A DNA stretch of 64,000 nt from Branchiostoma lanceolatum (taxonomy: Eukaryota; Chordata; Leptocardii; Amphioxiformes; Branchiostomatidae), in assembly GCF_035083965.1 (NCBI RefSeq), contig NC_089727.1, positions 7,383,501 to 7,447,500 of the forward strand, given 5' to 3'. The notes under the pieces are model-generated. The model did no database searches. It was given only the letters and a program-made list of their open reading frames with translations, and was not told the origin of the DNA. The position numbers and the translations under genes were made by a program. Below are positions 1-64,000 of the stretch, one piece after another (position 1 is the stretch's first letter; each line of letters starts with the position of its first letter).

Positions 1-975
1 CTATTTTCATGTTTGGCGTCGTCCTTGATCCCGCTGGCGTTGGCACGGAGGGCGTCCAAAGTGAAAACGCTAAGCAACACCCTGAAGTCCCGCTTTCTAA
101 GCAATGTCAACAGCTTTGTTGGGGGAGTCTTACTCGCCACATGTTTTCTTCACCTGCTGCCAGAAGTCAGGGAGGACCTTGAGATCCTGCACGGATACGG
201 AATCGAGATCTTACACCACTACCCCATGGCGGAAGCGGTGACGTGCCTCGGGTTTTTAATCGTTCACCTGATCGACGGGTTGACACCCCATTGTTCACCT
301 CAAGAGCAAAATTCGGCCCAAGACGAGCGTCAGGATCGATATCGACGTCGAGAATATCACAGCAATGAGGCTTATGCACGTGATGAGAACGAGATAGAGA
401 TAGACGAGATGAGGGAGGAATCCAGTAAAACGGACAACGGGACAATCAAACCTTCGGAAGATGAACAAACCACAGAGCCACCGGACAGTTCTGTGGTCTC
501 ACATGAGGAAAGTTCCGGTATGAGTAAGGTGCACACAATTCTGCTTCTAGTCGCTTTAAGCGTTCATGGGGCGTTAGAAGGCGTAGCAATCGGTCTCCAA
601 CCCACACAAGCAGATCTGCTGTGGCTGTTCTTCGTAGTTGTCGTCCACAAATGCATCATAGCCCTGAGTCTTGGGCTGAACGTCGCAGCCGGTCCCCTGT
701 CATGGCCGTATAAGGTCGTGACATGCGTAGTTTTCAGCGCATCGGGTCCTATAGGACAGGGCATCGGTCTCGTGGTAACCAAAACGGACGCCGGCGGTCT
801 CGTCACCGGTATTTTACAGGGGGTGGCTACGGGAACTCTGGTACATGTCACTTTCATGGAGGTTCTGGCCAACGACATGAAGAGCAAAACTAGCAATTTG
901 CTAAATGTGCTGTCTGTCGTCATCGGATTCGCCCTCATCGCAGGATTGACTTTCCTGCCGCACGGTGATCACTGA
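1..975 (+). CDS. ZIP-family zinc transporter, copy 1 (5' end cut by window edge)
   Basis: Plasma-membrane-type zinc importer of the SLC39A1/2/3 (ZIP II) subfamily. The frame is open from base 1 and the true ATG lies to the left: aligned to the complete copy at 7791-8780, about 18 N-terminal residues are missing. Hydrophobic segments, an acidic loop between TM3 and TM4, the TM4 signature HGALEGVAIG with the metal-site His and Glu, and the TM5 signature VVVHKCIIALSLG are all visible. The loop is rich in Asp/Glu/Arg rather than the usual His cluster, so loop zinc binding may differ from copy 2. No intron is seen; stop is TGA at 973-975. The 3' flank holds a foldback insertion from 996. Family assignment is firm; the exact orthologue (ZIP1, 2 or 3) cannot be told. 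Confidence 0.9.
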   Translation, partial: LFSCLASSLIPLALARRASKVKTLSNTLKSRFLSNVNSFVGGVLLATCFLHLLPEVREDLEILHGYGIEILHHYPMAEAVTCLGFLIVHLIDGLTPHCSPQEQNSAQDERQDRYRRREYHSNEAYARDENEIEIDEMREESSKTDNGTIKPSEDEQTTEPPDSSVVSHEESSGMSKVHTILLLVALSVHGALEGVAIGLQPTQADLLWLFFVVVVHKCIIALSLGLNVAAGPLSWPYKVVTCVVFSASGPIGQGIGLVVTKTDAGGLVTGILQGVATGTLVHVTFMEVLANDMKSKTSNLLNVLSVVIGFALIAGLTFLPHGDH

Positions 976-995
976 AAAGGACAATGGGTTAGTTT

Positions 996-1192
996 AGCCT
1001 CCATAGCAGGCTTTGAGCCGGCTTTTGGGGGGCTAAATAATACACTTTTTGCAGCCAGCCCGTAACTATCAGCCACCCCGTAACCATCTCACCGGTAGAG
1101 ATGGTTACGGGGTGGCTGATAGTTACGGGCTGGCTGCAAAAAGTGTATTATTAAGTCCCAAAAAAGCCGGTTCAAAGCCTGCTATGGAGGCT
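996..1192. repeat. 197-bp near-perfect hairpin (foldback/MITE-like) in the ZIP copy 1 3' flank
   Basis: Two arms of about 97 bases (from 996 and back from 1192) are almost perfect reverse complements around a 7-base loop (1091-1097). The arms start with agcctccatagcaggc and end with its complement. It sits about 20 bases after the ZIP stop codon. The homologous 3' flank of ZIP copy 2 (about 8781-8830) lacks the hairpin, so it looks like an insertion. No coding capacity. Confidence 0.9.
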
Positions 1193-2028
1193 TATAGTGG
1201 ATGGCATTCGCATTATGCTAGGGTCACATTTCCAAGCCGGGGCCCGGCCAGGCAGCTTGTGGGAACGAAAACTTTCATATAAAAGACAACAATTAAGCAA
1301 GACACACAAAACATTTCAAAAATTACTGCTTACCATACGCCATGTATATTCTTGATATGCATTTTTTTCTCACGAGATCTTTTACCCAAAAAGCTATATA
1401 TTTTCCAAGCAAAAGACACGAATCCCAATCCTTAAACATGTACCTAGGACCCCTATCTGCCAGTCAAAGAGTTGACTTATGTATATGTTTATTTTTTTCT
1501 TCACTTATCTATTTGATATAATTTCACATTATGTCAACATTGATATGCAAATTCAAATCCTGATTTCATTCCATTCTGTTTTGTAATTAGTACTATTATG
1601 CCAAGGCACTTAGTTGGTTATATGATATTATGTTTGTGTTATCCAAGTTACTCCGGTTTTATATCAATTTGTAGCTCGCATAATGTTCTCTTATTTCTTG
1701 CAACCTTGTTTGAATTTTATGTTAACAACTCTGTTTAGGGTTTCCCCCCAGGGCTCATTGAAAATCGCCAGCTGCCGACATGATTCCCCCGGTGAAAAAA
1801 TAATTAATAGTGCTATAATGATATTCATGTATTGAGTGAAGGTGTACATTTTATAATTGACTAATCTGTAATCAAGAAGTTATTTCTATATCACGATATC
1901 AGTATAATTGTTTTGCATGTCGAGGGGCAGCTACATTGAGCTCCTCCATGCCACAGCATATTTTTCTTGTCATATTTAACAATTCCAACTACGCTCAGCA
2001 AGCATGACTACTTGTTAAATAAGATGTA
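1193..2028. other. 3' flank of ZIP copy 1; no gene seen
   Basis: AT-rich sequence without a credible coding region. Parts match the 3' flank of ZIP copy 2 (for example the stretch around ccttaaacatgta near 1432 and 8888), so it is probably 3' UTR or downstream sequence shared by duplication. Confidence 0.6.
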
Positions 2029-2505
2029 GTGATCAACAGTATGTATATATAAATTTGCCTTCACTTGTAGAAGACTTTGTTAAATTTTTAGCATGCTATG
2101 TCATAATTACCATGATTGATATAACAAATGTGTAAACAAATAGCTGGAAGTGGCTATAATTATCAGTATATATGTAGCACTAGCAGTATATATAGCAGTA
2201 TTTATAGTGATCAACAGTATATATGATTGTCTTGACGTGTAGAAGACTTTGTCCAATTTTTAGCATGCTAAGTCATGATTAAATGGCTTATATTGCATGG
2301 CTATAATTAGAAGCATATATATATATAGCAGTATATATATATAGCAGTATATATAGCAGTGTATATAGTGATCAACAGTGCATGTGATTGCCTTGACGTG
2401 TAGAAAAGAAGACTTTGTCCAATTTTAGCATGCTAAGTCATAATCACCATTATTGATATAACAAATGTGTTAACAAATAGCTGGAAGTGCTTATGATTAT
2501 TTCTT
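2029..2505. repeat. Three diverged tandem copies of a ~160-bp unit with (TA)n runs
   Basis: Units begin near 2029, 2206 and 2365. Each holds tagtgatcaacagt, then a gtagaagactttgt block and tagcatgcta. They are separated by short (TATA) stretches. A last piece continues into the segment that is itself duplicated at 4285. Confidence 0.75.
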
Positions 2506-3370
2506 GACATTGTTTTGTCTTGACTAGATGCTATAGAGGATCGTTTTGTGACGCCTTTAACGTTAGCATCTTATGTAATATGCTGGTAAATTGTTTAGAT
2601 GTGTCATAATGACGAGCCCGAAATAAGCAATAATAACAATGATTGCTTTGTAGTTCACTTTTATCTAAGTTTGATCTTTGTTCGTTGTTTCGAAATAAAA
2701 CTTGATCAAAATTCAAATGCTGTGTTTACTTATATGATTTGAGTTCAAAGTAGAAATATGGAGCATATGGTGAAGAAATAATCATGGCAACTGGTACAAG
2801 ACGTTAGATAGCTGTAAGCGCCACTCCCCCCACTTATGCAACTTAGAAATAGTATAGTCCATCATGAATATGGAATAAGGAGTGCTCTCAAAAACGACAA
2901 CCTGAAGTACTACGATCTCTTCCCTATCGTAACTGGAGCTGAGCACACGTCAATGTATCTTACTAACACAAGCCTTGAATACAAGGTTATAGCAGCACCT
3001 ACCGTCTCTGCCTGAGTCACTAAGGATAAAGTTACATGGTGTCAGAAGTGGGATTGGATCCCACGCCCCCATTCAAGTTGGGGACGGTTCATTTCTAGCT
3101 AGGGCGTAATGGGATATAGTTGGAACCTGGACTTTGAAATATACTATATAATATGTAAGGCATGATCCATTGCGTTTCGCGTAACATCATTTATCAATTT
3201 ATCTCTCTGAGTATCAATAAATCAGTCCCGTATTAAATCACTATCTAATGCGTGTCAGTAAGACTATAAAAACTTTTGACTGCGGCTTCGCATTGTAAAC
3301 CTGCCTATAACTTACTTCATGTTTGAATGAACCGTGTTAGGTTTGAATATTAACCAGATATACTGTGTGC
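2480..3370. repeat. Segmental duplication unit, copy 1 (ZIP 3' flank plus spacer)
   Basis: This stretch recurs at about 4285-4895 with small indels. Shared landmarks are aatagctggaagtg, gggtcgttttgtgacgcctt-like sequence, taaattgtttagatg, and later aacctggact and gtaaacctgcctataac. AATAAA at 2694-2699 is a plausible polyadenylation signal for ZIP copy 1. Copy 1 has extra sequence at about 2710-3115 that copy 2 lacks; copy 2 instead has a GC-rich insert at about 4485-4635. Confidence 0.75.
2694..2699 (+). terminator. Candidate polyadenylation signal AATAAA for ZIP copy 1
   Basis: Canonical hexamer in the duplicated 3' flank, about 1.7 kb after the stop codon. The distance is long but includes the inserted hairpin and the tandem repeats. 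Confidence 0.4.
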
Positions 3371-3410
3371 AGGTCAGTTACGCGTTCGAGCCTGCAATGG
3401 AGGCTAGACT

Positions 3411-3590
3411 CCGCACAGTGCCTGGCACTGGCGCCTAGCCTGGAATCCATCCTATTTAGCTTCCGGCCGCTATATTTGTAAAATCGTCAGAATCATTTTG
3501 GGGCCGTGTAGAAAAGGTTCACGAGATCCGTGTGCAAAACCTGCCGCTTTGATATTCAACCGTTGTCATGCTTGTTAACTTGCAGTGGGA
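3411..3590 (-). repeat. Inverted copy of the ZIP 5' flank
   Basis: Read on the minus strand, this matches the 5' flank segment at about 3890-4130, and that before ZIP copy 2 at 7420-7560: ttgaatat, a GC-rich gcggcaggt motif, TGCACAC, and a cacggccccaaaat block. With 3890-4260 it makes inverted arms around the tandem element at 3612-3870. Confidence 0.7.
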
Positions 3591-3611
3591 TGTCTCCTGG
3601 TAATTGACCTG

Positions 3612-3870
3612 CACACAATAAAAGGGTTAATATGTAGCCAAACAAATATGAAATACTTCTGACGGTTCTCGGCGTTGTAAACGTGCCTATAACTAAATCT
3701 GAATGAGCCAGTGTTCGGTTTGGCTACATATTAACCCTTTTATTGGGTTAATATGTAGCCAAACAAATATGAAATACTTCTGACGGTTCTCGGCGTTGTA
3801 AACGTGCCTATAACTAAATCTGAATGAGCTAGTGTTCGGTTTGGCTACATATTAACCCTTTTATTGTGTG
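3612..3870. mobile_element. Dimeric MITE: two head-to-tail copies of a ~130-bp TIR element
   Basis: The element starts cacacaataaaagggttaa and ends with its reverse complement. Internally, gtttggctacatattaaccc meets gggttaatatgtagccaaac at 3730-3760, so two nearly identical units are fused sharing one inner terminus. Inside each unit, tctgacggttctcggcgttg recurs. No ORF. It lies between the inverted ZIP-flank copies. Confidence 0.85.
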
Positions 3871-3879
3871 TATACTATA

Positions 3880-4260
3880 TTAGACATCCCCCCGCAAGTT
3901 AACAAGGGTTGAATATTAATGAGCGGCAGGTTTGCACACGGCTCTCGTGAACCTGTTCCACACGGGCCCAAAATGGTTCTGACGATTTTACAAACTGGCG
4001 CGAAACTTGCCTGGAGCATGGCGCGAGTGCCGACCACAAATACACAGAGTGGAGCAGAAATACGACAAGAGACAGTCAATTGAATAAGTGCCTGATGCCA
4101 TACTTTCTGTAAAAAGATATATCCCGCGATAGACCTCACGTGTTACACGTAATATGCCTCGTGACACCGTGAGTGCTGAGGCTGCCTGACAAAGTCCTCG
4201 CCGAAACGCTGACGGTGTGCTTTTAGTAGTGGCTTTAAACGTTTTACTGTGTTTAGGTCA
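3880..4260 (+). pseudogene. Orphan ZIP 5' flank (ghost of a third ZIP copy)
   Basis: Matches the 400 bases directly upstream of the complete ZIP gene (7420-7790), including TGCACAC at 3933-3939, the ggcgcgaaacttg block, and CACGTG at 4137-4142. Instead of a ZIP start codon it runs, within about 30 bases, into a copy of the ZIP 3' flank (from 4285). No ZIP coding sequence remains. Best read as a promoter left behind after deletion of a middle array member; inference. Confidence 0.6.
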
Positions 4261-4284
4261 ATTACCGGCGACACGCCCCTGCAA

Positions 4285-4895
4285 GTTAACAAATAGCTGG
4301 AAGTGGCTATAATTATTTCTTGACATTGTATTGTCTTGTCTGCATGCTATAGAGGGTCGTTTTGTGACGCCTTTAGCGTAAACACCTTATGTAATATGCA
4401 GGTAAATTGTTTAGATGCGTTATAACGATTGCTTTGTAGTTCACTATTATATCTATGTTTGATCTTTGTCCGCCGATACCGTAATTAGCCCACCGGAGGA
4501 CTTCCAGCCCGAGAGGTGACCGGCCCTTAGTTAAAGGGGCGTGGTCCACTCCCCCGGGCTACAACCTCACTGTTCTTGGGCCGCCGATGGAAATCTCTAA
4601 CGACCCGGTGCTAGTCTGGGCTCCCGGGGTAGGAACCTGGACTAAAAGAAAAAACAAACAAACTATATAATATGCAGGGCATTATTCATTGCGTTTAGCG
4701 TAACATCATTATAGGGGGTTTATTGATTTATCTCCCTGGCTATCAAGGAATCAGTCCGGCAATCACTATCTAATGCGTGACAGTATGAATATAAAAACTT
4801 AGGACCGCGGCTCTGCCTTGTAAACCTGCCTATAACCTAATTTATGTCTGAATGAATCGTGTTAGGTTTGGATACATATTAACCAGACAAACTGT
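4285..4895. repeat. Segmental duplication unit, copy 2 (ZIP 3' flank plus spacer)
   Basis: Second copy of the 2480-3370 unit. It begins right after the orphan 5' flank and contains a GC-rich insert of unknown origin (about 4485-4635). No coding potential recognised. Confidence 0.75.
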
Positions 4896-5041
4896 GTCAA
4901 GGACCCGGAGGCATGCCCCTGGACTGAAGTGCATAGTGATATGTTTTAGTCTGCCATGTCTTCATCATAGCCATTGTTTTCTGGTGCTGTTTGGTCTAGA
5001 TCTAACCAGGGGTTTGTTTCTTGGTCGCCTAAGGCTATTGG

Positions 5042-5145
5042 CAGGATCATCCTGTCAGCAGTAGAAAAATTTGCACTGCTGACAGGATCATCCTGTCAGT
5101 AGTAGAAAAAAGTGTACCGCTGACAGGATCATCCTGTCAGTAGTG
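5042..5145. repeat. Array of ~20-bp perfect palindromes, left cluster
   Basis: Three copies (first partial) of the palindrome ctgacaggatcatcctgtca spaced by about 20 bases ending in agtagaaaaa. The same motif forms a larger cluster at 5919-6150; together the clusters may be the ends of one element. Confidence 0.85.
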
Positions 5146-5918
5146 CAGTTTCCTTTTTTGGCGAAGCTTCAGGAGCGAGCTTAATAGTATAGTTTGCGCC
5201 AGATTCCCAGAATTGTACAGGAATTTCTGCAATCCGTCCGCGTAAACTCTGTGGACGCCCGCCTGTCACTCTATAGCTTGTTAGCACGGTCTGGCAAATA
5301 GGAAATATGCTTCGATAAGATAACTTGTCATACTTTGGCCAACTTCTGTTATTTGGATGGAGAAGCTGTTTGTCGCAGTAGTTTACCACAATGATCCCGT
5401 GTAAAACTCCTACCGGGCGCTAGAGATTATCACTGCGGAGGAAAGTCCCTTCGGCCCCAAAGAGAGCCTGGCCAATCTATGGTAGACTGGATGCCAGCTT
5501 ACTCCAACCATAGACGCGGCGATAGATTGAGGACACTACATACTGTACAACGACATGAGTCGCCACGGCTACTCCCATCCGAGCATTCTAGATTCTACGC
5601 TGAACTTAGCCATGAGTGACGCGTATTTGTCCCTATTGACTTGATGTGCAAGTAACACTAACTCGTTGTCACAACTCGGACTCACTTTGTATGCTGAAAA
5701 CTGAGTTGTTTGAACCGAATCTTGAGAAAACGGGCAACCCCCCTCCCACTGGGTATATTGAGTACTGAATCTTTGCCATGTTCAATAAATTCCATGAATT
5801 CACAGACACGGGTGATTTTGATCTAAGTAGTACGAGTCCTTTGTAGTTGTACGTTTCTAACATATGGAAAAATAACAGGCAAACATTTGCTTTTTATCAG
5901 GAAATTTAGATTTTCAAA
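5146..5918. other. Sequence between two palindrome arrays; no gene recognised
   Basis: Holds only short ORFs (up to about 86 codons) without recognisable domains. It may be the interior of a non-autonomous element bounded by the palindrome arrays. Confidence 0.5.
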
Positions 5919-6150
5919 ATGATCCTTTCAGAAGTAGAAAATTTCCGCTGCGAAAAATCCTGTCAGCAGTGGAAAAATCGGCACTGCTGACAGGATGACT
6001 GCTGACAGGATGATCCTGACAGCTGTAGAAAAATCTACTGCTGACAGGATCATCCTGTCAGCAGTGCAGATTTTTCCACTGTTGACAGGATCGTCCTGTC
6101 AGCAGTGAAATTTTTCTACTGCTGACAGGATCATCCTGTCAGTAGTCACT
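5919..6150. repeat. Array of ~20-bp perfect palindromes, right cluster
   Basis: Five to six full or partial copies of ctgacaggatcatcctgtca, some with one-base changes (gatcgtcc, gatgatcc), joined by gaaaaat-type spacers in alternating orientation. Confidence 0.85.
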
Positions 6151-6761
6151 TCCTTCTCGGTCATTCATCTTCCACTTTAGAATGGCAATCTTGTTGAATT
6201 ATTTCTCTCAGCTGCATTAGTCATTAATATGGTTATCCGTTCTACCACCATTTCCCCTTTGACAGGAAAACCCTGCATGGAAAAGCTCGCAGGAAATTGG
6301 ACTCCGTTTACTGAGTACATACCAGAACAAATTGTTGTTTTAAATGTACATGACTTAAGAATTCTATGGGAAAAGTTGTTGCCGATGCACTTTCAGTACT
6401 GACTGCCACCGCTTCCACTTTCCCCATGCAAAATCCAGAACATTGAGTGCAAATATACCATTCACTACTGACCTGATGGCAATTTAGGTTGCTACATCTG
6501 TTGTCATGATGATCAGTCATCAAATGAGAGTTTCCCCATCAATGTTCATATAACACCTTATATGTACTTCTAATAAGGGTAAAAACGCTTTTTGTTTTTT
6601 TTGCTTAATAATTACGACAGAAACAGTTCATATCAATAATACATGCAAACTTGCAAAGTATATATCAAAGACATTTTTAAACATTTGGTTTATAGCTAAC
6701 TTAATTGCGCAACAATTGTACAAGGTACAAAGTATGACTGGTACATGGTACATAACTACAG

Positions 6762-6808
<47 letters not shown>

Positions 6809-7419
6809 ATCTAATCTACCTAATACAAGAGTATATAGTATGGGTTTAGAATGGGTTCTTACAATCATTGGAGGATTTTTTTATCGTCTAGACATTCCTA
6901 TATAAATCACGCCATCTAGACTCACTACGCATGCAGTTCAGGTCAGGTAGGGGGCGCTACAATTACAGTTTATGCCGATGCATGCATTCTACGAAGAAGT
7001 TGACAAAAATTAGTTGTCATTATTTCAGGAATCAAAACTTCTGACCAAGAAAACTAACCCTCAAATTCTTACCTGTTCTGTCAACTGTCGATGTCTTCAA
7101 ACACCATTCCGAGAAATTCCCTCCGACTATTCTCCATGGAAACACCCCCACACACCCCCGGACCTGAGCACTTGAGTCAGTCCCTTTGGCCTAAGGGCGC
7201 CAGCTCATGACCATTCCACTATCTCACGGGGGTCCCTTAAACAAAAAGGTGTAGAAAGGAAGTTTTGTCAACAAATACAACAAATATGAAGTCTGTCCTC
7301 TCATAGTCATCTTAGAGTTGCCAATATTTCACCACAAATTTCACCAAGAAAGGCTTTTCAATGTTTTAAAGTCCTCTTTGTCTGCGCTACGAAGCAAGAA
7401 CCGGAAGTACTTGTTGACC
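6151..7419. other. Intergenic sequence with (CT)n(TA)n microsatellite
   Basis: No gene seen. A compound microsatellite, (CT)n at 6762-6787 followed by (TA)n to 6809, is the only clear structure. Confidence 0.6.
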
Positions 7420-7790
7420 AAGCCGTTGAATATTCATTAGCGGCCGCAAGGTTTGCACTCGGCTCTAAATTTTCTGTGCCTGTTCCACACGGCCCCAAAA
7501 TAATTCTGACGATTCTCCAAACTGGCGCGAAACTTGTCTGGAGCATGGTGCAAGTGTCAACCACAGATAAACAGAACAGAAATACGACACAAGTTAGTTA
7601 AGAAGAAGTGACTTATGCCCTACTTTCTGAATAAATAATTACACATGAACCATTTGACCTCACGTGACGACATCCAGACAGCTAACACACTGCTGAGTCA
7701 CTCTTTTACGACTCCTGCAGTCGCTGGCTTCTTAAACGCTGAAATCTTTATTTTCTTCATATCAAGAGTAGTCCTAAGCTACCCTGAAGG
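7420..7790 (+). promoter_or_regulatory. 5' flank/promoter region of ZIP copy 2
   Basis: About 370 bases before the start codon are conserved with the orphan copy at 3880-4260. Conserved elements include the metal-response-element core TGCRCNC (TGCACTC at 7454-7460; TGCACAC at 3933-3939) and an E-box CACGTG at 7661-7666 (4137-4142 in the orphan). MRE control by MTF-1 is known for some zinc genes; here it is only inferred from the core and its conservation. Confidence 0.45.
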
Positions 7791-8780
7791 ATGGACCTGA
7801 TCATCGTGCAAGTACTGACCCTCCTCGGACTTCTAGTATCATGTTTGGCGTTTTCTCTGATACCGCTGGCGTTGGCACGGAGGGCGTCCAGAGCGTCAAC
7901 ACTAAGCAGCGGACTGAGGTCCCGCTTTCTCAGCAATGTGAACAGCTTCGTAGGGGGAGTCTTCTTCGCAACCTGCTTTCTTCACTTGCTCCCAGAAGTT
8001 AGGGAGGACCTCGAGACCTCCTTGCGTGGATACGGGATCGTCACGGATTACCCCGTAGCGGAAGCGGTGTCGTGCGCCGGGTTTTTCATCGTTCACCTGG
8101 TGGAAGGTTTGACACACCGTTGTTTACCTCACGACCATGGCCTGCCCCAAGACGTGCCGAGTCGGGAGCGACAACCACACAGCACAGCAGGTGAGGACGA
8201 CCCAACGCGGCCATTGATTAGAAATGAAGCCAAGGTAATGGACTACGGGGCAAACAATCCATTGGCAAATGCACAAAACACGGCGGTCTCACATGACAGT
8301 TCTGTGGTCTCAAGTGACAGTTCGAGTGCGAGTGTCCGAGGAAGAAACGTGCATACATTCCTGCTACTAATCGCTTTAAGCGTTCACGGGATATTTGAAG
8401 GTGTGGCAATCGGTGTCCAATCCTCACAATCCTCTCTTCTATCGCTGTTCTTCGTGGTTGTCGTCCACAAAAGCATCATAGCCCTCAGTCTTGGGGTCAA
8501 CGTGGCAACCGGTGACATGCCATTACCGTATAAGGTCATGACCTGCGTAGTTTTCAGTCTATCGGGTCCTGTAGGACAGGGAATCGGTCTCCTGGTAACC
8601 GACGCGGACGCCGGCGGTCTCGTCACCGGTATTCTACAGGGGGTGGCTACGGGAACTCTGCTACATGTCACCTTTATGGAAGTACTCTCCAAAGAGATGA
8701 AAACTAGTGATATGCTAAATACGTTGTCTGCAGTTATTGGGTTCGCCCTCATTGCAGGATTGACTCTCTTGCCGGAGTGA
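7791..8780 (+). CDS. ZIP-family zinc transporter, copy 2 (complete, intronless)
   Basis: A 329-residue zinc importer of the SLC39A1/2/3 subfamily, close to the usual length (about 310-325). Predicted eight TM helices: about 5-28, 48-67, 89-107, then a loop to 187, and 188-209, 213-236, 247-270, 276-298, 306-327. TM4 carries H199 and E203 in SVHGIFEGVAIG; TM5 carries H226-K227 in VVVHKSIIALSLG, the metal-transport pair of the family. The cytoplasmic loop has a short His cluster (HRCLPHDHG, about 109-117). The ATG at 7791 is the first in frame and gives a hydrophobic TM1. Same strand and about 70% identical by eye to the copy at 1-975, so a tandem duplicate. The lack of introns in both copies suggests a retrocopy founder or intron loss. 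Confidence 0.95.
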   Translation: MDLIIVQVLTLLGLLVSCLAFSLIPLALARRASRASTLSSGLRSRFLSNVNSFVGGVFFATCFLHLLPEVREDLETSLRGYGIVTDYPVAEAVSCAGFFIVHLVEGLTHRCLPHDHGLPQDVPSRERQPHSTAGEDDPTRPLIRNEAKVMDYGANNPLANAQNTAVSHDSSVVSSDSSSASVRGRNVHTFLLLIALSVHGIFEGVAIGVQSSQSSLLSLFFVVVVHKSIIALSLGVNVATGDMPLPYKVMTCVVFSLSGPVGQGIGLLVTDADAGGLVTGILQGVATGTLLHVTFMEVLSKEMKTSDMLNTLSAVIGFALIAGLTLLPE

Positions 8781-9372
8781 AAAAGACAATTGGTTAGTTG
8801 ATAGTGGACCATAGCCTCAATGGAATTATCTGATCGGTAGTCTTTACCCGATGAGCTATTTTTAAAGCAAATGACAGGAATACCCATCCTTAAACATGTA
8901 ACGTTACTCTGTTTGCCAATCAAATACGAGATGCCAAAAACGAATGGTGCCATGATGATTCATGTATAATGCATTGAGCGAATGTTTTTATTTTACGATT
9001 TACTAATTTTGCTGTGATTAATCGATTGATTTTATATTATTTCTATTGCATGTATTTTTATCATGTTTGAGTTCATATTATAATCGACTAATTACAGGTT
9101 GCTGTTTTCTATATTACATGTATCATAATGTCCATGCATCTGGCAAGTGTAATTGTTGTACATGGCGAGGCCAGGAAGGGTCGATAGTGCTGTTCGTTGT
9201 ATTTTTAGGTCAAGAGACTCCGTGCAATTCCCCGTTGATCGTTTTAATGCGATTGCCCTCTCTTTTAATGATTTGTTGCAAATCAATGTGTACATGTTTG
9301 ATCTAGAGACCATCACCCTTCTTTTAAGGGCTTGTAATTCTCAGGAAGAACTTCTTGTTCATTCTGTTGTCA

Positions 9373-9378
9373 AATAAA
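9373..9378 (+). terminator. Candidate polyadenylation signal AATAAA for ZIP copy 2
   Basis: Canonical hexamer followed by a T/G-rich stretch, about 590 bases after the ZIP copy 2 stop. Weakly supported by sequence alone. Confidence 0.4.
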
Positions 9379-10008
9379 CATATATGTAGTGGTTAAAGAT
9401 CACAGGGCTAGGGACGACTTTATATAACGTTAGAGTGGAATGTAACCTGCAATTTTCTATGCAGGGTCGTGAGGAATAAGGGCATTTTGTAAAGACAGCT
9501 GGATTCAGTGATTGCGTTACTAACCGCCTAGCTACAGGTCAATGCCAATGCCATTCTCATCTGAAACATGTTAGAGAAATGTCCAATAAGCCTACTTATT
9601 CTTCTACTGAATGGAATTAAACTATTTGTAAATGATCCAGTGTTCTTGTGATCTCTTACTGCAACACTATATTGTAAGGATGTTCATCAACAATAATAAC
9701 CGAACTGACCTGTTAAAGACAAGGGTAATGCATTTTACTACGTTTCTGGAATAAACTAAACTGGTAACCATACCATCGGGAGCTCCCCAGTATCTTTGCG
9801 GTGCTAGGAGTGATGCCCGCCCGCCCAGACAGATTAGCGCGCTCGGGCAGTGGTTGTACGGACTTGACTTAATTAGTTCGCTCCCGACGTGGAACGTAGG
9901 TACACATACTAGTAGAGTACAACACGGGGTATTCCGTATCGCCCGAGGTACCAGCCCGACCGCTGGGAGGGCTGGGACCGAAGGTGGTGTGAAATACACC
10001 GTGTTGTA

Positions 10009-10295
10009 TTTTATTTATGTCATACCAAGGAGGTTTTTGGTCATACCGACCCGAGAAAACACATATTTCAATCTGGAATGCGCCAGAAGTTGAGGGAGTC
10101 CTCGACCACAAAACTGTAGCAACATGGATTCCAACCTCCGAATCTTCTACGGCGGCGCAACCGGCGCGCTCGAAATGCATTCGAAATATTCTAAGGAAGC
10201 CCGTGTGATACAACTCCCGAAACCTATGTGATACGGATAGTTATCACACGGTCCGGAACACCCGTATCAGGCCCAGGTATGACATAAATGTAAAT
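10009..10295. repeat. Inverted-repeat element ~290 bp
   Basis: Left terminus tttatttatgtcataccaagg (about 10011-10031) is matched by an inverted ccaggtatgacataaatgta at 10273-10292. Just to the left, an imperfect hairpin (about 9918-10008) has arms based on tacaacacggggtatt and aatacaccgtgttgta. Interior ORFs are short and unrecognised. Confidence 0.6.
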
Positions 10296-12073
10296 ATCTT
10301 TCATTTCTTTCACACAAACTCGCCCCAAAACAATACGTCACTCGCTCGGTATGAAGTTATCATGGCATGCAGGCGCAGTTGTCTTACCTTCAGCCTGTGT
10401 TTACATAGTCCCTCGCTGGCTGGGATTAATGACCCCCTCCGCCCCCTGATTAAAACCGTCGGACCGGCCACTAGCGGCGCGATTTAGTCAGACTACATTA
10501 CCTTCAATGCCAGCTTTCTAATTTGCGGAAACCATGTGTTTGGTTTGGCGAAACTTTCTGTCACCAAGGTTGCGAAGTTTGGCAATGAGGGACTAAAAAC
10601 GTAATTCGGAACATGCCACTCCAGTTTCATATATTATAGGGGATAAGATCGGAGGTAATACTTGTACTCGTCTGTCTCGAGGCCAAATTAGGTACTCTCC
10701 AAGCAGATGTTAGGCTTTGGTTACCTACACTGCCTTGGCCCCTGTCTAGTGTTATAATAAATAACTACCTGGAAATAAATGGAAACAGGTTTAAAAGAGG
10801 TTGTTGTTCCACCAGACAAACATTATAAACAGCTATCTGAACATAAATGGAGACATGTTTTAAGGAAATTGTTTTTTGTGAAGGTACCAAACACTTTAGC
10901 CCACACAACAAAAACTATAATTATTTCACAGAGATTTGTGTCCTACGGACTCTTGTTGATATCAAATTTTGTTGTATGGAAATACATGTATAAATAACAA
11001 CAGTTTCATATCGGATCAACTTCTAGGTTCAGTTTAATTTCTCCTTCAAAGCAAAATAACATCCATACAAAAATAAGCCTATGTTACAGTAGTTTATCTA
11101 TACACTATGGTCTCGGAACTCAACAGTCAATTGTACAAACTATTCTTTACAAATCGTCAGATACATTATACTTTGGTATACCACTTCAAAATATGCAACA
11201 ACTTGAGGTAATGATGAAAGCACATTCTATTATGAAAAAAGGATGGATTATAATCACCATGTACGTGGAAGTCACTAGGGATGGTATTAGATGAAAGGTA
11301 TACATCTGAAATGTTCTACTAGCAAAGCTTTCCTTAATTGGAATTTACATGCATTGTCAACAGTGAGCTCAAGATTGAACACTATACCACTATTGAGGCA
11401 TATCTTTCTGTGAATGATTCCTTTTAAACATGGCTTAAAAAGTGTTTTAGTAAAACAGTAACATATCTTACAATTTAATGGTTTAAATCAAACCACAGTT
11501 TTTTCAATCCCCTGTACCGGGACTGTACTACTAAATTTCTTAAAAGCCATTGGGTGGAATGTACAGCATTTAATGTAGATATCACTAGTCTCGATGCTTG
11601 GGTCTGAAGCTTCGAAGGTGTGATGAAACAGTTGGCACATACACATTTTTTGCACCCCCGTGAGACAGTGGAATGATTGTCAGCCAAATGGACCCGTGCA
11701 AGAGCTCTGGGTGCGGGGTGGGTGGTGATTTGCAGAGTAGCCGTACAGATAAAGAATTTCTTGGAAATGCATATCATGGGCAATTAACATAAGAACTTAG
11801 CATGAGGGTTAGTATTTGATTCCTGAGATAATGACACCTTTTTTGTCCACTATTCTTGCATTACTGGCATAAACCAGAACTGTCACAGTGGCATCACCCA
11901 CGTAGCATGAAATAGGCATATGAAACACAGAACAAACTAAAAAGGCATCTGCATTTCCTGTCAAAATTACACAAGTCATCTCTTTAACTAACACAAGAAG
12001 CGTCAACCTTGCATTAGGTCAAATTCTGCCACAAATGTTAAAACAACCCTTCTCTCTGGACTCAAACTCTATG

Positions 12074-26227
<14,154 letters not shown>

Positions 26228-27638
26228 TTTTGGCGAAAAAGAAGGACAGAACGAGCCAGGAACGATCGAAAATTTAAATGGCTTCTGGAGACAATCAGCT
26301 GTTCCGGGTCGGCGAGATTCGAAAACGGTAACCAATATCCGGGACCTTTTCGATCTGCACATGCGCAGTCGTCACTGTCATTTGCTACGTCACAGTTCAG
26401 TCATAAACTGCAAGGTGGCGCTGCTGACTGGTGATCAACTACGCCTGCGTTTATGTACGCTCAAATATGAATGCAAAGTCTTTCGTGGCTTTTGTGTTAA
26501 TTCTATGCACAGTTTTACTGATAGACTTCAACTATTCTTCTCTCTTGGACGCAAAGATTTATATGAGGTGCATTTTCCATTGGCAATTAATGTTAGCGTA
26601 GCAGCAGAATACACTGTGAACTACTATATTTAAACGGCAACGGTCTTAATCCCAACATAGTTGGGAAAACAAATGTTACGGCGCTATTCATGAGTATCCG
26701 TCTACGGTATTAAATGACCAGTAACAAGTATCGAGGTAACAACTAACGATTGAAAAATCGGTTTGAATTACACACTTTTTAGGAGTTGACGAGCGTTCAC
26801 TGCTGGCTGAATGACTCGGTGTAAAATACGTAATACTAGTATTCCAGGATTACACTACATATGCAAGAAAATTTTATTGAAATTTACAAAAACCCACACC
26901 TGTGTCTTGCTAGTCATTGTAGTGTCTTTATTCTTGGATAATTCGAGCTAAAACGACGTGTGTTGTTTACAGCGTCTCCACGTTTCACGATATTCATCGA
27001 TCACGCGATTCGATTTCAATGTTACCACGAACTTGAAACGCAACAAGGCGTCGATGATACTTGCAATGTTGCCAGCACTGCACCGGTCGGCGGAATGAAA
27101 ATATTGGGTTTGTTTGTGACAGAAAAACAGTTGTAGAGTGTGTTTGTGTTATTTTTCAAGCTTTAAATGCTACACTTCAGTGTTAGATTATTATCATTAT
27201 TATTATCATCATTATTATTATAGAAAAGCTAGTCCTAACGAGCGATAAATAACGACGTAAGCATAATGCTTAGTCACGACTATCCTGTAAACAAATCAAT
27301 GAAATCGGTTTACTTCCCAATTAGACTAATTACTTAATTACAGCTAGTTGTCTGCCCTTTCCTCCGGCTGGGTGAGGTTTAGCCTGACGAATTGCGCTCC
27401 TAGTGGCCAGCCGGTCCAGTAACCTCCGGCCGAGAGCTTGTGTAAACACAGGCTAGGTGAGGTTGCCAGACCGGTATATAAGACCGGGCCTTGTTGCCAT
27501 GGATACCAAAATGCTGGGCTCTGACTGGTCGTGGACACAAGTGGCTCATTACCTGTTGACTTGTTCTCTATGTATCGAGACCTTGTATCGAGACTGTCGT
27601 ACATTGTACCACCTGAAAGTCAACTCTCCTGTTTTAGA
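26228..27638. other. Intergenic: PIBF1 upstream region and upstream flank of rolling-stone copy A
   Basis: No gene recognised. The first ~200 bases contain the PIBF1 5' UTR/promoter (GC-richer, divergent orientation). An (ATT)n-like stretch lies at about 27187-27222. A TATA-like element is at 27475. Confidence 0.6.
27475..27482 (+). promoter_or_regulatory. Candidate TATA box for rolling-stone-like copy A
   Basis: TATATAAG in a GC-rich context (ccggtatataagaccggg), about 160 bases before the proposed start codon at 27639. Position is compatible with a short 5' UTR. Inference only. Confidence 0.45.
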
Positions 27639-29483
27639 ATGTCTTCTTGTCGAGAAGAGTTCTCCCTGGACGCCCTTCGCCTCCGCTACCACGACAGCTC
27701 GGTCTTCTCTCGCTCACCGGTATGTAGAATTCTTAACCTCAGATCTAGAGTATTTTGGGTACAGTAGTAAGGGAACGTTCAATCAAAAGCATTGTTATTG
27801 TGTACATGTGGCAGATTCGTTAACGTGCTCGAGGTGTGGCTCTCCTCAAACACAGGTCCTATCCGAAGGACGTACCTGACCCTAACCGAAGCTAGGTACT
27901 CATTCCCAACTGAGTGAAGTGGGGAAAGTCGTGTGAAGTGCGTTTTCCAATGGTATACGTACAACACGGCGGTCGGTTGCTATGGCATGTATGGGCAACT
28001 TCCCCCTGTATGGGAGGGGAATCCGGTTATTGGGGCTCCAGTGTGGTCCTAACGCTAATTGAACATCTTTCAAAACATCATGATAGTTTAAAAAACACTC
28101 GCACGTGTCTCGCAAAAAGGAAATGAAATTAGCCAATGTGTATACCTAAAATCCTGGAAAAGGGACAGGCTTTTTCCTAATCTTACATCTTACAGACACG
28201 GGTCATTAAACACCATGGTAAATGGACAAAAGGTTGTGACAACCTAGGATTAAGCAGATATTGTCAATGATCTTTGTGAAGCCCAGCTGGTATCGATGAA
28301 TACCACAAATGCAGTATAAATGTGGAAAAATATCGCACACACTGGCGCGCACATACAACATATATATTGAACAAATCAAAACTGACAGCTGGGAAATCCA
28401 GGTAGTAACGTTAAAGGAGTGCATTATAAACATTTACCTTTAGGACTGCATCTGTAAGCAGCGACACCTATAGCTTCAGTGCAAAGTGAACCTGTAAGAA
28501 TTGATGGTGGCAGCCGGTCACCGAAACGTCGGTTGAATACAACACTCGGTTGTGTACAAAAATATTTTTGTTCAGTGACTTACCAACCTGATTAAACTAT
28601 TGACGGCTCATATTGATTTATATTTCAGTGGTTCCTTGGCCAGGTCGGCTTTGTGGTCTACAGGGCGCTGGTGGCGGCCCTGACGCTGGCTATTCTCGTG
28701 TACCTGCCGGTCGACCATTACCGTGTCCTGGGACGGTCCGACCCGTGGCCGATCGCCCTGACCAACTGGAGCTTCACAGTCCTCACCGCGCACATGGTCG
28801 TAGCCCTGGTCGTCTGCGCGGTCGAGTTCGTATCTAGGAAAGGAGTAAGACCAACCACCGTGGCCAACAAGTCTGAAAACACTGGAGACACAGACACGGT
28901 TCAAACCGATCCAATGACTGAAATTGGGCATGGTGAGGACAGCGACGTAGAAACGATCCAGGACAATTGCGGATTGGCATGGTATCACAAAGTCCACTGG
29001 ATCTTGCACAACACCAGCATCACCGCAGCTTTCTTTGTGACAACGCTCTATTGGACGTTGGACAGTGGGACAGTGTTGGTCAGCAGCATATTGGAACACG
29101 TGGTTAACTCGATCATCGCGCTTTTGGACCTCTTAGTGAGCGGTACTCCAGTGACGATCCTAAACGTGATCTACCCTGTAGCCTACGCAGCGGTGTACGC
29201 TGTGTTCTACGTCAACTACTGGGCCGCAGGGGGGAAGGGAAGAGACGGGTCTACAGCAATCTATCCGGTTATAGATTTCGGGAAGGACCCAGGAATGGCG
29301 TCAGGGATCTTGGTGGGGTTCGTGTTCGTTGCGGTACCCGCGTTCCATTTTCTGTCGTACGGACTGTATCGCCTGAGGGAGCTGGTTGTGACGAAGATCA
29401 AACGAAGGACGAGTCCAGTCACAACGTTGTCGTCCGAATTGGAAACAACCAACTCAAGGGATGTTCATTCCCAAGTCGCCTGA
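27639..29483 (+). CDS. Rolling-stone-like multi-pass membrane protein, copy A (2 exons)
   Basis: Exons 27639-27719 and 28629-29483 (GT-AG, phase 0) give 311 residues. Exon 1 encodes MSSCREEFSLDALRL...FSRSP; exon 2 opens WFLGQVGFVVYRALVA, the usual 'short N-terminus then TM1' layout of the Drosophila rolling stone (rost) family. Family marks are WYKVHWILHN-like (here WYHKVHWILHN), FFVTTLYWTL, HVVNSIIALLDLL, YPVAYAAVYAVFYV, NYWAAGGKGRDG and YPVIDFGKDPG. Six to seven hydrophobic segments; the variable loop after TM2 is acidic and Ser/Thr-rich. Rost functions in fly myoblast fusion, but the biochemical role of the family is unknown. It faces an inverted paralogue at 34450-36487; introns and flanks also align, so the duplication included introns. 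Confidence 0.85.
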
Positions 29484-31410
29484 TTAAATAACGCTCGGGG
29501 TAGTATGTGATTTGCCCTCTAGCTAAAGGCTCCCATAACACCCAAGGACTAGGAGAAACGTTGTGCTTTTTAGGGGGGGGGGGGGGTGACGACCGCTGGC
29601 AAGGGACAAAAAATTTCTGATCTGACATCTGAGTGATAATATTCAAAACAAACTGTCAACTGTGGAACCTGGCATCAATTGTAAGGAGCTTATTTGCATG
29701 ATAAATGGGAAATATTTATGATATGTCACTCGAAAAGGTTAACATCAGTCGGCGAAGGTATGGGGTCGTGGAACTCTAGTTTAACATTAATTGGCCTGTT
29801 CGTCAAAGACAGCCTCTGAACCTGTAGATATCAAAAAGATGAAGTCAACACAGCTACTGAGTATCAAGGTATTGTCAAATGCTAGACGTCCTAATAAGTA
29901 ACTACATGTTTACACATTTCTAAAGATAAATTTCATGTAGCATACAACCACTACTTTCACCTGATTTGTTTGTTTTCCTTGTTTCTCTTTTTTCCACTTT
30001 TCCTTTCTTATTCAATATCAATTTATAGAGATACTTTTTTTGTATAATTTCTTTAACATTTTGTAAATTATGTTTAGTATTGATTATGTGTAGATTAACG
30101 CACTTATTCTGTTCAATAACTTAGAATGAGTTTCATTTTGTATTTCCTCCTATAAACCCAAAGACTGTAAAATCTTATTTCTTTCACATGTGTAACTAAC
30201 TCCTGATTCATATAGATAATTTGTGGTATAAATTTCAACTTATTTCTTTTGTTTATTTTGTTTAGTTTTAATCATGTATTGTTTAAACTATTCATATTTA
30301 ATTCAAGTTCCTTGGGGGAGGCCAAAAAAAAGCCAAATATGTTTCTGCCCCGACCCCCGTATGTATTTTTCTTCTGTACATTGTATTATCATTTTGTTCT
30401 TGATTGTTTGTATACATGTATGTGCAAAATGAACAATTGAAAAATAAACATGTAACGCTACAAACGGTAACATTACACTACAACACCCCTTCGTCCTTGA
30501 AAAGAATCTTATAGGCGTGAAAAGATACAAACGAACAACAAACAGACTTCAGAAATTTTAACATTAAAATGTTTTCTCCCCACTTATAAACAAATTACAC
30601 AAATCATAATATCATCGGGACACTGATGTTTTCTAACGAAGTTGGAGATTGATATGTACTGGTCTGTGTTCATGATAAACACAAAAGTATGAAATGATCG
30701 ATTATAAATCATTATAAACACAAAAGAAAGGAATCGTCATAAATTGTAAGAATTTCAAATGCTATCAATGTATTTCAATATTTTCACATAGTACTGATAT
30801 GCTAGTACTACAGAGGTAATATATTCCCTTTGATAAGTAGCTGCATATACAGGATACAAATGAACGACAACCATACACGTTATCACATCATAAAATTTAA
30901 TCATGAAATTATTTCAACCCGAAACATGATATGATATCATATGATATCATAACACGACATTACAATCAAAATATCTTCGAATTATTCCAAATACCACACA
31001 CATTACACAAGTTCATACAATCATATATAGACTAACGTCATCGTTAGTAATCTCCAAGCAGATCCAACCGGTTGCAATAAAAATTTATTCTGCCAGTTGG
31101 ATACGGTCTTCGCAACCGTTGGATCTGCTTGGAGATAAACCGCTAGTACATCATGGGATGCGTTGAACTGAAGCATTGTCATTGTCCAATTAACAAACAA
31201 AAAGAATCCCGTGCAGCAAGGATTTTCTATAACCTCATTGTGTGTAGTAAGTTTAATGCCTATTCCCTTGACACACGGGGAAATATACATAACACCAGAT
31301 CGTATAGAAAGCTAACAATTTGTTCGTGATCTAAGTATTTCTTTTGAATTGAAAGTATCATCTATTACAATCTTCCTTGCTAGAACTACGTTGACTTTAC
31401 CGAGACGTAG
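29484..31410. other. Intergenic 3' sequence between rolling-stone copy A and the TPR-TIR gene
   Basis: AT-rich, no gene. Contains a poly-G run (29574-29586), AATAAA at 30443-30448 as a possible polyadenylation signal, a gatatcatatgatatc palindrome near 30930-30950, and a small MITE at 31050. Confidence 0.6.
31050..31136. mobile_element. 87-bp MITE with atctccaagcagatc ends
   Basis: Left end atctccaagcagatccaac is matched by gttggatctgcttggagat on the right. The same end occurs at 51331-51538 (both ends) and singly at about 10697 and 57867, defining a dispersed family. Confidence 0.85.
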
Positions 31411-33931
31411 TCAGTCCTTTGTTGAAGGAATCTGCTCCAAAGCTTTCTTCAGTTTCAACCAATCGTAGGAGCCTATTGCATCATGTGACACATCCAGGTA
31501 CGTGATTGTGCGCACTGAAGCCGGTACGTCACACTCGTGAAGCATGATGGGAATGACACGCCCGGACTTGGACTTCAGACTTTCCATCAAGGCCTGTTCT
31601 GTCTCGTCCTTACACCACTCACTGGTGACGAAGTTTGGTGTGAGGATCAGCAGAGTCTTGTAGCTGTTCTCGATGCTGTGAATGATGTTGTCGAACACGC
31701 TTTTCCCTGGTAGGAAGTCTCGGTCAGCTACACATCCTGAAAATTAAGGTATAACATCAAAATTATGGTTTCAATGTAACTACGCTAACCATTACGGACT
31801 TTGTGTGTATATAGATTGTGTAGGCCACTGCCGAGAAAATAGAAATACAACAGGTTTCACAAGAATTTTGTGTCAATGATGTGTGTGTTGACATGGAAAT
31901 TGAAAATCAAAATGTAAAGATGTCATAATATACCTACACCCTTTCTTTACAGCAAATTTATGTGTTCCGATTATTATTTTGATCGAGCTTTATAATCACA
32001 CCTTTGAATCGCATATCCCCTTCCAAGGCTGACAGAAGTGCGTAGTTCACCCAGCCGGCGTCTTTGCTACTGTGTGAGACCAAGAAGTCGTACTGAAACT
32101 CCTGCCCATGACGCGGTTTCTCTACAGTCACCGGGACCTTCACGTGTGTTCCCTGTTCAGAATGTTCTGAGGAAGGGCCATCTATTCCAGATGCTTCGGG
32201 AGCATCTTCTTTTAATAGGTTAGATTGTATCGACGCCGCGCGTTTGCGACAGGCACTGTTGTTGTGCCTGCGGAAACATTTGAGGCAAATTTCGGCAAGT
32301 TGGGAATTGTCACAGTCTATCAGATATTGACACACCTGTATCATCTGACTTCCGAACTTGAAGACACAATTGCGAAGTACCGGCGTGATGTCCGCGTACT
32401 TCTTGAAGCCTTCGTTGATCCAGAAAGCTATTTCGGCGATGTAATGCTCCCCATGACCGTTGCCATGAAGTGTCAAAAGGTTTTTCAGCACCCCATATAA
32501 GTTCCATATGTAGCTCGTGTTGTCAACATCATTTTCAACGGCGCGTTTGTAAGACTCCGCAGCCTTCTCATGCTCTTTTGCAACTTCCAGACATTTGCCT
32601 CTAGCTGCTTGGAAATCAGGGTTGGTAAAACCGTCTTCTAGCTGCAGTGCTAGGGCGAAGTGATCAAGTGCATCTCCCAATTCACCCCAGTCCACCACTT
32701 CTTGCGTTACAGGGTGAATCGCGATCCTGTGACAGACTTTTCCGAGGTGACAAATATTGAACGGTGTCGCTGCACCATCACAGGAGGTAGTGACGTCTGC
32801 TTTCGCCTTCTCAATTAACAGCTTTGAGGGCAATGGTCCTCTAGTATTTCTTGATTGTTTTGCCAACGTGTCGTACTCTCTCATGTTTACGAGGGACCTG
32901 ATGAAATAGGCAACCCAGTTACTTGTACGTCTAGGCATAATATCTATTGACTTGTCCAACATCTGTCGAGCATCTTCGTAGAGATGTTCACCTAGGTACA
33001 TGTGCCCAAACCTTCTGTAGACTTCGCTGTCATTTGGGTTGATTTCCACTGCCTTTTCAAAGCAACTCAAATGCGGTCCAATAACTTGTACTCCTTTTGT
33101 CTGGGGGATTTCTTTGATAAGGTTCTCAGGGGTTTCATAGCCCTTAACTTTCTGTCTGCATTTACTCTCCAGCGCCCCTAGCAAAGCCCACGCTCGTGCA
33201 AGGTAAAATCTACTGTGTTCCCAACTTGGATTTAGTTTGGTAACCTCTATCAAAAGCTCTCGTGTTTCATAGAAACCTTTCAACATGTCGTCGTGTGTCA
33301 ACGTTGGAGCTTTGTGCTGGAAGCCACCGCTGACCTGGTCGAGTCTCAGGTAACATTTACTCAGGTAGAATTTCCAAACAAGACGTTCCCGGTCTATGGT
33401 CACCGTACCGCCGTTACCTACTAATTCTAAGGCCGTTTCGAACCGGTCGATAGCGCTCTTCATCTTCGATACCATATCCTTGCTGTCGTCCCTTACATCG
33501 AATGCAAGTGCGTAGCCCTGTTCCGCAAAACAGCGGGCATTCCTTGCTCTGGCTGCATCGGAATCCTCCGAAAGCAGTTCCTGTAACCGATCTCTACAAG
33601 CCATTTCGTCCTTTGCTCTCATCAGGTGGCCGTATATGAACTGTTTGTTGGCGATAGCGTTCAGATTGTTTTCGTCCCTTTCGGTGAGGCCCTCTATGAG
33701 TTTTCTTGCTTCACCCTGACCGCGTAGTTTGTAGAACGCAAAAACACCCAACAGGTTGGTGATGGCATTCTCCATGGGCCCCGTTTCCTGGTTCAATCTT
33801 GTCTTGAGCTCGTCATACCACGGTGATACGTCCTTCGTGTCCTTGACGAACAGGTCGAGGTGAAAAAAGCCAGGTTTGGGAACGGTAGGGACAGTACCTC
33901 CTTCAGCCATGTTTGCAGGTGTGGTGAACAT
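31411..33931 (-). CDS. TTC22-like TPR protein fused to a C-terminal TIR domain (2 exons)
   Basis: Exons 33931-32002 and 31736-31411 (donor AAAG|GTGTG, acceptor TTTTCAG|GA, phase 1) give 751 residues. The N-terminal ~600 residues are helical repeats resembling vertebrate TTC22: NLLGVFAFYKLRGQGEARKL, NLNAIANKQFIYGHL, ARCFAEQGYALAFDVR and the later VYRRFGHMYLGEHLYEDARQ repeat. The C-terminal ~140 residues form a TIR domain: box 1 YDFLVSHSSKD, box 2 region CVADRDFLPGKSVFDNI, NFVTSEWCKDETEQAL, and a final FW-like region YDWLKLKKAL. The splice site falls inside the TIR domain. Frame is open to about 33973, but the first in-frame ATGs are at 33931 and 33910; the second has a better Kozak context (aacATGgct). 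No signal peptide or TM, so cytosolic. TIR adaptor signalling or NAD hydrolysis are both possible; the WC-x-x-E glutamate is present. Human TTC22 has no TIR domain. Confidence 0.88.
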
Positions 33932-34449
33932 GCCACCTGAGGCGGTGCCAGGCAGCAATGACAGTGACACCAATGGTCACCATGTCTTTAATTTCAAATG
34001 CGCATTGTGAACTCGAGTGTAAAGAGTTAAATGGTCCGTACCAACACAAAACAATGCCCAAAGTGACACTGGAGAGATGTGTTGTTCAGAGTTTGTTTGC
34101 TCGGTTTAGCAAACGTTTCCACCAAACACTTTTATTCGAATGTTACTGTGATGTATAAAGCTAAACACACGTGGTAAGAGCAATGTTACCGTTTGTATAC
34201 GTAACTGTACTGTTCAAAGCTTTAATCTGAGTGAAATACAGGAAGTTCGTTTTAATCTCATGTCATATGTCAGACTTGAAATGTTATGTCCCTTGTCAGC
34301 GGCCCCAAGCAAGGTAGTGTCGGCGTTTAAGTTAAAGTTCCTAAGCTTTGGGTGCTACGGTACCCTTTAACTATAGGGTGCAAATCACTTACTACCAAGA
34401 GCGCGATTTAATCAAGCGACTTTGGAATGAGCAGCATTTATTGAGTTGG
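33932..34449. other. Intergenic between TPR-TIR gene and rolling-stone copy B
   Basis: Contains the TPR-TIR 5' region (33932 upward). TTTATT at 34437-34442 reads AATAAA on the minus strand just after the copy B stop and may be its polyadenylation signal. Nothing else seen. Confidence 0.5.
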
Positions 34450-36487
34450 CTACACCGTTGTGACTGGCCTCGTCCTTCGCTTGATCTTCGTCACAACCAG
34501 CTCCCTCAGGCGATACAGTCCGTACGACAGGAGATGGAACGCGGGCGTCCCAACGAACACGAACCCAACCATGATCCCTGACGCCATGCCTGGGTCCTTC
34601 CCGAAATCTATAACGGCGTAGATGGCTGTGGACCCGTCTCGCCCCTTCCCCCCTGCGGCCCAGTAGATGACGTAGAACACAGCGTACACCGCAGCGTAGG
34701 CTACAGGGTAGATCACGTTTAGGATCCTCACTGGAGTACCGCTCACTAAGAGATCCAGAAGCGCGATGATCGAGTTAACCACGTGTTCCAATATGCTGCT
34801 GACCGACACTGTCCCTCTGTCCAACGTCCAATAGAGAGTTGTTACAAAGAAGGCTGCGGTGATGCTGGTGTTGTGCAAGATCCAGTGGACTTTGTGATAC
34901 CATGCCAATCCGCTATTGTCCTGGATTGTTTCTGCATTGTTCTCATCACTATGCCCAAATTCGATCATTGGAATGGCTTCTACAGTGTCTGTGTCTCCAG
35001 CGTTAGTGTTTTCAGACGTGCTGGCCACGGTGGTCGGTCTTACTCCTTTCTCCACCACGCAGACGACCAGGGCCACCACCATGTGCGCAGTGAGGACGGT
35101 GAAGCTCCAGTTGGTCAGGGCGATCGGCCACGGGTCGGACCGTCCCTGGACATGGTAGTGGTAAACCAGTAGGAACACCAGGATAGCCAGCGTCAGAGCC
35201 GCAACCACCGTCCTGTAGACCACAAAGCCTACCTGCCGACGACACCACTGTTGAAATATAAATCAATATTTGCCGTCAATATAGTCTCATCAGCATGATC
35301 AGGTTGGTAAGATTTAGTAAAGAAGAGATTTCTATATAGTGTGCCTGTGCCTTTGGCAACGAACGCCACTGTACTGAAGAGCGGTTATCTCCCTGGACTG
35401 TACCTGTTTGCGACTTATATTGATTATCATTGCGGCAATTATCCCGTGCATGCGGTGACACCGTGACACTGACGTGCGACGAACGGGTTATATACGTGAC
35501 AAACAAAATGACCGAGCCCGGAATGTCACATCCTCAGTTTCGGCCTAAGATTAGATACAAGATAACTTTATTGGAAATCGCAGTGTTGCCCCTGAATTAC
35601 AAATTCATCAAAAGGAGATTTGCAGTGGTTACGCCTGCTGGTGTCTAGATGGCGCCCACTTGCGCCATGTTGCCAATTGCGATTTTTTTTTTTCTATTAA
35701 AAAAATCGCCATTTCAGTTGCAAATTGGCTCCGATTGGAACCTGTTCGCACCAGTTGGTGAATGTCTTTCACAAACGGTCGCAAATAGGCGCGGCCTAGT
35801 AAGATACCCGCTTAACTCCAGCGGAATGTGGTTCGACGGCGACATGGAGTGGCACGAGTAAATTTAGCTTCATGCCCGACGGCTAATTGTAAATACATGT
35901 ACGTGTAACACTGACATGATAGAATGTTAAAATGACAAAACGTCCTAGACTTGGTGTCGTTCTCAAGATCGTAGCTTTACAATGTTGAAGTTTTCGACAC
36001 GTCGGTGAAACTCTCCTTGGTTAACTCTTTTATTCAATCATTCTGACAATACTTTGGCTGATTTTTGTCATTTCTTCAGCTCAGATAATGGGTAGTGACA
36101 CGGAATCCCCCCTCCCATACTAGGCACCAAACATGCGTATACGAAATGTCTCTGATGCACTTTAACCTATTTAGGGTAAACGCATGCTTACTAGCTGGCA
36201 CTTTCTTGTATATATGCTGTATGCTGTCAGAAAATGATAATCTTGATACCATCGTGTTAAATGAAGGACCAGTGTCTGAGGAGAGCCATACCTCGAGCAC
36301 GTTAAGGAATCCGCCACATGTACACAATAACAATAACAATATTCTTAACTAAACGTTTATTTCCTACTGCAGCCAAAATACTTTAGATCTTTGGTTAAGA
36401 ATTCTACATACCGGTGAGTGAGAGAAGACCGTGATGTCGTGGTGGCGGAGGCGAAGGGCGTCCAGGGAGAACTCTTCTAAAAGACAT
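34450..36487 (-). CDS. Rolling-stone-like membrane protein, copy B (exon 1 apparently frameshifted)
   Basis: Exon 2 (35247-34450) is intact: 265 residues plus stop, starting TGG like copy A and highly similar to it (WYHKVHWILHN, FFVTTLYWTLDRG, YWAAGGKGRDG). The region homologous to exon 1 (36487-36412) keeps the ATG and the donor CCG|GTATGT, but lacks 5 bases present in copy A after ATGTCTT. Its length is 76, not 81, so ATG-initiated translation would enter exon 2 out of frame. In the conserved frame no upstream ATG is found before a stop. Either another first exon or a downstream Met is used, or the gene is losing function, or the assembly has an error here. The variable loop after TM2 also differs from copy A by small in-frame indels. 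Confidence 0.7.
35640..35725. repeat. Short inverted repeats in copy B intron
   Basis: atggcgcccacttgcgccat (35649-35668) is an imperfect palindrome. It is followed by gccaattgcgatttttttt and its inverted partner aaaaaaatcgccatttcagttgc. Probably a small foldback insertion, since the copy A intron is about 255 bases shorter. Confidence 0.6.
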
Positions 36488-37430
36488 TCTAAAACAGGAG
36501 AGTTGACTTTCAGGTGGTACAATGTACGACAGTCTCGATATATAGCGACAAATCGTTCAAACTAAGGAGGCAACCACAATATATAGGTATATGTGGCATC
36601 TTTGTATTTGTCTCAGACCATGGCAGCTGTATACTAGTATGTCGAATAACACAACAAATATGTTGCTATGTTTCTTTTAGCTGTATTTGAGGGCCATGAA
36701 CACACACACACACACACACATACACACCTTCAAACAGAGTAAGCAGCCGCGGCAGCACATATGCTTTCTAATATGAAAAACAAAACTTTGTGCAGTGACT
36801 TTCTGTGTAGCATAGCAAACGTTCCCCAGTAATCTAGAATGTGTGCAGTGAATATATTCTCACCTGTGAGGCACAAATCGGACGACAGTCATAGAGATAT
36901 TTCAGTGCAGATCCGCCACCTCGGTATTACTTCTGCATGAAATGACGTCTAACTTGTCGGTTTACTTTCGCGTATTGCGAGTACTAGTAAGACAATTGGA
37001 ATGTCACCTCTGACTTGGGAGTGGCGATAGTTAACAGCTTACAGATGTATCTGTTTTGGCAAGCTCCAATAGCCCTTAAGGGTCGCTCCTCTTTCAAATA
37101 ATTTCAATAAATAGAAACTAAACTAAAGTAAATAAATTACTGAATGGTGAGTCAAACGTAAATAACTTCTTGCACCCAGTTTACGTCAAAAGCAGCACTA
37201 ATGCCTTGGGTGCCATAGTACATGTACACAGTTAGTACTGAAGTAGAACTTTCGATTATTGCACCTTTGGTCCTAGACGTGCTAAAGTTTTGATTTTTGT
37301 TGTTGTTGACAGATAGCATTTGATGTCAGGAACAAGTGACATAGGATTGGGCCCCACGCAGCTTGTTCTTAAACTGCAGGGGCGTTTTTCTACTGGTACT
37401 GCAATGTTCACAGACAGCTGACCGGGGAAT
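36488..37430. other. Intergenic between rolling-stone copy B and GPCR
   Basis: Shares sequence with the copy A upstream region for about the first 70 bases (gacagtctcgatatatagc). Beyond that only a short (CA)n at 36701-36720 is notable. No gene seen. Confidence 0.55.
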
Positions 37431-40400
37431 CTATAATCGTGTCTCTTCCATGTTCTTCCCTAAGAAACGACTGTACAGCATGGCTCCCTGCGCTCTACAA
37501 GAAGTTTGGCGCTCCCCCATGGGGATTCCGTCTGGGAACGGCGATGTGCTGGTGTCAGTCCGAACACAAGCTGCTCTTCTTGAGGTGGAACGGGCTTGGG
37601 TGGACGGCGTGGCGACTCTTGAAGCGACACCTAGCGACACATCAAACCTGTTCAGTACACAGGTGCGCATGGTCAGCTTCTTGGCTTCCTCTCGGAAGGC
37701 CCTGTTCAGCCCATTGTAGATGAAGACGTTTAAAATCCCATTACACGTGTATAGCCAAAGCACAACAAACTCCACGTCAGGATGGGTTGGATACTCCAAC
37801 ATATTTTGCCATATAGCCAGGGCACAGTACGGCACCCATGTTAGGAGAAATGCTACAGTGATGGCGGCGGTTGTCTTGGCTCCCTGAAGTTTGTCCAGTG
37901 TGGCCCGTCGGTTGTAGAGGTGGATGTTCTTCAGATGACGCAGGGCCACTGCGTACACTTTGCAGTGGAGAATGCCCACTACCATCACCAGGACTGCGAT
38001 GAAAGCGACCCCGAAGGCCAGCGGAATCACTTCGCCGAGCTCGAACGTACAGTGCGCCGAGGAGGGCAGGAAGCGGAATCTACAGGAAGAAATGTTAGTC
38101 ATGAATAAGACCATTCGTAGATTCGAGTACGCATGTGCAGTGTCAAAGGTGAAGGCCCTGACATGTAAACAAGGCCCGTCTGGGCATTGTTATTTAAATC
38201 GAGACAACAACTACGACAACTGTTTACAAGCCAGGGGCGCCTTCACCTTTGACACTGCACATGTCAAAGACACAGACACAGACAGACAGAGAAACAGAGA
38301 CAGAGAGAGTTGAATGTAGGCCTCAAAATATATTTGTAATTAGCAGTGACACACCAGGCATCAATGTGTGGTAGACGTTGCCTAAATGCAAAATGCACGG
38401 ATCTCACCTTTTGTACACGAAGATGGGGACTGTGAAGCTTATTGCGGGCACCACCCAGGCAGCCACGATCATGGCGGTGCACAGCTTCGGCCCCATGATG
38501 TTCTGGTACCTGTTGATACATAACAACAGGTCGAGGTCGAAGGTCGAGGTCGTCTACCCTAGCGACTTTCCTTGGTACTGAAACTTCCAGTTCCAGATAA
38601 CATTCATATCTTAGGAGTCCAATGTAGCAGACATAGAGCAATACAACTTTGACACGTCCATTATGAATAATGGCGAGAAATAAATCAGCCTGGAATATTC
38701 AACAACACGTTCAAACAAAAGGAAAATATTCGGAAAACTTTCGAGAGAATGTGAAACGTTACCTCATGGCGTGTACGATGAGGATGTAACGGTTGATGGC
38801 GAGGCCAACCAATGAGAACGACGAACCCAGTGCGCAGACGCAAGAGATGAACGTCGCAAGCTGGAAACAATCAGGAAAAACAATATGTCATCGTCATCAA
38901 AACTCTGTCAGCATTGATAAACTGAAAAGACCATGCTATTCAGGGCAAACAAAATGGGGTTAACAACACCATTGCGGAAAGAAAGCCACCATTGATTTAC
39001 AGCTTTTTCTATCGTAGGATTTTCAGCAAGGCTATGGCAGAACCGTTGGTCGACAAGGATCTGCCCTCAATTTGATGTCGTAACCCCAACGCAAGGAGAC
39101 ATTGTTCGGCAAACACAGAATAACCAATCGGCTCGCCACTGAAGCGTCGCCAAAAAAGGGCATTGGCATTATCAGTTTGACAAGTTACCTATTTCGTATT
39201 CAGAACACTTCGAACGGGTGAAATGTCGTGAGAAAGCTCTTTTGGAACGACTTAGCGTTCATCCAGATTTCGACGAAGTAGTCTACCTGAGGACCTCTTG
39301 ACATTAAGCGTGTGTGTGTACGTTAATATACAAGCAGAATCTTCAGCCGGCCGACTGATACGATTTTGCGCCCGTGGAGATCTGCTGGGAGATTATGTGT
39401 ACGTGACAATGTTACGTCACCGCGTAATACGTTGTGTAATGTTATGTTATGTCATACATACGGTGTTACGTATTTTTGTCATGCCTGAATTTTCTTAATG
39501 AATTTGGTTGCAAGTGGTGTGTAATTTTGATGTATAATGCAATATGATATAATTCTGCAGACTAGCTGGCGTTTGACTTCATTTTCTGTTAGGACCGGCC
39601 TGATTAGAAACGTCAACCATGTTTTTCAAGAAAACCAACCTACATGAACACAGAGGTTATCATGGTTCAATTCCTGGTTCAAAAAACTGCGAGCTGAATG
39701 TTTTTAAGTAAGACAAATCCATGAATGTACGATGATAGCAAGTGGGGTGCCGTCGTAAAAGGTAATAAACTAGATTTCTAATGATACATAATACACTGCA
39801 ATTGATAAAGCAACAACGATATGATCAACGGAACTAATTTTGCAACGTTATGTGTTAGGTTTAGTATTTCTACATATAGTACGTCCGATTGCAGAAAACG
39901 TTTTGACCATCAGTACCATGTTCACCACACACTATGCCTTCCATTTCAACTAGTCAGTAGATACTTTGGTCGCCGTGTGGCCAAAGATTTGACAGATCGC
40001 TTAACGAATTTCATAGATAAAGAACGAAAATGACAATCATTGTTACATATTCATGTATTATATATATATGGCCTCCTTTGGTCAATATTGACCACGGTAA
40101 TCTTGAATGGCCCCTGTAACAACATATAACTAGCTATAGGGAGCACACCCTAGCCAAAAAAAGGACAGTGGGAATGGCCCTTGTAGCAATGTGTATAAAC
40201 TGTGTATATTTGTGAAATTGTAAAATGTGTTGTTGTGCCATGTATGTCTGAATAAAGATGAAACTAGAATGGCAACATTTTCGGGAAAATGCAGGATATT
40301 CCCCTCCCATTACCAACACCTCAAATATGACATCCTTAGCATATTGACTGTAAGGGTATTATGAAGTTTCTGCATAAATTATGCAAAGGAGGCCCTCATT

Positions 40401-42258
40401 AGCCTAATGTATGTCCAGGTTTTCTGACCTTTCCTAATGGTACCTACAGCTCAGATATGACATCCGTAGCTTTTACGGTAAGGGAAATACAAGTTTATGC
40501 ATAAATTATGCAAATAATGTCCTCATTAGCATAATTTATGGCCAGGTGCATTCACCTTTCCTTATGGTACCTACATCTTAAAGATGACATCCGCAGCTTT
40601 TACGATAAAGGAAATACAAGTTTATACATAGATTATGCAAATGATGTCCTCATTAGCATAATTCATGGCCAGGTGCATTCACCTTTCCTAAAGGTACCTA
40701 CATCTCAAAGATGACATCTGCAGCTTTTACGGTAAGGGAAATACAAGTTTATGCATAAATTATGCAAATAATGTCCTCATTAGCATAATTTATGGCCAGG
40801 TGCATTCACCTTTCCTTATGGTACCTACATCTTAAAGATGACATCCGCAGCTTTTACGATAAAGGAAATACAAGTTTATGCATAGATTATGCAAATGATG
40901 TCCTCATTAGCATAATTCATGGCCAGGTGCATTCACCTTTCCTACCTACATCTCAAAGATGACATCCGCAGCTTGTACGGTAGGGGAAATACAAGTTTAT
41001 GCATAGATTATGCAAATGATGTCCTCATTAGCATAATTCATGGCCAGGTGCATTCACCTTTCCTAAAGGTTCCTACATCTCAAATATGACATCCGCAGCT
41101 TGTACGGTAGGGGAAATACAAGTTTATGCATAGATTATGCAAATTAGGTCCTCATTAGCATAATTTATTGTCAGGTGTATTCACCTTTCCTATAGGTACC
41201 TACATCTCAAATATACCATCCGTACCATTTAACATAAGGTACATATAACTTTCTGTAATACCATTAGTAGTGTACCACCGCACATCTACTTGGTTTTTGG
41301 CAGAAGAAGAAGAAGAAGAAGAAGAAGAAGAAGAAGAAGAAGAAGAAGAAGAACAGGCAAGCAAAAACAGTATATCCCCCTTCCCACTGGAAGGGGAATA
41401 TAAAAAACAGTCGCCTTTCCAATAATGCTTTTACGTCGTGCACGATGCATCATATTTCAACTATGAAATCAAGGGTCACACAAATCCAATTTTGGTCGCT
41501 CCCCTGTCGCTCAGCGATCGCCGTCGAGTGGAAGGGTGGTCTAACGTTAAAGGCAACCAAAGCAATATTAGGGCCCGAAAATCGGATTTTGAAAGTCAAT
41601 TCATTTAGTCATTTCTATACATGATTAGTGCAAACAACACTATCACAATGTACAGCAACGTCCATCGTGCAAAAATACGACGTTGTTGCGATGTGAAAAC
41701 TCACTGAAAATCGCCGCCGGGGGTTTTGTAGGCTCGCGGAACTACGGGAATCATGCATCGTACGGCACGTTTTTGCGCGGTTTTGAAATTACCAAAGTAA
41801 GTTATAACGCAAATGTGCTAACGTTAAATAGTGTTAGCAAATGTCACGACCATAGAGATTTCAGCATTTTTCACTTCCATATTTTGGGCCCAAATATTGG
41901 TTTGGTTGCCTTTAAAGCCATCAAACCCACTCATATACACAGTGTGGAGACTTACCATGCAGATGACATCACCGTACATCCACTGCCCTGTCCAGGCCGG
42001 CCTCAAGCTGAACGGGATGACCAGGAGACCGGGCAACATGTCGGCACACGCCAGGGAAACAGTCAGGTACCCCGTGTAGTTTCTCAGCGACGGCGACCTC
42101 AAAATCACGACCACGACGAAAGTATTTCCTAAGACAAGCCCCAGGCCGATGAGGCTGACGAGCATCACCTTCAGTTCGGCGGGAAGGACGAAGTGCCATT
42201 CCGGCTGGGACGAAGACATGGCCACGCTAGTGTCGTTTGCGGGTCCAGATCCGTTCAT
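37431..42258 (-). CDS. Class A (rhodopsin-type) GPCR, orphan, 4 exons
   Basis: Exons 42258-41956, 38860-38763, 38509-38408 and 38079-37431 join in phase (GT-AG) to 383 residues. N-terminus has NGSG and NDTS glycosylation sequons. TM1 holds GLVLGNTFVVVVIL (N1.50), TM2 SLACADMLPGLLVIPF (D2.50), and ECL1 has a Trp (WTGQWMYG) before the conserved Cys. TM3 ends in NRY instead of DRY. TM6 has FLLTWVPYC (family FxxxWxP). TM7 has NVFIY where NPxxY is usual, followed by helix 8 FREEAKKL. TM3 (CMVLATFISCVCALG) lacks the Asp that binds amines, so it is not a typical amine receptor despite the TM2 likeness. The tail is Ser/Thr/Arg-rich. Ligand unknown. The 3-kb first intron carries a satellite element. 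Confidence 0.88.
38132..38263. mobile_element. MITE ~132 bp in GPCR intron 3
   Basis: Perfect inverted ends of about 25 bases, left catgtgcagtgtcaaaggtg and right cacctttgacactgcacatg, with an additional aaggcc / gcgcctt match. Non-coding. Confidence 0.85.
40270..41404. mobile_element. ~1.1-kb element with the 127-bp satellite, GPCR intron 1 (inverted relative to 24141-25826)
   Basis: Seven or so tandem units of the satellite seen in PIBF1 intron 1, here reverse-complemented. The tacctacatc markers fall at 40568, 40695, 40822, 40943, 41070 and 41197, that is, 127 bases apart apart from one 121-base step. Units carry gcataatttatggccaggtg and cttttacggtaagggaaatac. A (GAA)n run of about 50 bases follows (41302-41353), the complement of the (CTT)n at the start of the other copy. 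gatattcccctcccatta near the left end is the complement of sequence near the right end of the PIBF1 copy. Confidence 0.8.
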
Positions 42259-42487
42259 CTTTCGAATAGTTGTTGTTCAAATGATGGAAAAGAGCACACG
42301 CACACACGAGTTTCTGACAAAGCCGAAAATCTACCAGTATACCAGATATCAAAAGAAAAGGTTACTGAAGCAACTGGATGGATTTTGTAAACGATCAGGC
42401 GTTTCAGGTAGCATCCACTACCTTTCCAGAGTGCCTTTGTACGACTGATGTAGTATACAGCCAGTATACGCGATTTATGAACATGAA

Positions 42488-42857
42488 CCACGTTTGAGGA
42501 ATTAGCATATATATTGGGGTTACGCAATGTAGAAACCAATTAGATACTAAAATGTTTTCAATTTTATGGATTTGTGTCCTCTGAATGGCACGCTCGTTGC
42601 GTCAGGTTTTATATTATAAATAAAGAAACAAAACAGATTATAAGTACTTAAAGTAGCAGATAAATGTTTTTTTTAGAAAGAACAGTGTCACAATCTTTAA
42701 CCAGTATGTTGTTTTGGCTTTTTTTTTACATTTTTCATCCGAGTTCATGTCTGTTTCTAGTGGTTTTCCTCTCTTTGCCTGCACTACGTTTGAGGAATCA
42801 GCATAGGGTATTGGGCTAAACAAATGTGGAAATCACTAGGAGACTAAAATGTTTTGG
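42488..42857. repeat. Direct duplication of a ~70-bp segment upstream of the GPCR
   Basis: cgtttgaggaattagcat...actaaaatgtttt at 42490-42556 recurs with substitutions at 42787-42853, about 296 bases further on. Function unknown; it lies in the likely GPCR promoter region. Confidence 0.7.
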
Positions 42858-43796
42858 ATGTTTCTAGTGTCAATCACGTGCTGAATACGGCCACTGTTGT
42901 CAAAACAGGCTCTCCAAACTCGTTTAAAAAGGTCATCGGTAGCTTTAGGTGAGGTAAAGGACGCTTCTTACTCGCGATTTGCTCTTTAAGATGCAACCCG
43001 ATCGGGTAAGAATAATGACCTTTAGGCAAATTTGCGTGCATGACGGAAAGCACTTAGAGATAGATCGCAAATCTCTCCATGGGAAGGTAAAGTTGCGGGA
43101 ATAATTCTCTTTCGTTAAGTCACGCAATGCACGCAAAAATTGCAAGTCACCTGTGACACCCGCAATTTGACCGTTAGAAATTATGACGTTAAATAGTAGG
43201 CAGTGCGCGGGTAAAGTGGTTATAAAAGGACCAGCAGACATAGTCGATAATGTTGTTCACCCACAACGGTAGACGTCAAGCTGTTTTCTTTCGTTTAGTA
43301 CAGGGCTTGGCTAGGAGGAAGATTTCAATTACTACACAAATTATGAAATCTTGATGTAGTAACAATCATGATATAACATTAATGATAGAGACCCGACTGA
43401 GGCTACGCCAGCAGGGAATTTTGTCGTCGGATTATGAGTCGTTACCGTTTCCTCATCCGTACAATCATTTGCTAAATTATGGAAATGAATAATTATCAAG
43501 TTGGTTACCAGTTTAAAAGACATATGACAGTGCACGCTGTAACTGTATGCGAACGTCTTATTCATTTCCTATTTTCAAACAAGAGTTCGGAGACCTCAGA
43601 CCTCCATGAAATATTTAAAGCTATTGCAAATTTCTTGTTTCAGGTTGTCTTATCAAACGTGCAAATAAGGCTGTAATTAGCAAACTGTATTTTATATTAT
43701 TGCCCTACTTCTTAACCAAAATTACATACATTGTAAATTCACGCAAATTCAGGTCATTCATCGGGCAGGCCCTCCTACCCCAGACAGGCCAATTAT

Positions 43797-44182
43797 TCAC
43801 CCCGACCAATCGAATCACGTGAATCGCATTGAAACTCAGATTCGTATCAGCCATTTCCCGACAAATCGCTTTCTAACTTGCGTTAACGACTACATCTGAC
43901 CAAACAAACTCGCCAGTGAGATGGTGGAGGGTGTCAGCTTTCCAAAGATGTTTTCAGATTGACAATTTTGGCACTTTGGAAGTGATTGAAAGTGACCGCG
44001 ATTTAACGTCTACTTTCTACTACTTTTCTCTAAACGTTAAATCGCGGTCAATTTCAATCACTTCCAAAGTTTGTTTGGTCAGATGTAGTCGTTAACGCAA
44101 GTTAGAAAGCGATTTGTCGGGAAATGGCTGATACGAATCTGAGTTTCAATGCGATTCACGTGATTCGATTGGTCGGGGTGAT
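43797..44182. repeat. ~385-bp palindromic foldback element
   Basis: Left arm (43797-43910) from ttcaccccgaccaatcgaat to gtagtcg-complementary sequence is repeated inverted at 44070-44182. Inner arms (cactttggaagtgattgaaa / tttcaatcacttccaaag, and cgcgatttaacgt / aacgttaaatcgcg) extend the pairing to near the centre at about 44020. About 60 bases on the left (43912-43970) have no partner. No ORF. Confidence 0.85.
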
Positions 44183-45882
44183 TATTACTGGCATGAAATA
44201 AAGGACTATACCACTCTAACAAAGGGGTTGACTTATAATGCTGCAGTACCTGTAAAACCTGGTAGGGGGCCCCAAATTACCATTTTTTCGGCACGTCAAT
44301 AACTATCGACAAACTAGATCCCATAGAGAAACACAAAGAGAAACTTAAGTTACAGGTGCAAAAAACACACAAAACCAAAAAAATAATTGCGCAGATTAGA
44401 TTCTTGAAAATATTTGAATGGTAAATAAGACCGCAGTAACAGTGAGTGCTAATCTTTGATATCACTAGCACCAATAAAAGTGTATAGGAAACATATTCAT
44501 ACCCCTGCTGGTCTTCCCCTTAACGTCCCTTCCACATTGTCACAATGATTATAAGGAAAACGTTGTTTTGATTTTTTCATGCTAATCTCGATAGGACGAG
44601 GTGAAATAGTCAACATGGAGTAAACAACCTGCTATACATCAATATTCATACAGGCAGATTCAGACAAGCAATACATTGTTTCATCGCAATGACATGATAC
44701 AGATTTCAACTTCCATACGTTGTGCATACTTCGTTTAAAATGTTTGGCAGCAATTGAAAATAGCAAAACAATTGGCAGCCCAAAAAAGACCATGCAAGCA
44801 GGTCTGTAAAATTTTGAACAAGAAACAAACCATGATTATTTATAATTATGAATGGTAATATTCAAATACCCAGCTTCAGACAATCAACACCACTATATGA
44901 ATAAGAGCTAATCTCAAACTGTTTGTCGCACTGCGTCGCGGATCAGCTACTGAAGCAGGTAAAACCGTATCCTACCAGCACAACAGCCCGGAAAGACCTT
45001 CGACGGCTTCGTAATTCCCCAGCAAGAAAGTGTCAACGAAAGATACATTCATTCTGACGTAGAAGGTAAAAGTCCTCGGTACAGTGTATAGAAATTCAAA
45101 GTAGTCTAGTAAACATGTGTAGTGTGGTTTCATGAATTTCAAAATGTCTACAGTTTTTAAGCTGTTTTCTTCATACCCCAATGAACAACCGAAATCGGTT
45201 GACAGCGGCACGCAGCCCATTTGAAACTTTCAATTTTGAATTGAACACTCTAATCGAATGGTTTAATCCTGAGGCCACAGCAAGCACATCCTCGGCAACC
45301 TCCAAATTTATGGCGCACGGGCGATAAAAAAACAATGTGGGCAAAAAAAACTGACTGCGGCGTTGGTCTGTGAGAGGAGATCAAGCCTCCTGGATGCTGT
45401 CCGTTATGTGATTTAATATGGCATTGTGTCGAAAGGTATCGACTTATATTGTCACTAATGTACATGTATGCAAGGTGTCCTGCCTATCGATCCTCGAAAC
45501 GCCACCAAACCTACATTGTGTTCAAAGCCCATCGGAAAATATCACTCTACTGTACAATAGTAATTGTCAAACATGATTCGACACCGTTTTCGACTTTAGC
45601 AGGCTGTTTAACGTGTAATGTGTGACAAGTGAACCTGACAGTTACATATTTACACCATGCTAAAATAATGTTTTCGGAAAGATTTCATGGAAATTTCCAT
45701 GAGTTTCAATACTAGCCTCTGATTGATATCAAATTTGTTTCTTTATTGTACACCCCCAATAAATATATGCAGAATTCTGATTGGCATAGATCGGAGAATG
45801 TGCCACTGGTTATATATGTACGTTGGTTACCTGGTTGTCACTGCTCTTCAACCAGATCACTAATATAATCGTTATCTCGGTA

Positions 45883-45932
45883 TTATCTGCAGTGTGTACA
45901 TCATTTTTAAATGATGTACACACTGCAGATAA
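45883..45932. repeat. Perfect 50-bp palindrome
   Basis: ttatctgcagtgtgtacatc and its exact reverse complement flank a tttttaaa centre (24-base arms, 2-base loop). It lies alone in intergenic DNA, with a second imperfect match (aacgctttttt region) to the right. Possibly a tiny foldback insertion. Confidence 0.8.
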
Positions 45933-46749
45933 GCAGTTTAAAAACGCTTTTTTCTTGTTACCTGTAATGTTGCAAGTTGCCAAAAATATAAAACGTAATT
46001 CTGAAAATCGTTCTACAAATATTTGATCATGACCCGCTGCTCTACAAACTATTTTTAGAATATAAATCCTGACAGAAAACTTCCCAGCAATGTATTTTAT
46101 GAAATGCAATACTACACAATGTGTGAAATGTTTGAAGCCCAATGTTTAGATGCCGGTAGATGATTTGCGTAATTGGTAAATCATGCTTGACTTTGAAGGG
46201 GTAAATCGAATGATTGATATTCTTCATTTTCACTTCTTCACATCTTCTTATCTGACTTTGGAATTGATTTTGGCAGTCTACATTGGTATCGTTTTCCAGG
46301 GTTTTTTTTTCTTCAAAAATCTACGGCATATATCTAATGATTCTACAGCTTTTGTATGATTTACAATATAGTCGAAAACTATTTTTTGAAAACAGAAGAA
46401 AAGTAATGGGCGCGCAGATGTCACATTAACATGGCCTAATACATGAGACATACTAATTGATGACAGGTGGGACATCTATGTATGTCTTATTTGCTTAATC
46501 AATGCAAACTTGTTGTGCATTGTCTTGCTGACATTTTACTTTTTTTCTTTTGCATCTACATTTTTTGGTTAGTTGCACCTCTGTACCATTCCCAAAAAGG
46601 GTCCCCGAAACAGTATCTTTATATGTTGTGAAACATCCATTGACAGTGAACTGGGACACCTGCTTGTTATTTTATGTTATAATTATGTTACAATAGTTCA
46701 GGCTGATTGAATAATTCCTGCTCATTGTCTCTATAGGTGTTAGGACAAC

Positions 46750-49293
46750 ATGGGGAAAAAGCTGAGACACCTGCTGATTTTCCTTCTCATCATCATGAAG
46801 AAGCCCAACTTTCTGGAAGCTGGACATCGATGCAAATGTTCAATATCCTCACCCTGTAGAACCAATGCGCCTTTGGGGTTTTCACGACAGACTCCTTGTT
46901 GCGATTGCAACAGGCTGGGCCTCACCAACATCCCCCAGGACCTCCCAAAAAATATATCATTTTTATATTTCGGAAATAATCAGATGACCAGATTCCCAAA
47001 GAATCTTAGCAAATCCATAAGACACTTGGATCTGCAAAGCAATCGGATATCTTGTATTCAGACAGGAATACTCTCAAATCTACCACAGCTTGCAAAGTTG
47101 AATCTGTATAAAAATGGGATAACTAACATTAAGCCAGGTATATTCTCAAACCATGATAACCTTTTCCAGCTATTTTTGACTTCAAACCACATAACAGAAC
47201 TCCAAACGGGTACATTTACAAATCTAACCCACCTCGTAGTGTTGCATTTGGATCACAACCAGATAAAGGACATCCAGGCAGGTACATTCTTTAATCTACC
47301 CGTGCTATCTGTCGTGAACCTGTCCTCCAACCAAATCATTTCTATCCTGCCAGGTACATTCATTAATCTACTCAATTTAGGATTCTTGTGCCTGCGAGCA
47401 AACCAGATCTCAGTCCTTAACCTTTCTGCTTACGGCATGTTATCAGCAATCAAGAATATATACATTGACAATAACCCCTGGCAGTGTGATTGTAAGATGG
47501 TCCCCTTGAGGCGAAAAATGAACGGGTCTGATTCTTTCGTAAACAAGTTTACTTGTGCCCAACCTGACAACTTTCGTGGACAAAAGCTTAAAGATATTAG
47601 TCCCGAAGACCTGGTCTGTAACGAGACCGCCACATCAACACTAAGTCTGCCTGTTGATCTTCATACCTCATTCACATCATCTGCAGTGCCAACATCTTCT
47701 TCATCTGGCAACGCAGAAAGTAATAATAGCAGAGCAGCACATCCCTTTGGCTCCACATCTGCCACACAGCCCTTTGATAACCAAGTTGAAGGTGTTAATA
47801 ACAATGGCACTGCAAGTTTTCGCTCTCACTGGTACTTCAAAACCAATGCTGGTTCAACGGCACGTCCAAAACCGACAACCTTAACGGTCACTTCCGACAG
47901 TTCCCATGAATCTGATCCTATTTTCCCTCTCCCTGTTCTCATTGGCTTTATCACTGGTCCAACAGCTGTCATTGTCCTGATTGGCAGCATCATTCTCACA
48001 ATCTGGTACAAGAGGAGGACCAGGCATCCTCCTTCGGCCCCAAATCCCAATGTTGTTTGTAGCAACTCGAACTCCACAGCTGGTGTAACGACTAGCGGTC
48101 GTGATCAGACAAGGCAGAGTCACTCTCATTCTACACCCACTCAATCTTTGGATGTTAGAAATCTATCACATAATGCACTATCATCTGCCTTGCAACCAAA
48201 TCCTTTCTACGAAGATGTAGACACACAACCACAGGACCCAGCGTCTATAGAAATGACCAGTGGCCACGATCAGACAAGCCAGACTCAGGACACCACTGAA
48301 CTTAGTAACGCAAGCATCACAGTTACTGGAATGGTTAGCGGTCATGATCAGACAGCTCAGGGACAGTCTCAGGCTACCATTCAATCTCTGAAAGGTGGAA
48401 ATCTAAAACATGAAAAAGTGCTAGCTGCCTTAAAGCCAAATCCTATGTATGTTGTAACTGTGGGAACACCACCAAAGGACCCAGCACCTACCGGTGGTAA
48501 TGATCAGACAGGGCAGGGTCAGTCTCTGGCCATCACTCAATCCACCCCAAACACTACGGTAATGACTTGTGATCATGATGAGACAATGCAGGGCCAGTCT
48601 CATCCAACCACTCAGTCCTTGGAAGTTACAAATCTATCGTATAACACAGGGTTATCTGTTTCACAGCAAAATGGTCTGTATACTGGTGTGGGTTCACCGC
48701 CAAACAGTCCACTATCTAGAGGTCCAAACGGGAAACGTTATGAAAAAAATGCTCTTGAAGCTCAAAATCACATCAAATCCCCTAAGAATGAACCTCCAGA
48801 ACTTACCCCACCCGATACAAATTCTGATTCCCTGCCAGCAGTCTCAGAGCCTCACCTGTATGAAGATGTGGACTCACCACAAAATAAGCTGAAACTGAAA
48901 AGTACAGGTCAAATGCAGTTTCCTAAAAACAAGATCTTCGGAACAGCCAACAAAAACGAAGCCACTACAGATGAGCCTCCCCCACTACCCCCACCTCGTA
49001 AAGATGCCAGCACCTTGCAAGAGGTCTCAGAGCCTCACCTGTACGAAGATGTTGACTCACCACACAAACCGAAAGGTATAGGTCAAGTGCAGTCTGCTGA
49101 AAACAAGATCTTTGGAACAGGCAACAAAAACAAAACCACTACAAATGAGCCTCCCCCACTTCCCCCACCTCGTAAAGGTGCGTATACCCTGTTAGCTATC
49201 TCACAACCACACCTGTATGAAGGTGTGGACACGCTGCAAAAGAATTGCAAACCCAAAAATGCAGGTCTCAGGCAAATTGCTAAAAGTAATTAG
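46750..49293 (+). CDS. Single-pass LRR receptor with repeated YEDV / proline-rich cytoplasmic tail
   Basis: An 847-residue type I membrane protein in one exon. Signal peptide ~1-24 (LLIFLLIIM core), Cys-rich LRRNT ~28-55, about seven leucine-rich repeats ~66-235 of the type FxNLxxLxxLxLxxNxI, LRRCT ~243-290 (NNPWQCDCKM), Ser/Thr-rich stalk 291-390, TM ~394-418 followed by KRRTR. The tail (~419-847) has degenerate repeats DQTxQxQS, six Tyr motifs with Val at +3 (YEDV at 487, 704 and 764, YVVT/YTGV variants, YEGV at 823) and two PPPLPPPRK motifs (743-751, 801-809), typical SH2- and SH3-ligand patterns. No TIR domain, so not a Toll receptor. Such LRR plus signalling-tail receptors are plausible in innate immunity or adhesion, but the ligand is unknown. 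Stop TAA is followed by a decayed extra repeat. Start chosen for the signal peptide. Confidence 0.88.
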   Translation: MGKKLRHLLIFLLIIMKKPNFLEAGHRCKCSISSPCRTNAPLGFSRQTPCCDCNRLGLTNIPQDLPKNISFLYFGNNQMTRFPKNLSKSIRHLDLQSNRISCIQTGILSNLPQLAKLNLYKNGITNIKPGIFSNHDNLFQLFLTSNHITELQTGTFTNLTHLVVLHLDHNQIKDIQAGTFFNLPVLSVVNLSSNQIISILPGTFINLLNLGFLCLRANQISVLNLSAYGMLSAIKNIYIDNNPWQCDCKMVPLRRKMNGSDSFVNKFTCAQPDNFRGQKLKDISPEDLVCNETATSTLSLPVDLHTSFTSSAVPTSSSSGNAESNNSRAAHPFGSTSATQPFDNQVEGVNNNGTASFRSHWYFKTNAGSTARPKPTTLTVTSDSSHESDPIFPLPVLIGFITGPTAVIVLIGSIILTIWYKRRTRHPPSAPNPNVVCSNSNSTAGVTTSGRDQTRQSHSHSTPTQSLDVRNLSHNALSSALQPNPFYEDVDTQPQDPASIEMTSGHDQTSQTQDTTELSNASITVTGMVSGHDQTAQGQSQATIQSLKGGNLKHEKVLAALKPNPMYVVTVGTPPKDPAPTGGNDQTGQGQSLAITQSTPNTTVMTCDHDETMQGQSHPTTQSLEVTNLSYNTGLSVSQQNGLYTGVGSPPNSPLSRGPNGKRYEKNALEAQNHIKSPKNEPPELTPPDTNSDSLPAVSEPHLYEDVDSPQNKLKLKSTGQMQFPKNKIFGTANKNEATTDEPPPLPPPRKDASTLQEVSEPHLYEDVDSPHKPKGIGQVQSAENKIFGTGNKNKTTTNEPPPLPPPRKGAYTLLAISQPHLYEGVDTLQKNCKPKNAGLRQIAKSN

Positions 49294-49296
49294 GCC

Positions 49297-49445
49297 ATTG
49301 GAACAGCCGACAAAATCGTACCCCCTGAAGATGAGCCTCCCCCACTTCCCCCATCCCGCAAAGGTGCTGATGCCTAGTTGCCATATGTCTCATAGCCTCA
49401 CCAGTATGAACATGTTGATTCACCACAAAAGAACCCCATACAGAA
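49297..49445 (+). pseudogene. Decayed extra tail repeat after the LRR receptor stop
   Basis: Read in the frame starting ggaacagccgac (49300), the sequence gives GTADK..., DEPPPLPPSRKGADA, then a stop, and QYEHVDSPQK after a second stop. This is one more unit of the tail repeat (GTxNK, PPPLPPPRK, HLYEDVDSP). It sits in another frame from the ORF end and carries stops. So the tail was probably longer in an ancestor or in paralogues. Confidence 0.75.
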
Positions 49446-50037
49446 GGGTGCTGGTCTAAGGAGGGTCCGGATTTTGGAAGTCAATCTATTGTCAACATAT
49501 GAAAGAATGAAAACGAACAATATGTATTTCGGCATACCATACTCTGCATGTTTGCATTTGTTCATCCTCCCTGACCACGTAGATTTAATACTGAAGGCAA
49601 CTTTTTTTGGCCAAACTTTTTTTTCATTCGCACGCTCGCATCAGTTTTAATGGCCCCAGAGAATGTCATCCATATAATCAAATCAACATGGCCTAAGCTT
49701 ATAATACAAGTTGTTCAAAGTACAATGTATGAAAGTCTTAACTAAGCAGTTTATAGTAGTATTTCGTCATAAATCATGTAAAATACTCCTTATTCACCTG
49801 ATTTTTGTTAATAATATTCACCTTTACTTAGCTTTCTACGACACGACACTGTGGATATATGTATGCATTGCTAAAGCATATACTGCTGTAGTACTTTAAC
49901 AGTAGTCAGAATGAACCGGTATCTGAACTCTAGCATACCGTATCTAGATCTGACCCACATTATAAACCTTATGGACAGTGTCCTACTTTCTGTAAATATA
50001 GATTTTTTAAGTACAGACAAGAAGATAAAGCCGAAAC

Positions 50038-50043
50038 AATAAA
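50038..50043 (+). terminator. Candidate polyadenylation signal for the LRR receptor
   Basis: AATAAA about 745 bases after the stop codon, followed by a T/G-rich stretch (tcttttgtctgtcg). Confidence 0.45.
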
Positions 50044-50261
50044 TATGTCGATTTTATCTTTTGTCTGTCGCTTCTTTTCTGAATGACAGTCATACTTAAT
50101 GATATCGTACCAATACTATGCTGACTAAATCAGAAACAGTTTTAATCATTGTACATTGGTTTTAATTCAGTGGCAACAATGCGATATCCAATAAAGTCAT
50201 CTGGTATTGACCAGAATGCATAGTTGTTTATTTGAGAGTTTGAAAATCTGAATACGCGTGT

Positions 50262-50480
50262 GGCGTCTGTGTGGCATAGTGGCAGAGCATCCGGCTATGA
50301 ACCAATGAGACCGAGGTTCAATCCCCAGTGGAGTACCCAGACATGTCCGGACATGCACCCAGACGTTGTGCCCTTGGGAAAGGCACTTAACACATATCCA
50401 TGTCCTGAGCCCAGCAGTAGAGTTTCGGTTGGCGTTAGGAAGGGCATCCAGCCATAAAATCTCTTGCTACAAAAAAAACT
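50262..50480 (+). mobile_element. tRNA-derived SINE-like copy
   Basis: A-box-like tggcatagtggcagagc and B-box-like ggttcaatcc are 35-40 bases apart, followed by the tail block gttgtgcccttgggaaaggc. The same tail block and box order recur at 52888-53110 and, inverted, at 59690-59890, so this is a dispersed family and not a tRNA gene. Confidence 0.75.
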
Positions 50481-50874
50481 TGCTCTTGATGAGTTCTGGG
50501 TCTCCCCCATCCATTTGACCTGGTAGACAGTGATGATATTAATACATGGGTAAATCTTGCGATACCTCAGATATCCGTCATATTGTTGGCCTGCTAGCAT
50601 TTTTCGGTACGGTAACTTCCGGTTTTGTATCCGCAAAAATGGATAGAAATCAGGCTAATCTATGTATTTGATCAAATCTTTTCAAGTCAGCTATAGACAA
50701 GGAAACACACGTACATGTATAAGAGCGACTATGATAACAAAAAATTGACAAAAAATTATGACATTTTGCATGGCATTTCATGTTTTCCATCAATTGAAAA
50801 GAAACAGACAAAAACATGTAAACATCAAATGTAGCAGAAAAAGGATTTTCAAGAAAGGGCATGTGTCTGAATCC

Positions 50875-51331
50875 TTAAAGGGGCATATTGTGACATGAAA
50901 ATAAAACAAAATTCTTTGTTTTTGATTATTTTTCTACATCATTAGTTGAATCTACCTTATTACACTGCACAGCAATATTCATCACGTATGGATGCGACTT
51001 TGTAGTATCGTGCGAACGTCTTTAAAAAAATTATATACTCAATCCCCACCGCCGCTTGACTTGTCCGCCATTTTGTCGAACCATCGCCGAACACGCGATC
51101 GAACGTGCAATGGCATATTAACTTGCGGGACGCAAGTTAATATGTAAATGAACCAGATTTTACACGTTTTGCGTTTTTCGTCATTTATCAATGGTGGAAA
51201 TGTGATAAAATGACGGGTACATGTTGGAAATAAGTAACAAATAAGTTACAAATGTGAATCTTAGTGTAGATCTTTCAAATTCTTACTATTTGTAGTTTTT
51301 GTCCACCAGATTCTACAATATGCCCCTTTAA
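50875..51331. mobile_element. TIR element ~457 bp
   Basis: Left end ttaaaggggcatattgtg, right end ctacaatatgcccctttaa. Inside is a hairpin catattaacttgc / gcaagttaatatg (51114-51146). Its right end directly abuts, or shares one base with, the next element. Confidence 0.8.
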
Positions 51332-51538
51332 TCTCCAAGCAGATGTAGTGTTGGTCTGGGTTAGTATTTTATATAAATTTTTCAAAGCTTTTTATACCAA
51401 CTACATCTCCTTTTTATATCTCTTCCTGGTGGTTCGTATTTCTCCTAGAATTGGAAGAAGAAAAGAAAAGATTTTCTAAATGCCACAAAAACATGCGTGA
51501 AACATTGCAATGCCAGATCCTTATATCTGCTTGGAGAT
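51331..51538. mobile_element. MITE ~208 bp with atctccaagcagat ends
   Basis: Begins atctccaagcagatgtagt and ends atatctgcttggagat; the same family as 31050-31136. It ends only about 40 bases past the EXOSC8 stop, so it probably lies in the EXOSC8 3' UTR. Confidence 0.8.
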
Positions 51539-51580
51539 GAACATTCATAGCCTTTGGCCTACATATAAAGGCAAAGATAA

Positions 51581-54500
51581 CTATCTCTCCACACTGTTGA
51601 TGGTCTCATCGATGAGTTTCCTGACTTCCTCGGCCCTGGTGAGAGCCCTGTTGATACAGTCTTGTAGTCTACTCTCTGACAGAGCAGTGCCTCCTGAAAA
51701 ACACACCACAAGGTAAGGGGTCTCATTCACACAGTAAATATAGACAACTCAGTGAAAGTTCTGGTTATGTGACAGTGCTTCACATGTGGGTTGTGTCCTT
51801 GACTTTGAACATGAAGAGCCATACTTGTACAACTGTACGTGCAAGTCGCCTTGATGACTCCCAGCTACTTCTTGGGGAGTATAGAGTTGTAGGTACAGTA
51901 TGTGATACAGGGTAAGGGTTCTCATTTACAGTAAATATAGACTACTCAGGGAAAAATCCTGATTACAATACTTCACAGTCATGTGGATCATGTCCTTGAC
52001 TTCGAACATAAAAAGCTGTACTTTTACTACTGCATGCAAAAGTGATCTGGAACCAGTTTAGCTCACTGAAAAGCTACTCTTCTACTGGTTGTGACAGAGA
52101 AGACAGATGCTATATACAGTGTTTACAGGTCCACTGTACCGGGGAAATTCCCCTAGCTCTTTTCAACAAGTACAATGATGGTCACGGAAATGATGGCTGA
52201 ATAAATCACTTGGTTGTGTAAAAAGAGTCTTTTGATTCAAGTACAATAAAGAGTGGATCATTGCTTTACGTCCTGCCCTGAACTGACTTCAAACATCCTC
52301 CAAACTCCAAACATCATAACAGGATAATTACAATCCACAGATTTGTGTATTGGATAAACTCTTCCCCTTCTAAAGCTATTTAAACATCAAAACAGTTATT
52401 GCCACGGTAATCAAGGTAATAAGATACACAAGGTAACAGTTACTCAATCAACTGGATAGAATTGCTTGAGTAACTGTTATCTTGTGAATCAGTGCCACAC
52501 TCACCAGGTTTGTGCATGAGGCAGATCTTGTTGTCTTCTGTGGTGACTACGGTGAGAACACCTGTCGCTAAACACTCCTCCTCATTGGTCGGGTCGGTAA
52601 ACAGGTAGTGGCTGCATGGTCAGGTGACAAGAGTTAGCCAATCACATTGCAGGATTGGAAAATGACACCATTTCATTTTGTCTGTTCTAGTACTGAAAAC
52701 ACATCCAGTGTAGATACAAAGAGCCAGACCAGTATAACATGTGCTAGAAATATTTTTCAAAACATTGTTTTTCGAAGGTGCCTGAATGGCAAAGAAATTA
52801 TGTAGGTATAATTTTGAATTCAGAAAAGGGATTTTGATCCCTATTAAGTATTAAAATATCATTTTCGTTTTTATTTTCTGTCATTTTTTGATGTGGCATA
52901 ACAGCAGGGTTTTTGGCCCAGAACCCAGCTGTCCCAGGGTTGAATCCCCTGACACCACCGATGTTGTGCCCTTGGGAAAAGGCACTTTACGCGACTTTGC
53001 TCACTCCACCCAAGTGTAAAAACAGCCGGGTATATCGTGAGTGGGTCACGACACCAGCTGCCTGTGTCTCACGAGTATTGCATTGTTGCAATTCTAATAA
53101 AATCAAGATCAAATCAAATCAAATTTTTATCCAGGTTTACCCAGCTCAGTGATTAACCCTGTTTGCAGTGGGTCCCTGTGTCAAATAAGATAAAATTAAT
53201 AAGATACTTACTCATCAAACACACCGAATGTGGTGGCTACTGGACATTTCCTGATGTTGAGAGGCAACTTTTTCTCCATGTCAGTCTCAGGACTGCCAGT
53301 CTCCTCACTCACTGTTACCTCTGGGAGTAGGACTGGAAATGGTGCACAATTTAATTCACTCTAGGAGATCAGTACATTTGGGCTCTCACGCCACGTCAAG
53401 GCGGGAGGGTCGGGAGCCGATGTTCGGGCATCCCAGCGAGAGACAATTTAATTAACATTATTGAAAAAGTACATAGCTGAAAAATAGATCTTCCCATGAC
53501 TTCTTCCTTTTTGTACTGTACTGTAAATTCATTTACTTCCGTGGTGATTTTATTGCGCAGTACGAGGGAAAAGAAGATTTTTGCAGTGTTCTAATTTGGA
53601 GTTGAAACAATTCCGTTGTACAGCATTTACAAAAAGGAGACATATTTGCAGTGTTGTGAATTCATGATGGAAACGTCACCACAAACACTGCACAAATAAA
53701 ATCACTGCAAAAGTTGTAAGGTTCACTGTATGCAAGTCCAATCTTGATCCTTGATTTGTTTGTAAAATTTGTATATAAAATACACATGTAATGAAAAATT
53801 GATATAGAATACTGATAAAATACACACAAACATGAAATACTGAAAAAGACAAATATCTACACAATATGATTTGAATTAATATATATATTTGCCATTTCAA
53901 CAAGTACTGCATTTTTTCCTTGTTATTTTGAATAATATGAGAATGAAGTAAAAACACCTACCATTTTTGAGTGCAGCCAGTAACGAAATGACACAGGCGT
54001 CTACAACATTCCCATCATAGTCCAGACACATCATGTCACAGTACAGCACCCAGCATAGCTGTGCACAACACGGTATACAGGTATTATATGAACACTCAAA
54101 CAAAAATTACAACATATTCTATTAAGACTAGCTACTGTCTTTCTCAGCTGATCCTTAACGCCTGTCACACATAATTTAAATGCTGTCAAACTATCCTGGT
54201 GGTTTTGTTGTCGCAGTTTTCATTCTACCACAAATTCAAGTCTCCCTTGTATGACTACTACACTGAAGAATTCTTTCAACTGCAAATTACGACACAGCAA
54301 AAAGTTATTTTCCCTCGAGTTCCTACAGTGAAATAAAACTAATGCGGAGGTAAATGAATTTACAGTAGCCAACCATGGCCTCCCAAGTCTGACCTCTCCC
54401 AGCCATCTCGAGACCATTCTTGTGAGGTAGTCATATATGAGCAAGGTCATCTTTGGTTGGGAGTTGGTTGACAAGGTTGCCTACAAGGCTTAGTTTGGGA

Positions 54501-56622
54501 ACGGTCGGGAGCAAAGTCGTGGGAAGGCCTTATATGTGTGACAGGGGCCTGCGGTTGAGCAGGGTAGAGACATACACAGCAGGCTGAGGCTGAAAAACTC
54601 TGGTATTCTGGCTACACTTTGTCATGGATTTATGTTGACTGGCTTATGCAAAACATTTGTAGGAGAATTAAAAGCTGATACTGGTAGGTGTATATCGTAC
54701 AGTGGAGTAGTCATACTTTAGTACATATTTACCTTTCCCTCAACAATGCAAAGATCCTCCAATGCTACAACACCAGAACTGAAAAAAAGACAGAAACTTC
54801 AATGCCTTAAACCAAAAGAATGGAACCACTAAAATGTTGTAAAATCACTGAATTGATGACAATCTTGGTAGCAAGCAGAATGAGAGTCCAAGAAAGGAAA
54901 TGCTAATTATGAAAATAAGTTTAAAGGATTCTCACTTTTCAATGATGTCAGCCATTAGCTGGCTGACTACCTGGGCCTGTTCACTAGGGGGCCCAGGACG
55001 AAACCTTGGGGAACACAGGGGAGGAAGATCCACATTGGGCACTGGAAATGCAACGAAAGGAACATTTAGTCTTCATTCAAAGTAATCTTTCACAATAATA
55101 ACCACAAAGCACTTAAAACAGAATCGACTGATCTTGCTGAATTTCATCAACTGGTGAAAAGGAACTTCATGCAGAAAAAAAGTATTCAAACACCAAAAGA
55201 AGAATAAGGAGAAATATTCAAATAGTCTCTTTATAAAATCCCATTCACATGTGATGCTATACAAAATGATCTCTACTGTCTACAACCTACAAAATGATAA
55301 ACAGTGCCAAACTTACCTACAAATCCCTTCTTTGGCTCTTCTGCTGTTGGATTGCACAACTCCTGTAATAAAGTAGGTAGAATTCTGTAACTTTACAAAT
55401 AACATTAACCTTCTCCCTGCTGCCTAACTCTGTAACCAATAGATCTAGAGATTTGGCTGCCAAACAGCTACTTCAGTGTGCTTAAGGTTAAGAAACCTGA
55501 CAATTGCTGATGATATAGTAGTCACTGACACATTCTGACCCACACAACTATAATGACTTTGTATACTTACAGCTTTGATTCCACAAATCACTGTTGTGTT
55601 TCCAAGCTTCACCAGGGCAGAGCCTTCAGCTGTTGTTATGGACCCTGCAAAATATCATGAAGAAAAGTCACACACCAACGTTGAACATCAAATAGCAATG
55701 ATATTATCATCATCATTATTATTGAGAACAAATTAGGTCTAATATCGTATTTTGATATAATCTCATTTCTTGCTGACACTTCAAGAGGGTTTGCATGCCT
55801 TTTTCCCTGAAGCTATTTTCATTCACTGTTAATCATAACCGACCCGCTCTAACTCAGCGTTAAGCGCTGTCTGGAATTTATTCGTGATGCGTAATTGGTG
55901 GCTTTAATTCTACGTTAGCTTGTTACCTGCTATTTTGAATTCATCATAAGCATTTTATTGACAAACTCTTTGCATTGCGTAGTTGAATGCCCAAGAATTG
56001 TCGCCCCTCTTAAATTTACCGCTTTACTAGTAAAGTACGCATCACCCCATGCAGACCCTCCTTCCACAGGAAAGACCAAAGTGTCAATTGTTGGTTGTCA
56101 CACTTACCGATGTTAAGGGTTGTGTGTCTGATTTCTCCCAGTTCCCTCCCATCAGGCCGGACATCTTCTTTCTGGAGCAAAGTATATAACAGCATTATAC
56201 AATGCATGTGTAAAAATAGTGATTCAAAGTACCATGCAGCAGGTTTTTGTTTCAAATAATTTATGCAAATAATTTTTATGCATGCTCTGGAAAATTCGTC
56301 ACCGGACTATCAGTAACGACAGAGGGGCTTGTTGGTTACAGTTATAGATATACCATATGTGTGTAAATCCTTCTTATGTATGGATAATTTTCGTGATGAA
56401 ATTTGTGTGGGGAGGCAGCAGACGCATGTGGACGCATGTGGTCTTCCACACTTACGAGAAAACGGCGATAATACTCCACCGGCTGTGCTGTCCTGAAACA
56501 CAGATCGAAAGAAAACTCATAAATTAATGTTCAACTTCGTCATGTCGAAGTATAATCTAATACTTAACCCAAAATACAAATATTTTTATGGAAATATGCT
56601 CTTACTTGAAATCTGCCGCCAT
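51581..56622 (-). CDS. EXOSC8: Exosome complex component RRP43 (EXOSC8), 11 exons, complete
   Basis: RNase PH-like ring subunit of the RNA exosome, acting in nuclear and cytoplasmic 3'-5' RNA processing; catalytically inactive in animals. Exons: 56622-56606, 56492-56456, 56171-56108, 55644-55571, 55362-55317, 55041-54936, 54778-54733, 54058-53962, 53332-53212, 52611-52505, 51693-51581. All GT-AG, phases fit, 828 bases = 275 residues (human 276). Landmarks: [127 protein letters not shown]. The ATG exon is only 17 bases long and supported by the Met-Ala-Ala start shared with human. It lies head-to-head with ALG5. Confidence 0.95.
52427..52486. repeat. 60-bp hairpin in EXOSC8 intron 10
   Basis: cacaaggtaacagttactca pairs with tgagtaactgttatcttgtg around a loop of about 18 bases. 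It lies about 20 bases past the exon 10 donor (52504). Confidence 0.75.
52888..53110 (+). mobile_element. tRNA-derived SINE-like copy in EXOSC8 intron 9
   Basis: B-box-like gggttgaatcccc, then gttgtgcccttgggaaaagg and tcactccacccaagtgtaaa, matching 50262-50480 and the inverted copy at 59690-59890. The 3' end is an A/T-rich (caaat)n-like tail. Confidence 0.7.
53516..53733. repeat. Interspersed repeat with tactgtaaattcatttac / ttcactgta ends
   Basis: Non-coding repeat in EXOSC8 intron 8, related to the copies at 20818, 17500, 54190 and 61895 by the 'gtggt(g)atttta' and 'tttgcagtgtt' blocks. Confidence 0.5.
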
Positions 56623-57008
56623 TTTGGAAAGTTTCTGAGGGTATTTTTCTAAGCCACTTTATGATTGGCTGACTAAGGAACCCTTGTCCAATCACAAACT
56701 CTTTCTCTTTCGGGTTACGGTTGTGCAATAAATATCACCGAATTCTACGCCTTACATTCAGTAAAATATTTTACCAGGTAAATAGTCTAGGCTTTTGATA
56801 TACTTTTTTTTGAGAAAATGGACACTTTTTTGAAATACACAAAATGTCTTCATTTCGATAATTTCTATTTTACCATTGACTAGTGGCAATATAGATTTTT
56901 AAGAATCTATGCTTCTGGATAACATGCTATCTTCAGTACAAATCATATTTGTTGCAGGCACACGTCCCTCGCCAGCTGATCGGAAGACTACACAACCTGA
57001 CAAACAAA
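56623..57008. promoter_or_regulatory. Shared divergent promoter region of EXOSC8 and ALG5
   Basis: Only 386 bases separate the two start codons, which point away from each other. No TATA box at the expected places. CCAAT-type sequences are present in both orientations (gattggc at 56665-56671, ccaatc at 56690-56695). The bidirectional nature is inferred from layout and from the same arrangement in human. Confidence 0.65.
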
Positions 57009-60000
57009 ATGATAGGTTTAGATTTTCAAGTCTTACTTTACCTGTTTGGCGGTGTTGCTGCAGTGGCTACGCTAGCGGTACGTATGTGTTCAAGTATAAC
57101 GTATATATTTACCAGATATAGCGGTTGCATGTTGTAGATTATACGATATGATGCAGTTGTGGCAAAAAGTTGCGTCAGTTTTGCGATCAGCTGATCAGAG
57201 TACTGCAGAAGAAGTGATTTTTTTTGAGAGCGAACCTAGCCGGTACAAAATACCTGTCGCTGTCCACTGCTTTTGTTTTCAACCTGAAAGTTTTTTCTCA
57301 AGTTTAGCCTTTAGGTTGTGTTTATAAAACGACGTGTAATACCATATATAGTTGAAAGTGCAGTTGTGAGTGCATATAAGCAACGTGGCCAGCCCACTCT
57401 GTAGTTTGATCATTTACTCAAGTTTTGACCTTTAGCATGTGTTTACGATTCGTTACGAAGAGTTGAGGTCAAGACTAATCCTCTATATATATCAGAATAT
57501 GCAGTATCATTCAACGTTGTATCTATGATATATACATGTATCTGGCAGTCATATATTATGCATAATATATGTTACATATATTATCAAATGTGTAATTCTT
57601 AGTCTACAAACCACCATGTATAATCTTAAAGAAGATGAAAAGATTCAACTCAGTCTCAGTGTTTTTAAAGCATGTTTTTACGGCATTTAGTATGTCTTCC
57701 GAGTAGTGCACGTTTTTTATCTCTTTGCCTCGGACTCGGACCCAGTCCTCCAGACTCCTTCTGTGCATGCAGTGCCAGCAAATGTAGGAGGAAGCAAATA
57801 GGTGGTTAAAAGGTGCGCTTGCAGAAATCAAGTCTAAAACACTGAGGAGACTAAGTCGGATCTTTACATCTGCTTGGAGATTAATCCTGGTGAAGTGTTA
57901 AGCCCCTACTAGTATCTCACTGGACCCGCGGCATGTTGGCGGTCTTGCTGCGTCCTAAATTGGATTTTGTGTTAGCCTTGACTTTCTAGTGAGAGAATCA
58001 TGCAAAACGTACAAGAATGACCAGAACATACAAGAATTACTCACAAAGCATAAAATGATTTGTTTTTAATTGATGAAATTCGTTGAGCACTCTCACTCTA
58101 GATCTGTCAGATCGATCCAGGGCTGTCTCCAGGACCCGTCCTTCCGTCCCAGGACGGAAATTTGCTTCTTGGGACGGCAATCCAACCCTTTCTGTCCCGA
58201 AAATATCAATTTCATGAGATAAAACTGATGAAAATGCATTTTTTTCAGCTTAAAATGACAGATTCAACAATAAAAATTTTAAAAAATCGGCTGCCAAACA
58301 ATGAGTGGGACGGAAAAAAATGTAAAGCTGGAGACAGCCCTGGATCGATCAGTGGCAGCAAGGTCACCAACATGCTGCAGGTCCATCGAGATATAGGGGC
58401 TTTACCACTGCACTACCCATCCTTAACGGATGACCCTTTCTTGGTCAGTCAAACTTTGGGCGATAGGCTTTGGAATACTTGTCGAGGAAAGAGACCAAAG
58501 CTGCCTTGGTGCATCGTGTGTGCCCAACCCAGAAGTGCGCCAAGTTTGCCTGACATATAGATAATTTAAACACACAATTAATGATGTCATTGTTATCTCT
58601 TTCTGTGTGTTTTCTGTCCCCATGCCTCCCTCCTGTCCTGATGAGTAGCTTGTGGTAAGTAAACAACAACTTGGTGATCGAGGTTGTGGGCTTTCTAACC
58701 AAACAGATTCCATACTAACCCCCATTTGTTATGTCTTTTGATAGCATTTCTCCAGTTTGTCTGCTGTGTTGTTTTACTAAATCTTCAAATTCTCTTGCTC
58801 TGTTTTCTTCTAATAAGTTCTATATTCATAATTATATTATCCATACTGTCAAACAGCATCAATGAACAATTTGTAAATGTTCCAGAAACTTGACTTGTTT
58901 TGTATGTCCTTTCAACTTTCAAGGCAGAAATTTCCTTTCTGTACAGTGTACTATCTATCTACAAATGTCATAGTCAAACCTTGTCTTCATATATAGTATA
59001 ATGACCAATCAATAGGACTTGAAGAAAACAGTTACTGTTGACAGGTGGCCACAATAGACTGGATTCTTAATGCTTCGGTCAATGGAAAATTGTCTAAGAT
59101 CTTACAATTGACAACAAACGCACAACTTGCCAGTAAACAATTTTCTCCATTTACTCCAGGGTCTGATAATAATGCGCCTGTCATCGTCACCTCCTGACCT
59201 GTCCAGACATGAGACAGAGAAGTACTTCAGCGATCCGTCCAAACCTGGGTCCAAACTCCCCTTCCCCAGCATCCACGACAAACCAACACTCGACCTGTCT
59301 GTTATAGTGCCTTCTTACAATGAAGAGGAAAGATGTAAGTAACACATTTCTATCATGATTTCATATTTTGGGCATGTAAGAAGAGCACAGAAACAAACTG
59401 CACAAGGAGTCCTTTAAGTGTAAGGCTTTGTATATTGGGACCACAAAAAAATCGGCACCCAGAGTTTTCACCACATAGCGACATCACATCTTTGCTCCAT
59501 GAAGGTCGATATGTAATGGGATAGTGTTATCTAAACTTACTGTGTATAGAAAGGACTAGAAAATTGTCTTAAACATTCCAAATGATGGCAAGAAAAGTAA
59601 AGGTAGTACCATAGCCTTTTCGAGGCCGTAGGGGCAGTGGGTTGTTATTCACCGTTTCAAGGGCATGCTATTGGAAGGCAGAGTCCATCCCTCTCCTTCC
59701 ACCACCTTTTACATTTTTTTGTACCGCTCCAACCGAAGTCAGGTAACAATTTTTACACCTGGGTGGAGTGAGGAAGGTCGTTTTAAGTGCCTTTTGCAAG
59801 GACACAAGTCACACAACGTCTTGCCTAGAATTAATACTGGGAATCAAACCCATAACCTCTCGGTCTCTTGTCCACTAGCCTAACCCTCTCATCCATTTGA
59901 CTCTGCCGATGGTACATGTCAAAAAAGAAAGAGATAATAGAAAATGGTAAATTTCACTCAGATCTCAAAATATTGCTGACATGCTTAAGAAATGTTTGTC

Positions 60001-63000
60001 AATGTCACACTTTTTTCCTCCTCAGTACCAGGGATGCTGAAAGAAACAACTGACTTTCTAGAAGACAGGCAGGTATGAAAAGTCTCAGAAGCTTTTATAT
60101 TTAAGGTCAAACTTTATTAAAATGAAACAACAATTATGATGTTGTAACTATTTTATTGTATGTACAGGGCTTGCAATATCTTTATGTCAGCTGTGGTTTT
60201 ACAAAAAAAGGTTGAAATTGCAGAAATAATGTTAACAACTTGCAGTTTGGCTGAAAGAATGATTTTAGTACTAGTATTTAGAGACCTGCTGTGCTTTTAA
60301 CTACATGTATAATCTTAGATGTAACTCTTATATTACGTCAATAAAAGTTAACTTTTATAAACCCTTGCATATATATATATATTGTTTGAATATTAGCATT
60401 GTACATGAATGACACGTTTTTCATTTTCTATTTTTCAGAAAAAACAGCCAAATTTCACCTATGAAGTTATAGTTGTTGATGATGGAAGTAAAGACAAAAC
60501 TACACAGGTAAGTCATGTTGTACAAAAGTACAACAGATCCATTATGAATATGATTATTGTAAATCAATTTGTAGATTATTTCACAGTTACAGCTCATATT
60601 TTCTCACTGCTACATTTGCTAAATTGGAAGATTGCATTTTTTGTCAGAATCTTCAATATGTACCTCCTGTGTCCAACAAATAAGAATATAGATTTCAAGC
60701 AGCAGTTGCTGATGATGCATGCGTGTTTTGCACTTCCAAGATGTGTCAGTAGGGGGCACTCATGACATGCGCTATCTCTCTAGGCTGGCCTGGAGTACAG
60801 CAAAAAGCTGGGAGTGGAGAAAGTCCGAGTTCTGACATTCCACCACAACAGGGGCAAGGGAGGGGCCATCAGACTAGTAAGTCTTGAAGAACTTTTATGG
60901 TTAAAAGAATGTATAAATGTAATATCTTACAGAAAGAAACTTAGTCAAGTTCACATGTTGAAATAAAGTGTGTTCAGTATTGTTCTCATCCATGAAATAA
61001 AATGTTATTTTACAAAAACAGTTCTCAAATACATGTATGCTGTTCACAGATTTAAAACTAGGAAGAATGTAATGATGATTTAGCCATGTTTGATTGAAAC
61101 TAATACTTACATTTGTAGAAAACATGTGTTAAAATGAATAAATGCATAAAATGGTGCTGTGTAGTGTTACATACAGGAATGTACATCTTTTTTGACAATA
61201 GCAAAAGGTATCTTAGATCAAAACAGTGAAAGATGGAGAAATTTTTCTAATCCTAACCATTATGATACTTCAACCAAGTATCATGTGATTAATTCAGGAC
61301 ATTTTATACCATCCATGTGTTCGGAATAAGTTTATAAATCTATTAGGATTATATGTTTATGGATCTATTAGGACTTCAGCCATGTAACCCGTATCTTTGT
61401 TATATTTTATCTGATCCTTACCTCTTACCTCATAACCTCAAAAAGCGGCCAGCTGGCTAATTTGATTTTTCGTGAGTAAATTGTAAAAACCCAAAGGGGC
61501 GAGTACGCCGCTCCCGGGATTCGAACTGTTACAAAATAAAGGCTCAAACAAACAAACAAATAATGGTATTCTCATCACTGCCCATGCATCTTTTAGGGTC
61601 TGTTCAGTGCTCGAGGTAAACAGCTCCTGTTTGCCGATGCCGACGCCGCCACGAGGTTTTCAGACCTGGAGAAGCTGGAAAAGCTATTCAAAGAGATCAA
61701 CAAAGAATCGGTAGGTTGACAAATGTGCTGCTACATATTTCATGGGTTGTAGAACAACTTACAAAACTCCCTATACTTCTATTTTATTTTTTGACATTAT
61801 AAATTTCTTGTTGTTTCCATCAGTGCAATTAATAGTAGAAAAAATTTGTTTGGCTGTTGACTTTATTACATATTCTAACATATGCATGTAGAATACTGTA
61901 AATCTTCAAATGGTTGCAATGGTTTTATTTTCTTGGTTCTCACTGCAAATTCATGCCAGTGTTTTACTATTGTAACAAAAAAATATTGAATTTATAGTCA
62001 ATTTTCAATTCATCACTGATGTGTAACTATCCAGGAATATTCCAATGACGACCAAAATTCTCATCATTTAGATGTACTTTCGAAAAGTACATGTAGTTTG
62101 GAATGATATTACAGAAACATCCACTGAAACTAAGGTAAATGGATTTAGCATTCTACTTAATTATCTTGTACATCTATAAAAGTTATTCATTTTTAGCTAT
62201 ACAAATTTTGATTAAGTTTCTTTCCTTTTTTCCTTTCTAGCATGGCATGGCGATAGTGTGTGGCTCCAGGGCTCACCTCCAAGATGAGGCTGTGGCCAGC
62301 GTAAGTAGACCTTTTTGTGAAAAGAAAGTGAAAGTGAATTCAAAGAAAGTGAAAATGACTTTGTGTTGATAACTTGTGTCTGATTCTGTACATTGAGGTT
62401 TCTGAGAGTGTATCCTAGCGATATGTTATAATTTCAAATATTTTATGATTTTAAGTCTACCTATATTTTGATACAGTAGCTGAGTAGTGATTGTAACTGT
62501 CATTGTCAGTATTACCACCATTATATTCATAAGCCTAATCAAGTACATTGTCTTCAAAAACGACCATAGAACAACAATTCCTACTGTCATACAGTGTTAC
62601 TCTTTATTGTGCTATATTGTTTAACTGAAATGTTTCTGTCCTGTCCCCCAGCGCTCGTTATTCCGTACATTCCTGATGCACGGGTTCCACTTCCTGGTGT
62701 GGTTCCTGTGTGTACGCGGCATCAGGGATACACAGGTCAGTCTTACCGTGTATAAACATGTCATAGGGGACATAGGGAACAGATGCAATGACCTAATCGG
62801 TAGAGTGTTCGCTTTGTACACGGTAGGTCGTGAGTTCGATCCCCGGCCGAGTCATACCAAAGACTTTAGAAATGGCACATACTGCTTTCTCTGCTTTAGC
62901 ACTCAGCATTTGGGAAAAGAATATAACTAGCTCCTTGCTGTAGGGATTGCACAAAGTTGCGTGGCCCCAGAGCTTTTGTCACACATGCACTAATGAATAA

Positions 63001-63135
63001 ACATTTTGCACTGAAAAGTTAGATTTAAGTATGCCTTTCTGACATTTTTTCTTGGTCTTTCCTGCAGTGTGGGTTCAAACTTCTCACCAGAGAAGCAACA
63101 ATACGAGTCTTCTCCAACCTCCACGTGGAAAGATG
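57009..63135 (+). CDS. ALG5: Dolichyl-phosphate beta-glucosyltransferase (ALG5), 9 exons, 3' end beyond window
   Basis: ER membrane GT2-family enzyme that moves glucose from UDP-glucose to dolichyl phosphate for N-glycan precursor assembly. Exons: 57009-57077 (N-terminal TM), 59160-59334, 60026-60072, 60439-60507, 60784-60877, 61597-61710, 62241-62300, 62652-62735, 63068-63135 (phase 2 donor). Landmarks: LSVIVPSYNEEER, FTYEVIVVDDGSKDKT (nucleotide-binding DD), NRGKGGAIRL, LLFADADAATRFSDLEKLEK (DAD metal site), IVCGSRAHL, HGFHFLVWFLCVRGIRDTQ, CGFKLLTREA and LHVERW. About 60-70 C-terminal residues should follow to the right of base 64000. Exon 5 has one C more than the frame allows (CCC at 60840-60842, between LTF and HHNRGKGG), so the printed sequence is frameshifted there. 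Identity is firm; whether the frameshift is real is open. Confidence 0.92.
58110..58350. mobile_element. TIR element ~240 bp in ALG5 intron 1
   Basis: Ends gatcgatccagggctgtctc and gagacagccctggatcgatc are perfect complements. Inside, ccgtcccaggacgg / gggacggaaaaa blocks recur. A looser relative may lie at about 20050-20285. Confidence 0.85.
59690..59890 (-). mobile_element. tRNA-derived SINE-like copy, inverted, ALG5 intron 2
   Basis: Minus-strand reading gives a B-box-like gggtttgattccc, then gtgtccttgcaaaaggcact and tcactccacccaggtgtaaa, the same tail as at 52888-53110. Confidence 0.7.
61350..61560 (+). repeat. Interspersed repeat ending in (caaa)n, ALG5 intron 5
   Basis: Matches 22310-22445 (tattaggact, cttacctcttacctcataacc, aaaagcggcc, ggctcaaacaaacaaac). 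Contains a B-box-like gggattcgaactg at about 61518, so possibly another SINE type. Confidence 0.6.
62780..62995 (+). mobile_element. tRNA-derived SINE-like copy, ALG5 intron 8
   Basis: A-box-like tgacctaatcggtagagtg and B-box-like gagttcgatcccc, 34 bases apart, followed by non-tRNA sequence and a final aatgaataaaca tail. The acceptor stem does not pair, so this is not a functional tRNA gene. Confidence 0.6.
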
Positions 63136-64000
63136 GTAAGTCAAAAGCTATCCTTTCTGTGTCCTTGAACTGCAGTACTAGTCATTACAGATAGAGGGCA
63201 CTGCTGCACAGTATGCTCCAGGGCATCCACATTTTGAACACACTTGTCCATCTTCATTTTATCTTGCTGGAACAGACTTGTGTTTAGAGAGAAAGAGAAG
63301 TGCCCCTGAGATTGCCGATGGAGTTCCTTAATGATTGTAAATTCATCATCTTCATTCCATTCCCATTACCCTAAAGCGATCCTATAATGGCCGTAATATG
63401 TCAACCCAGCCACCCTAATTCTGTGACAAGACCCCCCAATGAATAGTAAAGTATGTGAAGTGTCAGCAAGTTTCTTTTTAACCTTCTCTCTGCTGCCTAA
63501 CCCTATAACCAATGCAAATGTGGTGCCAAATGGATGACTTGGCACGCTGTGGGTTAAATGCACCGGAGCTAGTAAGAGAATTTTATCATTACTCAATGAA
63601 TAGTTGAGTATATGAAGCATCAGCAAGTTTCTTTTTTAAACTTCTCTCTGCTGCCTAACCCTGTGGCCAATACAAATTTGATTCCAAATGGCCACCTTAG
63701 CATGCTGAATGTTAAATGCACTGGGGCTTATAAGAAGAGTTTTGCCATCTACCCCCAAATGAATAATAAAGTACCTATGTGAAGTGTGAGCAAGTTTCTA
63801 CTTAACCTGCCTAACCCTGTTACAAATTTGGTACCAAATTGCTACCTTGGCAGGCTGAGTGTTAAATGCACCAGGGTTTATTAGAAGAATTTTACCATCT
63901 GCCCCCCTCAGGGATTCAAACTACTCCCTGTCAATATGTTCTCCCCCCATCTTTCCGCGAGACATCGTAAACTACCTGTTGACGCAAAATTCCAATATCC
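63136..64000. other. ALG5 intron 9 (continues past window)
   Basis: No further ALG5 exon (expected to start AFDVELLY-like) is visible. The intron carries the tandem array at 63427-63905. Confidence 0.6.
63427..63905. repeat. Three tandem copies of a ~165-bp unit
   Basis: Each unit has cagcaagtttct, ctctgctgcctaacccta-like sequence, caaatttggtaccaaat-like sequence, gttaaatgcacc and agaattttaccatct. A single diverged copy of the ctgctgcctaactctg part lies at about 55408-55490 in EXOSC8 intron 4. Confidence 0.8.

Follow-up and report, generated by a model that had tools for sequence, protein, structure and literature searches.

A probable TPR-TIR fusion gene in Branchiostoma lanceolatum with a TIR domain of the TLR/MyD88 type

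Does the minus strand at positions 33931-31411 of the window, the 64-kb stretch of Branchiostoma lanceolatum DNA analysed here, encode a single protein joining a TPR region to a TIR domain, and if so, what type of TIR domain is it and what might the protein do? The first-pass annotation had placed a gene here with two exons joined to give a product of 751 residues, and translation across a GT-AG intron confirms it; the landmarks quoted there (NLLGVFAFY, ARCFAEQGYALAFDV, YDFLVSHSSKD, and FVTSEWCKDE) are all found in the product. A profile search also bears out its reading of the domains, with TPR and a C-terminal TIR both scoring above the curated Pfam cut-offs.

Gene structure and the TPR-TIR joint

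The sequence reads as a two-exon gene, with the 751 residues counted from an ATG at 33931. Translation and open-frame analysis place the possible start codons, the entire TPR region, a linker, and the first 30 TIR residues in exon 1 (33931-32002), and exon 2 (31736-31411) encodes the remainder of the TIR domain, from Box 2 (RDFLPG) to the C-terminus, and a TGA stop, as judged from translation and Pfam. Between them lies a phase 1 intron of 265 nt (32001-31737) of the form GT...TTTTCAG, delimited by splice-site and base-composition analysis, with a G+C content of 32% versus approximately 48% in exon 1. Initiation at 33931 is possible, and a second ATG at 33910 (residue 8) lies in a better context, with A at -3 and G at +4, and would give a product of 744 residues.

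Several features of the predicted protein bear on whether these exons are correctly joined. The TIR_2 profile scores 57.2 bits with exon 2 alone versus 67 with the joined product, and the 30 TIR residues of exon 1 by themselves yield no Pfam match with an E of 0.1 or below. Against the TLR2 structure (1fyw), residues 643-751 score 56 bits and the joined TIR 75.8, the alignment of the latter having a single one-residue gap ahead of the splice junction and none at the junction itself. A signature of the TLR group (described below) straddles the junction with the correct spacing, exon 1 supplying E637 and exon 2 C645 to G654. When eight donors were paired with 16 acceptors, 20 pairs left the frame open, and by eye the printed list of these contains the signature in the 32001/31737 pair only. 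The 32001/31737 splice is thus supported at the sequence level by the gain in TIR_2 score, by the lack of a gap at the junction in the TLR2 alignment, and by the signature that spans it.

One exon encodes the TPR region together with the linker and Box 1 of the TIR domain, and because the TPR-TIR joint lies inside this open exon 1, it cannot have arisen from an annotator merging two gene models. It had been argued from the splice site inside the TIR domain that the fusion is old rather than an annotation artefact; the second part of this argument stands, but from the position of the joint inside exon 1, and the first does not, as an intron at that place dates nothing. It is very improbable that we are looking at two neighbouring genes, one for the TPR protein and another for the TIR, or at a pseudogene. 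Retention of the intron would bring an in-frame stop shortly past the donor and soon after Box 1, the unspliced open frame ending at 31958, as such a reading would have it; against it, the TPR region and Box 1 share one exon of 643 open codons, a length with a chance of approximately 6.5e-18 at the base composition of the window, and a clean GT-AG junction restores the TIR domain, ungapped at the joint. From its sequence, the locus appears to be a true animal gene of two exons, encoding a well-formed fusion. The 1.9-kb first exon, with no intron in the TPR part, may perhaps stem from a retrocopied TPR gene.

The type of the TIR domain

The TIR domain begins in exon 1 at 32092-32002 (minus strand) with Box 1 (YDFLVSHSSKD), helix A (W627-V628), and the acidic E637, as identified by Pfam, PDB alignment, and motif reading, and continues in exon 2 at 31736-31414, where Pfam and motif reading place C645, Box 2 (R649-DFLPG), W684/E688, and W736. 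Two Pfam families match it well above their cut-offs: TIR_2 at residues 617-729 (67 bits; cut-off 28) and TIR at 616-710 (57.3 bits; cut-off 21.3). Among the best 60 of 63 PDB sequences matched by the joined domain at E up to 1, the top ranks are held by TLR2 (3.7e-20), TLR6, and TLR1, with TLR10, Toll-receptor-related 2 (4w8h), MyD88 (2.4e-10), and TIRAP (9e-10) following, and a metazoan TIR-STING fusion is also matched (5e-09). With residues 643-751 alone, TLR6 is at the top, slightly ahead of TLR2.

Box 2 reads RDFLPG, and its acidic partner, E637, sits 12 residues ahead of R649. A survey of TIR domains, in the parts of it available to us (PMC7075850), reports Box 2 of the RDFLPG type for the TLR, IL-1R, TIRAP, and MyD88 groups, and gives for its group 3, the TLR group, a signature around strand B, E-x-(xx)-x5-C-x-H-x-R-D-F-x-x-G, in which an acidic residue closing helix A comes first and the remainder falls in strand B and the BB loop. 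The amphioxus product has six of these seven residues; the H is replaced by A, such that the strict pattern is unmatched and a relaxed one, E-x(6-8)-C-x-x-x-RDF-x-x-G, fits. In the same survey the H shows the lowest conservation among the seven (PMC7075850, available parts). Since Box 2 is RDFLPG, six of seven signature residues are kept, and TLR2 ranks first in the PDB, the domain is, by its sequence, of the TLR/MyD88/TIRAP type. Other parts of it are less well conserved by eye: Box 3 is half kept, with D735-W736 instead of F-W, and the strand-E tryptophan position is occupied by V726, so that in the aromatic cluster of the TLR group (W/F13, W121, F129, and W130) W627 and W736 are kept, W121 is V726, and F129 is D735. 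Given the half-kept Box 3 and V726, TIR-TIR assembly may differ from that of the TLR group. A comparison of the TIR domain with prokaryotic genome contigs in GTDB yielded 23 stretches fitting the pattern, none confirmed at E 1e-3, a result that is not informative on animals.

The TIR domains of TLR1, TLR2, TLR6, and MyD88 belong to the closest known likenesses: they are among the best PDB matches and share Box 2, and the TLR-group signature is present here at six of seven positions. The amphioxus product differs from these proteins in its remaining parts. Pfam finds in it no LRR family and no Death domain at E up to 1, and no membrane span is seen by eye, so that it has neither the LRR and membrane span of a Toll-like receptor nor the Death domain of MyD88.

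The other layout with which the product can be compared is that of SARM1, in which helical repeats are likewise followed by a C-terminal TIR (PMC7075850, available parts), and the TIR could accordingly be an enzyme: a trigger acting on the TPR part would cluster the TIRs, which would cleave NAD+ as in SARM1. This is improbable. Besides the layout, it is favoured by the spacing W684-x-x-x-E688, the same as that of the ligand-binding W71/E75 of SARM1 in the available parts of PMC7075850, a comparison made by motif and not by alignment to SARM1; in the PDB alignment, however, TLR2 shares this W and E (SEWCKYE), and the motif is for that reason non-discriminating. Also on its side are weak matches to Thoeris ThsB, plant TIRs, and CRISPR-associated TIRs. 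PADLOC returned six weak hits to defence-system proteins, among them several TIRs, with ThsB the best at 2e-08; these count against an adaptor role, as do the NAD-using TIRs Cat1, RPV1, and RUN1, which match the domain in the PDB at 1.5e-4 to 1.3e-3. SARM1, by contrast, appears neither among the 60 PDB matches obtained with residues 643-751 at E up to 10 nor among the best 60 of 63 obtained with the entire TIR at E up to 1. It has ARM and SAM domains where the amphioxus protein has TPRs, and by eye its BB loop is different: the SARM1-type pattern E-(R/K)-L-E-A-G is replaced by RDFLPG, and of the three BB-loop residues implicated in SARM1 catalysis in the available parts of PMC7075850 only the glycine is kept. 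The domain being of the TLR/MyD88 type, with SARM1 unmatched by residues 643-751 even at E up to 10, NAD cleavage appears to be the weaker reading. The first-pass annotation had likened the layout to those of NAD-cleaving or adaptor proteins; the NAD-cleaving half of that analogy is weakened by the type of the TIR domain and by the lack of SARM1 among the 60 PDB matches to residues 643-751.

The TPR region and the question of TTC22

The TPR region occupies residues 20-569 or thereabouts (33874-32225, minus strand), as delimited by Pfam, a PDB search, a comparison with a provisional TTC22 sequence, and a low-confidence structural model, and is followed by a hydrophilic linker at about residues 570-613 (32224-32093, minus strand; limits by eye) that leads to the TIR domain. 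TPR_19, TPR_1, TPR_2, and TPR_17 exceed their Pfam gathering cut-offs, with the best stretches at residues 290-323 (33064-32963, minus strand), 416-479 (32686-32495, minus strand), 441-468, and 444-468. At E up to 1 the region matches 46 PDB sequences, mostly over residues 286-340; these are designed consensus TPRs, APC3, PEX5, and similar TPR proteins, with IFIT and TTC22 absent among them, and the Pfam search of the product returned no TTC22 entry. An AlphaFold2 model of the exon 1 product, built with no relatives supplied, is mostly helical from residue 16 to 569 at low confidence (mean pLDDT 48.3, pTM 0.30), which agrees with the presence of TPRs and proves little. Comparison of the region with viral sequences in IMG/VR gave two stretches fitting the pattern, none of them confirmed, and this too is not informative on animals.

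The first-pass annotation had proposed a likeness to vertebrate TTC22 on N-terminal landmarks, which we likewise take as a lead. Residues 20-487 are colinear, at 31% identity and 152 bits, with a provisional version of the human TTC22 sequence, one written out when the query was already known and hence not independent of it, and the best of 200 shuffles in this comparison reached 25.4 bits. Kinship of the TPR region with TTC22 is plausible from this colinearity, as a lead only. The human protein differs from the amphioxus product in having no known TIR domain.

Vertebrate TTC22 is a little-studied protein. If the kinship holds, the amphioxus gene would provide it with a pointer to a TIR signalling pathway, and would extend the known set of shuffled TIR proteins in marine invertebrates by a single protein that connects a TPR scaffold with Toll-type signalling. 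One could go further and suppose that TTC22 started out as, or at some time acted as, the recognition half of a protein that signals through TIR, such that a TTC22-type scaffold is wired directly to a TLR-type TIR in invertebrate chordates and vertebrate TTC22 is the surviving half of an innate-immune sensor; we regard this composite proposal as a long shot. More likely, the gene is just one among numerous lineage-specific TIR shuffles, in which case it matters less; interest in it would rise if orthologues reveal an old TTC22-TIR family.

Proposed role, known relatives, and genomic neighbourhood

We favour a cytosolic innate-immune adaptor or sensor, with a probability of roughly 0.6. A cytosolic location is suggested by the lack of a signal peptide or membrane span by eye; the TTC22 descent, the TIR partners, and the signalling output we infer. 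The N-terminal TPR superhelix, probably derived from the TTC22 family, would bind a partner or ligand, upon which the C-terminal TLR-type TIR would pair with the TIRs of TLRs, MyD88, or TICAM-like adaptors and pass a signal to NF-kappaB or caspase pathways. The main rival, with NAD cleavage ranking third, is that the protein is a regulator or decoy, its own TIR binding those of TLRs or MyD88 and its TPR scaffold holding them so that the pathway is damped. No death, kinase, or other output domain is among the 12 Pfam families listed for the product, Box 3 is altered by eye, and a competitor role has been suggested for TIR-only MyD88-like proteins of the oyster (PMC4346834, available parts), all of which would suit a decoy; the intact Box 2 with its BB-loop proline, however, would suit active signalling as well, and we consider damping unlikely.

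An adaptor or sensor of this composition would have company. TIR-TPR is a named class among oyster immune genes in a figure legend of PMC4346834, and the abbreviations given for the Aplysia immunome (PMC9334734) include it too; by class name, the Pacific oyster and Aplysia likewise combine TIR and TPR in one animal protein. That novel TIR combinations are a known feature of amphioxus, as the first-pass annotation had remarked, agrees with a study that counts, in its available parts, 134 TIR proteins and 28 combinations involving TIR domains, of which 20 are amphioxus-specific (PMC2575513); in two lancelets, TIR domains are reported as over-represented among dispensable genes (PMC12373286, available parts). 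Further afield, and again from the accessible portions of each source, TIR proteins that are cytosolic and carry ankyrin or armadillo repeats are present in choanoflagellates (PMC6040629), a TPR-containing region is coupled to TIR and other effectors in a bacterial conflict system (PMC8195603), and the actinobacterial group 6 TIR proteins also combine a TIR with multiple TPRs in more than 700 residues, but with the TIR at the N-terminus and Boxes 1-3 not conserved (PMC7075850). No paper treating TTC22 and TIR together was found in the literature searched, which comprised main texts and few subscription papers, and the available parts of PMC6321704, PMC11797021, PMC6526094, PMC9440496, and PMC12314368 contain no TPR-TIR fusion. 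The main text of PMC2575513, in its available parts, does not mention TPR or tetratricopeptide; the exact TPR-TIR pairing may already stand in its supplementary partner-domain table or in an amphioxus immune-repertoire paper. The gene looks like one more shuffled innate-immune adaptor, of a kind already reported from marine invertebrates.

The TPR-TIR gene sits in a spacer of about 4.6 kb between two inverted copies of a Rost-family gene (rolling stone, PF21534), at 27586-29654 (plus strand) and 34244-36540 (minus strand), identified by Pfam and by comparison of the window with itself; two long pieces of these copies share 85 and 87% DNA identity, and a third, of 62 bp, 77%. A tblastn search of the window at E up to 10 found no second TPR-TIR copy, returning the gene's own exons and two short matches (E 1.7 and 7.4), and Rfam reports nothing in the window at gathering scores. 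The inverted Rost genes are themselves flanked by a 127-bp minisatellite, in arrays of approximately seven copies each and opposite orientation at 24682-25580 and 40311-41222. Downstream of the TPR-TIR gene, a motif scan identifies polyadenylation-signal-like hexamers on the minus strand, ATTAAA at 31257-31252 and a further AATAAA starting at 31089. Around the latter, approximately 275 bases 3' of the stop codon, lie two perfect 19-bp inverted arms (ATCTCCAAGCAGATCCAAC) with 49 bp between them (31050-31136); the arm recurs with three mismatches at 51520 and 57863, giving four matches versus 0.01 expected, and the structure looks like a small foldback element.

Other genes are present in the window. 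At 46744-49293 (plus strand) there is an LRR protein in which a membrane span is apparent by eye; its long tail has repeated tyrosine motifs, such as LYEDVDSP, and is encoded in part by a 174-bp tandem repeat; from its sequence it looks like a receptor. A ZIP zinc-transporter gene (PF02535, 176.6 bits) lies at 7788-8780 (plus strand) and is resembled by positions 1-994 (plus strand) at 75% DNA identity over 1016 aligned positions. Finally, similarity to rhodopsin-type GPCRs (PF00001) is seen on the minus strand at 37431-38189, corresponding to model positions 134-260, and at 41824-42276, corresponding to positions 1-70, and these two pieces are possibly exons of one receptor gene that spans the minisatellite array.
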